Source: Pseudacidobacterium ailaaui (GTDB lineage Bacteria > Acidobacteriota > Terriglobia > Terriglobales > Acidobacteriaceae). Taken from it: a stretch of 64,000 nucleotides of DNA. The stretch is from NCBI RefSeq assembly GCF_000688455.1, contig NZ_JIAL01000001.1:3503001-3567000 (forward strand), read 5' to 3'. The translations under genes were made by a program, and so were the position numbers. Below are positions 1 through 64,000 of the stretch, in pieces. Every line of letters begins with the position of its first letter. The first letter of the stretch is position 1. Under the pieces are notes generated by a model. It saw nothing but the letters and a program-made list of their open reading frames with translations, did not search any database and was not told where the DNA came from.

Positions 1-1158
1 CCGGGCTTCCGTGCTGGCAAGGTGCCTGAGTCAGTCATCCGAAAGAAGTTTTCCGACCTAATCCGGCAGGACGTGGTCGAGGCCGTGCTCCCTGCGCATT
101 TCCGCGAAGCCATTGACAAGGCGGGGCTGAGGCCAGTCTCGCAACCGCAGGTAACAGACCTTCATCTGGAAGAAGGGGAGCCGCTCCGATTCAAGGCTGT
201 TTTTGAGGTCGTTCCGGAATTTTCGATCGCGGGCTATCAGGATGTCCGTATTCCCCGACCCGATACCGAATTGACCGAATCCGAACTGAATGCCGAACTG
301 GAGCGCATTGTGGATTCGCGTTCGACGATGGAGCCGGTAACTGAAGATCGTCCGCTGGCAGATGGAGACTGGGCGCAGATTACCTTCCGCGGAGAATTCC
401 AGGGCGAAGAAGAACAACAGCCGATTAGCGGCGAGGACGTGCTGCTGGAAGTGGGCGGCCAGAACACGCTGCCCGCCTTCAACGATGCTTTACGCGGAGC
501 AAAACCAGGACAGCAACTCAAATTTGAAGTCGCCTATCCGGAGGATTTCGGAGAACGCCGGTTGGCTGGCAAAACCGTCTCGTACGAGATTGAAGTCAAG
601 GGAATCAAGAAAAAGGTGCGCCCCGAACTGAACGACGAACTTGCCAGAGAGTTTGGGGAGTATGAAGGCCTGGAAGACTTCAAGCAAAAGCTGAAGGAAC
701 ACCTGGCAAACGACAAGAAACGCAGGCTTGAGGCCGAGACCAAAGACAAGATTATCGAGACGTTACTCGGCAGATTCTCGTTCCCTGTTCCAGAATCACT
801 GGTGCAGCAGCAGGTGGACGCCAGGCTTGACCGGGGTCTTCGTGCTCTTGCGGCCCAGGGAATGCGCACCGACGATATGCGCAAACTCAACTTCGAGCGT
901 TTGCGAGAGGCCCAGCGGGATGCAGCCGTCAATGAAGTGAAGGGTTCCCTGCTGCTGGACCGCATTGCGGAGGAGGAAAAAGTTGAGGTCACAGATGCAG
1001 AACTGGACCGCGAACTGGAACTTTACTCCATGCAGACGCGCGAGCCACTGGAGAACCTACGTCGCCAATTGACGGAGAACGGTGGTATCGCTAGAATCCG
1101 TGAACAAATTCGTCGAGAAAAGACAGGCAATCTGCTTTATGAAAAGCTGACTGCTTAA
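1..1158 (+). CDS. tig: Trigger factor (ribosome-associated chaperone/PPIase), 5'-truncated
   Basis: Trigger factor binds the ribosome exit tunnel and shields nascent chains. The frame is open from base 1 and reads PGFRAGKVPESVIRKKF, the conserved ribosome-binding tail helix of the family (PGFRxGKxP). The true start is therefore left of the window, and the GTG at 22 is an internal valine. About 385 residues are visible: the end of the ribosome-binding domain, an FKBP-like PPIase domain at roughly residues 95-190 (DGDWAQITFRGEF, PGQQLKFEVAYPEDF), then the helical SurA-like C-terminal domain. It lies upstream of clpP and clpX in the common tig-clpP-clpX order. Only the N-terminus is missing. Confidence 0.96.
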   Translation, partial: PGFRAGKVPESVIRKKFSDLIRQDVVEAVLPAHFREAIDKAGLRPVSQPQVTDLHLEEGEPLRFKAVFEVVPEFSIAGYQDVRIPRPDTELTESELNAELERIVDSRSTMEPVTEDRPLADGDWAQITFRGEFQGEEEQQPISGEDVLLEVGGQNTLPAFNDALRGAKPGQQLKFEVAYPEDFGERRLAGKTVSYEIEVKGIKKKVRPELNDELAREFGEYEGLEDFKQKLKEHLANDKKRRLEAETKDKIIETLLGRFSFPVPESLVQQQVDARLDRGLRALAAQGMRTDDMRKLNFERLREAQRDAAVNEVKGSLLLDRIAEEEKVEVTDAELDRELELYSMQTREPLENLRRQLTENGGIARIREQIRREKTGNLLYEKLTA

Positions 1159-1302
1159 ACCCTTGCGTCCATGCGCTCCGTTTTGCTGGCCAGCAGCAGA
1201 GAATGGCAGCGATGATCCTTTTTCTGCTGCGGGGCCTGGCAAAGGACGGTAGGTCACAACAAAACCGAAAGCGATCCGGGAGGTCTCGTTCCCGGGGTAA
1301 GA

Positions 1303-1902
1303 GTGGAGAAGATGGCATTAGTACCCATGGTGATTGAGCAGACGAACCGGGGCGAGCGCGCCTACGATATTTATTCCCGTCTGCTGCGTGACAACATTAT
1401 TTTTCTGGGAACGCCGATTGACGATCAGGTGGCAAACCTGATCATCGCGCAGATGCTCTTCCTCTCGGCCGAGGATCCGGAGAAGGACATCCAGTTGTAC
1501 ATCAACTCCCCTGGCGGATCCATTACGGCAGGACTGGCCATCTATGACACAATGCAATTCATCAAGAACAATGTTGTGACCTATTGCATTGGACAGGCAG
1601 CGAGCATGGCAGCGACCCTGCTTCTGGCCGGGACCAAAGGGAAGCGTTTCGCGCTTCCAAACTCCCGCATTCTGATCCATCAGCCGTTAATGGGAGGACT
1701 TTCTGGCCAGGCAACCGACATTGATATTCATGCGCGAGAAATCATTCGCATCCGCGAAATTATGAATAAGCTGATGGCGAAACATACGGGGCAGCCCCTT
1801 GAGCGGATTGAACGCGACGTGGAGCGGGACTTCATCATGAACGCGCAACAAGCCAAGGAATATGGCATAGTGGATGAAATTATTGACAGGCCCCGAACCT
1901 GA
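1303..1902 (+). CDS. clpP: ATP-dependent Clp protease proteolytic subunit ClpP
   Basis: ClpP is the serine protease core (two stacked heptamer rings) that degrades proteins fed in by ClpX. Its length of 199 aa is normal. The catalytic triad can be read as Ser101 in GQAASMAA, His126 in ILIHQP and Asp176 in the second ERD of ERDVERD. The oligomer-typical segment [19 protein letters not shown] is intact. The start is ambiguous: GTG at 1303 has a GGGG five bases upstream, while ATG at 1312 gives the more usual family N-terminus MALVPMV. It lies 144 bp after tig and 39 bp before clpX, consistent with co-transcription. Confidence 0.97.
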
Positions 1903-1941
1903 AAATGAGTAAAAAGTAGTATGCTTAGGAGCAGGTAGCAC

Positions 1942-3219
1942 ATGAAAACGCGCACGGGACCCGACGATGCTCTCCGCTGCTCGTTCTGCCATAAGTCGCA
2001 GGACGCTGTAGCAAAATTGATTTCCTCGCCAAGTGATTATCCGCGCGCGTACATCTGCGATGAATGCGTTGCGGTCTGCAACTCCATCCTGGAAGACGAC
2101 CGCGGAGAAACGCAGCAGGGTGCGGCGCCTCCGCACCTGCCGAAGCCGACTGAGGTCCGTGCCTTTCTGGATGAATACGTCATTGGCCAGGACCAGACCA
2201 AGAAAAAACTGGCCGTAGCAGTTTACAACCATTACAAGCGCATCCAGATGAACCGGATGCGCGGTAATGACGTGGAACTTACCAAGTCCAACATCCTGCT
2301 GGTAGGTCCGACGGGGAGTGGCAAGACGCTGCTGGCGCACACGCTGGCCAAGATGCTGGACGTTCCCTTTGCCATTGTCGATGCGACCACTCTGACGGAA
2401 GCCGGGTATGTGGGCGAGGATGTGGAAAACATTATCCTGAAGCTTCTTCAGGCCGCAGATGGCGACGTTGCCCGGGCCCAGACGGGAATCATCTACATTG
2501 ACGAAATCGACAAAATCGGCCGCAAGGACGAGAACCCATCGATTACGCGAGATGTGTCCGGTGAGGGCGTACAACAGGCGCTTCTGAAAATCCTGGAAGG
2601 GACGGTTGCCAATGTTCCGCCGCAGGGCGGGAGGAAGCATCCGCATCAGGAATTCACCCCCGTTGATACGACAAACATCCTCTTCATCTGCGGTGGCGCA
2701 TTCGTTGGCCTGGAGCGAGTGATTGCCCGTCGCATCGGGAAAAAGGCCCTTGGCTTCAAAGCACTGGCTGAAACGGAGCAGACAGAGTCCGGCAGCATAA
2801 GGCCCACACGCGACGCCGAATTGCTGCGGCAGGCCGAGCCACAGGACTTGATTAAATTCGGACTGATTCCGGAGTTTGTAGGACGGCTGCCAGTCATCGG
2901 GATTTTGGATGAGCTCGATGAGGCTGCGCTGGTAGAAATTCTGACAAAGCCACGCAATGCCATCCTGAAGCAGTATCAAAAACTCTTTGAGTACGAAGGC
3001 GTTCGACTGCACTTTACAGAAGATGCAGTCCGCGCAATTGCGCAGGAGGCCCTGCACCGTAAGGTTGGCGCGCGCGGCCTGCGCATGATTCTTGAAGAGC
3101 TGATGCTCGACCTCATGTATCACCTGCCCAGCAGCAAGAAGGTGAAGGACCTTGAAATTACCGCTGAAATGGTGAAGAACCGCGATCTTTCGATTACGCT
3201 GCTGGAAAAAGCAGGCTAA
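1942..3219 (+). CDS. clpX: ATP-dependent Clp protease ATP-binding subunit ClpX
   Basis: ClpX is the AAA+ hexameric unfoldase that delivers tagged substrates to ClpP. The 425-aa product starts with a four-cysteine zinc-binding domain (Cys13, Cys16, Cys39, Cys42). Walker A is GPTGSGKT at 122-129, the pore loop GYVGED at about 155-160 and Walker B IIYIDEID with Asp187-Glu188. A LGF tripeptide near residue 270 matches the ClpP-docking loop. The start follows AGGAGCAGG about 7 bases upstream. It is the last gene of the tig-clpP-clpX group and is followed by a rho-independent terminator. Confidence 0.98.
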
Positions 3220-3240
3220 TACAACAGAACAGTTCGTAGA

Positions 3241-3268
3241 AAAGGCCCTCGGCAGAGGGCCTTTTTCT
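3241..3268 (+). terminator. Rho-independent terminator after clpX
   Basis: The sequence AAGGCCCTC-ggca-GAGGGCCTT forms a 9-bp perfect stem followed by a T-rich run. It sits 22 bases after the clpX stop and just before the end of the convergent nadB gene, so it may serve both directions. Confidence 0.85.
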
Positions 3269-3277
3269 TCTCTTAGC

Positions 3278-4825
3278 TCAGGACCACTCTATCTCGCTGC
3301 CCTTTCTGAGCACTGAGTGCTTTTGAAAGCGGGCATCGTCTCGCTTGGGATAGTCATTTCTGAAGTGCGCGCCGCGACTTTCCTCGCGGGCCAGCGCAGA
3401 TTTTACAATCAGATCCGCCACGATGTGGAGGTTCCGTAGCTCAAGGCAGGGTCGGTCTTGTGCTGAAGGCAGGCGATCCTGCATGTCGAGCAACTCCCCG
3501 GCCGCTTCTTTCAATCCGCCGGCATCTCGCAGCAGACCGGCCTTTTGCCACATAGTTTGCTGTAATTGCTGTAACAGAATGCTGCTGTCTTCCGCAGGCA
3601 GGGAAGGAAGTTCTGTGCTGTCAGAGTCTGGCGCGGAGACCAGGTCAGGCTCATGGCGCATCGCCTCAGCCGCGCGTGCGCCGAAGACAAGGCCTTCCAG
3701 CAACGAATTGCTGGCCAGACGGTTGGCGCCGTGGACCCCGGTGCAGGCGGCCTCGCCCGCAGCGTAGAGGCGCCGGAGTGATGACCGCCCATCAATGTCT
3801 GTCCGGACGCCTCCCATCAGGTAATGGGCAGCAGGACGTACTGGGACAAGGTCGCGGCCCAGATGCAGGGCATAACGGGAGAGAAAGGCAGAAATACCGG
3901 GAAAACGCTGGTTGAGGTCAATTCCCTTCACATGCCTCATGTCGAGATAGACGGGCAGAGTCTCCCCGTCGGGGCCGATTCCCTCCTGTGTGATGGCGCG
4001 GGCCACAACGTCACGTGGTGCCAACTCAAGCAACGGATGATAGCGATCCATGAAGCGTTCGCCCTTGGCGTTCCGCAGATATGCTCCCTCGCCACGCAGC
4101 GCCTCGGAGAGTAGAAAGCGGGGCGCTCCAGGCAGACTGAATGCAGTGGGATGGAACTGATAGAACTCCATATCAGAGATTTCAGCTCCGGCACGGTAGG
4201 CCATCGCGATACCATCTCCGGTGGCCACGGCGGGATTCGTGGTATCGCTGTAAACCTGGCCTGCTCCGCCACTTGCGAGCAGAACTGCTCGGGCCGGGAT
4301 CCGGCAAAGCTGGCCCCTGGGATTCAGGACTGTAAGACCAGTGACTTCTTCTCTTTCAACGAGCAGATCCACACACATTGTCCATTCAAGGAGCTTGATG
4401 TTCGGCGTAGCGCGTGCACGGGCGAGCAAAGAGCGGCCAATTTCCGCACCCGTAGCATCGCCATGCGCATGAAGAATACGATTGCGGCTGTGCGCACCTT
4501 CGCGGGTGAGCATCAGTCTACCGTTTTCGCGGTCAAATCCTGTGCCCCAGGCCAGAAGTTCTTCCACACGACGTGGTCCTTCTTCCACCAGCACCTTTGC
4601 GGCCTCGCGATTCACAAGACCATCGCCAGCGCTGAGGGTATCTTCAAGATGCAGCGCGACATCTTCTTCACCTCCCAGTGCAACAGCGATGCCTCCCTGA
4701 GCATAGTGCGTATTGGATTCGCCCAGCTGCTCTTTGGTAATCACCAGAACGCGGCCTGCATCTGCAAGCCCAATGGCGGCGCGCAGGCCAGCGATCCCCG
4801 CGCCTACAACAACAAAATCTGCCAT
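3278..4825 (-). CDS. nadB: L-aspartate oxidase (NAD biosynthesis)
   Basis: NadB is an FAD enzyme that oxidises L-aspartate to iminoaspartate, the first step of de novo NAD synthesis. The N-terminus carries the FAD-binding strand MADFVVVGAGIAGLRAA (GxGxxG). SNTHYAQGGIAVAL and the C-terminal signature with HYLMGGVRTD and GVHGANRLASNSLLEG are typical of the fumarate reductase/aspartate oxidase family. The product is about 515 aa. The start at 4825 was chosen because the Rossmann strand begins there; an ATG at 4843 in the same frame is the alternative, and neither has a clear Shine-Dalgarno. nadA and nadC are not in the window. It is divergent from aroB. Confidence 0.95.
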   Translation of the reverse strand: MADFVVVGAGIAGLRAAIGLADAGRVLVITKEQLGESNTHYAQGGIAVALGGEEDVALHLEDTLSAGDGLVNREAAKVLVEEGPRRVEELLAWGTGFDRENGRLMLTREGAHSRNRILHAHGDATGAEIGRSLLARARATPNIKLLEWTMCVDLLVEREEVTGLTVLNPRGQLCRIPARAVLLASGGAGQVYSDTTNPAVATGDGIAMAYRAGAEISDMEFYQFHPTAFSLPGAPRFLLSEALRGEGAYLRNAKGERFMDRYHPLLELAPRDVVARAITQEGIGPDGETLPVYLDMRHVKGIDLNQRFPGISAFLSRYALHLGRDLVPVRPAAHYLMGGVRTDIDGRSSLRRLYAAGEAACTGVHGANRLASNSLLEGLVFGARAAEAMRHEPDLVSAPDSDSTELPSLPAEDSSILLQQLQQTMWQKAGLLRDAGGLKEAAGELLDMQDRLPSAQDRPCLELRNLHIVADLIVKSALAREESRGAHFRNDYPKRDDARFQKHSVLRKGSEIEWS

Positions 4826-4866
4826 AACGTTTGAGGCTATCATGACTGCGATACGATGAAAGAAGC

Positions 4867-5952
4867 GTGCGCACGATCAAAATAAAAACAGCCTCCGCAG
4901 AGTATCCCGTGTATGTCGGCAGCGGGCTACTCAAGGACCTTTACAGAAAACTGCCGAAACAAAGGCGCATCTTCGTCCTGACCTCACCGGAGATCTGGGG
5001 CCTATGGTCGAAGCGCTTCCTTGCATCCTTCCCGCCGAACGCGCAACCTGTGACACTGTTTCTCCCGCCGGGTGAGCAGCAGAAGAGGATGGCGCAGGTG
5101 GAACGGCTGGCCACCGAGCTCTCTGACGCTGGGGCCGATCGCGGCTCAATACTGATTGCTTTCGGCGGCGGAATTGTGGGGGACTTGGGGGGATTTCTTG
5201 CGGCCATCTATATGCGCGGAATGGATTATGTGCAGATTCCGTCTACGCTGCTGGCACAAGTTGACTCTTCCGTCGGCGGAAAGACTGGTGTGAATCTCAC
5301 TACAGGAAAGAACCTCGTAGGCAGCTTCCATCATCCGCTTGCAGTGTACGCGGACGTTGACCTGCTGCAGACACTCCCGGAACGCGAGCTGCGTGCAGGG
5401 CTTTTTGAGAGCATCAAGGCAGGCGTCATCCGCGATGCAAAGCTCTTTCGCTTTATGGAGCGCCATCGTCCTGAGGTGCTTGGACGGGACACTCAGGCCC
5501 TGGAACATGTGATTGCGGCCTCGATCCGTATGAAGGCTGAAGTGGTTGGACTGGATGAGCGTGAGTCAGGCCTGCGGATGATCCTGAATTTTGGGCATAC
5601 GCTTGGTCATGCGATTGAGGCAGTCACCCACTACCGGAAACTCCTGCATGGAGAAGCCATTGCCTGGGGCATGATTGCAGCCGTGCATCTGGCCAAGGCG
5701 CGCAAAACAGTCACGCCTGAGGAGGCGGCCCGGATCAGCGCGGTCATCCACAGTTATGGACCGCTGCCGCCCTTCCGTGCCAGTGCGCAAAAACTAGTGG
5801 AGGCGACCGGGCGCGACAAGAAAAACCGCTTCGGCGTGCGGCGGTTTATTTTGCCAGTTGGCATTGGAGATTCGCAGGTCATAGAAGATGTAACCGACGC
5901 TGAACTTTTTTCCGCATCACAGTGGATGCTCAACCAGGCACGGAAAGCATAA
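4867..5952 (+). CDS. aroB: 3-dehydroquinate synthase
   Basis: AroB converts DAHP to 3-dehydroquinate, the second step of the shikimate pathway, using NAD and a divalent metal. The 361-aa product shows the NAD/substrate core [19 protein letters not shown], the segment [20 protein letters not shown] and the metal-binding GHTLGHAIE. It starts with GTG at 4867. Only 41 bp (23 bp if the longer nadB start is used) separate it from the divergent nadB, so at least one promoter must lie inside a coding region. Its TAA stop overlaps the next ATG by one base (TAATG), which indicates translational coupling with the methyltransferase gene. Confidence 0.97.
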
Positions 5953-6692
5953 TGGCCACACACGGAGCACAACCCGCGGGCAGCACAGACGCCTCCAGCG
6001 CCGCACATGCGGTACGCCGGATGTTTGATGACATTGCCCCCCGCTATGACCTGCTGAACCATGTTCTTTCCTGCAAGATTGACAGCCTCTGGTGGCGACG
6101 TACGGCGCGTACTTTTCAAGGCATCCTCTCCCGCCCGGAAGCAGCAGTCCTGGACATCTGCTGTGGAACAGGGGACATGACGCTGGCACTGCTGCGTCTG
6201 CGTCCCCAAAATGGACGCCCCATATTGGCCGCCGACTTTTCCCACCAGATGCTGACACGGGGCAGGGCGAAGCTGAAAGACAAGAATGCCATCGTAGTGG
6301 AAGCCGATGCCCTGCATTTGCCCCTGCCCGACCATTCTCTGGACCTGATTACCACTGCGTTCGGCTTCCGCAACCTGGCAAATTACCGTGCCGGACTGGA
6401 AGAATTTTATCGCGTGCTCAAACCGGGTGGTCAGATTGGGATCCTGGACTTTAGTGAACCCGGCGGTATTTCAGGCAAATTGTATGCGTTTTATTTCCGC
6501 CGGATACTGCCCAGGATTGGTTCCCTGCTCTCGGGCAATTCCGCCGCCTATGCATATCTTCCGGCTTCAGTCCATCGTTTCCCTCCCCCCGAAGAAATGC
6601 TGGCGCTGATGGAAAGCAGCGGGTTTTCAGAGGTCAGCTGGAAGCCATACAGCTTTGGCATTGCGGGGCTGTACCGCGGTATGAAACCCTAA
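5952..6692 (+). CDS. menG: Demethylmenaquinone methyltransferase (UbiE/MenG family)
   Basis: This SAM-dependent enzyme methylates demethylmenaquinone, the last step of menaquinone synthesis (or the ubiquinone counterpart). It shows the UbiE N-terminal signature MFDDIAPRYDLLNHVLS, SAM motif I VLDICCGTGDMTLALL, the conserved AFGFRNLANYRAGLEEFYRVLKPGG and the C-terminal YLPASVHRFPPPEEMLALMESSGF. The start at 5952 was chosen because it forms TAATG with the aroB stop; in-frame codons further upstream would run into aroB. Length is 246 aa, normal for the family. The menaquinone assignment rests on the likely acidobacterial host. Confidence 0.93.
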   Translation: MATHGAQPAGSTDASSAAHAVRRMFDDIAPRYDLLNHVLSCKIDSLWWRRTARTFQGILSRPEAAVLDICCGTGDMTLALLRLRPQNGRPILAADFSHQMLTRGRAKLKDKNAIVVEADALHLPLPDHSLDLITTAFGFRNLANYRAGLEEFYRVLKPGGQIGILDFSEPGGISGKLYAFYFRRILPRIGSLLSGNSAAYAYLPASVHRFPPPEEMLALMESSGFSEVSWKPYSFGIAGLYRGMKP

Positions 6693-6697
6693 AGAGG

Positions 6698-8128
6698 ATG
6701 CAGGCCACGACTGTTCATGCTGCTCATCGTGCTAGCGCTGAAAAGCGCTCTGCTGCCATTGTGTCTGTGCTGGCAGCAACCTTGATGACGCTCCTGAAAA
6801 TCGCAACCGGCCTGCTGACCGGAAGCCTCGGAATGCTCTCGGACGCGGCACATTCCGGAATTGACCTGGCCGGTGCAGGACTCACTTTTCTTTCTGTGCG
6901 CGTCTCAGACCGGCCAGCAGACGAAAACCACCCTTACGGCCATGGCAAGATTGAAAACGTCTCTGCCTTTGTTGAGACCTTTCTGATGCTGGCTTCCAGC
7001 CTCTGGATCACGTACGAGGCCGTGGAGCGCATTTTCTTTCATCCGATCGATCTTCGCTACTCCTTCTGGCCGCTGGCCGTGCTGGCGCTTTCCATGAGCG
7101 TAGATTACTGGCGCTCCAAACAGTTGATGGCTGCTGCAAACCGTTATGGAAGTCAGGCACTGGAGGCCGATGCACTGCATTTCCGGTCCGACATCTGGTC
7201 GAGCGCAGCCGTCTTTATCGGGCTTTCAGCATCATGGCTCGGTGCAAAGCTGGGGATTCCGCAATTGCGCCTGGCCGACGCCATTGCTGCGATCTGCGTT
7301 TCCCTGATGATCCTCTACTTCGGATGGAAGCTGGCACGGCGCACAGTGTCAGAGCTGGTGGACGCCATTCCACCGGAGACGCGGCGCCGAGTCCTCTATG
7401 AGTTGCGGCATACTCCAGGCGTGCTGGCCGTAGACCGCGCGCGGATGAGGCGTTCCGGCAACTCCTACTTTGCCGACTTCACGCTTTCCCTGCCGCGTCA
7501 GATGACTTTTCAGCACTCGGAACAACTGGTCAAGGATGCAACTGCGGCCGTCCAGCGGGTCCTGCCCGATGCAGATGTGGTGATTCATACAGTGCCGCGC
7601 CCTTCTGTGGCTGAAAGCATCTTTGATAAAGTAAGGGCCGTCGCCGCACGAAATAATGTCCTGCTGCACGATGTCAGCATCCAGTCCGTGGACGGAAAGC
7701 TGCGGGTGGAACAGCACATTGAAGTGGCCGAAGACATGCCACTGCTTAAGGCCCATCAGTTTGTCCGGCGCATCGAAGAGGAGATCCGACGCGACCTTCC
7801 GCAGGTGGAAGCGGTACTGACACATATTGAAAGTGAGCCGGCAACGATAGAACAGACGGAAGTGGTGGCAAGCCAGCGCGCCATTGAAGAGCAGCTTCGA
7901 CATGCTGCAGATCGGCTGCCCGAGATCCTGGACATTCACGAAATTGCAGTCAGACGCATAGGAGACAAAATTCAGGTCTCATGCCACTGCACACTTCCTG
8001 ATGAGATGGACATGCACCGGGTGCATGAGGTCATTACGGCGCTGGAAGACCGCTTCAAGATAGAGTGCCCGGAAGTTTATCGGGTCTTGATTCATCCGGA
8101 ACCAGCTTCTGACAACCAGCATCACTAA
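6698..8128 (+). CDS. Cation diffusion facilitator (CDF) metal efflux protein with long tail
   Basis: This is an inner-membrane CDF transporter that exports divalent metals (Zn, Fe, Mn or Co type; the metal cannot be read) against protons. The first ~220 residues hold the transmembrane part with LLTGSLGMLSDAAHSGIDL (metal-site Asp on TM2), HPYGHGKIENVSAF and ALEADALHFRSDIWSS (TM5). The 476-aa length exceeds the usual ~300. The cytosolic tail appears to contain two or three repeats of the ferredoxin-like dimerisation fold, each ending in a hydrophobic-His segment (DADVVIHTVP, VEAVLTHIE, VYRVLIHPEP). It begins 5 bp after the methyltransferase gene. Confidence 0.9.
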   Translation: MQATTVHAAHRASAEKRSAAIVSVLAATLMTLLKIATGLLTGSLGMLSDAAHSGIDLAGAGLTFLSVRVSDRPADENHPYGHGKIENVSAFVETFLMLASSLWITYEAVERIFFHPIDLRYSFWPLAVLALSMSVDYWRSKQLMAAANRYGSQALEADALHFRSDIWSSAAVFIGLSASWLGAKLGIPQLRLADAIAAICVSLMILYFGWKLARRTVSELVDAIPPETRRRVLYELRHTPGVLAVDRARMRRSGNSYFADFTLSLPRQMTFQHSEQLVKDATAAVQRVLPDADVVIHTVPRPSVAESIFDKVRAVAARNNVLLHDVSIQSVDGKLRVEQHIEVAEDMPLLKAHQFVRRIEEEIRRDLPQVEAVLTHIESEPATIEQTEVVASQRAIEEQLRHAADRLPEILDIHEIAVRRIGDKIQVSCHCTLPDEMDMHRVHEVITALEDRFKIECPEVYRVLIHPEPASDNQHH

Positions 8129-8145
8129 TAGGAAAAGGAAAATCG

Positions 8146-8562
8146 ATGATTGCAAGTGCAGAATGGAAGCAAGAAATGCTCTTCGATGGCCGCTCACAGA
8201 GCGGACATTCCATCCACTTTGATGCCAGCCCAGACCATGCCGCGGGACCAAGCCCGATGGAAGCGGTGCTGGCTGCCCTTTGTGGATGCACATCCGTCGA
8301 CGTGGTGAGCATCCTGCAGAAAAAGCGCGAGCCCTTTACCAGCCTTGTGGTGTCGGCTGAAGCAAAACAGGCAGATGAGGCCCCTCGCGTCTTCACGCAC
8401 ATCAAACTTGTCTACAGAGTTGGAGGAAATGTCTCGCGCAAGGCCGTAGAAGATGCTGTGGCGCTCTCCAAGAACAAATATTGTTCCGTTTCAAAGATGC
8501 TTGAAAAAAGCGCAACGATTGAGTTCGTCATTGAATATGCGGACGGAGAGCCTCGTCCATGA
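8146..8562 (+). CDS. OsmC/Ohr family protein
   Basis: OsmC-fold proteins are small dimeric thiol peroxidases or related redox proteins. The 138-aa product contains both signature cysteines, one in ALCGCTSVDVVSIL (around residue 45) and one in NKYCSVSKML (around residue 112). The spacing resembles the YhfA-like OsmC branch more than the organic hydroperoxide resistance proteins. GGAAAAGGAA precedes the ATG. The 3' end overlaps the next gene by ATGA, so the PASTA gene is translationally coupled. The substrate is not evident. Confidence 0.9.
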   Translation: MIASAEWKQEMLFDGRSQSGHSIHFDASPDHAAGPSPMEAVLAALCGCTSVDVVSILQKKREPFTSLVVSAEAKQADEAPRVFTHIKLVYRVGGNVSRKAVEDAVALSKNKYCSVSKMLEKSATIEFVIEYADGEPRP

Positions 8563-9320
8563 CGCGCCTGTTCCGGATGGCACTGCTGCTTCTGCTGCTG
8601 TGCGTTGTAGCGTTGGTATCAGCCATTACTACAATGCACTTTGCCATTCATGGGGCCGAAGTCCAGGTTCCTGACCTTCGCGGCTTGAGTGTGGCCGATG
8701 CCATACGCAAGGCCGCTTCTCTCGACCTGAGCCTGAGTATTGACAACCGTTTTTACAGTGCCGAAATGCCGGAGGGCCGTGTGCTGACGCAGTCTCCAGC
8801 GCCGGGAACAGTGGTGCGGCGCGAATGGCGAGTACGTGTAACGCAAAGCCTCGGTCCGCAACGCATTCCTGTCCCCAACGTGATTGGGCAGCAGGAGCGC
8901 GAAGCAACGATTACCATGCGGCGTGACGGGCTGGACCTTGGAAACGTGGCCAGGATGCCGTTTGCGAACGTTCCGGAAGGAACGGTGATCGCGCAGAACC
9001 CTCCAGCCAATGCAGAAGGCGTGGAACGCCCCAGCCTCAGTCTCCTGGTGGCAGACAGTTCTGCTGCGGAAACAAATGCTTACGTAATGCCGGACTTCAC
9101 AGGACAGCTCTATCCGGCCGCATCAGCGGCCATTCTTCGGGCAGGACTGAAACTTGCTCCTGTAACAGATGTTCCAGCCAGCGTCCCGGCTGTTTCAGCG
9201 GCTGGATCTGCACAGGCCCCTGTTGCCCCACTTCCACCGGGCAGTGTGATTGCACAAAACCCGCCAGCAGGGCATTATGTCGATGCAAATATTCCGATAC
9301 AGCTTACGGTAGTCCATTAA
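8559..9320 (+). CDS. Membrane-anchored PASTA-domain protein
   Basis: The 253-aa protein has a single N-terminal hydrophobic helix (about residues 7-26, MALLLLLLCVVALVSAITT) and then an extracytoplasmic part with three PASTA repeats. These are recognisable by VPDLRGLSVADAI, VPNVIGQQEREA and MPDFTGQLYPAA, each closing with a QSPAPG/QNPPA motif. PASTA domains bind peptidoglycan stem peptides or beta-lactams, usually on Ser/Thr kinases or PBPs; here neither kinase nor transpeptidase is attached. An Ala/Pro-rich linker separates the halves of the last repeat. The 3' end overlaps the end of the convergent rsmB by 17 bp. A role in cell-wall sensing is inference. Confidence 0.88.
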   Translation: MTRLFRMALLLLLLCVVALVSAITTMHFAIHGAEVQVPDLRGLSVADAIRKAASLDLSLSIDNRFYSAEMPEGRVLTQSPAPGTVVRREWRVRVTQSLGPQRIPVPNVIGQQEREATITMRRDGLDLGNVARMPFANVPEGTVIAQNPPANAEGVERPSLSLLVADSSAAETNAYVMPDFTGQLYPAASAAILRAGLKLAPVTDVPASVPAVSAAGSAQAPVAPLPPGSVIAQNPPAGHYVDANIPIQLTVVH

Positions 9321-10662
9321 CCAACATCGCGGCAAAGAAGCCATCACAATCGTGGGTCCCGGGAAGGGTCTGCAGGCAGCCCCCTGACAGGGCCGTACTC
9401 TTCAACGTATCTGCCGCACCGGGCCGCAGGATGCCTGCCTGGTCCAGCCGATCAATTTCCTGCTCAAGAGAGACCAGTTGGAAATCTGGGTTGCGCTTTA
9501 AACACTCAGTGATGACATTTTCATTCTCTTCCGGTTCAAGTGAACAGGTAGAGTAGAGCAAACGTCCTCCGCGCTTCACACAGCGCAAAAGAGAAGAGAG
9601 AATTTCTATCTGGCGGTCCCGTTGCCTCAGCAATTCTGCTTCCGTAAGTCGATGACGAATCTCAGGGTTGCGGCCTAGCGTTCCGGTGCCGCTGCAGGGA
9701 GCATCACAGAGGACCAGATCGTATTCCGCAGACATGTCATGCATCGCGGCATCGATGACCCGATATCTCAGCTGCTTCAGGCGAGGGTCTGAGGCAAAAA
9801 GCATCTGCATTTGTGCCAGGCGCTTTCTGCTGACATCACAGGCAAGTATTTGCGCATCCGGATTCCGCTCGGCGAGTATCGCAGTCTTTCCCCCCGGCGC
9901 AGCGCAGCCATCGAGAATCCGGCGTCCCTTGCCTGCAAGCTCAGCTACCAGTTGCGACCCTTCGTCCTGAATCCGAACCACACCGTCCCGAAAGGCTTTA
10001 CTTGAAGTAACGTCACCGGAGAGAATGCGGCATACATTCTGAAGAAATTTGCCGGGAGCAACGCCTAGGCCCTCTTCGAGCAATCTGCACTCTGCATCTT
10101 GTGTGCAAAGTCTGACATACACCGGTGCAGGAAGTTGATTATATTGGCAGATGGCCTTTGCACCTTCGAAACCAAAGTGCCGGACCCAGCGCTCAACGAT
10201 CCATTGCGGGTGGGCGTAGACCCGTGCCAAACGAGACGGATCTGTAACATTTATGGTTTCTTTCTGTTCGACCTCCGCAGCGATTTTCCGCAAAACGGCA
10301 TTGACCATTCCGGCCGCAAAACGGTTGCCGGACTTCTTCGCCAGCTCGACACTCTCGCCAATTGCAGCGTAAGCGGGTATGCGGTCCAGATAAAGCAGCT
10401 GAAAGACCCCCAATCGCATGGCGACTCGTATGCCGGCATCCAGGACCGCTCGTGGCCGGGTCAAGCGGGCGTTGATGGTTTCATCCAGTGCAGATTGCCA
10501 CCGTAATGTACCCAACACAAGATTTGTGGCCAGATTTCGGTCAGCCGCAGACAACTTGCTGATCGATGCGTGGTACAGCAACCCATCGCTTCGCTTTTGG
10601 TCGCGCTCGATTGCAAGGAGGACCTCAAAGGCCGCCTTTCGCGCTGGAGCAACACCTTTCAT
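9304..10662 (-). CDS. rsmB: 16S rRNA (cytosine-967-C5)-methyltransferase RsmB
   Basis: RsmB methylates C967 of 16S rRNA using SAM. The 452-aa product has the N-terminal NusB-like RNA-binding domain (about 1-140: ARKAAFEVLLAIERDQKRSD, LVLGTLRWQSALD). A Rossmann methyltransferase follows, with SAM motif ILDGCAAPGGKTAILAE and the two family cysteines in DAPCSGTGTLGRNPE and STCSLEPEENE. The start overlaps the end of fmt by 4 bases (ATGA), so the pair is co-translated. The last 17 bases overlap the 3' end of the convergent PASTA gene, leaving no room for a terminator between them. Confidence 0.95.
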   Translation of the reverse strand: MKGVAPARKAAFEVLLAIERDQKRSDGLLYHASISKLSAADRNLATNLVLGTLRWQSALDETINARLTRPRAVLDAGIRVAMRLGVFQLLYLDRIPAYAAIGESVELAKKSGNRFAAGMVNAVLRKIAAEVEQKETINVTDPSRLARVYAHPQWIVERWVRHFGFEGAKAICQYNQLPAPVYVRLCTQDAECRLLEEGLGVAPGKFLQNVCRILSGDVTSSKAFRDGVVRIQDEGSQLVAELAGKGRRILDGCAAPGGKTAILAERNPDAQILACDVSRKRLAQMQMLFASDPRLKQLRYRVIDAAMHDMSAEYDLVLCDAPCSGTGTLGRNPEIRHRLTEAELLRQRDRQIEILSSLLRCVKRGGRLLYSTCSLEPEENENVITECLKRNPDFQLVSLEQEIDRLDQAGILRPGAADTLKSTALSGGCLQTLPGTHDCDGFFAAMLVNGLP

Positions 10663-11594
10663 CCGAGCCGTTCGCCATTGCGGACCTGATGACCACGCAT
10701 AAAATCTGCGGCAGGCATCCGTCTCTTGCCCTCAAGCTGGACTTCCAAAAGCTCCAGTCGTGTGTTCTTGCCGCAATCAACAAACAGGCGGTCACGATCC
10801 GTCAGCATACGGGCGGGAAGGCTTTCCTCTCCGCGCAGTTCCATGGGCATCATACGGTGAAAAACAAGTTTCTTACCACGGAATTGCGTATAAATTCCCG
10901 GCCACGGCTGAAAGCCACGCCAGCGGTTATAAATTTCAATGGCCGGGCGCGAGAAGTCAATCCGTCCATCTTCTCGCTTCAGAACAGGAGCAAGCGTGGC
11001 CTTGCTTTCATCTTGTTTTTGCGGCGTAATCGTGGACAATGCGAGCGCTTCCAGTGCTTCCGCCATGAGATCTGCGCCCATCGATGCAAGCAGCGGGAAG
11101 ATGTCTTCCGCCGTCTGGTCCGGAGCAATCGGCAATTCACGCTGGAGAAGAATATCGCCGGTGTCCAACCCCTCGTCCAGACGCATGATCGTGGCCCCTG
11201 TTACCGGTTCCCCATTAGCGATCGCCCACTGGATGGGCGCAGCACCACGATATTTGGGCAATAGAGACGCGTGAAGATTCAGATTGCCGTACTTGGGCAA
11301 ATCAAGCATCCACTTCGGAATGATCCTCCCATAGGCCACAACAATGATGGCTTCAGGTTGGATTTCTTCCAGTTGCGCCCGAAGACCGGCATTTGTTTTG
11401 ATCTTTTCCGGCTGTACCACCGAAATCCCTGCCTGCATGGCCGCGAGCTTTACGGGAGGTGCTACCAGATTCATGCCTCTTCCTTGGGGGCGATCAGGCT
11501 GCGTCAAAACCAGACGAATGTCATGTCCGGCACGGAGAAGTGTGTGCAACGTAGGAACAGCAAATTGGGGAGTACCACAAAAAACAAGTCTCAT
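10659..11594 (-). CDS. fmt: Methionyl-tRNA formyltransferase
   Basis: Fmt formylates initiator Met-tRNA using 10-formyl-THF. The N-terminal catalytic domain is clear: MRLVFCGTPQFAVPTL, LTQPDRPQGRG, VVAYGRIIP and the active-site block NLHASLLPKYRGAAPIQWAI (Asn/His) with GATIMRLDEGLDTGDIL. The C-terminal OB-like tRNA-binding domain follows (IEIYNRWRGFQPWPG). Length is 311 aa, as expected. It is coupled to rsmB, a standard pairing. The usual upstream def gene is not present; the preceding gene is an unknown coiled-coil membrane protein 32 bp away. Confidence 0.96.
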   Translation of the reverse strand: MRLVFCGTPQFAVPTLHTLLRAGHDIRLVLTQPDRPQGRGMNLVAPPVKLAAMQAGISVVQPEKIKTNAGLRAQLEEIQPEAIIVVAYGRIIPKWMLDLPKYGNLNLHASLLPKYRGAAPIQWAIANGEPVTGATIMRLDEGLDTGDILLQRELPIAPDQTAEDIFPLLASMGADLMAEALEALALSTITPQKQDESKATLAPVLKREDGRIDFSRPAIEIYNRWRGFQPWPGIYTQFRGKKLVFHRMMPMELRGEESLPARMLTDRDRLFVDCGKNTRLELLEVQLEGKRRMPAADFMRGHQVRNGERLG

Positions 11595-11626
11595 GCCTGG
11601 ACTGCACTCGCTCTACAGTTTTCTTT

Positions 11627-12133
11627 CTATCGTTTTGCTATGAAGAAAATCGCCCCGGCAACCACCAGAACAAATAAAACTGCCAGAGATGCTGTGGTGC
11701 GCAATATAAGTGTCCGAAGCGAACGAAGCTCTTCGGCCAGTTCAGTCTGTTGCAAGGCGTTTCGCTCGACTGACTGGCGCAGCAAAAGGATTTGTTCTTC
11801 GAACCGCTTCAGTTCAAGGCCGTGGCCTTGAACAGAAAGCAGCAGGTCGCGATGACTTGCCTCGATTTCCTCCAGCTCCTGCCGTATCTCCGAATGTCCG
11901 TCTGAGGAAGAAGATCCCGGTCCAGCGGCAAGTGTCAGCAGGTTGGCTAGAATCTGTGCGGCACCGTGGTCCACCATACGCAGCCCGCCCGTAAGATAGG
12001 GCACGATCGGCCCCAGTTTGCTCAGGCGGCGCATCCATCTCTTACGCGACGATTCAACAGCAGGTTCTTCCTGCCGGGGCGAGGGCGCTGCTGGCTCTGT
12101 TTGTGTACTGATTGCATTCTGCATCTTTTTCAT
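11627..12133 (-). CDS. Hypothetical coiled-coil protein with C-terminal membrane anchor
   Basis: No family was recognised. The 168-aa product has a Pro/Glu-rich N-terminus, a basic stretch (SRKRWMRRL) and a moderately hydrophobic region around residues 40-70. From about 80 to 140 it is a strongly charged heptad-like coiled coil (QELEEIEASHRDLLL, RFEEQILLLRQSVERNALQQTELAEELRSL). A C-terminal transmembrane helix follows (about 147-165, ASLAVLFVLVVAGAIFFIA). A tail-anchored topology is suggested. It lies between the acetyltransferase-like membrane gene and fmt on the same strand. Confidence 0.7.
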   Translation of the reverse strand: MKKMQNAISTQTEPAAPSPRQEEPAVESSRKRWMRRLSKLGPIVPYLTGGLRMVDHGAAQILANLLTLAAGPGSSSSDGHSEIRQELEEIEASHRDLLLSVQGHGLELKRFEEQILLLRQSVERNALQQTELAEELRSLRTLILRTTASLAVLFVLVVAGAIFFIAKR

Positions 12134-12169
12134 TCTCTCAAAAATAGATGCAAGGCAATGGTCCCTTGC

Positions 12170-13318
12170 TCAGATCTTGATGAAGATCTTTTTCCGATAG
12201 AGGACAAGGACCGGCAGAAAGCATACGGCGACGAAGGCAAGCGAATAAAGCAGCGCGCCAAAGGCTGCGTCCGGAACTTTCCCGAACACGCTGGGATAAA
12301 CCATCTGGCCAATCGACTTATGTGTCGCACCGAATTTGAAGGTCCATAGCGTAGGCGCCAGCAGCTCAGAGAAAACGTAGGCTGCGATCGCATTAGAACC
12401 GAAGACAATCCAGGGGAAGGTCCAGCCCCGGGTCCATTTTTTGATTTCAATCAGCCAGTAGCAGACGGCAAGTCCCAGGAGCGACCATCCTCCAGCAAAA
12501 AGTACATAGGAACTGGTCCAGAGTTTTTTATTGATAGGAAACCAGTATCCCCAGATCTTACCCAGCAACAAACAGACGATGGCCGCAGCAAACAGTCCTG
12601 CGCATTTGGTCCGAGTGGCCCTTTCCGCTCGCAGCCAGAGTGCGGTAAGCATACCAAGAATGGCCGTCCCCAATGCGGGAAGGTTACTAAGCAGCCCTTC
12701 TGGATCGCGTGTACCCTCATAAAGCCTTCCTGGAAAGATGTGGCGGTCCAGATAGGCGACCCAGTTTGCGTCTTTGTCGAGAAATGGAATGTCCCGCCCA
12801 GGCAGGCCGTATCCCGGGACCGGGACCCAACGCATGATGATCCAGTAAGCGATGAGACAAAAAACTAGGACACCAATTTTGCTTTTTGCCCCGCGGTCCC
12901 ATAGCTCCAGAACGGCGGCAATGAGCAGGCAGACTGCAAAGCGCTGCAAAACGCCATAAATACGCAGTGTACCAAGATGAAAAAATGGGTAACCATTGAC
13001 GACCAGGCCCAATAGGAACAGAACGATAGACCGGCGTACAGCATGAGCAAAGATAGAACTTTTCGATTCACCTTTTTTGAGGCGAGACTCAAAGGAAAAT
13101 ACCAGCGAAACTCCGGCAACGAACAAAAACGTCGGGAAAACAAGGTCCGTGGGAGTCCAGCCATTCCAGTCGATATGGTGAAGCGGCCAGTAAGAATATT
13201 CGTTGCCGTTGTTCACCAGAATCATGAAGGCAATGGTAAGCCCGCGTAACACATCAAGAGAGACCAGGCGGGTTTTCATTCCAGCCATGGAGGGATTTGA
13301 GACAACAGTAGCGCTCAT
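12170..13318 (-). CDS. Multi-pass membrane acyltransferase-like protein (HGSNAT/NagX-like, DUF5009 type)
   Basis: The 382-aa polytopic protein (about ten membrane helices) begins with RLVSLDVLRGLTIAFMILVNNGNEYSYWPLHHIDWNGW and TDLVFPTFLFVAGVSLVFSF. These are the hallmark segments of the heparan-alpha-glucosaminide N-acetyltransferase-like family that moves acetyl groups across membranes onto amino sugars. The conserved His of PLHHIDW is present. In bacteria such genes often accompany glycan catabolism; here no glycan-use genes adjoin it. Substrate and direction are unknown. The start at 13318 is the first ATG; MKTRLVSLD at 13276 is a possible shorter start. Confidence 0.82.
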   Translation of the reverse strand: MSATVVSNPSMAGMKTRLVSLDVLRGLTIAFMILVNNGNEYSYWPLHHIDWNGWTPTDLVFPTFLFVAGVSLVFSFESRLKKGESKSSIFAHAVRRSIVLFLLGLVVNGYPFFHLGTLRIYGVLQRFAVCLLIAAVLELWDRGAKSKIGVLVFCLIAYWIIMRWVPVPGYGLPGRDIPFLDKDANWVAYLDRHIFPGRLYEGTRDPEGLLSNLPALGTAILGMLTALWLRAERATRTKCAGLFAAAIVCLLLGKIWGYWFPINKKLWTSSYVLFAGGWSLLGLAVCYWLIEIKKWTRGWTFPWIVFGSNAIAAYVFSELLAPTLWTFKFGATHKSIGQMVYPSVFGKVPDAAFGALLYSLAFVAVCFLPVLVLYRKKIFIKI

Positions 13319-13406
13319 TTTCGTATGAAGGCTACTGTAACGCGGAACGCGTAAATAGAAAAGCCACCTGATCCATTCGCCCTGCTGCCTGGCTTCTGGG
13401 AGAGGT

Positions 13407-13526
13407 TTATTTTCGGCTTCTGCCTTTCAAATGAAAGCCGTGCTGGGAAAGACGATCTCCGCTCCACAGCACGGCGATGAGAAAGAAAAAGACGAGCGCC
13501 GTCATAATTCCAAGAAGGGCTGCCAT
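13407..13526 (-). CDS. Small single-pass membrane protein (39 aa), unannotated type
   Basis: A short frame encodes MAALLGIMTALVFFFLIAVL followed by a polar, basic tail (WSGDRLSQHGFHLKGRSRK). A strong AAGGAGG Shine-Dalgarno sits four bases before the ATG. The hydrophobic stretch of about 19 residues would span the membrane once, with the positively charged tail probably cytoplasmic. It lies 53 bp downstream of nrdB on the same strand and 88 bp upstream of the acetyltransferase-like gene. No homologue was recognised; the call rests on the ribosome binding site, helix and charge pattern. Confidence 0.6.
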   Translation of the reverse strand: MAALLGIMTALVFFFLIAVLWSGDRLSQHGFHLKGRSRK

Positions 13527-13579
13527 AGGGCCTCCTTGCCTAGGTATTTTAGACCGGAGACCCTGTGACAAAGGTTGGC

Positions 13580-14617
13580 TCAGAACTCATCGTGAAACGT
13601 AACCTCTCCCTGGACAGCTACCTGGTAGGCGGAAACACGGCGTTCAAAGAAATTCGTCAGTTCCTGGACATCCTGCAAATCCATGAAAGGAAATGGATTT
13701 TTTGAGCCAAAGACAGCGGAAATTCCCAGTCGCTGCAGACGCGCATCCGCTACGTATTGAAGATATTCGCGCATGTCCTTCAGGGAAAGACCGGCAACCC
13801 CGCCGGAGAGCAGGTCCTCTGCAAACTGAGCTTCACAATCCACGGCCTCCTTTAACATAGCAATGACCTGCTCTTCCATCGTTTTGTCAAAGAGATGCGG
13901 ATGCTGCGTGCGGACGGTCTTTACCACCTCAAAGGCAAACTCAAGGTGGCAGCTTTCATCACGGAAGACCCAGTTGGTCCCAGTTGCAAGTCCATGCAAA
14001 AGACCTTTGCTCCGCAGGAAGTACACATAAGCAAAAGCTGCGAAGAAGAACAGGCCCTCGATGCATCCGGCAAAACAGATAAGGTTAAGTAGAAACTGTC
14101 GGCGTTCTTCTTCCGTTTTTAATGTGTCGAGCTGCTGAATGGAATCCATCCACTTCATGCAGAACTGTGCCTTCTTTGCAATAGACGGAATATTTTCAAC
14201 CGCGGCAAAGGCCTCGGCCCGCGCCGCAGGATCAGGGATGTAATTGTCCAGCAGCGTGAGATAGAACTGCACGTGGACGGCCTCTTCAAAGAGCTGTCGC
14301 GAAAGATACAAACGGGCTTCAGGAGAATTGATATGCCGGTAAAGATTGAGCACGAGATTGTTGGAGACGATCGAGTCTCCTGTGGCGAAGAAGGCCACTA
14401 GGCGCTGAATCAGATGCCGTTCAGCCGGTGTGAGCTTCGCGCGCAGGTCAGCAAGATCGGTAGAAAAATCTACTTCTTCGACGGTCCAGGTGTTGCGGAT
14501 TCCGTCTTTGAACATCTCAAAGAAAACGGGATAACGCATAGGCCGCAATGTGAGACAAAGTCCAGGATCGAGGATGGAATCAGGGACCTTTACGGACGAT
14601 TCTGTAACAATGGACAT
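13580..14617 (-). CDS. nrdB: Ribonucleoside-diphosphate reductase class I, beta (radical) subunit
   Basis: NrdB houses the di-metal centre that generates the radical for ribonucleotide reduction by NrdA. The 345-aa protein retains the metal-ligand pattern: Asp in FFATGDSIVSNNL, Glu-x-x-His in FEEAVHVQFYLTLL, Glu in EGLFFFAAFAYVYFL and Glu-x-x-His in RDESCHLEFA. The tyrosine four residues after the first His lies at the radical-tyrosine position, so a Tyr radical (rather than the Tyr-less class Ic type) is possible. The C-terminus FHDEF resembles the NrdA-docking tail. It follows nrdA by 12 bp. Confidence 0.95.
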   Translation of the reverse strand: MSIVTESSVKVPDSILDPGLCLTLRPMRYPVFFEMFKDGIRNTWTVEEVDFSTDLADLRAKLTPAERHLIQRLVAFFATGDSIVSNNLVLNLYRHINSPEARLYLSRQLFEEAVHVQFYLTLLDNYIPDPAARAEAFAAVENIPSIAKKAQFCMKWMDSIQQLDTLKTEEERRQFLLNLICFAGCIEGLFFFAAFAYVYFLRSKGLLHGLATGTNWVFRDESCHLEFAFEVVKTVRTQHPHLFDKTMEEQVIAMLKEAVDCEAQFAEDLLSGGVAGLSLKDMREYLQYVADARLQRLGISAVFGSKNPFPFMDLQDVQELTNFFERRVSAYQVAVQGEVTFHDEF

Positions 14618-14629
14618 GAATTTTCTCCT

Positions 14630-16999
14630 TTACTGGCAGGCTTCGCAGGATTCCGGATTTTCCAAAGAGCAGGCAATGGCTCCTGAGCTTTGCTGAACAG
14701 TGGTTTTTGCAATGCGCGTGGCCGGACGCGAACGCAGATAGTAGGTGGTTTTGATGCCGCTCTTCCAGGCATACATGTACATTGAGCTCAGTCGGCCAAT
14801 GTTGGGAGACTCAGCAAAGAGATTCAGCGACTGGCTCTGGTCGATCCAGGGGGCGCGAGCAGCAGCCATATCAATGATGGCCCGCATGGGCAATTCCCAG
14901 ACCGTGCGATAAATCTGGCGGAGATCTTTCGGTAATTCTTCGATGTTTTGAACAGAGCCCTCAGCCAGCTTGATCCGCGCGCGCATTTCCTCTGTCCATA
15001 GGCCCAGTTTTTTCAGCTCTTCGACGAGATACCGGTTCACTTGAAGGAATTCACCTGAGAGGGTTTCTCGCTTAAAGAGGTTTGAGACCTGGGGCTCAAT
15101 ACATTCGTAGCAGCCGACAATGGAGGCAATGGTCGCTGTAGGCGCAATGGCAATCAGAAGCGAATTACGCAGGCCATATTGGCGGATCCGCTGCTTGAGT
15201 GCGTCCCATCGCCCTTGATTGGCTGGAGTGATACCCCAGAGATCAAATTGCAGTTTGCCCAGCGCAGCACGGGTCTCGCTGAAGGCCGGATGCGGGCCTT
15301 GCTTTTCCGCCAGATGGCAGGAGGCACTGAGGGCATGAAAGTAAATTTCTTCCTGAATTTGCGAAGAAAGAGCAGATGCTTCTGGCGAATCAAACGGCAG
15401 GCCAAGCTGGAAAAAGACGTCCTGCAGCCCCATGATACCAAGCCCGACAGGACGCCAGCGGTGATTGGCAGACGCTGCTTTTTCCACGGGGTAGTAGTTA
15501 ATGTCAATCACGCGGTCGAGCATCGGAATCGCTGCGCGTACGGTACGCGCAAGTTTTTCAAAATCAAAGCTTCCGTTTACAACGTGTCGGGCAAGATTGA
15601 TTGATCCCAAATTGCAGACAGCAGTTTCTGCCGAAGAGGTGACTTCGGTGATTTCTGTGCACAAATTTGAGAGATGCACGACGTTTTCCGGCCTTCCCGT
15701 CTGATTGCATTTCAGGTTCGTTGTGTCCTTGAAGGTCATCCAGCCATTGCCGGTTTCGGCAAGCGTGCGCATCATGCGTGCATAAAGGTCGCGGGCCTTT
15801 ATCTGCTTTGTATAAAGCTTCTGCGCCTCAGCTTCCTCATAAGCAGCTTCAAAGGCTTCACCATAAAGGTCGGGAAAATGAGGGACAACTTTAGGATCAA
15901 ACAGCGACCAGACCCCATCTGTCTCCACGCGACGCATAAAAAGGTCTGGTATCCAATTCGCCAGGTTCAGGTTGTACGTGCGGCGCGCATGGTCGCCCGT
16001 GTTGTCGCGAAGTTCCAGAAATTGTTCAATGTCAGCATGCCAGGGCTCCAGATAAACACAGCAAGCACCTTTACGCTTTCCTCCCTGATTGACCGCAGAC
16101 ACAGATGCATCGAGCGTGTGCAACCAGGGAACGATGCCATTGGAGAGACCATTCGTCGCACGGATCAAAGATCCTTCTGAGCGCACGCGATGGAAAGCCA
16201 GACCGATGCCCCCGGAAAACTTTGAGAGCATCGCCACCTGCTTGTAGGTGTCATAGATGGCCTCAAGCGAGTCTTGCGGGGAATCTATGAGATAACAGGA
16301 GGACATCTGTGCGTGACGGGTGCCGGAATTGAAGAGGGTCGGCGAACTGGGCATGTAATCGTGCGTAGCCATCAGGCGATAAAAATCTATGGCCTCATTT
16401 ACCGTAACTGCCAGTCCGCAGGAGACACGCATAAAGAAATACTGCGGCGTTTCTATTACCTTGCGCGTAATGGGATGCCGCAGCAAATAGCGGTCATACA
16501 CAGTGCGCAGACCAAAGTATTCAAATCGATCAGAAAACTCCTCATCCACTGCATGGTTAAGCTTCCGCGCGTTCTGAACAACAAAATCATAGGTGGCGCG
16601 GCCAATCAGAGCTTCCTGATGGCCCATCTCAATGGATTGCGAAAACGAGTAAATGTTCTGGCCAGAAACTTCTTTCACAATGGTGGAAAGCAGCAAGCGC
16701 GCCGCGAGCCTGGAATACTCCGGCTCTTCAGCAATCAGCGAAGCCGCGGTTTGAATCGAGATTGCATCGAGCTCCCGTGTGGTAGCACCGTTGTAAAGCC
16801 CCCCTATTGTGCGGCTGGCGACGCGCATCGGGTCCACGTGCGTCAGACCATGGCAGCATCGCTGCACGGCACGCACGATCTTGTTCACATCGACAGGTTC
16901 AAGTGAACCGTTGCGCTTGCGCACCTGCATCTGTGGTGCAGGCTCAGGCTGTGGAAAGTCTGGTGCGATCTCAGCAAGTGTTGTCTGCAATTCAGGCAC
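14630..16999 (-). CDS. nrdA: Ribonucleoside-diphosphate reductase class I, alpha (catalytic) subunit
   Basis: NrdA reduces NDPs to dNDPs. It has an N-terminal ATP-cone (from MQVRKRNGSLEPVDVNKIVRAV), the catalytic barrel with SSCYLIDS, NLCTEITE and CNLGSINLARHV, PTATIASIVGCYECIEP, and the C-terminal redox pair CSLENPESCEACQ. The frame stays open up to 17167, but that end lies inside the cobalamin riboswitch. I place the start at GTG 16999, which has AAGGA seven bases upstream (789 aa). ATG 17062 after GAGGGGAG is the alternative. Expression is probably under B12 control through the leader. The ATP-cone implies dATP feedback. Confidence 0.94.
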   Translation of the reverse strand: MPELQTTLAEIAPDFPQPEPAPQMQVRKRNGSLEPVDVNKIVRAVQRCCHGLTHVDPMRVASRTIGGLYNGATTRELDAISIQTAASLIAEEPEYSRLAARLLLSTIVKEVSGQNIYSFSQSIEMGHQEALIGRATYDFVVQNARKLNHAVDEEFSDRFEYFGLRTVYDRYLLRHPITRKVIETPQYFFMRVSCGLAVTVNEAIDFYRLMATHDYMPSSPTLFNSGTRHAQMSSCYLIDSPQDSLEAIYDTYKQVAMLSKFSGGIGLAFHRVRSEGSLIRATNGLSNGIVPWLHTLDASVSAVNQGGKRKGACCVYLEPWHADIEQFLELRDNTGDHARRTYNLNLANWIPDLFMRRVETDGVWSLFDPKVVPHFPDLYGEAFEAAYEEAEAQKLYTKQIKARDLYARMMRTLAETGNGWMTFKDTTNLKCNQTGRPENVVHLSNLCTEITEVTSSAETAVCNLGSINLARHVVNGSFDFEKLARTVRAAIPMLDRVIDINYYPVEKAASANHRWRPVGLGIMGLQDVFFQLGLPFDSPEASALSSQIQEEIYFHALSASCHLAEKQGPHPAFSETRAALGKLQFDLWGITPANQGRWDALKQRIRQYGLRNSLLIAIAPTATIASIVGCYECIEPQVSNLFKRETLSGEFLQVNRYLVEELKKLGLWTEEMRARIKLAEGSVQNIEELPKDLRQIYRTVWELPMRAIIDMAAARAPWIDQSQSLNLFAESPNIGRLSSMYMYAWKSGIKTTYYLRSRPATRIAKTTVQQSSGAIACSLENPESCEACQ

Positions 17000-17015
17000 G
17001 GAAATTTCCTTTCCG
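16999..17015 (-). promoter_or_regulatory. Hairpin enclosing the nrdA Shine-Dalgarno
   Basis: On the transcript, CGGAAA-GGAAA-UUUCCG forms a perfect 6-bp stem whose loop holds part of the purine-rich ribosome site and whose last G is the first base of the proposed GTG start. An upstream CUUUCCGUC (17044-17052) could compete for the CGGAAA arm. This looks like a translational expression platform for the riboswitch, which is an inference. Confidence 0.4.
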
Positions 17016-17098
17016 CCTGAGAGGTGAGACTGGACAGGAAAATGACGGAAAGAGACCATCATCACCCGGCACTCCCCTCGGAGGCGCATGAGTGTCTC

Positions 17099-17277
17099 TC
17101 TGCGGCAGGTCTTCGGGCTTGCAGGCTTGTCCTTCCTACTTGCCTCCGCTTCCCGGCTTGGAGCCAAACCAGTGCGTCTGAATGAGGCTTTCGTTCCTGC
17201 TTACCGCTGCGGGGCAGCTCCGGATTTGCACCGGATTCCCTTTTCAGCCGGATGAAGATCCATCCAGCACCGCAAAG
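17099..17277 (-). ncRNA. Cobalamin riboswitch upstream of nrdAB
   Basis: Read on the minus strand, the ~180-nt leader contains the class hallmarks in order: GGGAATCCGGTGCAAATCCGG, AGCTGCCCCGCAGCGGTAAGC, CACTGGTTTGGCTCCAAGCCGGGAAG and the closing segment CCCGAAGACCTGCC. The P1 closing stem pairs GCGG near 17273 with CCGC near 17103. These match the conserved adenosylcobalamin riboswitch core. It lies directly before nrdA, and a promoter places the transcript start at its 5' edge. In known cases ligand binding represses the downstream gene. Confidence 0.92.
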
Positions 17278-17285
17278 GTAGACCA

Positions 17286-17315
17286 ACTATATCCTGTGTA
17301 GACTGTGGAAATCAA
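17286..17315 (-). promoter_or_regulatory. Predicted sigma-70-type promoter of the nrdAB leader
   Basis: TTGATT (17315-17310), an 18-bp spacer and TATAGT (17291-17286) put the start point near 17279, at the 5' end of the riboswitch. A sequence overlapping the -10 (17284-17299, ACACAGGATATAGTTG) matches the published NrdR-box consensus at about 12 of 16 positions, which would add dNTP-responsive repression; that is tentative. Confidence 0.5.
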
Positions 17316-17368
17316 CGCAAGATACTGCGGTATGATTGCATATCTTTCCGATCCAGAGCGCCAACGCT

Positions 17369-18985
17369 TCAGGAGGCAAACTTCGCAGAATAGCGGGCGT
17401 CCTGCAAATCAATGTCGAGGATAAGCTGCTGGTAGACCAGATCGTTGATCTGGTTGGTAGCAAGCAATTCTCCTGCGGCCATACGCTCAATGTTTCTGGC
17501 CTCACGGGCAACTTCAAGATAGCGGTTGGCCTGAGCGTAAAACTCTTCTTTTGTTCCTTCTTCAGGATTTTTCAGAAGCGCCATCCGACGCTTGTACGCG
17601 CGCTCCACCGCTTCGTACACTTCCTTGTTTGCAATATCCTTTTCTCTTTGTGCCTGAAGATAACTGATGGCCCGCTGAATCATGGTCCGAAGCGCCATCT
17701 GTTCTTCCAAATTGGGTTTTTGTCCACTCTGGGCCAAACCAAGGTTGCGAATGATCCAGGGAAAAGTCAGGCCCTGACCAACGAGCGTAACAAGAATGAC
17801 ACAGAAGGTAAAAAAGATGATGATGTTACGCGCTGGAAATGCGGCCCCATCCGGGAGTGATTCCGGAAGTGAGAGTGCAGCAGCCAATGCAATCACGCCG
17901 CGCATTCCTCCCCAGGCGATAAGAAACACCTGACGGTTTTCTATCTCCGTTTCCCTTCCGGAAAAATGCTTCCGGATCTTCTGCGCGATCCAGGCACCAG
18001 GAAAGACCCAAAGGAAGCGAAGCGCCACCACAATGATGCTGACCATGATGCCACCCGCGATGAGCTTGCCCGTCCCCATATGTTCAATCCCCGCCAACAC
18101 GGAGGAGATTTGAAGACCTAACAGAAGAAAAACCAGCCCGTTCAGAATAAATTCAACCGTATTCCACACGGCCGGAGATTCGAGGCGGGCGCCGAGGGAA
18201 AGCAGCCGCGTGCGGTGATGCCCCAGATACAATCCGCAGGCTACAGTCGCCATGACACCGGAGGTATGCAGACGTTCCGCGGCCAGGTAGGCAACATACG
18301 GAACCATAAGAGTCATGGTCAACTCAATCTGCGCAGCCTCAATGCGATAGATCAACCGTGAGTGGACCCATGCAATTGCGAGGCCGATGATGACGCCACC
18401 GCTAGAAAGGAGCAAGAGCTGACCAAGAGCGCTGAGAAGAGAAGGCACATGCCCGCTAGTGATAATGCCCACTGTAAAGCTGACGGCGAGAAGGCCGCTG
18501 GCATCATTGATGAGACTTTCTCCTTCCAGAATGTCCACGATTCGAGTGGGAATGCCGAGTTTTTGTGCAATGCTGGTTGCAGCCAGCGTGTCTGTAGTGG
18601 AAACCACCGCACCCAGCACCAGGCCGGTCTTCCAGGTGAGCTGCGGAAAGAAGTAGTGCCCCGCAAAACCTACACCGACCACGGTGAAAGCAACCAGTCC
18701 AAAGGCCAGCATCAGAATGCCCATAAGGTTTTCTCGAAAATCACGCCACGACGTATTGTGGGCCGCAGCAAATACGAGAGGCGGCAGCACGACGAGAAAG
18801 ACAAAATCAGGATGCAGCGCAATGTCCGGGACTGGTGGAAGAAAGCTGAGCACAAGTCCACCGAGAACGAAAATGATGGGGTAGGGCTGCCCAAGGCGGC
18901 GAGCAAGCACAGCAAGCCCCACCACGAAAAGCAGCAGTAACAGCATCAGCAGTTCCAAATGATGGATATTGATGGTCATAGACAC
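17369..18985 (-). CDS. Na+/H+ (cation/proton) antiporter, CPA1 family
   Basis: This 538-aa inner-membrane antiporter exchanges Na+ (or K+) for protons. It has about twelve hydrophobic helices, the extended-region motif VLGAVVSTTDTLAATSIA with the transport Asp, and DILEGESLINDASGLLAVSF, all typical of bacterial NhaP/YjcE-like CPA1 proteins. The last ~110 residues form a hydrophilic, partly coiled cytoplasmic tail. The GTG at 18985 or the ATG two codons on could be used. It starts 16 bp after the MarR gene on the same strand, so the two probably form one unit and the regulator may control it. Confidence 0.92.
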   Translation of the reverse strand: MSMTINIHHLELLMLLLLLFVVGLAVLARRLGQPYPIIFVLGGLVLSFLPPVPDIALHPDFVFLVVLPPLVFAAAHNTSWRDFRENLMGILMLAFGLVAFTVVGVGFAGHYFFPQLTWKTGLVLGAVVSTTDTLAATSIAQKLGIPTRIVDILEGESLINDASGLLAVSFTVGIITSGHVPSLLSALGQLLLLSSGGVIIGLAIAWVHSRLIYRIEAAQIELTMTLMVPYVAYLAAERLHTSGVMATVACGLYLGHHRTRLLSLGARLESPAVWNTVEFILNGLVFLLLGLQISSVLAGIEHMGTGKLIAGGIMVSIIVVALRFLWVFPGAWIAQKIRKHFSGRETEIENRQVFLIAWGGMRGVIALAAALSLPESLPDGAAFPARNIIIFFTFCVILVTLVGQGLTFPWIIRNLGLAQSGQKPNLEEQMALRTMIQRAISYLQAQREKDIANKEVYEAVERAYKRRMALLKNPEEGTKEEFYAQANRYLEVAREARNIERMAAGELLATNQINDLVYQQLILDIDLQDARYSAKFAS

Positions 18986-19001
18986 TCAGCCTGCAGAAAG
19001 C

Positions 19002-19457
19002 TTACATGTGATTGGAAGCTGCCTCACAAAGAAGCTCTACCTCGCGAACGGCAGCAAGAGCTGATCTCAGTTGCGGGGCTCCTATCTTTTTTTCAAACAG
19101 CTTCTGCATCTGGTCCAAAACCCGGACGGCCTGCATCGCGCATTTGCGCCCCGGGGTCTTGAGCTGCAGCTGGATACTGCGGCCATCTTCCGGATCAATA
19201 CGACGCTTCAGAAGACCACGGGCCTCCAGCGTGGAGATGCAGTTGCTGATGTTTCCGCGCCCGGTTGAAAAGGTGTCTGCAAGCTGAGACGGTTTGACCG
19301 CGCGGGGCTCCTCGAACAGAATGGAGACCAGCAAAAGTGCCTCAAAAAAGCTGATATCACATGGACTTAAGAGTTGACGCAACTGCGTTTCCAGCTTTCG
19401 CGAGACACGATAGATCTCAAAAAGAGGACTTTCCTCAAGAAATGCCTCGATTCGCAT
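19002..19457 (-). CDS. MarR-family transcriptional regulator
   Basis: The 151-aa protein is a winged-helix regulator. The recognition region reads SQLADTFSTGRGNISNCISTLEARGLLKRRIDPEDGRSIQLQLKTPGRK, the MarR helix-turn-helix plus wing with the conserved DxR. N- and C-terminal helices would form the dimer. It is followed by the antiporter gene and diverges from a TonB-dependent receptor. A short inverted repeat lies in the shared upstream region. The effector is unknown. Confidence 0.88.
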   Translation of the reverse strand: MRIEAFLEESPLFEIYRVSRKLETQLRQLLSPCDISFFEALLLVSILFEEPRAVKPSQLADTFSTGRGNISNCISTLEARGLLKRRIDPEDGRSIQLQLKTPGRKCAMQAVRVLDQMQKLFEKKIGAPQLRSALAAVREVELLCEAASNHM

Positions 19458-19476
19458 GCCATCATTCTACTGGATG

Positions 19477-19491
19477 GTTCACGAAATGAAC
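19477..19491. promoter_or_regulatory. Candidate MarR operator (inverted repeat)
   Basis: GTTCA-cgaaa-TGAAC is a perfect 5-5-5 inverted repeat 20 bases upstream of the MarR start and in the intergenic region before the divergent TonB receptor. A partial further copy (TGAACTATTCACTTCA) overlaps it. Position and symmetry fit autoregulation. Confidence 0.4.
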
Positions 19492-19551
19492 TATTCACTT
19501 CATGGCTAAATTACCATTGTGACTTGCCCGAAGAAACCGGATGATAAGCGC

Positions 19552-21369
19552 ATGAAAGTTTGTACCCTTGTTCTTTCTGGTTTCTTATGTCTCTTCCATG
19601 CCATTGCGCAGGAAACCTCCCAGGCTCAATTCCCTCCCCCGCCTACAGCAAAAACAACGGTTGTTGTGGTGGGGAACCCCGAGCCTGTCACTCTGGGCGA
19701 ATCAAACCGCTCGGTAATGATCTTGAATCCCCAGGAACACCCCCTGGCGTTCCCGACTGTGGAAGATTTGCTCAGGACCGACGCCTCTACCTATATTGAA
19801 CAGCGCGGTGCGGGGGGAGCTCAGGCAGACATCGTAATGCGCGGCTCCTCGTTTGCGCAGACGCTGGTTCTGATCAATGGATTGCGCGTGAATGATGCGC
19901 AGTCAGCCCACCATAATTTGGACCTTCCGGTACCTCTGGATGCGATGCAGTCGATTGACATTCTGCATGGCTCCGGCTCGACACTGTATGGCTCGGACGC
20001 CATTGGAGGCGTTGTAGATTTTCTTACGGCTACTCCGCAAACCACAGCATTGCGACTGCGTAGTGGAGTGGGAAGCTTTGGCGAAGATGAGCAGGCCTTC
20101 ACCGGGTCCATCGTGGGGAAACAATGGTCCGAGCTGGCTTCAGGTGCACGCAATTTCTCAACGGGTTTTATGACTGACCGCGATTACCGTAATGAGAACG
20201 GAAGCTCAGAAACCAGATGGAAGACCGTTCTGGGAGAGAGTGACATTCTGTTGGCCGGTAGCGATCGTGCGTTTGGGGCCAACCAGTTTTATGGCAACTT
20301 CAATTCATGGGAGCGCACAAAAGGATGGTTTGCTTCCCTGCGCCAGGAACTGGGCACGAAGACATCAGCCGCATTTGGATATCGCAGACACTCTGACATC
20401 TTTGTGCTTCTGCGTAATGATCCCGCCTTTTACAAAAACCAGCATATCGACGAAAGTTGGCAAGGGGCCCTTCGTCGCAGTGATCATTTGGGTGCACACA
20501 GCTCTTTCTTTTACGGGCTGGAAGGCGATGGGGACTCCATTCACAGCAATAATCTTGGCAACCATGCTCGCAACTGGGGCGCGGGATACCTGGATGCAGA
20601 CCTGCAGTGGAAAGGGCTAACGATTACAGCAGGCCTACGACAGGAGATCATCAGTGGAGGCTACTACGTCACAAGTCCTAGCCTTGCTGGTAGTTATTGG
20701 TTGAATGCCAGCGTCAAGCTGCGGGCCGCGCTGGGATACGGTTTTCGTCTCCCGACCTATACTGACCTTTACTATAGCGACCCAGCCACAGTTGGAAATC
20801 CAAACCTGAAGCCAGAGTCTGCATGGAATTATGAAGCAGGACTGGACTGGTTTGCTGGATCAAACTCCTATCTTTCCATCACAGGATTCTATTCTCACCA
20901 GCACGACGCAATTGATTATGTTCGTGCGAATGCGTCCGACCTTTGGCATGCGAGCAATCTGCCCGGCCTCAGGTTCGCCGGGGTCGAAAGCGCATGGACC
21001 TGGCAGGCAACACACAACCAACACATCAGGTTGGGTTGGACACTGCTTTCAGGAGCCCAGGATGCGCTTCATGGTCTTCAATCAGAATATGTATTCAACT
21101 ACCCGGTCAACAATGCGTTTGCCGAGTGGACCGTTACTCCTTTATTTGGATATATGCTGCAGAATCGCATCGCAATTACACAGCGATATCAGCAGAATGC
21201 CTATCCCGTATGGGACATGGCCATTGCACGAGAAAAAGGTCGCGTACATCCCTACCTGCAAATGTCCAACCTGAGCAACACAGGATATGAAGAAATTGAA
21301 GGCGTCCGGATGCCGGGCAGAAGTTTTACCGGCGGCATCGATGTGGTCATCGGACGAACGGGGAAATAA
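19552..21369 (+). CDS. TonB-dependent outer-membrane receptor (BtuB-like)
   Basis: This is an outer-membrane active transporter with signal peptide MKVCTLVLSGFLCLFHAIAQ. A TonB-box-like TTVVVV follows, then the plug domain (VEDLLRTDASTYIEQRGAGGAQADIVMRG... IDILHGSGSTLYGSDAIGGVVDFLT) and a barrel of about 440 residues. At ~605 aa it is in the size class of BtuB/CirA receptors, well short of Oar-like proteins. ATG 19552 gives a clean signal peptide; GTG 19519 adds eleven polar residues. Barrel strands with YGFRLPTYTDLYYSDP and NPNLKPESAWNYEAGLD are typical. The substrate is not readable. The stop lies one base from the end of the convergent acyl-ligase gene. Confidence 0.88.
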   Translation: MKVCTLVLSGFLCLFHAIAQETSQAQFPPPPTAKTTVVVVGNPEPVTLGESNRSVMILNPQEHPLAFPTVEDLLRTDASTYIEQRGAGGAQADIVMRGSSFAQTLVLINGLRVNDAQSAHHNLDLPVPLDAMQSIDILHGSGSTLYGSDAIGGVVDFLTATPQTTALRLRSGVGSFGEDEQAFTGSIVGKQWSELASGARNFSTGFMTDRDYRNENGSSETRWKTVLGESDILLAGSDRAFGANQFYGNFNSWERTKGWFASLRQELGTKTSAAFGYRRHSDIFVLLRNDPAFYKNQHIDESWQGALRRSDHLGAHSSFFYGLEGDGDSIHSNNLGNHARNWGAGYLDADLQWKGLTITAGLRQEIISGGYYVTSPSLAGSYWLNASVKLRAALGYGFRLPTYTDLYYSDPATVGNPNLKPESAWNYEAGLDWFAGSNSYLSITGFYSHQHDAIDYVRANASDLWHASNLPGLRFAGVESAWTWQATHNQHIRLGWTLLSGAQDALHGLQSEYVFNYPVNNAFAEWTVTPLFGYMLQNRIAITQRYQQNAYPVWDMAIAREKGRVHPYLQMSNLSNTGYEEIEGVRMPGRSFTGGIDVVIGRTGK

Positions 21370-21370
21370 C

Positions 21371-23923
21371 TCATTGCAGCATAGAACGGAGAGTGCTTTC
21401 GAGTGCGGCAGTAATCGTCTCGGGTGAATCTGTTGACCGGAAGTGCATCGGCTTGCCTACATGCAGCTCCAGCTTTCCGGAGCGAAACCACCCTTTACCG
21501 CCCTGCTTTAGATCGCCAAGACCACGCAGGGCAACAGGCAAAACTGCCGCATTCGACTCCTTCACCAGCATGCCGATTCCGGGACGGAACTTCTGCAAGT
21601 TCCCTGACGTGCGCGTGCCCTCAGGAAAGATGAGTACGTTGTAGCCACGATCCAAAGCATGGCCCATGTGTGCGAAACTGTCACGGAAACCTGCACTGCG
21701 CGGTAAAGGAAAAACGTTGAATAGCGCAGTAATGAGCCAATACGCAATCGGCGCAAGCACGTTCTGTATCCGCGTGTCCTGGCCCCGAGCATGGCGAAAA
21801 TCTTCGAGAATGTCCGCAGCCATGGCGATGGCTACTCGCCTGCGCAGTCTACCGGGAAGAGCGTAGAGCACAAGCGCGGCATCATAAGCCGTCACGTGAT
21901 TCGCTATGATCAACAGCGGCCGCTGGGCTGCAATTACCCTGGAGACACAAACAGTAGCTGGCTTCGCAAGAAAGCGTGTCATCGGCCGCGCAACACACTC
22001 AAGAAAGATGACACGCAGCGCATGAACCGGCCAAGACCACGGCCATTGCGGATAGATGGATGTTGCTGGTCGTGATTGCGGCTTGACTGCTGCAGGACTT
22101 TCTGGGACAGCGGGGTGCAGAGCGTCGCTGTTTCTGCTTAGAAGCCTGCGCAGTTCTCCCAGCGTTTCTATGCTGATGATTGTCGTATCGTCCAATGTGA
22201 CACCGAGCTTCTGCTCCAGCTCGCTTTGCAACTGCACCCGGCCCAGGCTGTCCAAATGCAGGTCTTCATCGAGCCGTGCCTCATCTGTGGTCTTACCTGC
22301 GGGACTGCGGGTAATGGCTGCAATGAGAGCCAGAAGCGGATCACTGTCATTTTCTCCGGCCATGGTTTTTTCCATAGTCAAAGAGCTGGCCCATTGGGCC
22401 ACTTTGCCGCGCTGGATTTTCCCCGTAGATGTGCGCGGAAAATCCAGTCCAGGCCAGATACGCCAGTAACGAATCCGCTGATAATCAGCCAATTGCAGAT
22501 TTGCAGAACGGATGGCCTGGGCCGCCTCTGCTTCCGTCCCATGGAAAAGCAGCACTGCCATCGCTTCTGTACCAGCGGGTGTGTTCGTTGGCACGACAAC
22601 CGCAGCACGGACATTTGACTGTTTCTCAAGTACCACTTCCACATCTTCGGGATGGATGTTCAGTCCTGAAGATGTAACAATCATCAGGCCCTTTCTGCCC
22701 AGAAATTGAAAACGGCCCTCTTCATCACTGCACGCCAGATCACCTGTCGCCAGCCATTCATCAGAAGACTTTGTCAGTTGGCCACGCTGCCAGATTGCAG
22801 TAGAAACCATTTCGCCACGTACCAGAATTTCGCCGTCTTCTGAGAGGCGGACATCGCGTCCGGGTAACGGCTTCCCAATGGTGCCTTTGCCAACCTTGAA
22901 TGGATGATTCAGTGTAATCAGCGCAGTGGTTTCCGTCATGCCGTAGCCTTGCACCAGAGCAAACCCCAGGGTATTCCAGAAGGATTCGAGTTCTGATGAA
23001 AGCGCTGCGCCGCCGCAGACAAAGGCCCAACACTTCCAGCCGAGTAAATGATGGACCTTGCGAAAGCGCCACCATCGCTTCCACGCAGGTTTTCCCTGCG
23101 CACGATTGATTTGCTCCGGTAGCTCTGGAAAAAGCGAAAACAAATAGGTACGCAGAAGCTCAAGCACGCGCGGCACGGCAGCAATCACAGAAATGCGCTC
23201 TCGCCGGACGAGTTCTACCAGACGCGGGGCCTGCAGGCGCGCTTCAAAATGTACTTCCGCGCCCAGCAGAACAGGGAGCCACAAACCCATAAATTGTCCA
23301 AAGACGTGACTGAGCGGCAAGGTGTGTAGGAAGCGTAAGGGGTGAAAGGGCCGCTCATACTTTAGATACTTTTGTATTTCACGTTCGATAGGAGCTACGC
23401 TCGCCAGCACATTCCGGTGCGTATGGACCACACCTTTCGGTTCTGATGTGGTGCCGGAAGTAAAAAGGACCTGGAGCGGAGTATCCAGATTGAGCGCGGG
23501 GACGTTCGTCAGCGGCCTGGCAGGCAGTGCTGCTATCCAGTCATCAAAATTGATTTTTACTGTGCCTTCAGGCAGCTGTGTGAGCAAGGCGGCATCACCC
23601 ACAACCAGCTTAGGACGCGTATCATCCAAAACGCGCCTTGCAAATTCAGCACTGCCTGCAGCATCGAGCGGAACGACGATGACTCCACATAACACACATC
23701 CGAAGAAAGTCGCGACCCATTCCGCAGAATTCTGGCCCCACAGAAGGACGCGATCTCCCGCACTGATTTCTCGCTGCAAAAGCATGGCCGCAAAGCGCCG
23801 GGCCAGTGCAGCTACTTCACCATACGTAGACACAATGCGGCGATTACCACGATGTGTAACGATGGCGATTTCCCTGCTGTGCCGCTCAAAATCCTCTACC
23901 AGCGTTGCCAGATGGGGCCGCAT
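21371..23923 (-). CDS. Acyl-AMP ligase / acyl carrier / 1-acylglycerophosphate acyltransferase fusion
   Basis: The 850-aa protein joins three activities. Residues ~1-530 are an ANL acyl-activating domain with LFTSGTTSEPKG (153-164), GYGMTETTALI and TSTGKIQRGK. Residues ~545-620 are an acyl carrier domain with the phosphopantetheine site DSL (Ser559). Residues ~660-850 are a PlsC-type acyltransferase with NHVTAYD (His676, Asp681) and FPEGTR (766-771). The layout suggests that a free fatty acid is activated, held on the built-in carrier and passed to a lysophospholipid. E. coli Aas has the acyltransferase first and no internal carrier, so the domain order differs. It probably acts at the inner membrane in lipid recycling. 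Confidence 0.9.
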   Translation of the reverse strand: MRPHLATLVEDFERHSREIAIVTHRGNRRIVSTYGEVAALARRFAAMLLQREISAGDRVLLWGQNSAEWVATFFGCVLCGVIVVPLDAAGSAEFARRVLDDTRPKLVVGDAALLTQLPEGTVKINFDDWIAALPARPLTNVPALNLDTPLQVLFTSGTTSEPKGVVHTHRNVLASVAPIEREIQKYLKYERPFHPLRFLHTLPLSHVFGQFMGLWLPVLLGAEVHFEARLQAPRLVELVRRERISVIAAVPRVLELLRTYLFSLFPELPEQINRAQGKPAWKRWWRFRKVHHLLGWKCWAFVCGGAALSSELESFWNTLGFALVQGYGMTETTALITLNHPFKVGKGTIGKPLPGRDVRLSEDGEILVRGEMVSTAIWQRGQLTKSSDEWLATGDLACSDEEGRFQFLGRKGLMIVTSSGLNIHPEDVEVVLEKQSNVRAAVVVPTNTPAGTEAMAVLLFHGTEAEAAQAIRSANLQLADYQRIRYWRIWPGLDFPRTSTGKIQRGKVAQWASSLTMEKTMAGENDSDPLLALIAAITRSPAGKTTDEARLDEDLHLDSLGRVQLQSELEQKLGVTLDDTTIISIETLGELRRLLSRNSDALHPAVPESPAAVKPQSRPATSIYPQWPWSWPVHALRVIFLECVARPMTRFLAKPATVCVSRVIAAQRPLLIIANHVTAYDAALVLYALPGRLRRRVAIAMAADILEDFRHARGQDTRIQNVLAPIAYWLITALFNVFPLPRSAGFRDSFAHMGHALDRGYNVLIFPEGTRTSGNLQKFRPGIGMLVKESNAAVLPVALRGLGDLKQGGKGWFRSGKLELHVGKPMHFRSTDSPETITAALESTLRSMLQ

Positions 23924-23932
23924 GTCTGCATT

Positions 23933-25399
23933 CTAGCTGCGAGTAAAATCCACATATCCGCGTTCAGGGTCAGTATGGGTCAAGGTAACTTGGATCCTGT
24001 CGCCTACGTCCACGCCTTTTGCGCCGCGCACCAGCATTCCCTCCACATGTGGCGATTTCGTTCGCACAAAAGTCCCATGCTCGTTTACACCAGTCACAAT
24101 CGCTGTAAATTGTTGTCCGATACGGTCATGCATCACCACGGCTGCAATCCGTTTGCGCATTTCGCGCTCTACTTTTCGGGCCGCGTCTTCCTGACGAGTG
24201 CACTGCTGCGCTATGGCAGCGAGCTCCTCATCTGAATATGGCGACTTCTGCTTCGCCAGCATTGCTTTGACCAGCCGTTGTGTGACCAGATCGGCATAGC
24301 GTCGATTGGGAGCTGTAGAGTGGGTATAGTCCTGCACTGCCAGACCGAAGTGCCCCTCGGCCGCCTCTCCCGCACGTTCCAGAACATATTCTCCCGAACC
24401 GAGCAGCTTGACCACGGCCAAAGAGAGGTCCGGGAAATGGTCCGGATCCGCGTTTTGCCGTTCACAAAGAAAATCATGCAGCGGCTTAGGATCAGGAGTT
24501 TCTGGCAGCTTTGTTCCATACCGGGCGGCCAGTTCAACAATACGGTCCCAGCGTTTCGGTGTTTTCACAACACGCCGAATGGAAGAAAACTTTGCCTTGT
24601 CCAGGCTGGTGGCGACAACTTCATTGGCAGCAATCATGAAATCTTCAATCAGATCAGTGGCCGGATTCCTCAAATGCATCTGAATTTCAACGGGCTCGCC
24701 ATCGCGCATGAGCGGGTTCGTCTCAATTGTCTGGAGGTTCAAAGCTCCTCGCCTATATCGCTGACTTCGCAAAAGCTGCGCAACATGATTTTGGATCTGT
24801 AACTGTTTTGCAATCTCGTGTGAATCGCCAACTTTCTCTGGAGGGTTTTTTCCGGTTTCGAGCCATGCACCCACAGATGGATATGCCAGTTGTGCCTTGT
24901 TTTTGACCGTGGCCCGATAGAGGGCACTAGAGATCACGCATCCCTGTGCGTCCACAACAAACTCATAAACAACGCTGAGCCGATCTTCGTTTTCGAGCAG
25001 CGATGTAAGCCCCGTAGACAACTCCTCAGGGAGCATAGAGAAATTGTGAACACCAGCGTAAACCGTTGTGGTTTGGTTCCTGGCAAATCTGTCAATCGCA
25101 GAACCTTTCGGCACATAAGCGTCTACATCTGCAATGCCCACACGCACGCGAACAGCGCCGTCATTCATTGCTGCGATGACTTCTATCTGGTCCAGGTCGC
25201 GTGAAGTGTCGTTGTCAATAGAAGACCACGGCAGATCACGCATGTCGCGCACACCGTCAAAGCCATCTACAGCAAGTGGATGCTCCAGGATTGCGGCCAC
25301 TTCATCTTTTACGGCCTGAGGAAAACCAGCGTTGAATCCGTGGTCTGTCATGGAAAGCCGTGCAGACGCCTGAAGGTCAAAGCCATGAGAGTGATTCAT
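23933..25399 (-). CDS. RNB-domain ribonuclease (RNase II/R family, short form)
   Basis: This is a 3'-5' exoribonuclease of the RNB family. The catalytic block is SSIDNDTSRDLDQIEV (Asp cluster for Mg), followed by VRVGIADVDAYVPKGS and YTHSTAPNRRYADLVTQRL. A C-terminal S1-like RNA-binding domain ends the protein (GVNEHGTFVRTKSPHVEGMLV). The 488 residues lack the N-terminal cold-shock domains of RNase R and RNase II, as in several short bacterial RNB proteins. The ATG at 25399 is taken; MTDHG at 25351 is an alternative. It follows the pspA-like gene by 43 bp. Confidence 0.88.
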   Translation of the reverse strand: MNHSHGFDLQASARLSMTDHGFNAGFPQAVKDEVAAILEHPLAVDGFDGVRDMRDLPWSSIDNDTSRDLDQIEVIAAMNDGAVRVRVGIADVDAYVPKGSAIDRFARNQTTTVYAGVHNFSMLPEELSTGLTSLLENEDRLSVVYEFVVDAQGCVISSALYRATVKNKAQLAYPSVGAWLETGKNPPEKVGDSHEIAKQLQIQNHVAQLLRSQRYRRGALNLQTIETNPLMRDGEPVEIQMHLRNPATDLIEDFMIAANEVVATSLDKAKFSSIRRVVKTPKRWDRIVELAARYGTKLPETPDPKPLHDFLCERQNADPDHFPDLSLAVVKLLGSGEYVLERAGEAAEGHFGLAVQDYTHSTAPNRRYADLVTQRLVKAMLAKQKSPYSDEELAAIAQQCTRQEDAARKVEREMRKRIAAVVMHDRIGQQFTAIVTGVNEHGTFVRTKSPHVEGMLVRGAKGVDVGDRIQVTLTHTDPERGYVDFTRS

Positions 25400-25442
25400 A
25401 GTCTCGAAATAAAGGTACAGTGCTCCTCGGTGATACGCAAAA

Positions 25443-26111
25443 TCAGGCCGTCTTGCTTTGCCGCTCTTTCAATTCGCGCAGTAATTGTTCGATGCGGTCT
25501 TCCCTCTCTAATGCTGCAAAATTGCTTTCCAATGAATCCTCTTTGAGTAAATCCTGCATCGCAGCGTTTTCTGAATCTGTTTCCATCACACGAAGCTTCA
25601 TGCGATCCATGCTGGCGCTGTTGCCGGCTGCATCCATCTTCTGCCGCACCTGATTTGCCCGGTTGACTACGCGAGCGCGGCGATGTTGCGCAATCAGCAT
25701 CTCACAACGGCTGCGCGTTTCGGCAAGCTTTTGCTCTAATTTACGCAGAGCAGAACGCAGAGAGTCGGCCTCCGCCGCCTGATCTTCAATCTGTTGTGCA
25801 AAGCCTGACGCCATATGTTCATGTGTCAAGGCCCGTTCGAGTGCGGCGCGGGCCAGGTCGTCCTTCTCCTTAGCGACCGCCAGCTCAGCTTTTTTGTGCC
25901 ACTCGGCCGCTTCATCTTCGTGCTCTTTTTTCTTCTTTTCCAAAAGATGCTGGTCAGCGATGGCGATCGCCACCTGCGTTTTTACCTGGAGAAGCTGGTT
26001 CTCCATATCAAGGACAAGTTGCTTCATCATCTTTTCCGGGTCTTCTGCCTTGTCCATTAGGTCGTTAATGTTCGCACGCAACAGGGCGGCAACGCGCTCC
26101 AGTAGTGCCAT
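25443..26111 (-). CDS. pspA: PspA/IM30 (Vipp1) family membrane-stress protein
   Basis: PspA-family proteins form ESCRT-III-like helical assemblies that stabilise the inner membrane. The product is nearly all alpha-helix with extended charged coiled coil, beginning MALLERVAALLRANINDLMDKAEDPEKMMKQLVLDME, the canonical N-terminal amphipathic helix and hinge. ATG 26111 was chosen because AGGAGG lies five bases upstream; a start at 26129 is less likely. Length is ~222 aa. It follows the flotillin gene by 51 bp, forming a PspA-flotillin-NfeD set known to handle membrane stress in other bacteria. Confidence 0.92.
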   Translation of the reverse strand: MALLERVAALLRANINDLMDKAEDPEKMMKQLVLDMENQLLQVKTQVAIAIADQHLLEKKKKEHEDEAAEWHKKAELAVAKEKDDLARAALERALTHEHMASGFAQQIEDQAAEADSLRSALRKLEQKLAETRSRCEMLIAQHRRARVVNRANQVRQKMDAAGNSASMDRMKLRVMETDSENAAMQDLLKEDSLESNFAALEREDRIEQLLRELKERQSKTA

Positions 26112-26162
26112 GTCTTCCTCCTTCTTCAAAAGCAGCCAGACGAGGCAGAAGGCCCAATCCAG

Positions 26163-27593
26163 TTACAGTGGTTTGCCTGACAGAGTAGACTCGCCATTTG
26201 GGCGTGCCCGCATCGTCTTCACATTGTTCATCAGTTCGCGCATATCCATTCCGGAAAGCGCCTCAAAGAGGGCCGGAACCTGGGCGGCAATTTTTGCGAT
26301 GTCGCCAGTGAGCTTGTTGACCCCCGCCGCACCATCACTGCCGGTTGAGACTACAGTGATCTTGTCTACCTTGGACAACGGCTCCGACATGGCCCGCACA
26401 ACCTCAGCCATATTGCTAATCAGGCGGTCTACTACCGCGGCCTGGTTCCATTCCTGATAGGCCTCTGCCTTTACGTTCATGGCCTTTGCCTCAGCTTCGC
26501 CTTTCTGGAAAATGATCGCAGCCTCAGCTTCGCCTTGCGCACGAATGGCTGCAGCGTGTCCTTCAGCTTCAATCATCAACCGAGCTTTTTCTGCCGCTGC
26601 CAGATTTTCCACACGCTGGCGTTCAATCTCTGCCTGTTTTAGCACGGTAGCGATCAGCTCTTTCTCATGACGCACAATCTCGGCTTCCTGCACCTTGATC
26701 TGCTGTTCTTTCTCTATCTGCTGGACCTTCACCTGCTCGGCAACTACCTGTTGCTGCATGACATTGGTTTGCAATTCATAAGCCTTGTCGGCCTGCGCCT
26801 GTTGTTTGCGGCTCTGTTCAGCAAACTGCGCTTTTTGAATGTCGAGGTCGCGCTGCGCCTCAGCCTGCCGGGCAAGCGATGCGGTTTCGGCAATCACCCG
26901 CTCCTGGTCGGCTGCGGCCTTTGCTACAGCGGCTTCACGCTGCGCATTCGCTCGGCGGATTGCGGTGTCACGCTCGGCTTCGGCCGCGGCCACATCCGCA
27001 TCACGCTTAATGCGCACAATATCAGGACGTCCCATATTGGTGATGTATTCATTCTTGTCGCGGACTTCTTTGATCGTGAACGATACAACCTCAAGTCCCA
27101 TCTTGCTCATATCATCGGCACACGTAGACCGCATACGATCAGAGACCATCTCTGGCTCTTTCACAATCTGCTCCACGGTAAGCTGACCGATAATGCCGCG
27201 TAGATGGCCCTCCATCACCAAGCGAATGAGTCCTTCACGCTGCGGAGGCGTCTTGGTGAGGAATTGTTCAGCAGCAGTCAGAATGGATTCCTGATCAGAA
27301 CGTACTTTGATCTGCGCTACTGCTTCCACCGTTACGGCCACGCCCTGTTTTGTATAAAGGTCCTGCTGCGGCGCGACATCGAAAGACATGAGCTCCAACG
27401 AAAGCTCGCGGCAGCTTTCCACCATAGGAAAGATGACCGTGCCATGGCCCTTAATGACCCGTGGTCCACGAAAGCCGTAGACGATGAGGGCCTCATTGGG
27501 GCCCGCTTTGCGAAACATCTTTGCCAAGAGACCAACCAAAATCATGAAGGCAAGAAGACATAAGCCAACAACTACGATTATTGTGTTCGTCAT
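26163..27593 (-). CDS. Flotillin-like SPFH protein (FloT/YqiK type)
   Basis: The 476-aa protein has an N-terminal membrane segment (TIIVVVGLCLLAFMILVGLLA), an SPFH domain (about 35-200: GPNEALIVYGFRGPRVIKGHGTVIFPMVES) and a long Ala/Glu-rich coiled coil (about 205-390, with DVAAAEAERDTAIRRANAQR). The C-terminal region includes VVSTGSDGAAGVNKLTGDIA. Flotillins organise functional membrane microdomains and usually pair with NfeD proteins, as here. The upstream NfeD-like gene lies 66 bp away on the same strand. Confidence 0.93.
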   Translation of the reverse strand: MTNTIIVVVGLCLLAFMILVGLLAKMFRKAGPNEALIVYGFRGPRVIKGHGTVIFPMVESCRELSLELMSFDVAPQQDLYTKQGVAVTVEAVAQIKVRSDQESILTAAEQFLTKTPPQREGLIRLVMEGHLRGIIGQLTVEQIVKEPEMVSDRMRSTCADDMSKMGLEVVSFTIKEVRDKNEYITNMGRPDIVRIKRDADVAAAEAERDTAIRRANAQREAAVAKAAADQERVIAETASLARQAEAQRDLDIQKAQFAEQSRKQQAQADKAYELQTNVMQQQVVAEQVKVQQIEKEQQIKVQEAEIVRHEKELIATVLKQAEIERQRVENLAAAEKARLMIEAEGHAAAIRAQGEAEAAIIFQKGEAEAKAMNVKAEAYQEWNQAAVVDRLISNMAEVVRAMSEPLSKVDKITVVSTGSDGAAGVNKLTGDIAKIAAQVPALFEALSGMDMRELMNNVKTMRARPNGESTLSGKPL

Positions 27594-27659
27594 CGTAATC
27601 CCGGTCCTTTCTCACCGGGAAGACTGTTTTGAAGGACATCGTTACGCGCCTGCCCGGGA

Positions 27660-28235
27660 CTACTTCACCTCACTGGCAATTTCATCCCAGCGACGCACCC
27701 AGGCGACGCCTTGCTCATAGCGCATCACCACAACCTCTGTATCGCGCGGTATCGGCAGTCCATTTTCACTGCGTGCTGCTGCGAACTTGCGGCTGCCGTT
27801 CTGCGTAAACAAAATCTCCCCCGTCCCGTGGTCGCGGATCGCAGCACTCACGCGGGCCAACATGCCCGTAGTCGCAGTTTCCTCTGCCGTCAGTGCACGG
27901 TCGTGGGGTAACAGCACATGCACCAGAAACCAGAAAATGGCCGTTGCTCCCATGACACCAGCCAGCGTGGAAAGCACCAGCACGACGGGTACGACGAAAC
28001 CGCCATAGTGCTCCAGCAGATATCCGGTCCCTCCAAACCAGCACAGAAAGATCATGAGCGTGAAGCCATTCACAGGGGTGATGGAGTGCCCATTTACTCC
28101 CTGCGCACGTCCCGCGCCAGCGTGATGCAGATGCAGGTGGCCCAGGTGGAAGTGCGAGAAGCCCCCCACAAATGCAATCGCGCTCAGGCACAACCCGAAT
28201 GCAAAGCAAAACAGATAAAATCCCTCCCACGTCAT
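27660..28235 (-). CDS. NfeD-like (YqiJ-type) membrane protein with OB-fold tail
   Basis: The 191-aa protein carries an N-terminal helix, a His-rich loop (GGFSHFHLGHLHLHH) that could bind metal, and two more hydrophobic helices around residues 55-105. The soluble C-terminus (about 120-188: TGMLARVSAAIRDHGTGEILF... VVVMRYEQGVAWVRRWDEI) fits the NfeD OB fold. NfeD proteins partner flotillins, the next gene here. Its start overlaps the stop of the XRE regulator by ATGA, so both are co-translated. The His-rich loop is unusual. Confidence 0.8.
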   Translation of the reverse strand: MTWEGFYLFCFAFGLCLSAIAFVGGFSHFHLGHLHLHHAGAGRAQGVNGHSITPVNGFTLMIFLCWFGGTGYLLEHYGGFVVPVVLVLSTLAGVMGATAIFWFLVHVLLPHDRALTAEETATTGMLARVSAAIRDHGTGEILFTQNGSRKFAAARSENGLPIPRDTEVVVMRYEQGVAWVRRWDEIASEVK

Positions 28236-28747
28236 TTTTGAATCTCCTTTGCAGACCGCCGCTTTGCCGTCTGCCCATTCTGTGCGGGACGCAGCACTTC
28301 CAGCAGCCGCTCGACCAAGCCAGGCGTTTCTATGATCTCTTCCAGCAGCAGCAGACAGCGTCGCGTCTCCTTATGGCGCGCCAGCGTCAACAATGCCTGA
28401 CGCAGTGCGGGATCGCGTCGAAATCGCTCGGCGCCGCTCACCAGCCACAAATCCAGCTTGTCTTCCAACGTGCGCGCGTCGCTCAACAGCTCAGGATGAT
28501 AACCCTCCGGATCATCCACCAGATATCCGGGATGCACCTTGAAGAACTTCGCCAGCAGTTGCCGCGTGGTGTTCGTCAGGTGAGGCCGCGCGCCGCTTTC
28601 AATCTGCGAAAGATACGACTGGCTCATCGTCGCTTTCAGTTCCGAGCGGATGGCCTTGACGACTTCCTGCTGCGTCAGGGCACGGTTCAGGCCGCGCAGG
28701 TTTCCTTCGACTTCGCGCAGATAACGGATTTTTTCACCGAGCGTCAT
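28232..28747 (-). CDS. XRE-family HTH transcriptional regulator
   Basis: The product starts MTLGEKIRYLREVEGNLRGLNRALTQQEVVKAIR and has a helix-turn-helix at about residues 25-60 (MSQSYLSQIESGARPHLT). Helical regions follow that probably serve dimerisation or sensing. ATG 28747 was chosen because the helix-turn-helix begins there. The frame stays open upstream to a TTG at 28828 but crosses a perfect palindrome and adds unrelated residues. No Shine-Dalgarno precedes ATG 28747, which suggests a leaderless or structured start. It heads the NfeD-flotillin-PspA operon and is divergent from treZ. Length is 171 aa. Confidence 0.85.
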   Translation of the reverse strand: MTLGEKIRYLREVEGNLRGLNRALTQQEVVKAIRSELKATMSQSYLSQIESGARPHLTNTTRQLLAKFFKVHPGYLVDDPEGYHPELLSDARTLEDKLDLWLVSGAERFRRDPALRQALLTLARHKETRRCLLLLEEIIETPGLVERLLEVLRPAQNGQTAKRRSAKEIQK

Positions 28748-28784
28748 ATCGCAATATGCAATATATATATTGCATATTGCGATA
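28747..28784. promoter_or_regulatory. Perfect 38-bp palindrome at the XRE regulator start
   Basis: From 28747 to 28784 every base pairs with its mirror position (19-bp arms, no spacer; arm TATCGCAATATGCAATATA). The palindrome begins with the A of the regulator's start codon. It contains nested GCAATAT/ATATTGC half-sites and an AT-rich centre usable as a -10 region. The likeliest role is the operator of the XRE regulator, which would block its own operon and perhaps treZ. In RNA it would also form a long hairpin. Confidence 0.75.
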
Positions 28785-28876
28785 AATGTCAACGAGAATT
28801 TGGAAACAGGCTGTGGAAAAGTCTGCAAGTAAAACTGTCGCAGTACTTTGCATCAGATATGGTGTAAGGAAAAGAA

Positions 28877-30616
28877 ATGCATCGATTCAGAGTTTGGGCG
28901 CCAAAAGCCAGCACTGTTGACCTGAAGATTGCAGACCGGCTCCATTCCATGCAGAAAAGCACCGGCGGCTGGTGGGAGCTGGAAGTTTCCCAGGCAGCAG
29001 CGGGGACCGATTATGCGTTTGTCCTGAATGGATCCGGGCCTGCGTTGCCGGATCCGCGTTCTGCCTGGCAACCACAAGGAGTGCATGGTCCATCGCGGAT
29101 ACTGGACCACGCAGCATTTCACTGGACGGACGGCCACTGGCAATCGCCGCCGCTTTCGAGTGCCATCGTGTATGAGCTGCACATTGGGACCTTCACCCCG
29201 GAAGGCACATTCGATGCAGCACGAACCAAACTCTCCTACCTTCGAGAACTGGGCATTACCCATGTAGAGTTGATGCCTGTCGCTTCCTTTCCCGGCAAGC
29301 GCGGCTGGGGTTATGACGGCGTAGATCTGTTTGCTCCGCAGCAAGTCTATGGCGGTCCAGAAGCGCTGAAGCGCTTTGTCAATGCATGCCATGAACATGG
29401 CCTGGCCGTTTTACTTGATGTGGTCTACAACCATCTTGGCCCTTCAGGCAATTATCTCGGGCTTTTCGGCCCCTATTTTACGACCCTGCATCACACGCCT
29501 TGGGGCGATGCTGTCAATCTTGAAGATGCGGGAAGTCACGAGGTACGGCGTTTTTTTTGCGAGAACGCCCTGATGTGGTTGCGCGATTACCATTTCGATG
29601 GTCTCCGCTTGGACGCTGTCCACGCTTATATGGACCGCTCGGCGATTCACTTTATGGAGCAGCTGGCCGGAGAAGTCCGGGCGCTGGAAGCGCGAACAGG
29701 CAAACAATACGTCGTCATTGCCGAAAGCGACCTGAATGATCCGCGCTTGGTGCGTGCGCCGGAAGCCGGAGGTTACGGTCTGGATGCCCAGTGGAGCGAC
29801 GATTTTCACCATGCCATTTTCGCTTTGCTCACCGGAGACCGCAGCGGCTACTATGCCGATTTTGGGAAGATGGCAGACCTGGCAAAATCGCTCAAATCCG
29901 TGTTTGTCTACGATGGCATTTATTCGGGATTTCGGGATAGAACACACGGACGCCCGGTAGAGGGCTTGCCGGCGTGGCGTTTTCTAGGGTATGCGCAAAA
30001 CCACGACCAGGTGGGCAATCGCGCGCAAGGAGACCGGCTCTGCCACATTGCCAGCATGGACCGGGCGAAAATCGCCGCTGCGCTTGTCTTCACAGCGCCC
30101 TTTGTCCCCATGATTTTTCAGGGTGAGGAATGGGCCTGCTCTTCTCCCTTTCAATATTTCACAGACCATGAACCGGAGCTGGGCCGGCTGGTTTCCGAAG
30201 GCCGTCGACGCGAATTTGCCGCCTTTGGCTGGAAGCCGGAGGACGTTCCCGATCCTCAGGACGAGCAGACTTTCCTTCGCTCAAAGCTTTGCTGGGAGGA
30301 ACAGGCCAACCCGCCGCATTCACAAATGCTGGATTGGTACAAAAACCTGGTCGCCATACGCAAAGCGCATCCTGACCTTACGGAAGGCACTCTGGACCAC
30401 GTAAAAGTGGAGTTCAGCGAAGAAGGAAAATGGCTGGTCATGGAAAGAGGGAGTATTGAAGTAGTGGTGAATCTGGGACAGCGTTCACTGGTGCGGAAGA
30501 CACAGGCGACGCAGATGCTCTTGTCCTGTGGAACGACCGCAAAGCTCGATGACGGGGTGCTTTCCCTGTCTCCAGACGCAGCCGCTATCCTAAAGAGGGA
30601 GCAACAGATATTCTGA
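28877..30616 (+). CDS. treZ: Malto-oligosyltrehalose trehalohydrolase
   Basis: TreZ releases trehalose from maltooligosyl-trehalose in the TreY-TreZ pathway. The 579-aa cytosolic GH13 enzyme starts with a short CBM48-like N-domain (MHRFRVWAPKASTVDLKI). The barrel motifs are ELHIGTFTPEGTFDAA, DVVYNHLGPSGNYL, GLRLDAVHAY (nucleophile Asp), VIAESDLND (acid Glu) and YAQNHDQVGNRAQGDRL (third Asp). FQGEEWACSSPFQYF is typical of TreZ. AAGGA lies before the ATG. treY and treX, the usual partners, are not in the window. The TauE/SafE gene follows 10 bp later but is functionally unrelated. Confidence 0.94.
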   Translation: MHRFRVWAPKASTVDLKIADRLHSMQKSTGGWWELEVSQAAAGTDYAFVLNGSGPALPDPRSAWQPQGVHGPSRILDHAAFHWTDGHWQSPPLSSAIVYELHIGTFTPEGTFDAARTKLSYLRELGITHVELMPVASFPGKRGWGYDGVDLFAPQQVYGGPEALKRFVNACHEHGLAVLLDVVYNHLGPSGNYLGLFGPYFTTLHHTPWGDAVNLEDAGSHEVRRFFCENALMWLRDYHFDGLRLDAVHAYMDRSAIHFMEQLAGEVRALEARTGKQYVVIAESDLNDPRLVRAPEAGGYGLDAQWSDDFHHAIFALLTGDRSGYYADFGKMADLAKSLKSVFVYDGIYSGFRDRTHGRPVEGLPAWRFLGYAQNHDQVGNRAQGDRLCHIASMDRAKIAAALVFTAPFVPMIFQGEEWACSSPFQYFTDHEPELGRLVSEGRRREFAAFGWKPEDVPDPQDEQTFLRSKLCWEEQANPPHSQMLDWYKNLVAIRKAHPDLTEGTLDHVKVEFSEEGKWLVMERGSIEVVVNLGQRSLVRKTQATQMLLSCGTTAKLDDGVLSLSPDAAAILKREQQIF

Positions 30617-30626
30617 ACCGTCCTTT

Positions 30627-31460
30627 ATGAACACAACGGAATTTTCCGCATGGATTTTTCTTAGCTCCGTCCTGGCTGGCCTTTTGGGTGCCCTCACCGG
30701 ACTCGGCGGCGGCGTAGTTGTCGTCCCCGTCCTTACACTGCTCTTCCACGTGGATATTCGCTATGCGATTGGCGCATCTCTGGTATCTGTGATTGCCACA
30801 TCTTCTGGAGCGGCCGCTGCTTATGTGCGCGAGGGGTTTTCCAACGTCCGCATCGGGATGTTCCTGGAAATTGCTACGACGCTCGGCGCGCTTCTCGGTG
30901 CGTATCTGACAGCGATTGTCTCCACGCATGCAATTGGGGTTGTCTTTGGCCTTGTACTTTTGTATTCGGCGTATGCCTCGTTCCGGCCCCATGGGGATGG
31001 GGCAAAGCAAGAACCCAATGCTCTGGCACTCAAGTTGAGGTTGAAAGGGAGTTACCCAGGCCCAGAAGGTGAAGAGTTATATGTGGCGCAGCATGTTCCG
31101 GCAGGATTTAGTCTGATGTTTCTGGCGGGAACGCTTTCCGGCTTGCTTGGCATCGGCTCCGGCGCGGTCAAAGTACTGGCCATGGACCAGGCCATGCGAT
31201 TGCCTTTCAAGGTCTCAACCACAACGAGCAACTTCATGATCGGAGTGACGGCTGCCGCCAGCGCCGGTGTCTACCTTAGCCGTGGGTATATTTCCCCTGG
31301 CTTGGCAATGCCGGTCATGCTGGGCGTATTACTCGGATCTCTTACCGGCTCACGCCTTCTGGTAAAAGCAAAAGTACGGACCCTGCGTCTTATTTTTGCA
31401 GTCGTCATTGTGTTACTTGGAATCGAGATGATTTACAACAGCATGACGGGGCGCCTGTGA
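30627..31460 (+). CDS. TauE/SafE-family sulfite/anion exporter
   Basis: The 277-aa polytopic protein shows the duplicated family signature GLLGALTGLGGGVVVVPVLTLLF near the N-terminus and GTLSGLLGIGSGAVKVLAMDQAMRLPFKVSTTTSNFMIG in the second half. About eight helices are visible. TauE/SafE proteins move sulfite, sulfoacetate or other sulfur-containing anions; the substrate here is unknown. The stop overlaps the next start (GTGA), coupling it to a DUF1634 protein, a pairing seen in many genomes. Confidence 0.9.
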   Translation: MNTTEFSAWIFLSSVLAGLLGALTGLGGGVVVVPVLTLLFHVDIRYAIGASLVSVIATSSGAAAAYVREGFSNVRIGMFLEIATTLGALLGAYLTAIVSTHAIGVVFGLVLLYSAYASFRPHGDGAKQEPNALALKLRLKGSYPGPEGEELYVAQHVPAGFSLMFLAGTLSGLLGIGSGAVKVLAMDQAMRLPFKVSTTTSNFMIGVTAAASAGVYLSRGYISPGLAMPVMLGVLLGSLTGSRLLVKAKVRTLRLIFAVVIVLLGIEMIYNSMTGRL

Positions 31461-31822
31461 ACGACGAAAAAATGGAACTCATGATTGGTCATCTGTTGCG
31501 CATCGGCGTCATTCTGGCTGCGCTGGTTGTTGCAATCGGAGGGGTGCTCTATCTGCATCAGTCCCATGGCCCACGCCCGAATTACGCCAGCTTTCATAGC
31601 GTGTCACCTGCTCTGCGGAGCCCCTCGGGCATCCTGAGGCAGCTGCCATCAGGCAACAGCAATGCCATCATCCAGCTTGGCCTGCTCCTGCTGATTGCCA
31701 CCCCAATTGCGCGTGTCATTTTTGCAGCGGCTGGCTTTTCCCTTGAGCGGGACTGGTTTTACACAGCTGTCAGTCTCCTGGTGCTGGCAGTACTCATGTA
31801 CAGCCTGTTTTATGGGCATTAA
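31457..31822 (+). CDS. DUF1634 small membrane protein
   Basis: The 121-aa protein has three hydrophobic helices: IGVILAALVVAIGGVLYL near the N-terminus, IIQLGLLLLIATPIARVIFAAAGF and YTAVSLLVLAVLMYSLF. It matches the DUF1634 pattern (helix, HxxHGPRPNYxxF loop, LQLGLLLLIATPxxRV). It starts with GTG overlapping the TauE/SafE stop. The family is consistently found beside TauE/SafE exporters and is presumed an accessory subunit; the exact function is not known. Confidence 0.85.
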   Translation: MNDEKMELMIGHLLRIGVILAALVVAIGGVLYLHQSHGPRPNYASFHSVSPALRSPSGILRQLPSGNSNAIIQLGLLLLIATPIARVIFAAAGFSLERDWFYTAVSLLVLAVLMYSLFYGH

Positions 31823-31953
31823 GGCCCCCATGCGGGGAGGAAGAGCAGGGGCAGCAGGTCAGACTGGTGCCGTCGGTAGTCTCAAACGATTCGCTGGCAT
31901 CTGTAAGGGGGCTCGCCCTGCGTACATCACCCTGATACCATCGAAGTGATTCC

Positions 31954-32655
31954 ATGAGCCAGCAAGAGATTGTTCTAAAGATTTTTGAATTTGTGGTGCT
32001 GCTGTTTGCTCTAAGCCTCCACGAGGCGGCGCATGCCTGGATGGCAGCCCGATTGGGCGACCCGACGGCACGGATGCTGGGGCGTGTCACCTTAAACCCT
32101 GCGAAACATATCGACCTTCTGGGAACCATCCTGATTCCTCTGGCCATGCTCTTCCTTTCGCGTGGATTTCTCTTTGGATGGGCCAAACCCACTCCGGTGA
32201 CCACACGAAACTTCAAGAACATCGTGCGGGACGATATTCTGAGCACGCTGGCCGGACCGGTCAGCAATGTTCTGGCAGCCGTCGTGTCCCTACTTCTACT
32301 CGCGGTGATCGCCCGGACGACCGTCATTGGAAACCTAATGATTAAGCAATTGGTCATGTTCGGCGCTCCATCCCAGGACTTGATGGCCGCCAGCCCCATC
32401 ATTGCACCTTTGGTGGTGCTGCTTTATCTCGGCATTTTACTGAACCTCTTTCTGGCAGCATTTAACCTGCTTCCACTGCCGCCTCTCGATGGTTCCCATA
32501 TCCTGCGCCACATGCTGCCTTACAGCGCACTGCGAGTTTATGATTCGCTTGGCATGATTAGTCTGGTCTTGATCCTGTTTTTTGGTGGACCGGTCGTCAA
32601 TGCCATCGTCAGTCCGGCCCTCTATGCTTTTAACCGGGTCCTGCTGGCGCTATAA
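31954..32655 (+). CDS. Site-2 protease family (M50) intramembrane metalloprotease
   Basis: The 233-aa membrane protein carries the zinc motif HEAAH (His23, Glu24, His27) in the first helix and the second ligand motif NLLPLPPLDGSHIL near residue 180. It also has GRVTLNPAKHIDLLGTILIP and LAGPVSNVLAAV, typical of the short Rip/SpoIVFB-like group without PDZ domains. It would cut membrane-anchored substrates such as anti-sigma factors; no such partner adjoins it. It sits 44 bp before trpS. Confidence 0.9.
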   Translation: MSQQEIVLKIFEFVVLLFALSLHEAAHAWMAARLGDPTARMLGRVTLNPAKHIDLLGTILIPLAMLFLSRGFLFGWAKPTPVTTRNFKNIVRDDILSTLAGPVSNVLAAVVSLLLLAVIARTTVIGNLMIKQLVMFGAPSQDLMAASPIIAPLVVLLYLGILLNLFLAAFNLLPLPPLDGSHILRHMLPYSALRVYDSLGMISLVLILFFGGPVVNAIVSPALYAFNRVLLAL

Positions 32656-32699
32656 CTCCCGTACAATAAGACAAGCAATTTCCTTACGCGAAGGACACA

Positions 32700-33749
32700 G
32701 TGTCGAACTCCTCATCTGCTCTAAAAAGGCGCGTGCTGAGCGGCATGCGCCCCACTGGAAAACTGCATCTGGGCAATTACATGGGAGCGCTCAGAAACTG
32801 GGTGGATCTCCAGAACAAATACGATTGCTACTTTTTTATTGCTGACTGGCACGCTCTCACGACTGACTATGCTGACCCCTCCCAGGTAAGGCAAAACACT
32901 CTGGACGTGGCCCTGGATTTTCTCGCCGCTGGGCTGGATCCAGAAAAATGCGTCTTGTTTGTGCAAAGCCACGTCAAGCAACACGCAGAGTTACATCTTC
33001 TCTTTTCGATGATTACACCTCTGGGCTGGCTTGAGCGGGTCCCCACCTACAAAGAGCAGCAGGAAAATATCAGCGGAAAAGACCTTTCCACCTATGGATT
33101 TCTCGGCTACCCGCTTCTGCAGGCAGCAGATATTCTGATTTATCAGCCCGACTATGTTCCTGTCGGTCAGGACCAAGTGGCTCACGTTGAACTGACGCGC
33201 GAAGTGGCCAGAAGATTTAACCAGTTTTATCAGTCAAAACACACAGGTACAGAGATCCTTCCAGAACCACAGGTCTTGCTGACTCCGTCTCCCAAACTAC
33301 CGGGGACCGACGGCCGCAAGATGTCGAAGAGCTATGGAAATACGATTCTGCTTACCGACCCCGAACCGGTAGTTCGCCAGAAAATCAAGCCCATGGTCAC
33401 AGACCCGGCGCGCGTTCGGCGAACAGACCCTGGAAATCCTGATGTATGCCCGGTTGGGGACTTACACAAAGTGTTTTCTGATCCGGAAACCATCACAAAA
33501 GTGTATGCTGGCTGCACCTCGGCTGGTATCGGTTGCATTGAATGCAAGGGATGGGTGGCCGATTCCATTGTGCGCGAGCTTGCTCCCATTCAGGAGCGGC
33601 GCAGCAAATACGAGCAGGACCTGGTGCGAGTGCAGGAGGTCCTCAACGCAGGGGCAAAGAAAGCCTCTTCCCGAGCCGAACAGACGATGCAGGAAGTGCG
33701 TATGGCGATGGGATTGGCGGAGAACCTGGTGGATAAGGCAGTACGGTAA
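32700..33749 (+). CDS. trpS: Tryptophanyl-tRNA synthetase
   Basis: TrpS charges tRNA-Trp. The 349-aa class I synthetase has the HIGH-equivalent HLGN at residues 23-26 (GMRPTGKLHLGNYMGAL) and KMSKS in GTDGRKMSKSYGNTI near residue 210. GYPLLQAADILIYQPDYVPVGQDQ forms the Trp pocket region. It starts with GTG at 32700 after AAGGAC. The TAA stop overlaps the scpA ATG by one base, coupling the two. This M50-trpS-scpA order is a housekeeping arrangement. Confidence 0.97.
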   Translation: MSNSSSALKRRVLSGMRPTGKLHLGNYMGALRNWVDLQNKYDCYFFIADWHALTTDYADPSQVRQNTLDVALDFLAAGLDPEKCVLFVQSHVKQHAELHLLFSMITPLGWLERVPTYKEQQENISGKDLSTYGFLGYPLLQAADILIYQPDYVPVGQDQVAHVELTREVARRFNQFYQSKHTGTEILPEPQVLLTPSPKLPGTDGRKMSKSYGNTILLTDPEPVVRQKIKPMVTDPARVRRTDPGNPDVCPVGDLHKVFSDPETITKVYAGCTSAGIGCIECKGWVADSIVRELAPIQERRSKYEQDLVRVQEVLNAGAKKASSRAEQTMQEVRMAMGLAENLVDKAVR

Positions 33750-34645
33750 TGGATGAAGTTAAACAAAATTCGTTGCCAGAGGATGCTCCTGCGAGCCTTC
33801 CATCTTTTCGTCAGAAAAGCCCTGCCATCAAAGAGACGGCTTCGAAGAAAGACCAGAAGGAAGACAGCGCTTTTCCTTTTTCTGTCACTGTGGGTAAGGT
33901 TTACGATGGCCCGCTTGACCTGTTGCTGGACCTCATCCGCAAACAGGACATTGATATTTACGACATTCCCATTGCGAAGATCACAGCACAATTTCTTTCC
34001 TATGTCGAACACCTGAAAGCGACCGATGTCGATGCGGCAGGCGAGTTCATCTACATGGCGGCGCTTCTTATCCACATTAAGAGCAAGATGCTGCTGCCGC
34101 GCTCGCCCGTTGAAACAGCCGAAGGCGAGCCGGAAGACCCGCGGCGTGAGCTGGTCGAGCGGCTGCTCGAACACGAGCGATTTAAAAACGCTGCGCAAAT
34201 GCTCTTTCAAAAGCAGCTCATCGAAGAGTCCACCTGGACCAACCCGACGCTAAAAGACTTCCGCGACGACGAAGGCACGGAACCTGAAATCGCCGCCGAT
34301 ACGCTCGACCTGGCGCGGGTTTTCCGTGAAATTCTTGAGCGGATGCGCCAGCGGCCTGTTCTCGACGTGGAAGAAGACACGGTCACCGTCGGGCAGATGA
34401 TTGATTATGTTCGGAGACGACTCATTACTGAGGACAAACCGGTTTCTTTACGCAGGCTGTTGGCCAATGCAAAGTCCGAACGCACGCTGATTGCGCTCTT
34501 CCTAGCCCTGCTGGAATTGGTGCGTTTGCAGGCCATCCTATTGCGCCAGGACCGCATCTTCAGCGACATATTCATCAAAAAACACGCTGACTTCGAGCAA
34601 GTCATGACCGAACGCATGAACCAGATGCGCGACGACTGGACATAA
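33749..34645 (+). CDS. scpA: Segregation and condensation protein A
   Basis: ScpA is the kleisin subunit that bridges SMC heads in the bacterial condensin. The N-terminal SMC-binding part reads YDGPLDLLLDLIRKQDIDIYDIPIAKITAQFLSYVE after a basic, low-complexity leader of ~45 residues. The C-terminal winged helix is in LANAKSERTLIALFLALLELVRLQAI. At 298 aa it is slightly longer than usual. scpB lies 2.1 kb downstream, separated by a phosphate transporter gene, so the usual scpA-scpB adjacency has been interrupted. Confidence 0.94.
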   Translation: MDEVKQNSLPEDAPASLPSFRQKSPAIKETASKKDQKEDSAFPFSVTVGKVYDGPLDLLLDLIRKQDIDIYDIPIAKITAQFLSYVEHLKATDVDAAGEFIYMAALLIHIKSKMLLPRSPVETAEGEPEDPRRELVERLLEHERFKNAAQMLFQKQLIEESTWTNPTLKDFRDDEGTEPEIAADTLDLARVFREILERMRQRPVLDVEEDTVTVGQMIDYVRRRLITEDKPVSLRRLLANAKSERTLIALFLALLELVRLQAILLRQDRIFSDIFIKKHADFEQVMTERMNQMRDDWT

Positions 34646-34979
34646 AGTCCATTTGTTGTGATGTGGGTTTCACAGAAGATGGCATGAATAGAACAACGAG
34701 TTTCTGAGGCGGTAGGCTTCTCGGCAGGGGCTGAGGAGCAGGCACAGTGCGGGCTGAATTGGTTTTGTGAGGACTTTGAACCTCGTACAGGAGATGAGTC
34801 AGACCTGTAGCCGTAAGCGTCACCGCAAGGCCATTGCGGACCTTGTATGGTAAAAAGCTGTTTGCACATCATCCTTGATTCATCAAAAATTCACAAAGTT
34901 TTCTGTTGAATTTTTACACTTCGCGTCGATCGGCCCTGTTAGTGTGCTTTCACACACGCCCTCTTGGAGCCGATGACCT
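34646..34979 (+). other. Intergenic region between scpA and the phosphate transporter
   Basis: No gene is supported here; the open frames are short and only mirror scpA on the other strand. The last 120 bases are AT-richer and probably hold the transporter promoter (TTGAAT...TTACACT). A small GTGTG-ctttc-CACAC hairpin lies about 40 bases before the start codon. No clear Pho box was seen. Confidence 0.5.
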
Positions 34980-36608
34980 ATGGATGAAGCCACTTCTGCT
35001 GTTCTTTCCCCCGGACTGCCCACAACGCAAGGCACTCTTCTCGATCGCAAGCTGAAGAAGTCGCCAGGCCTGATTGGCTCGCTGATTTTTGGTGGAGTTC
35101 TGGTTGCTGGAATCGGCTACACCGGATTCCATCTAGCCAATGACATCTCCGGCGTCCATATCGTAACCATCTGGCCCTATGTCCTGTTGGGCGTGGCGCT
35201 GCTCATCGCCTTGGGCTTTGAATTCGTAAACGGATTTCATGACACAGCCAATGCCGTCGCCACTGTCATCTATACACATTCGCTGGAGCCACATGTGGCT
35301 GTTGTCTGGTCTGGGATGTGGAATCTGATTGGCGTGCTGACTTCTTCTGGTGGCGTGGCCTTCTCGATTCTTTCGCTCCTGCCCGTCGAGCTCATTCTTC
35401 AGGTAGGACGCGGTGCAGGCTTCGCCATGGTCTTCGCCCTGCTGATTGCCGCGATTCTCTGGAACCTGGGAACATGGGCGCTGGGTCTTCCGGCCTCCAG
35501 TTCGCATACTCTCATTGGCTCCATTATTGGCGTAGGTATTGCAAATCAGTTAATGAACGGCCGCAACGGCACGAGTGGAGTGGATTGGGCGCAGGTCTCG
35601 AATGTCTTTCGCGTATTGCTGATTTCGCCGCTGGTTGGATTTGTCGGTGCGGCGCTGTTGCTGTTGGTGCTCAAGTTTGTCATTAAGGACAAGGCCCTGT
35701 ATGAATCACCGAAAGGTGATGCACCGCCGCCGTTCTGGATCCGGGCACTGCTCATCCTGACCTGCACGGGCGTGAGCTTCGGCCACGGGTCCAATGACGG
35801 GCAGAAGGGCATGGGGCTGATTATGCTCATCCTCATCGGCGTGGTGCCCACGGCCTACGCGCTGAACCATGCGGTAGGCTTCAATCAGGTACAGGATTTC
35901 GCTGCTGTCTCAGACCAGGCAGCCAGTGTACTGGGCCATTATGTTTCGCCGGATGCCGTTATGGGTGATGCCCGCACCGACCTGACCGAATACATCCGGA
36001 CCAAAGAATACACCGCTAATACGCCTCTGGCTGCCCGGCAGCTTGCGATTGATATCTCGCACGAAGTCGAGCTTTACAAAACACTGGCCAGGGTCCCTGC
36101 GAACCAGCAGCAAAACGTGCGGAACGACATGTATGTGGAAAGTGAGGCACTGCGTCTGATGGCAAAGAGCGGCCAACCAAACTTTACCGCGCAGGAATCC
36201 GCCATCATCAACAACTACAAAAAACACCTGGATACTTCGACGAAGTTTATTCCGAGCTGGGTAAAAGTGGCCGTAGCGCTTGCTCTGGGACTTGGCACTA
36301 TGGTCGGCTGGAAGCGCATTGTCGTGACCGTCGGCGAAAAAATCGGCAAAGAGCACCTGACCTATGCCCAGGGAGCTTCGGCTGAGATCATCGCGGCGGC
36401 CACCATCATCGCTGCCGACCAGTTCAAGATGCCTGTTTCCACCACTCATGTGCTTTCCTCTGGAGTAGCAGGAACCATGATGGCCAATGGCAGCGGCCTG
36501 CAGCTTTCCACCATTCGAAACATCGCTCTGGCATGGGTCTTTACTCTGCCGGCGGCAGCCCTGCTGGCCGGATGCCTCTTCTGGGCGCTACGGCAGTTCA
36601 TCCAATAA
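34980..36608 (+). CDS. pit: PiT-family inorganic phosphate transporter
   Basis: Pit proteins are inner-membrane, metal-phosphate/H+ symporters with low affinity. The 542-aa protein has the duplicated PiT signature: FVNGFHDTANAVATVIYT in the first half and ADQFKMPVSTTHVLSSGVAGTM in the second. Other features are LPASSSHTLIGSIIG and FGHGSNDGQKGMG. A hydrophilic insert of ~120 residues (about 320-440) separates the halves. The gene lies between scpA and scpB and has its own terminator, suggesting insertion of a separate transcription unit. Confidence 0.94.
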   Translation: MDEATSAVLSPGLPTTQGTLLDRKLKKSPGLIGSLIFGGVLVAGIGYTGFHLANDISGVHIVTIWPYVLLGVALLIALGFEFVNGFHDTANAVATVIYTHSLEPHVAVVWSGMWNLIGVLTSSGGVAFSILSLLPVELILQVGRGAGFAMVFALLIAAILWNLGTWALGLPASSSHTLIGSIIGVGIANQLMNGRNGTSGVDWAQVSNVFRVLLISPLVGFVGAALLLLVLKFVIKDKALYESPKGDAPPPFWIRALLILTCTGVSFGHGSNDGQKGMGLIMLILIGVVPTAYALNHAVGFNQVQDFAAVSDQAASVLGHYVSPDAVMGDARTDLTEYIRTKEYTANTPLAARQLAIDISHEVELYKTLARVPANQQQNVRNDMYVESEALRLMAKSGQPNFTAQESAIINNYKKHLDTSTKFIPSWVKVAVALALGLGTMVGWKRIVVTVGEKIGKEHLTYAQGASAEIIAAATIIAADQFKMPVSTTHVLSSGVAGTMMANGSGLQLSTIRNIALAWVFTLPAAALLAGCLFWALRQFIQ

Positions 36609-36637
36609 AAAGCCGTAGAAGAGGAATACGGCCTTTT
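36607..36637 (+). terminator. Terminator after the phosphate transporter
   Basis: AAAAAGCCGTA-gaagaggaa-TACGGCCTTTT forms a stem of about ten pairs with one bulge, followed by Ts. It overlaps the stop codon of the transporter gene and precedes scpB. Confidence 0.65.
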
Positions 36638-36733
36638 GTACTGACACATTTTTTCAGGATCCGCACAGGTTTCGCTCTTCCATCTGACGAAACAGGCCCT
36701 GCTTCGGTACTATCTAAGAAAGCTGACCCTAGC

Positions 36734-37720
36734 ATGAGTCTGAAAGCAAAGATCGAAGCAGTCATCTATGCGGCTGAAGAGCCGGTGACCCTGGCCCAGC
36801 TCGCAGGCCTGTTCGCAGAGGAGGCGCTTGAAGAGAAGCGCCAGCGGGAAGCCTTGTCGGCAACCGGTGAAACCGAGGCGGATGCATCCGTGGTCCCGGT
36901 AGAAGAAGCTGCTCCACTGACCGTGGAGGAGGCGTCCATTGCCGCAGAGCAGCAGAGCGAACTGCCTGCCTCCTTCATTGAGGACGAAAAAAAGGCCGCC
37001 CGCCAGCGTGACCGCGAGGTCCGTGAGGAAATCCGGCGTATGATCGCTGAGCTTATCTCGGATTACGCGAACAACGACCGCGGCATGGAAATTCGCGAGA
37101 TCGCCGGCGGCTACCGCGTCGCCACCAAACCGGAATATCACGATGCGGTGCGTGCATTTGTAAAAAGCCTGAAGCCGCCAATGAAGCTGTCGCTTCAGGC
37201 CTTGGAAACACTTGCTGTGATTGCCTATAAGCAGCCCATCACGGCGCCTGAGGTAAGCGAAATCCGCGGCGTGGACTCGGCAGGTGTCATCGGCTCACTC
37301 ATGAGTCGCAAGCTGGTGACCACGGCGGGACGCAAGCAGGTCATCGGACGCCCGATTCTTTACAAAACAACCAAAGAGTTTCTGCTCCGCTTTGGTCTGA
37401 AAGACTTGAACGAGCTGCCTTCCATGGAAGAGTTTGAAAAGATGGCTGCCGGTGAGTTGGCCGAACCAGGAGAGCTTCCTTTTGAACGAAAGACCGCTGG
37501 AATGCCCAACTCGGAGGGCATTCTGGAAAGCGGCGAAGAAACCAGCACTGGGCCTGCCATTGAGGTGACGGACGAATCTGAAGATGAAGAAGAGGATGTC
37601 CCCGGGGTGGCGGTTGAGCCTGAGCGCGATGAGGAAGACGCGCTGGAAGCTGCTTCCGATGCATCTCAGATCGGGGAAATGGCTCCGTCACAAGGCCCGG
37701 AGGAAGTGCACCAGCCATGA
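36734..37720 (+). CDS. scpB: Segregation and condensation protein B with internal insert and acidic tail
   Basis: ScpB dimerises and binds ScpA in the SMC condensin. The conserved parts are MSLKAKIEAVIYAAEEPVTLAQLAGLF at the start and LQALETLAVIAYKQPITAPEVSEIRGVDS in the second winged helix. It is ~328 aa, longer than the usual ~200. An Ala/Glu-rich insert of about 70 residues follows the first helix pair. The C-terminal ~80 residues are highly acidic (DESEDEEEDVPG). ATG 36734 was chosen because the family N-terminus begins there; the open frame extends upstream into the transporter gene. It overlaps rluB by ATGA. Confidence 0.93.
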   Translation: MSLKAKIEAVIYAAEEPVTLAQLAGLFAEEALEEKRQREALSATGETEADASVVPVEEAAPLTVEEASIAAEQQSELPASFIEDEKKAARQRDREVREEIRRMIAELISDYANNDRGMEIREIAGGYRVATKPEYHDAVRAFVKSLKPPMKLSLQALETLAVIAYKQPITAPEVSEIRGVDSAGVIGSLMSRKLVTTAGRKQVIGRPILYKTTKEFLLRFGLKDLNELPSMEEFEKMAAGELAEPGELPFERKTAGMPNSEGILESGEETSTGPAIEVTDESEDEEEDVPGVAVEPERDEEDALEAASDASQIGEMAPSQGPEEVHQP

Positions 37721-38559
37721 GCACACCTCTTCGTCTGCAAAAGATCATCGCGGACGCTGGAATTACCTCGCGTCGCAAGGCCGAGGAGCTGATTCTTGCT
37801 GGTCGCGTGCAGGTCAACGGCCAGATCGTCACTGAACTAGGCACAAAAGCTGATCCGGAACGCGACCACATTCGCATAGACGGAAAACTGCTGCAAGGCG
37901 CGCAAAAGCACCGCTATTACTTATTGAACAAGCCGAAGGGCTTCGTTACGACCGTCAGTGATCCGGAAGGCCGCCCTACGGTGATGGAGTTCGTTAAGGG
38001 CGTGGGAACGCGCGTGTATCCGGTAGGCCGCCTGGACTACAACAGCGAGGGACTTCTGCTGCTTACCAATGACGGAGAACTGGCCAATGTCCTGACGCGC
38101 GCCGCTTCGAAGGTCAGAAAAACATATCTGGTGAAAGTGAGCGGAAAGCCAGCTGAATCGGCCCTGAACCAGTTGCGATCAGGAATCATGATCGAACGCG
38201 GCAAACCGGGATCAAAGCAGGGGCGGGTCATGACGGCCCCGGCAGAAATCAGGCTTGTCCGCGATGGGGAGAACCCCTGGTACGAAATGACACTCATTGA
38301 GGGCCGTAATCGCGAGATCCGCAAGATGTTCGAGGAGATTGGGCATCACGTGGAGAAGATCCGCCGCGTAGAATATGGGCCGTTGGTGTTGGACATTGCT
38401 CCCGGGAAGATACGGGAATTGTCACAAAAGGAAGTGGAAGAGCTGCGGAGGGCAGTACATCCGAAAGTTGATAGAAAACCAGGATTTACAAAAGCAGCTT
38501 CAAAATCCGGACCTGCCGTAAAGCCTCGCAAGAAAACGCAGCCGCCTGAGAAACGATAA
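37717..38559 (+). CDS. rluB: Ribosomal large-subunit pseudouridine synthase, RluB/RsuA family
   Basis: This enzyme isomerises a uridine in rRNA. An N-terminal S4 RNA-binding domain (LRLQKIIADAGITSRRKAEELILAGRVQVNG) is followed by the RsuA/RluB catalytic block GRLDYNSEGLLLLTNDGELAN with the catalytic Asp. LIEGRNREIRKMFEEIGHHVEKIRR comes near the end. The ~40-residue C-terminal tail is basic. The start overlaps scpB (ATGA); scpAB-rluB neighbourhood is common. Assignment to RluB rather than RsuA follows this context. Confidence 0.92.
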   Translation: MSTPLRLQKIIADAGITSRRKAEELILAGRVQVNGQIVTELGTKADPERDHIRIDGKLLQGAQKHRYYLLNKPKGFVTTVSDPEGRPTVMEFVKGVGTRVYPVGRLDYNSEGLLLLTNDGELANVLTRAASKVRKTYLVKVSGKPAESALNQLRSGIMIERGKPGSKQGRVMTAPAEIRLVRDGENPWYEMTLIEGRNREIRKMFEEIGHHVEKIRRVEYGPLVLDIAPGKIRELSQKEVEELRRAVHPKVDRKPGFTKAASKSGPAVKPRKKTQPPEKR

Positions 38560-38603
38560 GAACGATTCAGCTGGCGTTGGACCAATGGTTTCCCTCTGAC
38601 AAC

Positions 38604-38633
38604 CTGACAACCGGCCGGTAACCCCTGTACTAT
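38604..38633 (+). promoter_or_regulatory. Candidate promoter of sucCD
   Basis: CTGACA, an 18-bp spacer and TACTAT lie about 90 bases upstream of sucC. A second CTGACAAC copy just upstream forms a short direct repeat. The match to consensus is moderate. Confidence 0.35.
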
Positions 38634-38721
38634 AAAAGGTTAGCCGTCATTTCATCTGAAACAGCGCAATCGTACTTGCGCAACAGGTGAAAGTGCGGCC
38701 TGCAAGCTATCAAGACAAGCT

Positions 38722-39900
38722 ATGAAAATCCATGAATATCAGGCAAAGGACATCCTGGCCAGGTACGGAGTTGCCGTCCCCCGGGGTGAGATGGCCAACA
38801 CGCTCGATGAAGCGCTGGACGTGGCCAAAAAACTCTTTTCCGGCGGGGCCAACGGCGTCGTAGTCAAGGCGCAGATCCACGCCGGAGGCCGCGGAAAGGG
38901 CGGTGGCGTGAAAGTTGCGAAAAACCTGGAAGAGGCCGAACAGTATGCCAAGCAGATTCTGGGAATGCAACTGGTTACGCACCAAACCGGCCCCCAGGGA
39001 CAAAAGGTGCAGCGTCTTCTGATTGAAGAAACAGCGGCAATTGACCGCGAGCTCTACCTGGGCATCGTGCTCGACCGCGCTGCCGCGAAATTGGTCTTTA
39101 TGGCCTCGCAGGCAGGGGGTATGGAAATCGAGGAAGTGGCCGCGAAAGACCCGACTGCCATCCATAAGGCATATATTGACCCGGCTGTTGGCTTCCAGCC
39201 CTATCAGGCGCGCCAGCTTGCCTTTGCTCTGGGGTTGAAGCCGGCGCAGATCAACGAAGCCGTGAAGTTCATGATGGGCCTGTATCAGGCTTATGTGGAC
39301 ACCGATGCTTCGCTGCTTGAAATCAATCCCTTTATCACGACAAAAGACGGTAAGCTCTTCGCTTTGGACTGCAAGATCAACTTCGATGACAACGCCATGT
39401 TCCGCCACAAAGAATTGAAGGAATTGCGCGATATTGCCGAAGAAGATCCTCTCGAAGTCGAAGCATCCAAGTATGCGCTCAATTACATCCGCCTCGACGG
39501 CAATATTGCCTGCATGGTGAACGGAGCGGGCCTGGCTATGGCGACGATGGATATCATCAAGTATGCCGGTGGCTCCCCCGCCAACTTCCTCGATGTGGGC
39601 GGCGGTGCGAACCAGCAGCAGATTGAGGCCGCCTTTGGCATCCTGCTTTCTGACAAGAACGTAAAGGCCATCTTCATCAATATTTTCGGCGGCATCCTGC
39701 GCGTGGACGTTCTGGCCACTGCCGTTGTCGCAGCGGCAAAGAAGTTGAACGTGACGCTGCCCATCGTCCTGCGGCTTGAAGGAACAAACGTAGATGAAGG
39801 CCGCAAGATACTCCAAGAATCCGGGCTGAAGTTTTCCGTGGGCACAACGATGAAGGAAGCGGCAGAGATGGTGGTGGCCGCTGCGAAAGGAGGCAACTAA
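38722..39900 (+). CDS. sucC: Succinyl-CoA synthetase (ADP-forming), beta subunit
   Basis: SucC is the nucleotide- and succinate-binding subunit of the TCA-cycle enzyme that converts succinyl-CoA to succinate with ATP/GTP formation. The 392-aa product starts [17 protein letters not shown] and has the ATP-grasp pieces [19 protein letters not shown] and [32 protein letters not shown]. The CoA-ligase domain has [17 protein letters not shown] and [15 protein letters not shown]. sucD follows 2 bp later. Confidence 0.97.
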
Positions 39901-39902
39901 CG

Positions 39903-40778
39903 ATGGCTGTTTTAGTAGACAAGAACACTCGCCTCATTGTGCAGGGCATCACGGGCAAAGAGGGAACGTTTCATGCAAAAGGTTGTGCCGAGTATGGGAC
40001 CAACGTTGTCGGCGGTGTAACGCCCGGCAAGGGCGGCACCATCCACGAAGGTTGGCCGGTCTTTGACACGGTGGAGAAGGCAGTTGCAGAAACCGGCGCG
40101 AATGCGACTGTGATTTTCGTGCCACCGCCGTTCGCTGCTGACGCAATCCTTGAAGCAAATGACGCCGGCATTCCGCTCATCATCTGCATCACAGAAGGCA
40201 TCCCGGTCAACGACATGGTAAAAGTCTGGAGCGTGCTCCGGAACTCGAAGTCACGGCTGGTTGGGCCGAATTGCCCGGGCGTCATCTCGCCTGGCAAGGC
40301 CAAGATTGGCATCATGCCGGGGCGCATTCACAAAGAAGGCAGTGTCGGCATCGTCTCCCGCTCTGGAACGCTGACTTATGAGGCTGTTTATCAGCTCACG
40401 CAGCGCGGCATCGGCCAGTCCACTGCCATTGGTATTGGCGGTGATCCGATCATCGGCACCACGCACGTGGACGCCTTGAAGCTGCTCAATGAAGACCCCG
40501 AGACGGAAGCCATCATCCTGATCGGCGAAATCGGCGGAACAGCGGAAGAAACAGCTGCTGAATACGTCAAGCAGCATGTGAAAAAGCCCGTTGTAGGCTT
40601 CATCGCCGGACAGACCGCCCCTCCAGGACGCCGCATGGGCCATGCCGGAGCCATTATCTCCGGCGGACAAGGAACGGCGTCGGAGAAAATGAAGGCGCTG
40701 AAGGCAGCAGGCATTCACGTCGTTGAAAGCCCAGCGGCAATTGGTGAAACTGTCGCCCGCGTGATAAGCAAGGCCTAG
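39903..40778 (+). CDS. sucD: Succinyl-CoA synthetase (ADP-forming), alpha subunit
   Basis: SucD binds CoA and carries the phospho-histidine. The 291-aa product begins [24 protein letters not shown], with the CoA-binding Rossmann segments [15 protein letters not shown] and [20 protein letters not shown]. The active-site stretch is [21 protein letters not shown] (His). It is the second gene of sucCD and is followed by a strong terminator. Confidence 0.97.
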
Positions 40779-40793
40779 CATGACGGCAGAAAA

Positions 40794-40824
40794 AAGGCGG
40801 CGCATCCAAGCGCCGTCTTTTTTT
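40794..40824 (+). terminator. Rho-independent terminator after sucCD
   Basis: GGCGGCGC-atccaa-GCGCCGTC forms an 8-bp GC stem (one G-U pair) flanked by five As and followed by seven Ts. It is the clearest plus-strand terminator in this part of the window. Confidence 0.9.
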
Positions 40825-40919
40825 GCTATTGCTCCTGAGGCTGAAAAGGCAGTAGAAAGGAAGCACAATATTTCCATACAAATGACTGCCATTATTCCGC
40901 GCCCGGTACCAGGAGCTGC

Positions 40920-41933
40920 ATGAATATTAAAGAAGTTGCCAGGCTGGCTAAAGTCTCAACAGCCACAGTTTCCCGCACGATCAACGGTTCCAACAAAGTC
41001 ACGCCGGAAACGGCGGCCCGCGTGCGCAAAGCCATAGAAGCGCTGCGCTATTATCCCAACACGAATGCGCGCGCCCTCGGCTCCGGCCGCAGCAGCCTGT
41101 ACGGACTTATCATTTCTGATATAACCAACCCTTTTTTCCCGGAACTGGTAAAGAGCTTTGAAGACATTGCCGTGCAGCATGGGCAGGAAGTTCTGGTCGC
41201 TAATACGGATTACGATCCGCACCGCACCGAAATCTGTGTCGGGCGGATGCTTCAGCGCAAGGTGGACGGGGTCGCCATCATGACCTCGGAAATGGACAAA
41301 CATCTCATCGAAGAATTTAGTCACAGAAACATTCCGCTGGCCTTTCTTGATACAGCATCCGCCCAAAAAGGCATCAGCAATATCCGAGTGAATTATGCGG
41401 CTGGAATTGATGCAGCCGTCGAGTACCTGATAGGGTTGGGCCACACAGCGATTGCGTTTATCGCAGGACCTCCGTCTCTTTCTTCGGCACGTATCCGGAA
41501 GCGCGCCTTTTTGAATATCCTCAGACGCAAAGGCATTTCGATGGATGCCCGCTATATTGAACAGGGAAACCATCGTACGGATGGGGGCCATGAAGCCATG
41601 CGTCGGCTTCTGAATCTGGGAGCACGCCCGACTGCAGTCATCGCATCCAATGACCTTACAGCCATTGGCGCCATGGGGGCCATCTTTGAGCATGGTCTGC
41701 GCATTCCGCAGGACATATCCTTGATTGGCTTTGATGACATTGAATTATGTTCCTTCACGCAGCCAGCGCTGACCACCGTCCGCCTTTCGCGTCAGGAAAT
41801 TGCCAGGCTTGCATTTCGTGCTTTGTTCAATACCTATCAGACAGAAAACTGGGAGGGAGCTGAGTATGTTGTGCAGCCTGTTCTCGTGGTCCGTAAATCT
41901 GCCGGTCCGGTGCCCGCAAATCTGGGAAGGTAA
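40920..41933 (+). CDS. LacI-family transcriptional regulator
   Basis: The 337-aa repressor has an N-terminal HTH (MNIKEVARLAKVSTATVSRTING, about 1-25) and hinge helix. A periplasmic-binding-protein-like sensor domain follows (YGLIISDITNPFFPELVKSFEDIA, GFDDIELCSFTQPALTTVRL). It resembles CcpA/PurR-type sugar regulators. It is monocistronic between the sucCD terminator and the 3' end of the glycolipid cluster, convergent with it. Control of that cluster is possible but not shown; no LacI-type operator was recognised nearby. Confidence 0.9.
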   Translation: MNIKEVARLAKVSTATVSRTINGSNKVTPETAARVRKAIEALRYYPNTNARALGSGRSSLYGLIISDITNPFFPELVKSFEDIAVQHGQEVLVANTDYDPHRTEICVGRMLQRKVDGVAIMTSEMDKHLIEEFSHRNIPLAFLDTASAQKGISNIRVNYAAGIDAAVEYLIGLGHTAIAFIAGPPSLSSARIRKRAFLNILRRKGISMDARYIEQGNHRTDGGHEAMRRLLNLGARPTAVIASNDLTAIGAMGAIFEHGLRIPQDISLIGFDDIELCSFTQPALTTVRLSRQEIARLAFRALFNTYQTENWEGAEYVVQPVLVVRKSAGPVPANLGR

Positions 41934-41984
41934 TTCGCACTCCAGCACTTTGACAAAGAAATACAGGCTCTCGGCATCATTTCG

Positions 41985-43271
41985 TCATTCTTTGCTCATC
42001 GAAACGGACTCCATCTTTTCCTGCAAGCTGGACAACAACGTTTCCTCCATCAGCGCAGCAACTTCATCACAAATCTCTGTACCTGGACGAATAAGAGATT
42101 TCTTTGCCTGACACGATTTCCTGATATCGGGAGAATGCAATAGATATCGCATTTCCTCAATCAGTTTCCCGGTATTTCTGGCCCCACGATGCACCAGACC
42201 ACATCCCAACCGTTCCATACGTTTTCCATTGTCGAGCTGGTCTGTCCATGTGGGAAGAACAAGTTGCGGAATGCCCGCCTGCAAAGCCAGCGCAATGGTG
42301 CCGATTCCGCCATGATGCACCACCGCCTTTGCGCGGGGCAACAGGAGCGGCAATGACGTATAGGCTTCCGGCCATACCGTTTCAGGTAAGGGTGGCAGCT
42401 GTTCTACAAACCGCGTCAGGAAAACCGCCCGCATCTTCAATGCTTGGCAAATTTCCAATGCGGATGCGAAGAAAGCCCGCGGGTCCTGTGTTTCCGTTCC
42501 GGGATTAAATACAACCGGAGGATCGCCTGTCTCCAGAAACCTTAGCAACCCATCGCTTAACCCTTGGTTTTTGTTTGCATCATACATGGGAAACCCAGTG
42601 CAAACTACATTGCGTGGCCAGTCTTCGCAAGCCGGAGAAAACCAGCCGTAAAACAAAGCAACGATCTTTTGAGGCGAATACCACCAATTGCTGAGGACCC
42701 TGGACGGCTTCTCCAGTTTCATGTCCTTACATGTCTGCCCCAGCAGTCTTTGACATACCGGATCGAGTACCAGACTTTCCGCACAGCGAAATACCACCTT
42801 TCGTAAAGGAAAAGGCATGGCGGAAAACCACTGCATAGATTGAAAAAGGGGTGGCTGCTTTAAAGAATAGAGATGAGCAGGAACTAAAACAGTCGATAAA
42901 TAGGGTGTGCCATATCGTTCGTGCAATAAGCGCGCCATTGCATAGAAAAAAGGCGGAGCGACCAGAATACTCTGATTGTCCAAATGGTGCGCAGCAAGAG
43001 CACACACTTCTTTGACTTTTTTTGCTAGGAACTCACCATAACTTCTTACTTTCGCATAGTAGTTAATTCCACTCGTTTGTTTAAGGAATTGCTCTTTTTC
43101 TCCTTCATCTAAAAAACTGAGGACCTGAAAGCCACACTCACGGGCCATCATGGCATAGTTTGAAGTAGTAATGAAGAGCACATCATGACCTCGCCTCATC
43201 CACGCACGCCCGACACCCAGATGAGGGTGGATTTCTCCGTCTGACCCGGCAGCAAAAATGATCGCTTTCAT
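41985..43271 (-). CDS. RhlB-like GT1 glycosyltransferase
   Basis: The 428-aa GT-B enzyme transfers an activated sugar to a lipid-like acceptor. It strongly recalls Pseudomonas RhlB (rhamnosyltransferase 1). Shared features are MKAIIFAAGSDGEIHPHLGVGRAWMRRGHDV at the N-terminus, HERYGTPYLSTVLVP, WWYSPQKIVALFYGWFSPACEDWP, VVCTGFPMYD and the donor-site region VVHHGGIGTIALALQAGIPQLVLPTWTDQLDNGKRM. The similarity judgement is from memory, not an alignment. It is the last gene of the cluster, 21 bp after the ABC-2 permease. Sugar and acceptor are inferred (a deoxyhexose on a hydroxyacyl or acyl-glycine lipid). Confidence 0.85.
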   Translation of the reverse strand: MKAIIFAAGSDGEIHPHLGVGRAWMRRGHDVLFITTSNYAMMARECGFQVLSFLDEGEKEQFLKQTSGINYYAKVRSYGEFLAKKVKEVCALAAHHLDNQSILVAPPFFYAMARLLHERYGTPYLSTVLVPAHLYSLKQPPLFQSMQWFSAMPFPLRKVVFRCAESLVLDPVCQRLLGQTCKDMKLEKPSRVLSNWWYSPQKIVALFYGWFSPACEDWPRNVVCTGFPMYDANKNQGLSDGLLRFLETGDPPVVFNPGTETQDPRAFFASALEICQALKMRAVFLTRFVEQLPPLPETVWPEAYTSLPLLLPRAKAVVHHGGIGTIALALQAGIPQLVLPTWTDQLDNGKRMERLGCGLVHRGARNTGKLIEEMRYLLHSPDIRKSCQAKKSLIRPGTEICDEVAALMEETLLSSLQEKMESVSMSKE

Positions 43272-43292
43272 AAAGAGACTGAAGATGGCCTT

Positions 43293-44075
43293 CTAAATTT
43301 CCAATTTAGAAAAAAACCAGGCACCCAACACCAGAAAGACTGCCCCCAGGATCGTTAACAGTCCCATGTCCAGAAAATAATTGAAGTGCCAAGATCCGAT
43401 AAGTGTTCCTCTCAGCCCATCAACTCCGTATGAAAGCGGATTTAGCAAGGTGATTACAGTAAGCACCTTAGGTTGATGGCTGAGGGGATAGAGTGCGCCT
43501 GACAGAAAGACCATCGGCATGACCATAAAATTGCCGATGACATTAAAGCTCTGCACGTCCTTGACTGCAGAACCAATCATCGTTCCAAGAGCAGCAAAAG
43601 AAAGCGAGATCATTCCCACAAAACCAAAAGCGGGAAGCATATTAGACCAGTGCTGCGGGCGAAAGCCAGCAATCATACAAAGGATAAGGATCAAAACACC
43701 TTGAAATAGACCAATGGTCGTTCCTCCCAGAGTGCGGCCTATCATTATAAAAAGTCGAGGCACGGGAGATACTAGTGCGGCCTTTAAAACTCCGAACTGA
43801 CGGTCCCATAACATGGCTACTCCGGAAAAGATAGCGCTCAGCAGGACCGTCATCCCAATCATTCCCGGCGCCATAAATTGCAGGTAACTTCCCTGCCCCG
43901 CTTGCTCAAACACATAGTTAAATCCAAAGCCCAGTGCCAGCAAGTAGAACGCAGGTTGTGCCAGTGAGCCAATAATCTGCACTCGTGAGCGAAAATAGCG
44001 TTTCAGCTCGCGAAGCCATAAGACATAAATTGCATTCATCTGTAATTCGTTCTCCACTCCGTCGCTACCCATCAC
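43293..44075 (-). CDS. ABC-2 type transporter permease (export)
   Basis: The ~250-260-aa permease has six hydrophobic helices and the ABC-2 signatures LWLRELKRYFRSRVQIIGSLAQPAFYLLALGFGF and NVIGNFMVMPMVFLSGALYPLS. Such permeases export polysaccharides, lipids or drugs with a separate ATPase. No ATP-binding gene is present in the cluster or elsewhere in the window. GTG 44075 overlaps the upstream stop (GTGA); ATG 44039 (MNAIYVLWLREL) gives the more typical N-terminus. It probably exports the cluster's glycolipid. Confidence 0.88.
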   Translation of the reverse strand: MMGSDGVENELQMNAIYVLWLRELKRYFRSRVQIIGSLAQPAFYLLALGFGFNYVFEQAGQGSYLQFMAPGMIGMTVLLSAIFSGVAMLWDRQFGVLKAALVSPVPRLFIMIGRTLGGTTIGLFQGVLILILCMIAGFRPQHWSNMLPAFGFVGMISLSFAALGTMIGSAVKDVQSFNVIGNFMVMPMVFLSGALYPLSHQPKVLTVITLLNPLSYGVDGLRGTLIGSWHFNYFLDMGLLTILGAVFLVLGAWFFSKLEI

Positions 44076-45367
44076 ACGACGGCTGCGCTAAGCGCGATGC
44101 CGGGTGTTCTATCACTTTCATGATGGATCTGCTTTGTCAGAATCTCTGAAAACATGGCCTTCAACACCTCTGCCTGGCTTCGGTCCAGACATTCGAGGTC
44201 GCCAGCGTAATAAAAGCGCAACTTGCCTTGCAAGGTATAGGCAACCAGGCCCAGCAATCGGAAGTTAAAGGAATGTACATACAGGCGGAGGTCTTTTAAA
44301 CGGAACGGGGACGCCTCATTCTGCAGATCAATGCTTCCCAGATTCGATAAAGCGAAGCGGTTCCAGCTTCCGTTTACTTTCAGCATGTCTCCAACGCGCA
44401 CCATGGTCTGGATACGTTCCCGTGTTACAGGACGCAGAAGCTCATTAAAGTAGTACCGTTTCGGGATATCAATCATTTCCTTCTCGATCTGCCGGCGTAT
44501 CTCATCATGGACAACACGCGCCCTCGTCCAAAAATCTTGTTGTGCATGTTCGCCAGTATGTAATTTCAGACTTCCGCCACCAAAGAAGAGCATGTCGCTT
44601 TTCAATCTGGACATGCGGCCTCGTCGCACATCCATTGGGCTTTCAATCCATGCTGGTAGTTTTTTTCTTCCCAGCACAGCCAGTAGAGCGCGGTCCAGTG
44701 CTACAAATAAGGCCGCATGAATCGAAGTCCCTTCAGCTCTGCACCGTAGTTTGAGCGCCTCTGTCTGTGGGCTGTCAAGGCTCCATTCCAGGTAATATTC
44801 GTTGTTCAATGCCTGATGGCTTGAGGCTGGAAGCATCTGTAATAGAAGATTTAATAAGTGGGCCTTCAGCTTTTCCTTCCAGGGATGAGCGGGTGTGTAG
44901 TCTCCTATCAGGTCCTGCGCTGTCACCGCAGGATAGGGGACCATCTCTTCTCTGCTCGAGAGGAGCCGCAATGTCTCCCGGACAATCGTAAGCATACTCA
45001 TTCCATCGCAGATGCGGTGTGAGGATGTAAACAACAGATGATTGTCTGTATTGGACTGTAACCACACTACTCGCAACTGCGGTTGCCCGTAAGGAAAAGG
45101 AGTCATTAATTCAGCCTGACGCTCCCGTTCCAGGTCATGATCTCTAAGATACGGAATGATCCTCAGCGGAATCTCTGCTTCGCATTCTTCTTCGTAGTAG
45201 AGTTTCCCTCCCTTTTCGATCATGACCATTCGCAGAGCAGGATGCTTCCGCTGTACTCTCTGAATGGAAGAACGGAGTTGTTCTTCAGAGAAATGGCCTT
45301 CGAGAGTGACGATGTAGACGATATTGCCATCAATCATGTGTTCGATGGCTGAGAGCTTCCGCCTCAT
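44072..45367 (-). CDS. Free-standing condensation-domain-like acyltransferase (third copy)
   Basis: This protein belongs to the CoA-dependent acyltransferase fold shared by NRPS condensation domains and Pap acyltransferases. The active-site motif reads SSHRICDGMS: the first His of HHxxxDG is Ser, but the catalytic second His and the DG remain. Other shared parts are FSEEQLRSSIQRVQRKHPALR near the N-terminus, RVVWLQSNTDNHLLF, and late GSWNRFALSNLGSIDL. ATG 45367 has GGAGG five bases upstream and overlaps the GT2 gene by 38 bp. It is ~431 aa, with no carrier domain attached. It probably acylates or condenses a glycolipid intermediate; donor and acceptor are unknown. Confidence 0.82.
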   Translation of the reverse strand: MRRKLSAIEHMIDGNIVYIVTLEGHFSEEQLRSSIQRVQRKHPALRMVMIEKGGKLYYEEECEAEIPLRIIPYLRDHDLERERQAELMTPFPYGQPQLRVVWLQSNTDNHLLFTSSHRICDGMSMLTIVRETLRLLSSREEMVPYPAVTAQDLIGDYTPAHPWKEKLKAHLLNLLLQMLPASSHQALNNEYYLEWSLDSPQTEALKLRCRAEGTSIHAALFVALDRALLAVLGRKKLPAWIESPMDVRRGRMSRLKSDMLFFGGGSLKLHTGEHAQQDFWTRARVVHDEIRRQIEKEMIDIPKRYYFNELLRPVTRERIQTMVRVGDMLKVNGSWNRFALSNLGSIDLQNEASPFRLKDLRLYVHSFNFRLLGLVAYTLQGKLRFYYAGDLECLDRSQAEVLKAMFSEILTKQIHHESDRTPGIALSAAVV

Positions 45368-46340
45368 TGAATCCTCCCGCAATGTTCACCGTAGGTCCGC
45401 TCTTTAAGACAACCTTTCTTCGCTGAGCCTTACAAAAAGCCGCCACTGCTGGATGCCGTTCTTCGAATGTGCCCAAACTCCCTAGCAGGCCATCCACGTA
45501 TCCAACAAGTATGGCTACAGTTTTTCTTAATTTCTGCGGCTCATATTGAAGCACACGCAGAATCTGAAGATAGGCAAGAAAGGCGCTTACCCAGTGCAGT
45601 CCCCATTGTTTCCGGTGCAGCCGCAAACAGTGCACAGCATTTCGGGCGCCGTAGTAACGCCGCCAAGCAGAATGGTTCGTCGTGTAACGCTTGCCATGAC
45701 GCTCAATGTTTCCCGTGGTCTGCCGAAGCGTGACCGATGCGTTGACATATACCGGAATGCCCTGCTCTGCAGCCCGCAGACAATATTCGATATCTACATA
45801 TTCAATAAAATAGTCTTCCCGGAAAGGCCCTAGCTTCCGATAGGCCGAAGCAGAAATTGCGGAGCCCGAGGAAATGATGCACAAAGAAGGAAACAGCCCT
45901 TCTTCTCGGTCATCGATGCGGACCCTGTGAGGAAGAGGCCTGGCCGGCTGGAAGATGGGCATACATCGTTGCAAATTGATTTCATAAATCTTGGGACCAA
46001 GCAGAAACTCGTCATCCCCAAGTGCATTGCAGGCCTGCATCATTTTGTCAAAAAAAGAGCTCTCAATTTCCGAATCCTGGTCGAGAAGGAAAACCACATC
46101 GCATCCTTGCTGCAGAAGGACTTCCATACCTCGGTTATAGGCTCCTGCCAGTCCCCCGCGGTTCTGGTTGTAAATGAGGGGAAGACCCCTTTTCTGCAAG
46201 GCAAGATGCAGTTGTGTATCTACATAAGGGGAATTGTCCACAACAACAAGGTTCGTGCAATCAGCAGAGGCTCTTTCAAGGTTGAGCAAAAACTTCTGCG
46301 TTGGTTCGTACAGCACAAAGATCAGACCAGCTCGATTCAT
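45330..46340 (-). CDS. RhlC-like GT2 glycosyltransferase (rhamnosyltransferase type)
   Basis: The 336-aa GT-A enzyme recalls RhlC and WbbL-like rhamnosyltransferases. It has VVVDNSPYVDTQLHLAL, NRGGLAGAYNRGMEVL and the metal/nucleotide motif LLDQDSE. LLGPKIYE, IISSGSAISASAYRKLGPFREDYFIEYVDIEYCLRA and NHSAWRRYYGARNAV follow. It would add a second deoxyhexose to a glycolipid. It starts in an ATGA overlap with the preceding acyltransferase and ends overlapping the next one by 38 bp. No dTDP-rhamnose synthesis genes are in the window, so the sugar supply must come from elsewhere. Confidence 0.87.
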   Translation of the reverse strand: MNRAGLIFVLYEPTQKFLLNLERASADCTNLVVVDNSPYVDTQLHLALQKRGLPLIYNQNRGGLAGAYNRGMEVLLQQGCDVVFLLDQDSEIESSFFDKMMQACNALGDDEFLLGPKIYEINLQRCMPIFQPARPLPHRVRIDDREEGLFPSLCIISSGSAISASAYRKLGPFREDYFIEYVDIEYCLRAAEQGIPVYVNASVTLRQTTGNIERHGKRYTTNHSAWRRYYGARNAVHCLRLHRKQWGLHWVSAFLAYLQILRVLQYEPQKLRKTVAILVGYVDGLLGSLGTFEERHPAVAAFCKAQRRKVVLKSGPTVNIAGGFNEAEALSHRTHD

Positions 46341-47728
46341 GTTGTTTGCTCTGCGACAGAGTTTCCGGCCAAGCTTGACTCTTTTTTGCCCGGTAAGAGC
46401 ACACAGGTATTCAGAATTTCCATTGAACGCCGTTGAATTGCCAGTGCATGAGCATGAGGCAAGGAAAATTCATCGGAGATGATGGCGAATTCCATCCTGC
46501 CTGCAAAAGTTGACAGAACCACAGTATTTGCGGGAGTGGGCGACACCATGACCAGAGGACTGTAGACCGCTTCCAGTCGGAAGCCCTGGTATTGCTGCTG
46601 CAATTCAATCTTTCCCAGGTTTGATATCGTGAGGTGCCGCACTGCAGGAGCGTTATCTGTGTCAAAGACAAACTGGCCATACTGATCATGCAGCCCTTCC
46701 AATGCAACCAGATACGAGTAGACCTGTCGCCCCAGGCGTGTGACTGCGCGATCGATTTCATTTTTCAGCCTTCGCGCACGTGACCAGTAATGGTCTATGG
46801 AGATTTGCTCTGTCGATGACAGGCCTTTCACACTCAATTCAATACCGGGCACAATTCCAAACAGAGCATCTGATCTTAAACGTGGAAGATATCGGCGCGC
46901 GTTCACCATTGCATAGGTTTTACGCAGACCCTCAGCTCCTCGCACATCACGGAAGGCCTGCATCAGTGCAAGACCTGCCGCGGAAAGTACCGTCACACCT
47001 TCTGCTTTCGCACGTTCTGTAAGCCGTTTCGTGCTCGCCTCATCCAGCAACCAGCGATGAAAGTACATCTGCTCAGCAGAAACGCGTGGTGCAGGTTTTC
47101 GTCCTGGCTGCAGGGACCGAAAGAACATGACAAGCCTGAGAATTCTTCTCTTCCTCCGGACTTCCCGGTGGAACCTTGGATTGTGCAATAACTCTTGCGG
47201 TACAAGGTCTTCGATTGCTCCTAGAGCGTCATAAGATTCTGTTGCCACATGTGCAGGATCATCACATGCAGCCAGCAGGTCACGAAGCAAGGTAATGCCA
47301 GACTGGCCGTCACAAATACAGTGGTGCGCAACCAGCAGCAACTCATGGGCAAAACTCGCACGCAGCCAAACTACGCGAAGCAATGGATCCTGGGCCGCAT
47401 GAAAAGGTCTGCACCATTCGCGGCGGACTTCTCTCTGCCAATCGTCATCGCTCTGGCGTTCTACAATTCGCAATGGTATGGGTTGTGGACGCTTCAGCAA
47501 CACAAAGGACCGTCCCTGCACAACGCAACGGAGTAGCGGGTGTTTGTTCTGAATACTGGCCAGTGCGCGCACGATCTGGCCCTCTTCCAGCTTGCCTGAT
47601 ATCTGAATGGTAAAAAGGCTGCTGAATGGAGTTTGGCCTTCGCGGAACATCGTTCGTTCCGGCAGCAAGAGGGGCCTGGACCGTTTCCCGATCTCCAGAA
47701 TCGGCGCCTGTCTCATCTGGAACATCAT
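46337..47728 (-). CDS. Free-standing condensation-domain-like acyltransferase (second copy)
   Basis: The 463-aa protein keeps the full condensation motif HHCICDGQS (both His). It shares ISGKLEEGQIVRALASIQNKHPLLRCVV and PIPLRIVERQSDDDWQREVRREWCRPF with the preceding paralogue, so the two arose by duplication. VRHLTISNLGKIELQQQYQGFRLEAVYSP corresponds to the late solvent-channel region of Pap-type enzymes. It starts in an ATGA overlap with the upstream copy. It would transfer an acyl group to a hydroxyl or amine of the cluster product; which one cannot be read. Confidence 0.83.
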   Translation of the reverse strand: MMFQMRQAPILEIGKRSRPLLLPERTMFREGQTPFSSLFTIQISGKLEEGQIVRALASIQNKHPLLRCVVQGRSFVLLKRPQPIPLRIVERQSDDDWQREVRREWCRPFHAAQDPLLRVVWLRASFAHELLLVAHHCICDGQSGITLLRDLLAACDDPAHVATESYDALGAIEDLVPQELLHNPRFHREVRRKRRILRLVMFFRSLQPGRKPAPRVSAEQMYFHRWLLDEASTKRLTERAKAEGVTVLSAAGLALMQAFRDVRGAEGLRKTYAMVNARRYLPRLRSDALFGIVPGIELSVKGLSSTEQISIDHYWSRARRLKNEIDRAVTRLGRQVYSYLVALEGLHDQYGQFVFDTDNAPAVRHLTISNLGKIELQQQYQGFRLEAVYSPLVMVSPTPANTVVLSTFAGRMEFAIISDEFSLPHAHALAIQRRSMEILNTCVLLPGKKESSLAGNSVAEQTT

Positions 47729-49065
47729 GAGGCCTCCGCAGGTGCGGCCAAAGTAGCGCCTGCAGCCAATGCCCCTGTTGCTGGCCGTTCTTCAACACAA
47801 CGATGGAGTTCCGTCATGATCTCGTTTCTGATCTCCATTGCTTCGGCATGGGGAAGAGAAGATTCATCCGAAGCAAGAGAAAAATGAAAGCGGCCTGCAA
47901 AGCTGTACATCGCAATCAGGTGGGCAGGTGTGGGTAACATCATGGCAGAAATGTCGCAGATGTCCAGCAGGCGAAACTTTGCATATTGCTGCGGCAAGTC
48001 AATTTTGCCTACGTAGCTTAAGGAGACTTTGCTGCCTGCACGTTTGGATTGAGCATAAGCAGCCATCCGGTCATACACATCATGGAACTGCTCCATTCCT
48101 AGAAAGAGCGGAAAGACACTGGAGTTGAGCTTTTCCATCCGAGCAGCCATATCAGCTTTAAGAGAACGTGCGAGTCCCCAGAAGTTTTCCTTTGTCAGAG
48201 CAATCCTGTGCAGCTTTCGCAGGGACAGCTCGATCGTAGGTGCAATCGCAAACAGGCTGTCGCTACGCAAACCGGGCAGGTAACGCCGGAAATCCACAGG
48301 AGCTTCATACTTCCTGATGCGTTCCGGCCCGCATACCTTTGCAAAGGCTTTCATACAGGCAATACTCAGCGCAGCAAAAACGCTGGTCCCTTCCTTCTTG
48401 CAATTTGCAATCAGTTTTTGCGACACATCTTCATCCATGGTCCAAAGACAGCGATAGATCCTGCCATATGTCCACGCAGGCTTCGTCCTCGTCAACCGCA
48501 GCATGAACTTGGCAGCAGCTACCTTGACTCGAATCCGCCTTTGTAGTCGACGGTCTGCCCAAACATCAGCGGGAAAGACCTCCTCTAAGGCATTCATGGA
48601 TGTTCTGACACCAATGTCTGCATGGGGCTGATCACAAAGCAGAAGAATCTCACACAGCAAGGTCACTAAGGATCGGCCATCGCAAAGTGCATGACTGCAC
48701 ACCAGCAATAACTCACTCTGTTCTTTCCCCTGCACCCAGACCAATCGTGCCAAAGGCCCCTTGCTTCCTTCGAAAGGCTGCAGTGACTCCTGCATGGCCA
48801 CATCCAGCCAATCGTCTTCATGGCGGCGTTCTATCATCCGTATGGGAATCGGTACAGGATTTTCCTGCATGACAAACCAGGGACGTTTGTCTTCTTCGAC
48901 CACCAGACAACGCAGAATTGCGTGCTTTTCCTGCACTCGCCTCAATGCATGGCGTATTTGGGTTTCTGTAAGAAGACCTGAGATTCGGGCCGTAATCATC
49001 ACATTTACATGAAAGCCCGCACCAAAATAGAGAGCGCGTTCAAACATCGTCAATGGACGTTTCAC
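47725..49065 (-). CDS. Free-standing condensation-domain-like acyltransferase (first copy)
   Basis: The ~446-aa protein shows CSHALCDGRS, with the first His replaced by Ser and the catalytic HxxxDG intact. It also has TARISGLLTETQIRHALRRVQEKHAILRCLVVEE and PIPIRMIERRHEDDWLDVAMQESLQPFEG, as in its paralogue, and late KVSLSYVGKIDLPQQYAKFRLLDI. GTG 49065 was chosen because it overlaps the glycosyltransferase stop (GTGA) and has GGAGG seven bases upstream; in-frame residues before it fall inside that gene. No carrier domain is attached. Substrates are unknown. Confidence 0.83.
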   Translation of the reverse strand: MKRPLTMFERALYFGAGFHVNVMITARISGLLTETQIRHALRRVQEKHAILRCLVVEEDKRPWFVMQENPVPIPIRMIERRHEDDWLDVAMQESLQPFEGSKGPLARLVWVQGKEQSELLLVCSHALCDGRSLVTLLCEILLLCDQPHADIGVRTSMNALEEVFPADVWADRRLQRRIRVKVAAAKFMLRLTRTKPAWTYGRIYRCLWTMDEDVSQKLIANCKKEGTSVFAALSIACMKAFAKVCGPERIRKYEAPVDFRRYLPGLRSDSLFAIAPTIELSLRKLHRIALTKENFWGLARSLKADMAARMEKLNSSVFPLFLGMEQFHDVYDRMAAYAQSKRAGSKVSLSYVGKIDLPQQYAKFRLLDICDISAMMLPTPAHLIAMYSFAGRFHFSLASDESSLPHAEAMEIRNEIMTELHRCVEERPATGALAAGATLAAPAEAS

Positions 49066-50384
49066 GCCATCGCCTCCACGGCCTGAACCGCAGCAGCATC
49101 CCTTTGTGCAGTCGGCAGCAGTTGCCATCTACACAACCAGCGGATTGCTTCGCCAACGCCATCTTCTTCGCGTACGGCGTTTCCCAGATCTTTGGCCTTG
49201 TGCCACATCGCTGGCTGCTGAGTAGCAATCAACGCGGACGAAAGAGCGTCAGGAGTGAGCGTCTTGCGTTCCAGTGCAGGAGGAGCTACTCCCAGGCTGT
49301 GAAGCCTGGCCGCCCAGAAAGGCTGGTCTCCAAAAAATGGAACAATCACTGAGGGAATGCCTGCGCGAACAGCCGCCGCCGTCGTCCCGGCTCCGCCATG
49401 ATGAACTGCAGCAGACATCAGTGGAAACAACTGGTCATGAGGCGCATGGCGTAGAAAAAAAATCCGCTGATTGTAGAGGCCATCTTCACCTTCAAGACCG
49501 CCCCAACCTGTGGCAATCACAGCACGCTGACCGCTCTTCTCTACTGCCCTAAGAATGGTCTGCGTAAATTCCTTTGCCTGGTTGCTCACCATGCTCCCAA
49601 AGCCGATATAGACAGGCTTTGGTCCCGCAGCAAGAAAATCTTTCAATGCTTCAGAAGGACTCCATTGTTCCTGATCGAGGAACCAATATCCCGTCACCTG
49701 TGAGTTCACTGTCCAGTCTGATGGCCGCGGAAGCACTCGTTGGCTAAAGCCATTGATGACTTTCGAATGGTGCAAATCGCGAAAATATGGACCGTACCAC
49801 GGATAAGGAGACAGACCAAGCTGGGGCCGTACAATGTCGTTGATGGCCGGACGCATCACACTCCAGAAGAGCTTAAACATCACACAATGCGCCCCCAGGC
49901 TCACCATACGCGGGAGCCTGCGCTGGGAATGGATCAACATGACAGGCGGTAATATCCCCGACAGCGTGGCCGGTTGCAGGCGCGCAATCGCATAAGGTAT
50001 TTCACACGCTTCCGATAATGCCTTGGCCAAAAGGATGCTGTTGCTGACGCCAATCAGCAATCGAGCACCCTCGGCTGCTGCCAGACCTTCCTTCACCCAG
50101 TGCGCGGCCCAGCCAGCATAACGTTCCCGGAAGATGCGCACCATCGCACGGATATGAAGACCCTGATCGGCAATCGAACGGTCGGTCTCCAGCATTGCCT
50201 GGAAGTCAGCCGTCATCGGAAAGAATTCTAGGCCCGCATTGAGGACCATCCCGGCAAAATTCGTGCTTGTGGCAATGCGCACCGGATACCCAGCGCGACG
50301 AATTCCCTTTCCCAAGGCCACACAGGGACGCACATCGCCCTGTGTTCCGATTGTGAAAATAACTACAGGCTTAAGCTCAGGCAT
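49062..50384 (-). CDS. GT1-family glycosyltransferase (sterol/glycopeptidolipid type)
   Basis: The ~440-aa GT-B enzyme begins MPELKPVVIFTIGTQGDVRPCVALGKGIRRAGYPVRIATSTNFAGMV, the TxGTxGDVxPxxALG signature of sterol and mycobacterial glycopeptidolipid glycosyltransferases. The donor-site part reads AAVHHGGAGTTAAAVRAGIPSVIVPFFGDQPFWAARLHSLG. ATG 50384 overlaps the NRPS stop by eight bases (ATGCCTGA), so it is co-translated with the NRPS; longer starts fall inside the NRPS gene. It probably adds the first sugar to the NRPS-derived lipid, which is inferred. Confidence 0.87.
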   Translation of the reverse strand: MPELKPVVIFTIGTQGDVRPCVALGKGIRRAGYPVRIATSTNFAGMVLNAGLEFFPMTADFQAMLETDRSIADQGLHIRAMVRIFRERYAGWAAHWVKEGLAAAEGARLLIGVSNSILLAKALSEACEIPYAIARLQPATLSGILPPVMLIHSQRRLPRMVSLGAHCVMFKLFWSVMRPAINDIVRPQLGLSPYPWYGPYFRDLHHSKVINGFSQRVLPRPSDWTVNSQVTGYWFLDQEQWSPSEALKDFLAAGPKPVYIGFGSMVSNQAKEFTQTILRAVEKSGQRAVIATGWGGLEGEDGLYNQRIFFLRHAPHDQLFPLMSAAVHHGGAGTTAAAVRAGIPSVIVPFFGDQPFWAARLHSLGVAPPALERKTLTPDALSSALIATQQPAMWHKAKDLGNAVREEDGVGEAIRWLCRWQLLPTAQRDAAAVQAVEAMA

Positions 50385-53300
50385 AGGCTGCTGTACTTTC
50401 TCCTGTTTCTTCCAACAGCGCAGCGGGAACCTGTGCAAGACGGTGTACCCCGGGACCACAAAGCTGCTGCTGCAAGACCGCACCAATCATCGCCGCTGGT
50501 CCAGGATCCAGGACCTCTTCATGATGGCAGTGAAGAGAATGTACTTCGATCTTTCCTTTAACAAACGGTCTCCACGCCGATGGACTGCGGTGAATCACGC
50601 TTACATTGCCGGTCGTTTTGGTCGCATGGAAATAAAGCAGATCAGTTGATACACGGGCAGGCCTGTAATTACGCGCCATCTTCAGGTTATTCAACATGAC
50701 AGCGGTCAGATGATTCAGAAACTCTGGTTTGTTCTTCATCATCGCCTGGACGATCTTCATCATTCCCTGATGATTGGCCGGTACTAAGTGTGCGTTTTCA
50801 GGATGTAGTAGAAACTCTCCCAGCTCCTGGAGTGTCCTCTGTGGTTTTGCTTCTTTAAACTGAATGTCAAGAAAGCTGAGTGCGGCGCGCACTTCTTCTG
50901 TCTCGGTTAGCGCAGGACTGAAACCTTCTGGATGAAAAAGAAAAGTATCAATCATCCCGAGCATCTCGACCTCGAGCCTCTGCTCTTCCATCTGCACGGC
51001 CAAAGCATGTGCTATGAGCCCACCCATCGAGCGCCCGAGCAGGCGATACGGACCGCGAGGCTGTATACGCCGGATTTGTTGCAGATAATCCGCAGCAGTT
51101 TCCTCGATGGTAGCGGGCAAAGGGCCACCCAGAAGTCCTCGCGATTGCAGACCGTAAACCGGAATGCCGTCATCAAGGTGACGCAGTAAGTTTGAAAAAC
51201 CGATGCTGACGCCAGCCATTGGGTGAATGCAGAAGAGTGCTCGATGCCTGGCAGGGTTTCCTTTCCTTAAGGTCAGTACTTCTCCAAACAGGTCACTGTC
51301 CTCATGGCGCAAGCGCTCAATCAAAGCGGCAAGGCTGGCAATGGTGGGCGCCTCAAACAGACTTCCCATGGGCAGTTCCATCTCAAAGTATGCAGGAAAA
51401 TGGGCGATAAACTCGGCGGCGGAAAGCGAATCGCCACCAAGGTCAAAAAAGTTATCGTGCAGCCCCACTCGCTCAAGATTCAGAATCTCCCGCCATATCC
51501 GCGCTAGCTTCTTTTCTGTTTGCGTTACAGGTTCAACATGAATGCCAGAACTTTCGCGCTTAGGGACCGGCAATGCTTTACGGTCCAGCTTCCCATTAGG
51601 GGTCAGGGGCATGGCCTTCAGTATCGTAAAGCTGTCTGGCACCATATGGTTTGGCAACCGGCTGGCAAGGAACCAGCGAATCGAACGCAGATCCACGCTT
51701 GCTCCGTGGACCGGCACCAGATAGGCATTCAGGGAAATGGACCCGTCGTCGTGGCGCTGCGCGGTGACAGCAGCCTCGGCAATCGTCTCATGCAGCAGAA
51801 AGACATTCTCTATCTCACCCAGCTCTACCCTATGGCCATGAATCTTCACCTGGTTGTCTGCTCGGCCAATGAACTCTAAGAAACCTTGTTCATTCCAGCG
51901 CACCAAGTCTCCTGTGCGATACATGCGGGAGCCGCAAGGGGAGAATGGATCCGGCAGAAACCGCAGCTCGGTTAATTCGGGCCTATTTCGGTAACCTTTG
52001 GCCACTCCCTCCCCACCGATATACAACTCACCAATTGCACCTACGGGAACAAGCTGCTGGGCCTGGTCCAGAACATACAACTGCGTGTTGAGAATAGGAC
52101 GGCCGATGGGCGGAGGATCGTCCCCAACCTTTTCAATTTGATAAGCAGTGGACCAGATCGTTGTTTCCGTTGGACCATAAAACTGGGTCACACACGCTGC
52201 CATACTTTTAAGGCGCGCAGCCAATTCCGCAGTCAGAGCCTCTCCGCCCACCAGCACATGCACACCATCCAGCTTCGTTGCGGTACTGGCCATAAGAATT
52301 CGCCATACGGAGGGAGTGGCCTGTACATGGGTCACGCCACTGGACTCGATCAACCTTGCCAGCAGCGGTGGATTGCGAAGCGCTTCACCATCTGCGATCA
52401 CAACGCAGGCGCCAATGGTAAGAGGCAGATACAACTCAAGCCCGGCAATGTCAAAAATAATCGTAGTCAGCGCCAGAAATCGGTCGTCTGCCTTTGGCGC
52501 CAACTGTTCCCGCATACCTTCCAGAAAATTCGCCAGGTTTCTATGGGTTACTTCCACGCCCTTCGGTCTCCCGGTAGAGCCAGAGGTGTAAAGCACATAT
52601 ACGACTCCATCGGGAGAGCTGTAATCCGGCCCGGAGTCCTGGCCCTGTACGCCTGCTTGCAGCGAATCAGGATCCAGCCTTATAAAATCTCCGGAAAATC
52701 GCTCCTGCATCGTAGCTTCAGCAATCAAAGCAGCAGGAGAGGCGTCCTCAATCACCAGAGATGCCCGTTCCTCAGGACCATCCAGGTCCAATGGAAGATA
52801 AGCAGCTCCAGCGCGCATAATACCCAGCAGTGTTATCAACAGCTGCTCACTGCGCGGCAGGGCCACTGCTACGATGTCTCCCGGCTTCACTCCGGCGGCC
52901 ATCAGGCCCAGTGCACACCTTACGCTGCGTTCGTGCAGTTGACGGTAGCTCAATTGCCGACCGCCATGCTCAGCAGCAGGAGCATCTGGCGTTAGCCTTG
53001 CCCATTGGGCCACCTGTGCCGGAACACTGGCATAAGACCATGACTTTCTCGTGCTGTTCCATGAAACCATCAGAGTGCGGCGCTCTTCTTCTCCGAGAAT
53101 GTCCAACTGCCGCAAAGGTATCGCGGGATGTTCCAGCACCTGCTCCGTCAGTCTGGTCCATCTTCGCTTGTGTTCATCCAACTCTGCCTGGCTGTACAAC
53201 AATGGATTTGCATCAAAATCAAAACGCACATCCGCGCCGGTGCCGCGGTCATAGACGAATACTGTCAGGTCTTCCGCGCCGCTATTCGACAAATTATGTG

Positions 53301-54405
53301 TGATGGTCTGCGCTCCATCGAAGCTCAGCCGATAATCAAAGGGTTCAATGTTTACGCCAAGCCACGCAATGTTCTGGTTGTGCCCAACCAGACCAAGATC
53401 ACGGCGCAAATCTTCATACCTGTATTGCTGGTGCCGCAGAGCCTGCCGCATGACTCTCGATGCCTGCGTGAGCAGGTCGCCAAAGGTCATCTCAGCATTA
53501 AAATGGAGCCGCAGCGGTACAATATTGGCAGCCACCGCGATGGACGACCGCAGTGCAGGTAAAAGCCGTCCAGAAACTGGCATCCGGAAAACCAGATCCT
53601 CTGCACCCGTAAAGCGGTGGTAGTATGCCGCTACCAGACTGGTCCAGACCTGGGGCAGGCTGGCACCCCCCAGTTTTCCTATACCGGCCAGACTCCGCAC
53701 TACTTCTGCAGAAAGATACCCTGTGCTGCGGAGCAGACTACCACTCAACTGATGATGGCCGGATTTGCGCGATAGAGTGACAGGATCAGGCATTCCGTCC
53801 AATTGCCGTAGCCAGTATTCCCGGTCCCGCTGAAAACGCTCCGAGGCGCGATACCCAGCCTCAGCCTCTAGCATTGCCTGTACTGTGCAAAATTGGTTCG
53901 GAGCAGGTTCATGTCCCCTGGCATATGCTGTATAGACTTCGGCCAGCCTTCGGGCCACCAGGCCTCCACCATAACCGTCATTCACAATATGGTGAGCACG
54001 GTGATACCAGAAATAGCGGCCTTCTCCTGCTTTCAGCAAGGCAGATACCCAGAGCGGATCTCTTGCCAGATCCAGCGGGCGGCACAACTCCTCCATCATC
54101 CACTCATGGATAGCAGCCTGCGGGTCCGGCCTAAGACTCATGTCGAGATAAGGAAATTCGCCTTCATACGCGGCCCGCACAATCTGCCTGGGCTTGCCGT
54201 CTTCCTCCACAATGCAAACCCGAAGCTGTTCAGCCTCACTGGCAACACGATGCAGGGCTTTTCTGAAGATCACCGGATCGATGGCACCACAGATTTCGAT
54301 TGCCTCGGCAATGTTCATCAGGGCGCCTAGAGCAATCTTTTGACTGAACCATAACCCCCGCTGTGCAACGGTCAACGGAAAAGAACTTTGGCTGCACTCT
54401 TTCAT
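50377..54405 (-). CDS. Single-module non-ribosomal peptide synthetase (C-A-T-TE), glycine-type A domain
   Basis: The 1342-aa enzyme has a condensation domain (~1-440; HHIVNDG at 138-144), adenylation (~455-945; LYTSGSTGRPKG, FYGPTETTIWS, NGKLDRKALP), carrier (Ser993 in LGGDSL) and thioesterase (~1055-1342; GRSMGG with Ser1126). By position the ten-residue specificity code is DILQLGFIWK, one change from the classic glycine code. The C domain resembles EntF/DhbF-type domains that take an acyl or aryl group from a separate carrier. ATG 54405 has GGAGG five bases upstream. The likely product is an N-acyl-glycine released or transferred by the TE. No MbtH gene or acyl-loading gene is adjacent. Confidence 0.92.
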   Translation of the reverse strand: MKECSQSSFPLTVAQRGLWFSQKIALGALMNIAEAIEICGAIDPVIFRKALHRVASEAEQLRVCIVEEDGKPRQIVRAAYEGEFPYLDMSLRPDPQAAIHEWMMEELCRPLDLARDPLWVSALLKAGEGRYFWYHRAHHIVNDGYGGGLVARRLAEVYTAYARGHEPAPNQFCTVQAMLEAEAGYRASERFQRDREYWLRQLDGMPDPVTLSRKSGHHQLSGSLLRSTGYLSAEVVRSLAGIGKLGGASLPQVWTSLVAAYYHRFTGAEDLVFRMPVSGRLLPALRSSIAVAANIVPLRLHFNAEMTFGDLLTQASRVMRQALRHQQYRYEDLRRDLGLVGHNQNIAWLGVNIEPFDYRLSFDGAQTITHNLSNSGAEDLTVFVYDRGTGADVRFDFDANPLLYSQAELDEHKRRWTRLTEQVLEHPAIPLRQLDILGEEERRTLMVSWNSTRKSWSYASVPAQVAQWARLTPDAPAAEHGGRQLSYRQLHERSVRCALGLMAAGVKPGDIVAVALPRSEQLLITLLGIMRAGAAYLPLDLDGPEERASLVIEDASPAALIAEATMQERFSGDFIRLDPDSLQAGVQGQDSGPDYSSPDGVVYVLYTSGSTGRPKGVEVTHRNLANFLEGMREQLAPKADDRFLALTTIIFDIAGLELYLPLTIGACVVIADGEALRNPPLLARLIESSGVTHVQATPSVWRILMASTATKLDGVHVLVGGEALTAELAARLKSMAACVTQFYGPTETTIWSTAYQIEKVGDDPPPIGRPILNTQLYVLDQAQQLVPVGAIGELYIGGEGVAKGYRNRPELTELRFLPDPFSPCGSRMYRTGDLVRWNEQGFLEFIGRADNQVKIHGHRVELGEIENVFLLHETIAEAAVTAQRHDDGSISLNAYLVPVHGASVDLRSIRWFLASRLPNHMVPDSFTILKAMPLTPNGKLDRKALPVPKRESSGIHVEPVTQTEKKLARIWREILNLERVGLHDNFFDLGGDSLSAAEFIAHFPAYFEMELPMGSLFEAPTIASLAALIERLRHEDSDLFGEVLTLRKGNPARHRALFCIHPMAGVSIGFSNLLRHLDDGIPVYGLQSRGLLGGPLPATIEETAADYLQQIRRIQPRGPYRLLGRSMGGLIAHALAVQMEEQRLEVEMLGMIDTFLFHPEGFSPALTETEEVRAALSFLDIQFKEAKPQRTLQELGEFLLHPENAHLVPANHQGMMKIVQAMMKNKPEFLNHLTAVMLNNLKMARNYRPARVSTDLLYFHATKTTGNVSVIHRSPSAWRPFVKGKIEVHSLHCHHEEVLDPGPAAMIGAVLQQQLCGPGVHRLAQVPAALLEETGESTAAYA

Positions 54406-54937
54406 CCGATCCTCCACCATGAACAACACCGCTCTGCTGCACCAATCGAGTGGTCCGGTCAACCTGCCTTCTTTTGTCAGGGACACGGCCATGATTTGCC
54501 AGACCTGACATCGAAAATGAAGGCCGAACTTCCGGCCCAGGGATGACTGAATTTGGTTCTGCCACAGAACCTGCAATCAGGAGGTCTTAAGATCCGCGCA
54601 ATCCTGTTACTCGGCGGGCGGATCAGCGCTGCTCAAGCTCCCGCGCAACTCCTCTGAAGCTTTAAAAAAGCACCTCAACGGGAACAACAAATGACACCTG
54701 CGTACAACGCGATCCGAGAGAACGGGGCCTTGCCAAGGCAAGTCAAGGGCATAGGTAATATAAATTTATGGTTATTTTAGTAATTTAATACTTCTTTTTA
54801 GTAACAGTCTAAAAGTTACCATAGGGTGAGCTGCGCGACAAATAAAATTTTGACTTTTCTCAGAACGAGGTCCAGACAAGGAGAATTGCGCAGATCGGTG
54901 GGCTTGAAAAAGAAACGAAGAACATCGTCAAAAAACA
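54406..54937. other. Upstream region of the NRPS operon
   Basis: No gene is supported in these ~530 bases. The stretch 54757-54860 is strikingly AT-rich compared with its surroundings and probably holds the operon promoter. Two dyads stand out: GTAAC-N9-GTTAC (54801-54819) and CTTGCC-aa-GGCAAG (54729-54742). The long leader (about 350 bases from the AT-rich block to the start codon) leaves room for post-transcriptional control. Confidence 0.45.
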
Positions 54938-54989
54938 GAAGCGCCTCACCCCCTGTCGCACTTAACCACAAGGACCGGTGAGACGCTTC
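54938..54989 (-). terminator. Terminator of the Oar-like receptor gene
   Basis: GAAGCGCCTCACC (54938-54950) pairs with GGTGAGACGCTTC (54977-54989): 13 positions with one mismatch and a 26-base loop. On the minus strand the stem is followed by TGTTTTTTG, so it ends the receptor transcript 22 bases after its stop. Confidence 0.75.
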
Positions 54990-55010
54990 CGGATCTGCTT
55001 ACAGCTGGTT

Positions 55011-58000
55011 TCAGAAAACGAATCGGGCACCGAGTTGCAGCACTCGGGGTGAATTGATCTGGCTGGTGGAAGTCCCAAAAGACTGGGAAGTGGGGCTGAC
55101 ATTCGGGCTGTTGAACTGAGGGTGGTTCATCGCATTATATGCCTCCACCCGAAGCTGCAGCATCGTCCGCTCGGTAAAGCTGAAGTTTTTTAACACAGAG
55201 CAGTCCAAATTATTGGAGGGGTCCGAACGAAGAGCATAGAGGGGGAATGTCCGGTAATTGTATTGGTTTGGCTGTATCTGGTTCCCGTTGGAGTCTTTCG
55301 TTCTTGTATCAAATACGGTGGTATTAAAGGCATGCTGATAATCATGTGGCGTATTGTGAAAGTCATGCCAGTTGCCATTATAGATAACATTTCCCCAGCT
55401 CAGGGCCGTGCCTGATTCCCACATGTAGATGCCGGCAACCTGCCATCCTCCAATGACTGCATCCGTCAGATGGCCCGCATCTCTGCCAATGGCCTTACCC
55501 CGTCCAAAGGGAAGATCATATGTTACGGTCACGGCCAGATGCTGCGGAAAATCCGACGCATTGGTTCCATACCAAAGCGGTCCTCCAGCATTCAGGGGAC
55601 TCGCCGCAGCCAGCAACCGGGAATATTCATAATTGATGTTGGCCGCAAGCCCTGAGGAAAGCCGCTTCGTGATGCGCGCCACCAGCATGTTCATATTGGA
55701 TGAAGCAGCAGGAACCAGTTGTTCATTTACGCTGGAGTACTCCGGAAAACGGCTAAAAAGACTGCTGAGCGTAATGGTTTTTCCTGTACCAATGCCGCTA
55801 CCCTGGATAAGTCCATAAAAAGGATTGGCCACGGCAGAACCATAAGTTTTGGTGACAACCGGATCGTAATAGGCCGAGCGGCTGAGGAGACCGACCGGAA
55901 AATAATCTAATGGTGCTGTATAGGACATATGCACTTGATGATTGCCAATGTAGCCGACCTGAACCATCGTGTTGTGTCCAAGATCGTGCTGAATATCAAA
56001 GCTCCAGCGGATACTATAAGCCGCCTTCGGCCTTGGATTGGTGAAAGTAATGGATTGTCCGAGATAGGTGTTGATTCCTTGGCTGCTACCAAACGGTTGG
56101 CGCAAAGGATTGGAAGAAGCAGGAAATGGATCCGATAGGGTGGCTGCGGGGGTCAGCATATTGTTATTACTGGCAATGAGTGTATTTGCAATGCTGTATC
56201 CGTATGCCTGTGGCGTGTAATAGTCGTTGAATGGGTTGTAATACAGCCCCATACCACCTCGAAAGACGGTCTTGCCATGCAGCGCATCCGGAGCATAGGC
56301 CAATCCGATGCGGGGACTCACATAAAGCGATTGTGTCGAGTAGTTGCTGCGGTTGCCAGAAGATGCATAGAGCAAGCCACCCGTCGGAGAAAAGCTTGCT
56401 GGCGCGGCCGGGTATTTTGAGGCTTCCGCGGCAAAGGCCGCCTCTGCCGCAGCCGTAGCGCTGTTCACAGCATTTGGATCAAAGCCAATCACTGCCTTGT
56501 TATGACTTTCAGTAATGGGAGTTTCATGCTCCAGCCGCAGACCCAAGTCCAGTGAAAGCTCGTGTGTCAGCTTCCAGTGGTCCTGCAAAAACCCTGCAAA
56601 GTACCAGTTGTTGTATAGGAAGGAGTCGTTAATGTCATACTCTCCACTCATAGGCAGCCCTAACAGGAATTCAGCCAGAGAGTCGCCAAATGGCGCTGCC
56701 GCCTTGTTTGTGCCTGCCGTCACCCAGTTCCCCGCAGCATTTGTGAAAGAAAAGGTGCCGGCAGAATAGCCCGGATTCTGGGTGCCAAGTTTGTTCAACC
56801 GGAAATCCATTCCCGTCTTCAGCGTGTGCCGGTCCCAGTCTTTGGTCAGATTTGTAAAAAGCTGATAGGTAACAAATTTTTCGATGCTTCCTGGCTGTGT
56901 GCTGAGGCTGGGAATGCTTGCTCCATCGCTGAATGAAATGCGTGGCATCGCAGGGAACCTTGAGTTTGAAGCCATATAAGAGGGATAGCCTAGAGCAGAA
57001 GCATTCAATCCCTGACTGGGGATTGCGCTCTGCTGGAGGGTCCGGGAGAAGCCCAGCCGCGTGTCCAGAAAAAGTTTGGGAGTAAAAACATAGACATTGT
57101 CCAGCATCCCTCCCCAGATGTTGGTAATGCTGGTCGATCCCTCGGCAATGTTCGGAAAGACTCCCGTCTGCGTCTGATTGTTATTGCTGCGATGGAGCTC
57201 GAAAGTGAGCTTGTCCGCCTGGCTTACGTTGTAGTCCAGTCGGCCCTCGCTGGAACGGTAATCGAAAATGGTGGGAGTATTGGCAAGAAAGTTGTTCTCC
57301 CCATCCGGCTTTGTTGTAGGGCCGCTATAGTTAGGCAGCGGGATATACTTCACATATGCTTGGGCGACAGGGTTAATGGTTAGTCCCGCATTGGCAAAAA
57401 CATTTCCCGGAATCGGCTGCCGACTCACATTCCCGCCCGACATGGTGGCATTGTACGGGTTGTAAAGTTGATAGCTGCTGTTCACTCCCAGTAAGGCCGA
57501 AAAATCCCCGGAACGCTCAGCATCAGTGGGTACCGATGCGATGGTTGTACCGGGCGCTTTTGTACTGAATCCCTCGTAAGCATAGAAAAAGAACAACCGG
57601 TTACGCCCATTAAAAACCTTGGGAATCCATACAGGACCGCCCACCGCTGCTCCAAACTGATTTTGATGTGTCGATTGGGTGGTTGTACTAAAGAATGGCT
57701 GCGCCGCCAGCGCCGATGTTTCATAGAACTCCAGCAAAGACCCGTGAAACTGGTTTGTTCCGCCTTTCGTGGTGATGTCTACCGTCCCTCCGGACGTATC
57801 TCCCAGAGATGCGTCCGAGGAGAAAACATCCACACGGACCTGATCTACCGCATCCAGCATCGGACTGAAAGCAGAGACACGTCCGCTGTCTTCCATATTG
57901 GGAGTACCGTTCAATTCAATCTCATTACTTTGAGAGTTTCCGCCGCCCAGCGAAAAATCACTGGCGCCTGAATTGTCAAAGGGGCGGACCTGAGACGTCG

Positions 58001-58505
58001 CATGCTTGAGCTTGGGAACCACAGCATATTCATCACGCGCAAAACCCAGCGCCGAGCGGCCGTTGCTAGGCAGGTCCTCGATTTCCTTTGTCGTCAGGAC
58101 CTGTCCGGCATCAGCGGAGGCCGTATCCAACAACGGTGATTGCGCGGCAACCGTGACTGTCTGCGACGTGCTGCCTACTGTCAAGGCAACATTCACTGTG
58201 ACCTTGGCCCCCGTGTCCAGTTGCAGACCTACCCGTTCATACTTTTCAAAGCCGGATGCCACTACTGTGAGGTTGTAAGGACCTGGCGCAAGAAAGGGAA
58301 CATAGTAGTCGCCTGAAGTACCAGAGCGCACCACGGTAGCGGCCGCCGTGGCTGTGTTGGTAATGGTAATGACAGCATCCGGTACCACGGCGCCTGAAGG
58401 ATCGCTTACCCTCCCGGTTAATGTGGCCCGGAACTCCTGTGCGGCGGCAACGCTAACAAACATCGCTGCCGCTAAAACTCCAAAAAGAAATTTTATGAAG
58501 CGCAT
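55011..58505 (-). CDS. Oar-like TonB-dependent receptor with carboxypeptidase-regulatory-like domain
   Basis: The 1164-aa outer-membrane protein has a signal peptide (MRFIKFLFGVLAAAMFVSVAAAQE) and a carboxypeptidase-regulatory-like Ig domain at about 25-115 (TLTGRVSDPSGAVVPDAVITITNT). A plug follows (about 125-250, ending GGTVDITTKGGTNQFHG), then a large barrel ending RVLQLGARFVF with the terminal Phe required for outer-membrane assembly. This architecture is expanded in Acidobacteriota and is linked to uptake of glycans or large organics. GGGGAGG precedes the ATG. It is divergent from the symporter-aldolase pair, which may act on the same nutrient. The substrate is unknown. Confidence 0.93.
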   Translation of the reverse strand: MRFIKFLFGVLAAAMFVSVAAAQEFRATLTGRVSDPSGAVVPDAVITITNTATAAATVVRSGTSGDYYVPFLAPGPYNLTVVASGFEKYERVGLQLDTGAKVTVNVALTVGSTSQTVTVAAQSPLLDTASADAGQVLTTKEIEDLPSNGRSALGFARDEYAVVPKLKHATSQVRPFDNSGASDFSLGGGNSQSNEIELNGTPNMEDSGRVSAFSPMLDAVDQVRVDVFSSDASLGDTSGGTVDITTKGGTNQFHGSLLEFYETSALAAQPFFSTTTQSTHQNQFGAAVGGPVWIPKVFNGRNRLFFFYAYEGFSTKAPGTTIASVPTDAERSGDFSALLGVNSSYQLYNPYNATMSGGNVSRQPIPGNVFANAGLTINPVAQAYVKYIPLPNYSGPTTKPDGENNFLANTPTIFDYRSSEGRLDYNVSQADKLTFELHRSNNNQTQTGVFPNIAEGSTSITNIWGGMLDNVYVFTPKLFLDTRLGFSRTLQQSAIPSQGLNASALGYPSYMASNSRFPAMPRISFSDGASIPSLSTQPGSIEKFVTYQLFTNLTKDWDRHTLKTGMDFRLNKLGTQNPGYSAGTFSFTNAAGNWVTAGTNKAAAPFGDSLAEFLLGLPMSGEYDINDSFLYNNWYFAGFLQDHWKLTHELSLDLGLRLEHETPITESHNKAVIGFDPNAVNSATAAAEAAFAAEASKYPAAPASFSPTGGLLYASSGNRSNYSTQSLYVSPRIGLAYAPDALHGKTVFRGGMGLYYNPFNDYYTPQAYGYSIANTLIASNNNMLTPAATLSDPFPASSNPLRQPFGSSQGINTYLGQSITFTNPRPKAAYSIRWSFDIQHDLGHNTMVQVGYIGNHQVHMSYTAPLDYFPVGLLSRSAYYDPVVTKTYGSAVANPFYGLIQGSGIGTGKTITLSSLFSRFPEYSSVNEQLVPAASSNMNMLVARITKRLSSGLAANINYEYSRLLAAASPLNAGGPLWYGTNASDFPQHLAVTVTYDLPFGRGKAIGRDAGHLTDAVIGGWQVAGIYMWESGTALSWGNVIYNGNWHDFHNTPHDYQHAFNTTVFDTRTKDSNGNQIQPNQYNYRTFPLYALRSDPSNNLDCSVLKNFSFTERTMLQLRVEAYNAMNHPQFNSPNVSPTSQSFGTSTSQINSPRVLQLGARFVF

Positions 58506-58574
58506 GGCCCTCCCCTAAAATGAAACGCCATTACACTTCATCAAAAATGAAATTGTCAATATATTTCTGAAAAT

Positions 58575-58603
58575 ACTTTCTATTTACATATATAAATGAA
58601 AGT
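58575..58603. promoter_or_regulatory. Candidate operator between receptor and symporter
   Basis: ACTTTC-t-ATTTA-catata-TAAAT-GAAAGT is an 11-bp-arm dyad with one bulged base in an AT-rich region between the two divergent units. Its central placement fits shared control of the receptor and the symporter-aldolase operon. Confidence 0.4.
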
Positions 58604-58667
58604 TGTTTGTAAAAATGAGGATCAATCCTATACTCTTCAAAAAGTAAGATGAAAAGCAGGCATCCAT

Positions 58668-58763
58668 ATGCATCGATCCTCTGGCCCAAATGCTTTGCTG
58701 GGGAACTTGCTTCGGCTTAAGTCTAAGCAGACATTGGCACTTGCGGAGAAAACCATCTCGTGA
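58668..58763 (+). CDS. Possible 31-residue leader peptide before the symporter gene
   Basis: An ATG with AGCAGG seven bases upstream opens a frame encoding MHRSSGPNALLGNLLRLKSK and a further eleven residues. Its TGA overlaps the symporter GTG as GTGA. The symporter's own GTG has only GCGGAGA about 11 bases away, so coupled translation from this short frame would make sense. No homology was recognised, and chance cannot be excluded. Confidence 0.25.
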   Translation: MHRSSGPNALLGNLLRLKSKQTLALAEKTIS

Positions 58764-60346
58764 TCTGGCTGCGCATTCTGAATCCGGCCATCCTTGCCAT
58801 CTACGTGGCCGCCCTTTTTGCTTTGGGGCTGCGCTTTTTTCGCCGTCAACGCACTACGGACCGCTATTTCATGGCTGGTCGTAACGTTCCCGGATGGTTG
58901 ATGGGCATTTCCCTGCTGGCAACGATCATCACCAGCGTCACTTTCATCGCGTATCCTGGAGCGGCCTATGAAGGAAACTGGGCGCTTCTCACGCCCGGCA
59001 TGATGATTCTGGCCCTTCCTGCCACTCTCGGCTTGATTGTTGTTCCTTTTTTCCGACATCTCGTGGGCATGTCCGCATTTGAATATTTCGGAATGCGCTT
59101 CGGACCAGGAGTCCGGATGTACTGTGCTGCTACATTTGCCATTGGACATTTATGCAAGATAGCGTTTGTTCTCTATTTGTTGGCACTCACCGTCAACAGC
59201 ATGACTGGCTGGAGCAGTCTCCTGATGCTAGCAATCACAGCCATGGTCGGAATACTGTACGCATTCATCGGAGGCTTCGAAGCGATTTTATGGGCCGATG
59301 TGATCCAGGGGGTGCTGCTCTGGATAGGCGTACTACTGGCGATTGGATTCCTTCTCTATCAGACCCCTGCTCGTTTTTCTGCGGTCTTTCAGGCTGCATG
59401 GCAGGCGCATAAATTCAGCCTAGGTTCTACAGCAATTGATTTTCGACAGCCTACTGTCGTCGTCTTGTTGATTTACGGGTCTTTCTTTTATCTCCAGAAG
59501 TACACCGCTGACCAGACCGTCGTGCAGCGGTATCTGGCAGCGCGCAGCGACCGCCAGGCGCTCCGCGGAATTCTGCTGGGTGCGCTCCTCTGTATTCCGG
59601 TCTGGGTACTATTTATGCTGGCGGGGACCCTGCTCTGGGGCTATTACCACTTCAGCCGTGAACCACTTCCTCCTTTCATCGCGCGGAGCGACCAGGTCTT
59701 TCCCTACTTTCTTTCCTTTCACCTTCCTCCGGGAGCGGGTGGGCTTTTTCTGGCCGCGCTGTTCGGCGCAGGGATGGCCATGCTCTCATCGGACCTGAAT
59801 TGTCTCGCAGCAGTACTGGTGCGGGACTTTTACCAGCACTGGAGGCCGGCGGCCACCGACCGGCAAAGCCTGCGAATGGGCCGATGGCTGGTACTGGCAA
59901 ATGGCATCCTCGCCTTAGCCGGAGCATGGACTCTGGGCCATACTCACGGCACGATCCTCGCGCTCTATTACGCTGCAACGTCCATTGTTGCAGGTGGACT
60001 CGCCGGCCTGTTTTTACTTGCATTTCTTAGTCGGCGTGCGACCCGGCACGCCGCCTGGATGGCCATCGGCTCTAATTTGGCTTTTACCTTCTGGGCCACG
60101 CTGACCTCGGGAAAACATCCTCTGATTTCCTGCCGGATTTCTTTCTTCTGGCATGAATACATGATTGGAGCTGTCGGTCAGCTGCTTGTTGTGGCCATCG
60201 GATGGATCGCCAGCAGGTGGATGAAGGTTCCTAAAGATGGGCCCATGACGCTGTGGAAGTGGCTGCGATCCAGCAGACAACCCCATCCACCGCAAGCTCC
60301 TCTCCATCCGCATCTTTTTCAAACTCACGAATTGGAGAAACTATGA
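58760..60346 (+). CDS. Sodium:solute symporter (SSS) family transporter
   Basis: The 528-aa inner-membrane symporter has about 13 hydrophobic helices and SSS signatures. These include RRQRTTDRYFMAGRNVPGWLMGISLLATIITSVTFIAYPGAAYEGNW, YAFIGGFEAILWADVIQGVLLW and ADQTVVQRYLAARSDRQALRG with LFLAALFGAGMAMLSSDLNCLAAVLV. Substrates of this group are sugars, sugar acids or sialic acids. The GTG start overlaps a short upstream frame. The stop overlaps the aldolase ATG (ATGA), so transporter and enzyme are co-made and probably share a substrate pathway. Confidence 0.92.
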   Translation: MIWLRILNPAILAIYVAALFALGLRFFRRQRTTDRYFMAGRNVPGWLMGISLLATIITSVTFIAYPGAAYEGNWALLTPGMMILALPATLGLIVVPFFRHLVGMSAFEYFGMRFGPGVRMYCAATFAIGHLCKIAFVLYLLALTVNSMTGWSSLLMLAITAMVGILYAFIGGFEAILWADVIQGVLLWIGVLLAIGFLLYQTPARFSAVFQAAWQAHKFSLGSTAIDFRQPTVVVLLIYGSFFYLQKYTADQTVVQRYLAARSDRQALRGILLGALLCIPVWVLFMLAGTLLWGYYHFSREPLPPFIARSDQVFPYFLSFHLPPGAGGLFLAALFGAGMAMLSSDLNCLAAVLVRDFYQHWRPAATDRQSLRMGRWLVLANGILALAGAWTLGHTHGTILALYYAATSIVAGGLAGLFLLAFLSRRATRHAAWMAIGSNLAFTFWATLTSGKHPLISCRISFFWHEYMIGAVGQLLVVAIGWIASRWMKVPKDGPMTLWKWLRSSRQPHPPQAPLHPHLFQTHELEKL

Positions 60347-61134
60347 ACCGCTTCCATCAGGCTCTTGAACACAGACGGCGGCCGCTCCTGGGTGCATCGA
60401 TCTACTTTTACAATCCATTTTTCCTCGAAATTGTCGCGGAGATGGGTTTCGATGTTCTTTGGATCGAGATGGAACATGCCTTTATCACTTTTGCTGAGGC
60501 TGCTGATCTCTGCCGGATGGCGCAGGGGCGCAATCTTCTGACGATGATCCGTGTGCCGGATGCGCGCCGTGAAAGCGTGTTAAAGGCTGCCGAATGCGGA
60601 CCGGACATGATTGACTTGCCGATGGTGGACTCTCCGCAACAGGTAAAGGAACTACTCAGTTATGCAAAATTCCCTCCATTGGGACACCGGGGATTCTTCA
60701 GCGTCTCCCGCTCCCTGAATTACGGTCTTGTGGAAAATCTGAGCCAGGCGCAACAGAGGCTCAATGATGAACTCTCCCTCCTGGTCCAGGTGGAAACCGC
60801 AGAAGCCCTCGACCGCCTTGACGAGCTTTGCTCGATAGACGGCGTAGACATTTTTATCGGTCCGGCAGACCTTTCCGCAAGTCTCGGATTCCCCGGGGAG
60901 ACGACACATCCGAAGCTGCTCGAAGCAGGCCATCACATTACCCGAACAGCGAAAAAATACGGACGTCGCGTGGCGACGGCCGTAAATCACCGGGAAGCCT
61001 CTGCATGGATACAGATGGGTGTGGACCTTGTTTTCTGCGCCAACGACGTCGTGTGCCTGCGCAATGGAGCAGCTGCCGTCATGCGGGAAACATCAGAGAT
61101 GAGAACCAATATCGAAGTCGCCAAGGTCTCCTGA
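60343..61134 (+). CDS. HpcH/HpaI-family class II aldolase
   Basis: These metal-dependent aldolases cleave 4-hydroxy-2-oxo acids to pyruvate plus an aldehyde. The ~263-aa product shows the family core FDVLWIEMEHAFITFAEA (acid/base His), TMIRVPDARRESVLKAAECGPDMIDLPMVDS and PLGHRGFF. The metal ligands are Glu in LLVQVETAEA and Asp in FIGPADLSASLG. ATG 60343 was chosen for its ATGA overlap with the symporter stop; the frame opens further upstream only inside that gene. With the symporter it suggests catabolism of an imported hydroxy-keto or sugar acid; the actual substrate is unknown. Confidence 0.9.
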   Translation: MNRFHQALEHRRRPLLGASIYFYNPFFLEIVAEMGFDVLWIEMEHAFITFAEAADLCRMAQGRNLLTMIRVPDARRESVLKAAECGPDMIDLPMVDSPQQVKELLSYAKFPPLGHRGFFSVSRSLNYGLVENLSQAQQRLNDELSLLVQVETAEALDRLDELCSIDGVDIFIGPADLSASLGFPGETTHPKLLEAGHHITRTAKKYGRRVATAVNHREASAWIQMGVDLVFCANDVVCLRNGAAAVMRETSEMRTNIEVAKVS

Positions 61135-61255
61135 TGGCTTGCGGAGCCGGGTAGGCAATTTCGTCCTCAGTTTTCCTCAGCTTTCTGCCCCAAGCCACAG
61201 AATTTTTTGCTCAGACGCATGCAACCAGCAGAAAAAATTCTTACACTTCAGAGTG

Positions 61256-62656
61256 ATGGCCACTGCTTCTGACATCGAATTTGAACGAGGTCTTCCGGCC
61301 AGCCCGGACTCAGAGCGCTCAATCCTTGGCTCCATTCTGCTGGACAACCACCTATACAACGAAGCTGCGGAAAAGCTGAATGCTGAGGACTTTTCGCTGG
61401 ATTCCCACCGGCGCATCTTCGCGCGCATGGCAGAGATGATTGATGCCGGACGCGCGGTGGACATCATCACGCTTTCCGAGGAGCTGAGCAAACGTAAAGA
61501 ACTGGAAGCCATTGGCGGGGTCGCTTATCTGGCGTCTTTGACCGAAGGTCTGCCCCGGCGCCCCTCGATCGAAGAGTACGTCCGCATTGTCAAGGACAAG
61601 TCGCTCTTGCGCCAGCTCATTCACATCTGCTCCACCGCGATTACACAAGCGGCGGACCAGAGTGAAGATGCCCTGGAGGTTCTGAACGCAGCCGAAAGTG
61701 GCTTGCTTGAAGTCACAGAACGCGGCATCACACGCGGCTTCGCCAGCATTCCTGAAATTGTTCGTGACTCCTTCGGGACCATTGACAATCTCTACAAGGA
61801 AGGCCGTGAAGTCACCGGGCTGGCCACACACTTCACGGATTTTGACCGCATGACCAGCGGCCTCCAGGCGTCGGAGCTGATTATTATCGCAGCGCGCCCC
61901 TCGATGGGGAAAACGGCATGGGCCATCAATATCGCACAGAACGCGGCAGTCTATGGCGGCAAAGTCGTTGCCATCTTTTCGCTCGAAATGTCAAAGGAGT
62001 CGCTGCTCCGCCGTATGCTCGCCTCACAGGCCCTGGTCGACTCGCAGAAGATCCAGAAAGGTTTTCTGCTCCGTGAAGACCAGCAGAAACTAACCCATGC
62101 GCTGGAGCAACTTGCTGAATCCAAGATCTTTATCGACGACACGCCGGGGATATCCCTCACGGAAATGAGGGCCAAGGCACGCCGCCTGCGGCAGATGCAG
62201 GGAGGTCTGGATCTGATTGTAGTCGACTACCTGCAGCTGATGACGGCCAGCGCACCTGGCCCGGGGGCCAAACGTTATGAGAACCGCACCCAGGAAGTTT
62301 CAGCCATCTCGCGCGGTTTGAAGGCCCTGGCTAAAGAACTCCAGGTCCCGGTCATTGCGCTCTCACAGTTGAGCCGTGCTTCAGAACAGCGTGGAGGAGA
62401 CAAAAAACCCATGCTCTCCGACCTACGGGAATCCGGCTCCATCGAGCAGGACGCCGATGTGGTTGCCTTCATCCATCGCGAGGCCTATTACAACCGCGAT
62501 GAAAACGGGAATCCTGACCCGGAGAGTGAAGGCAAAGCAGAAATCATTATCGCCAAACAGCGCAACGGCCCCACCGGATCCGTACATTTGGCATATCTTT
62601 CCAAATGCACCCGGTTTGAGAACCTGGCCTTCGGAGGAGAAGGCGGGGAGTACTGA
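61256..62656 (+). CDS. dnaB: Replicative DNA helicase
   Basis: DnaB is the hexameric helicase at the replication fork. The product has the N-terminal primase-interaction domain (DSERSILGSILLDNHLYNEAAEKL), Walker A AARPSMGKTAWAINIA, Walker B LDLIVVDYLQLMTA and ALSQLSRASEQRGGDKKPMLSDLRESGSIEQDADVV. About 466 aa from ATG 61256, the usual family size; an in-frame start at 61139 would add 39 atypical residues. It lies 121 bp after the aldolase gene and probably has its own promoter. Confidence 0.96.
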   Translation: MATASDIEFERGLPASPDSERSILGSILLDNHLYNEAAEKLNAEDFSLDSHRRIFARMAEMIDAGRAVDIITLSEELSKRKELEAIGGVAYLASLTEGLPRRPSIEEYVRIVKDKSLLRQLIHICSTAITQAADQSEDALEVLNAAESGLLEVTERGITRGFASIPEIVRDSFGTIDNLYKEGREVTGLATHFTDFDRMTSGLQASELIIIAARPSMGKTAWAINIAQNAAVYGGKVVAIFSLEMSKESLLRRMLASQALVDSQKIQKGFLLREDQQKLTHALEQLAESKIFIDDTPGISLTEMRAKARRLRQMQGGLDLIVVDYLQLMTASAPGPGAKRYENRTQEVSAISRGLKALAKELQVPVIALSQLSRASEQRGGDKKPMLSDLRESGSIEQDADVVAFIHREAYYNRDENGNPDPESEGKAEIIIAKQRNGPTGSVHLAYLSKCTRFENLAFGGEGGEY

Positions 62657-62747
62657 CAGACTGGCCTTTGACAGCGTAGCCCCGGTTTCATCCTCCACAT
62701 AACTCTTTTTGATGAACGCGCTTAGTCCTTGCTCTCTGCCTTCAAGA

Positions 62748-62764
62748 TGTGCAAGCATTGCACA
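62748..62764. repeat. Perfect 7-3-7 inverted repeat downstream of dnaB
   Basis: TGTGCAA-gca-TTGCACA is an exact dyad about 90 bases past dnaB and 140 bases before the small CxxC gene. It has no U-run, so it is more likely a protein-binding site than a terminator. Confidence 0.4.
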
Positions 62765-62902
62765 CCATAGAAAGGGTGCTGGATGCTTTTGCTTTCTTGC
62801 TGTAGAAAATCCTGTCCGGTGAAAGCAATCTCGTTCCCTGCATCTAAGTTGAGGAAACGATGTGTGATGGTCATGCACCATGCATTGTGCTAAGGAGGAG
62901 AA

Positions 62903-63175
62903 ATGCAGGTTTTCTGCTTGGCAACTTCAGAACGCGCCGACATTTCCTGCCCGGTTTGTGGCCAGAGCTATGCCCTTTATTTTGAACGCAAATCCTTGGA
63001 GGAACGTCTGGCTGCGATGCACGCAGTACAGGAAACCCTGACCCACCATCATGCCCGCGGCGGGGCGGCGCCAGATGTACATCCGCAAAAGGCCTTTACC
63101 GTGCCGGAATGGAATGGACCGGCTCATATGTCCGGTGCCGCCATCCTGGGCGGCGCGCCTCCCTGGGCCGCCTGA
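62903..63175 (+). CDS. Small conserved-looking protein with a CxxC pair
   Basis: The 90-aa product starts after a very strong AAGGAGGAG ribosome site. It reads MQVFCLATSERADISCPVCG near the N-terminus, with one CxxC knuckle (CPVCG), an aromatic/charged segment (YALYFERKSLEERLAAMH) and a disordered Gly/Pro/Ala-rich second half. A single CxxC could bind zinc as a dimer or act in redox. No family was recognised. A strong terminator follows directly. It is probably expressed, given the signals on both sides. Confidence 0.65.
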   Translation: MQVFCLATSERADISCPVCGQSYALYFERKSLEERLAAMHAVQETLTHHHARGGAAPDVHPQKAFTVPEWNGPAHMSGAAILGGAPPWAA

Positions 63176-63179
63176 AAAG

Positions 63180-63214
63180 AAAAACGCCACCCCGGAAATG
63201 GGATGGCGTTTTTT
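63180..63214. terminator. Bidirectional terminator between the CxxC gene and rpsA
   Basis: AAAAACGCCACCCC-ggaaa-TGGGATGGCGTTTTTT forms a long stem (near-perfect, one mismatch) with A and T runs on both flanks, so it can stop transcripts from both convergent genes. Confidence 0.88.
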
Positions 63215-63236
63215 AGAGAAAGCTGTGGACCAGAGG

Positions 63237-64000
63237 TTATTGCCGCTTCCAGTTCACCAGATCCCCAAGGGTTGTAGTAGAGCTGGATACTGGCTGCTTG
63301 TAGGCTTCCACATCAGCACGGCTGGCCTCTTCGCCGACAGCACGAAGGCTGAGGCCAATCTTCTTCTCATCTGGATTCATCTTAATGATCTTGAAGTCGT
63401 GCTCCTGCCCTGTTTCCAGCTTCACTGGAACACCATTACTGTCCGTAGCTTCAGAGACGTGGCAGAGTCCTTCAATGCCTTCAGCGATTTCAACAAAAGC
63501 ACCGAACTGCGCCGTACGCAGGACCTTTCCATGTACCACATCGCCAATGCGATGAGTATTGAAGAAGGTCTCCCAAACGTCTGGCTGAAGCTGCTTGATT
63601 CCCAGAGAAAGACGCCGGTTTTCCGGCTCCACTCCCAGAACCACAGCCCGGACCTTCTCGCCTTTTTTCAGGACTTCAGAAGGATGTTTCACACGTTTTG
63701 TCCAGCTCAGATTGCTGACGTGGACCAGACCGTCAATTCCATCCTCAATCTCAACAAAAGCCCCGAAATCTGTCAGGTTCCGCACCCGTCCCTCAACCAC
63801 GGTCCCCGCCGGATATCTCTCAGAGAGATGCTCCCAGGGGTTCTCAAGAAGCTGCTTCATCCCCAGGGAGATACGACGGTCCTGCGGGTTGACGGCCAGA
63901 ATGACGGTTTCAACTTCATCGCCCGGTTTCACGATCTTTGAAGGATGCTTCATCCGCTTTGACCATGTCATTTCTGAGACGTGGACGAGACCTTCAATGC
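63237..64000 (-). CDS. rpsA: 30S ribosomal protein S1, 5'-truncated
   Basis: S1 recruits mRNA to the ribosome. The frame is open to the right edge (IEGLVHVSE before MTWSKRMKHPSK), so the start lies outside the window and only the C-terminal ~254 residues are seen. They contain the end of one and two further S1 OB-fold repeats (AGTVVEGRVRNLTDFGAFVEIEDGIDGLVHVSNLSW; IGDVVHGKVLRTAQFGAFVEIAEGIEGLCHVSE). Repeat spacing of about 85 residues is typical. The gene ends at the shared terminator. Confidence 0.93.
   Translation of the reverse strand, partial: IEGLVHVSEMTWSKRMKHPSKIVKPGDEVETVILAVNPQDRRISLGMKQLLENPWEHLSERYPAGTVVEGRVRNLTDFGAFVEIEDGIDGLVHVSNLSWTKRVKHPSEVLKKGEKVRAVVLGVEPENRRLSLGIKQLQPDVWETFFNTHRIGDVVHGKVLRTAQFGAFVEIAEGIEGLCHVSEATDSNGVPVKLETGQEHDFKIIKMNPDEKKIGLSLRAVGEEASRADVEAYKQPVSSSTTTLGDLVNWKRQ

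Follow-up and report, generated by a model that had tools for sequence, protein, structure and literature searches.

What does Pseudacidobacterium ailaaui make with eight genes in which a one-module NRPS is followed by glycosyltransferases, stand-alone condensation-like proteins and a permease? The genes form a nearly gapless minus-strand operon at 41985-54405 of the window, the whole 64,000-nucleotide stretch of DNA analysed here (Table 1). The probable product of this operon is, in our view, an N-acyl-glycine lipid of the Alcanivorax type that is glycosylated and further decorated; our best reading is an N-(3-hydroxyacyl)glycine bearing several sugars and multiple acyl groups, which would serve in the envelope or as a surfactant. 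Each of the eight reading frames is open, all of them on the minus strand. Judged from start context, the likeliest starts are 54405 for the NRPS, 50384 for GT1a, a GTG at 49065 for AT1 and 45367 for AT3. The overlaps in gene order are then 8 (NRPS/GT1a), 4, 4, 4, 38 and 4 bases, with a 21-base gap before GT1b; beginning at its first ATG (49128), AT1 would overlap GT1a by 67 bases. The original prediction of eight genes, nearly all overlapping by 4-38 bases, is thus borne out, and Pfam and NCBIfam agree with its gene content of one NRPS module, three condensation-like proteins, two GT1s, a GT2 and a permease. Scans for promoters (11 versus 10.2 in shuffles) and terminators (16 versus 14.3) stayed close to background. 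Upstream on that strand, 605 bases away, there is a gene for a large outer-membrane barrel.

Table 1. Genes of the operon and domains of its NRPS, in window positions.
Feature	Position	Strand	Basis
NRPS, one module C-A-PCP-TE	50377..54405	-	Pfam, conserved catalytic residues, A-domain code
NRPS domains	C ~53071-54390; A ~51589-53010; PCP ~51319-51510; TE ~50467-51240	-	
GT1a, RhlB/sterol-glucosyltransferase-like GT1	49062..50384	-	Pfam, NCBIfam
AT1, stand-alone condensation-like, motif SHALCDG	47725..49128 (start possibly 49065)	-	Pfam
AT2, stand-alone condensation-like, motif HHCICDG	46337..47728	-	Pfam, AF2 + Foldseek
GT2, RhlC-like, rhamnosyltransferase-type	45330..46340	-	NCBIfam "rhamnosyltransferase" TIGR01556, 158.4 bits, below cut-off 200.55
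AT3, stand-alone condensation-like, motif SHRICDG	44072..45367	-	Pfam, AF2 + Foldseek
ABC-2 type permease, DrrB-like	43293..44075	-	Pfam, NCBIfam
GT1b, second GT1	41985..43271	-	Pfam, NCBIfam

Pfam orders the single NRPS module as C-A-PCP-TE. Its A-domain code is DILQLGFIWK; the mapping of positions was checked on an alignment with the DhbF fragment 5u89, where the code is DILQLG-L-IW, and DhbF is presumably glycine-activating at that domain. The code DILQLGLIWK, which we take to be a glycine signature, occurs in 25 of 56 NRPS homologues. By its code the window A domain is therefore of the glycine type, as the original prediction of a glycine core supposed. Glycine is not universal in such loci, since two five-gene loci from the order of Dyella (L181, L185) read DVLQLALVYK. 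The C-domain His2/Asp/Gly, the PCP Ser and the TE Ser/Asp/His are kept in all 56 aligned rows, the window included. Domain order, glycine-type code and catalytic residues can thus be read from the sequence itself, as can the co-inheritance of the genes described below.

Has such a locus been described before? In 2013 a pair of NRPS and GT1 genes was described from Xanthomonas albilineans and the oil-degrading Alcanivorax borkumensis, and the available sections of that paper propose for short NRPS-GT loci a product composed of an amino acid, a beta-hydroxy acid and a glycosyl group (PMC3849588). The A. borkumensis genes ABO_1784 (NRPS), ABO_1783 (GT) and ABO_1782 (PPTase) are the candidates, as far as the accessible text goes, for synthesis of its glycine-glucolipid (PMC3849588, PMC10710537, PMC10684412), a glucosyl-tetra(3-hydroxyacyl)-glycine (PMC10684412). 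The X. albilineans pairs XALc_0364/0365 and XALc_1145/1144 have the NRPS domain order of the window, 4- and 8-base NRPS/GT overlaps, starter-type C domains and, in one of them, a glycine signature; the excerpts at hand call their function unknown and describe no acyltransferases or further GTs (PMC3849588). The window core resembles the published pair in its arrangement of genes and domains and in its signature, and the link to A. borkumensis is drawn from the papers: in both, a one-module C-A-PCP-TE NRPS overlaps a GT gene, the A. borkumensis lipid contains glycine and its GT is there called RhlB-like. The window thus has the single module, the overlapping GT and the glycine-type code of the short NRPS-GT pair, but the PPTase contiguous in Alcanivorax is absent from the operon. 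We do not count the PPTase as defining because X. campestris and X. axonopodis, in the part of the paper available, carry similar genes without it (PMC3849588). The operon further differs in its PapA-like proteins, GT2, second GT1 and permease, none of which the available descriptions mention for Alcanivorax. That no pathway of this kind had been described must therefore be narrowed: the 2013 report covers the NRPS+GT1 core, while an open-licence literature search recognised no published description of the eight- or five-gene set. A later study is said to have shown the A. borkumensis glycine-glucolipid genes by deletion; our open-licence search did not find it.

Two other systems share parts with the operon. 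In the rhamnolipid system, RhlA/RhlB/RhlC, an RhlB-like GT1 and an RhlC-like GT2 act on a hydroxyacyl lipid. The operon likewise has an RhlB-like GT1 and an RhlC-like GT2, but it lacks RhlA, its lipid would be NRPS-made and end in glycine, and it has an extra GT1 and C-like proteins. The proposed likeness to RhlB and RhlC holds for the lipid-type GT1 beside the NRPS and more loosely for GT2, given its score below the TIGR01556 cut-off. Mycobacterial glycopeptidolipid and phenolic glycolipid/PDIM systems join an NRPS or PKS core to GT1s, PapA-type acyltransferases and a DrrB-type permease. The operon has an NRPS core, GT1s, PapA-fold proteins and a DrrB-like permease, but the PapA-fold proteins match the PapA5 model weakly, and against the multi-module NRPS and PKS-made chain of glycopeptidolipid the operon offers one module and no PKS. 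The expected lack of both RhlA and PKS was confirmed by a Pfam scan of the operon.

Is the gene set a chance neighbourhood? A congener carries all eight genes in identical order with open frames (L035; 59-87% identity, with GT2 at 73%, the permease at 87% and GT1b at 61%), and queries with seven genes that flank the operon in the window found no match in the 35 kb at that locus. Order kept amid different surroundings argues that the eight genes travel as a unit and did not come together by chance. Among loci selected by a strong GT1a match, an NRPS homologue adjoins the GT1 in 35 of 36 from the order of Dyella and in 16 of 17 from the order of a Moraxellaceae MAG. AT1-GT2-AT3 stand behind the pair in nine of the 36, and also in Dyella L039 and L041 and Lysobacter L042; to this five-gene form the eight-gene form adds AT2, the permease and GT1b. 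Of the 17 Moraxellaceae-order loci, 12 have a gene whose family proved to be PPTase in the two members scanned. The pair is conserved mainly outside Acidobacteriota and is common in these two orders. Matches were found in 16 of 390 in the Moraxellaceae-order sample and in 15 of 21 in the family of G570; in a five-genome sample and a class sample (1 of 369), only the centre genome matched.

What do the condensation-like proteins do? All three exceed the Pfam cut-off of 30.6 bits (42.8, 44.0 and 41.4), and profiles and structure comparison give them a C/PapA fold, with PapA5 and the C domains of NRPSs as relatives. HxxxDG is present in 38 of 38 aligned AT rows; the first His of HHxxxDG is missing from the window's AT1 and AT3. 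They are likely acyltransferases by sequence, a label made uncertain by their best profile and model match, 8s6l, titled AzeD dehydratase (Foldseek E 3.1e-25 for the AT2 model at pLDDT 80.6; E 2.0e-20 for the AT3 model, of low confidence at only 66.8). They might instead act on NRPS-bound or released acylglycine, by polyester building, dehydration or carboxyl esterification, which would yield a glycosylated oligo-hydroxyacyl glycine whose sugars carry few acyl groups or none. The dehydratase match favours this, as do the four esterified hydroxy acids of the A. borkumensis product (PMC10684412). However, A. borkumensis makes its tetramer with only an NRPS, a GT and a PPTase named in the text available (PMC3849588), and no AT homologue above thresholds stands beside the pair in any of the 17 Moraxellaceae-order loci. 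AT1 and AT2 also match the PapA5 structure 1q9j, and PapA_C is matched weakly, below its cut-off of 30 (AT2 26.7 bits, AT3 16.3 bits), so we regard action on the acylglycine as rather unlikely. The original likening to Pap/Atf acyltransferases accordingly stands for the fold and fails at the family models, the NCBIfam PapA5 scores (AT1 26.7 bits, AT2 37.3 bits) lying far below the cut-off of 396.

For the glycolipid reading, we infer acyl donor, sugar identities, step order, acylation sites, export and surface role as follows. The C domain would couple a (3-hydroxy)fatty acyl group to PCP-held glycine, and the TE would free N-(3-hydroxyacyl)glycine, whose free hydroxyl would take the first sugar, likely from GT1a. 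The RhlC-like GT2 would lengthen the glycan, probably with rhamnose, and GT1b would likely attach a further sugar; the three C-fold proteins would place further acyl groups on sugar and/or hydroxyacyl hydroxyls. Up to three sugars plus further acyl groups would result. Pfam and NCBIfam assign GT1a and GT1b to GT1, and the evidence supports GT1a as a lipid-type GT1 adjoining the NRPS. GT2 just passes its Pfam cut-off (23.8 versus 23.3 bits), and RmlD, the one Rml enzyme searched for, is above cut-off in the genomes of the window's species and the congener.

Could the product be a soluble small molecule, a siderophore- or antibiotic-like acyl amino acid glycoside? The top NCBIfam models for the NRPS are the siderophore synthetases MxcG (myxochelin; 750.1 bits against 2300) and EntF (653 against 2400), both far below cut-off; GT1a and GT1b match rifamycin- and macrolide-type GT models, again below cut-off; and the barrel gene upstream would also fit. 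However, nothing in the congener's 35 kb matches that gene, Pfam and NCBIfam named no other siderophore-type gene in the operon, the A-domain code is glycine-type, and the core pair is like that of a known glycolipid producer as far as the latter is described in the text available. A soluble product thus seems very improbable.

How would the lipid be exported, and the NRPS primed? The DrrB-like permease (168.5 bits against a drrB-like NCBIfam cut-off of 223.05) may export the product with an ATPase encoded elsewhere. A Pfam scan found no ABC ATPase among the eight genes; a DrrA-type ATPase is above cut-off elsewhere in both genomes, and the operon permease shares 56% identity with another permease of its kind, whose gene adjoins that of a DrrA-type ATPase at 3574 kb of the genome. 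The same scan found no PPTase in the operon. Genome-wide, PF01648 at E <= 0.001 found one protein, which reads like AcpS, although a weak Sfp type might escape that model. Finding just an AcpS-like enzyme raises the question of what loads the PCP. The missing operon ATPase and the lone AcpS-like protein count against the lipid reading, and would suit an operon that is silent or non-functional in its host, with a PCP that cannot be loaded and a permease without an ATPase. Clusters of this type do get lost, given a decayed relative in G217 (L129), and a lost function was suggested, in the part of the paper available, for Xanthomonas species without the PPTase (PMC3849588). Yet all eight frames are open in both window and congener at the identities given above, the NRPS catalytic residues are kept and a DrrA-type ATPase is encoded elsewhere in both genomes; we judge a silent operon improbable.

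Where did the system come from? The NRPS tree, drawn by a quick method with midpoint rooting and some rows of odd composition, places the proteins of Acidobacteriota within the group from the order of Dyella, which suggests horizontal gain; transfer into Acidobacteria is likely by this sequence evidence, though not proven. A plasmid tblastn search with the NRPS returned 3016 records, all below 60% identity, the best among the matches listed at 38.5%. We tentatively propose a distinct envelope glycolipid family, a tri-glycosylated, multiply acylated N-(3-hydroxyacyl)glycine whose NRPS-GT core may have been extended stepwise (2, 5, 8 genes) by C-fold enzymes and GTs; soil Acidobacteria may have acquired the set, together with its own permease, from the Dyella/Lysobacter lineage. 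On this view soil bacteria would host a biosurfactant pathway that has received little study, and a route is suggested by which a two-gene core grew, across two phyla, into decorated forms of five and eight genes. The predicted products, new surfactants of the glycolipid class, can be tested for directly, and the enzymes are candidates for glycosylating and acylating acyl-glycine lipids.

Co-occurrence across Acidobacteriota, proposed originally as a check, extends to the unit shared with the congener, but a common acidobacterial system was rejected: AT2 had matches in 27 of 120 relatives, all partial (E 4e-11 or weaker) except in G001, which has full-length relatives. In a sample of 396 Acidobacteriota, 13 genomes including the window's own had matches at E <= 1e-12. 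G458 has a full-length AT at 36%, and a relative there exceeds the PapA_C cut-off; nothing within 20 kb of the AT matches the NRPS. Matches in G267, G354, G454 and G485 lie in ORFs of 445-496 aa and could be further stand-alone C-like proteins; no GT homologue above 50 bits was found in the 3-4 kb examined at the first three or in 20 kb at G485. AT2 as a recent copy of AT1 was rejected by the tree, which sets it outside all AT1 rows (fork 99/97), and AT2 rises above the threshold used solely in acidobacterial loci.

Judged from sequence, the eight genes of the operon are a unit of inheritance. The original prediction's gene labels were borne out by Pfam and NCBIfam matches, several with scores under the curated cut-offs. 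Successive genes overlap by 8, 4, 4, 4, 38 and 4 bases, with a 21-base gap last, figures that depend on the likeliest starts as chosen from start contexts. The congener (locus L035) carries all eight genes in the window's order, with identities of 69% for the NRPS, 77% for GT1a, 63% for AT1, 59% for AT2, 73% for GT2, 67% for AT3, 87% for the permease and 61% for GT1b, and of the window's flanking genes seven were searched against its 35 kb without a match. One flank, a LacI regulator with sucCD, is unlike the operon in kind; the outer-membrane barrel gene, 605 bases upstream, is likewise another kind of gene and is without a match in the congener's 35 kb. In the Edaphobacter MAG G505 (L044, L065, L127), homologues are divided across contig ends (NRPS 62%, GT1a 72%, AT1 61-63%, partial AT2). 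The acidobacterial genome G217 holds a decayed remnant: an NRPS piece and a broken AT3, then an ATPase gene, then a permease gene, the match to which shifts frame.

Positions of the operon, the barrel gene and genes at related loci
Feature	Sequence	Position	Strand	Basis
Eight-gene operon: NRPS, GT1a, AT1, AT2, GT2, AT3, ABC-2 permease, GT1b	window	54405 down to 41985	minus	
OMP_b-brl_4 outer-membrane protein, large beta-barrel	window	55011-58505	operon's strand	PF25183, 586.6 bits
Decayed remnant	L129 (G217)	10474-13779		
Penicillin-amidase-type gene	L039	7015-9939		PF01804
Penicillin-amidase-type gene	L041	7238-9880		clustering
Penicillin-amidase-type gene	L187	11663-13966		PF01804
PKS-containing gene set	L043 (Niabella aurantiaca)	831-11266		
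MFS transporter, AT-like and GT gene set	L128 (G458)	8025-16233		

How far does the arrangement extend into other lineages? One scan of genome contigs with a profile of the AT1/AT2 alignment gave 10 loci. The five-gene set NRPS-GT1a-AT1-GT2-AT3 is present in Dyella tabacisoli (L039), Dyella silvatica (L041) and Lysobacter chinensis (L042); in Lysobacter maris (L040), AT1-GT2-AT3 lies at a contig end, and the NRPS and GT1a are on a separate contig. AT-like proteins are common to the Niabella and the Moraxellaceae/gamma MAG loci. Among 398 genomes of the order of Dyella (presumably Xanthomonadales), 71 matched a GT1a probe at E <= 1e-55, 41 of them above 480 bits. We examined 36 of these 41 (G500 is represented by L039, and G1225, G1267, G1251 and G1219 were omitted), scoring presence and absence by thresholds of our own, under which weak homologues count as absent. 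The NRPS and GT1a stand alone at 21 of the 36 loci, the five-gene set occurs at nine, NRPS+GT1a+GT2 at three and the same with AT3 at two; L179 has GT1a, AT1, GT2 and AT3 without an NRPS. Two weaker GT1a-matching loci, L204 and L205, were without an NRPS match. In the order that includes the Moraxellaceae MAG G506, 16 genomes out of 390 yielded 17 matching loci, all of which were examined; the NRPS adjoins the GT1 at 16, and AT, GT2, permease and GT1b homologues above thresholds were found at none of the 17. In a class sample, one of 369 genomes matched, namely the centre genome. A frequent form in the order is sulfotransferase-like gene, NRPS, GT1 and PPTase, possibly yielding a sulfated glycine-glycolipid. 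Near the pair, a gene family whose four scanned members are sulfotransferase-like lies at 15 and one whose two scanned members are PPTases at 12 of these 17 loci (L110-L126).

Comparable pairs have been published. In the passages cited here, PMC3849588 describes one-module C-A-PCP-TE genes of X. albilineans, with starter-type C domains and each overlapping a GT gene, genes resembling them from X. campestris and X. axonopodis, and an A. borkumensis counterpart, ABO_1784/1783 plus the PPTase ABO_1782; the product proposed joins an amino acid (glycine for XALc_0364), a beta-hydroxy acid and a glycosyl group. The cited portion of PMC10710537 lists ABO_1783 and ABO_2215 as RhlB-like candidates in A. 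borkumensis and terms the pathway not elucidated, and that of PMC10684412 gives the lipid as glucosyl-tetra(3-hydroxyacyl)-glycine. Our literature search found no paper proving the A. borkumensis genes by deletion. Later work is said to have done so.

Which amino acid would be loaded? Ten pocket positions, which we take from GrsA numbering, were compared in 56 aligned NRPSs and checked on an alignment to 5u89, a DhbF fragment that reads DILQLG-L-IW and whose domain presumably accepts glycine. The window's code is DILQLGFIWK; DILQLGLIWK occurs in 25 of the 56, DILWLGLVLK in five, and DVLQLALVYK and DIFQLTLVWK in two each. Altered codes in the NRPS-GT pairs of L181, L185, L177, L178, L180, L182, L186, L190 and L191 suggest that the amino acid of the lipids varies. 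All 56 keep His2, Asp and Gly of the C domain, the PCP Ser and the TE triad, and 44 keep the first C-domain His. The sole PF01648 protein of the window's genome resembles AcpS.

The best match of the AT1/AT2 profile is 8s6l (E 3e-35), followed by NRPS C domains and PapA5; that of AT3 is also 8s6l (E 1.6e-13), with NRPS C domains next, and AF2 models of AT2 (pLDDT 80.6) and AT3 (pLDDT only 66.8) have the same fold as these matches. Because 8s6l carries conflicting labels, dimycocerosyl transferase in one table and AzeD dehydratase in another, acyl transfer is no more than a likely role for the AT proteins. The closest solved relative of GT1a is a sterol 3-beta-glucosyltransferase (E 6.7e-70), so a lipid acceptor fits, and RmlD, above cut-off in both the window's and the congener's genomes, makes dTDP-rhamnose plausible. 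A 56% paralogue of the operon permease directly adjoins a DrrA-type ATPase at 3574 kb of the genome, the congener likewise has such a pair, and G217 has, between AT3 and the permease, an ATPase that shares 75% identity with the one at 3574 kb. On these grounds, our guess is that a shared ATPase would serve the operon permease in trans.

Where did the genes originate? In an NRPS tree of 56 rows made by a quick method, the three acidobacterial rows cluster (support 99) and are adjoined by five five-gene Dyella-order loci, the fork of these eight having support 100. This clade is nested in a 40-row group of Dyella-order and Acidobacteria (100) through forks of 88-99, a nesting consistent with a gain by Acidobacteria. 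We rejected AT2 as a recent copy of AT1, since it falls outside every AT1 row of the AT tree, a position that argues for AT2 being old.

Related loci hold further genes. Directly behind GT1a, three Dyella-order loci have a penicillin-amidase-type gene, whose product might shorten or replace the N-acylglycine's acyl group. Niabella aurantiaca has, consecutively, a PKS with a PPTase-type domain, a hydrolase, two GT1s and two AT-like proteins, possibly a PKS-based glycolipid cluster with the same AT family. Genome G458 has two MFS transporters, an AT-like protein (PapA_C above cut-off), a GT2, a GT1 and a hydrolase, with no NRPS match within 20 kb, and may be an NRPS-free relative. Near the pair at ten Dyella-order loci (L193-L200, L202, L203) lies a family whose single scanned member (L199) is Acyl_transf_3 (OafA-type), perhaps an alternative route to O-acylation.
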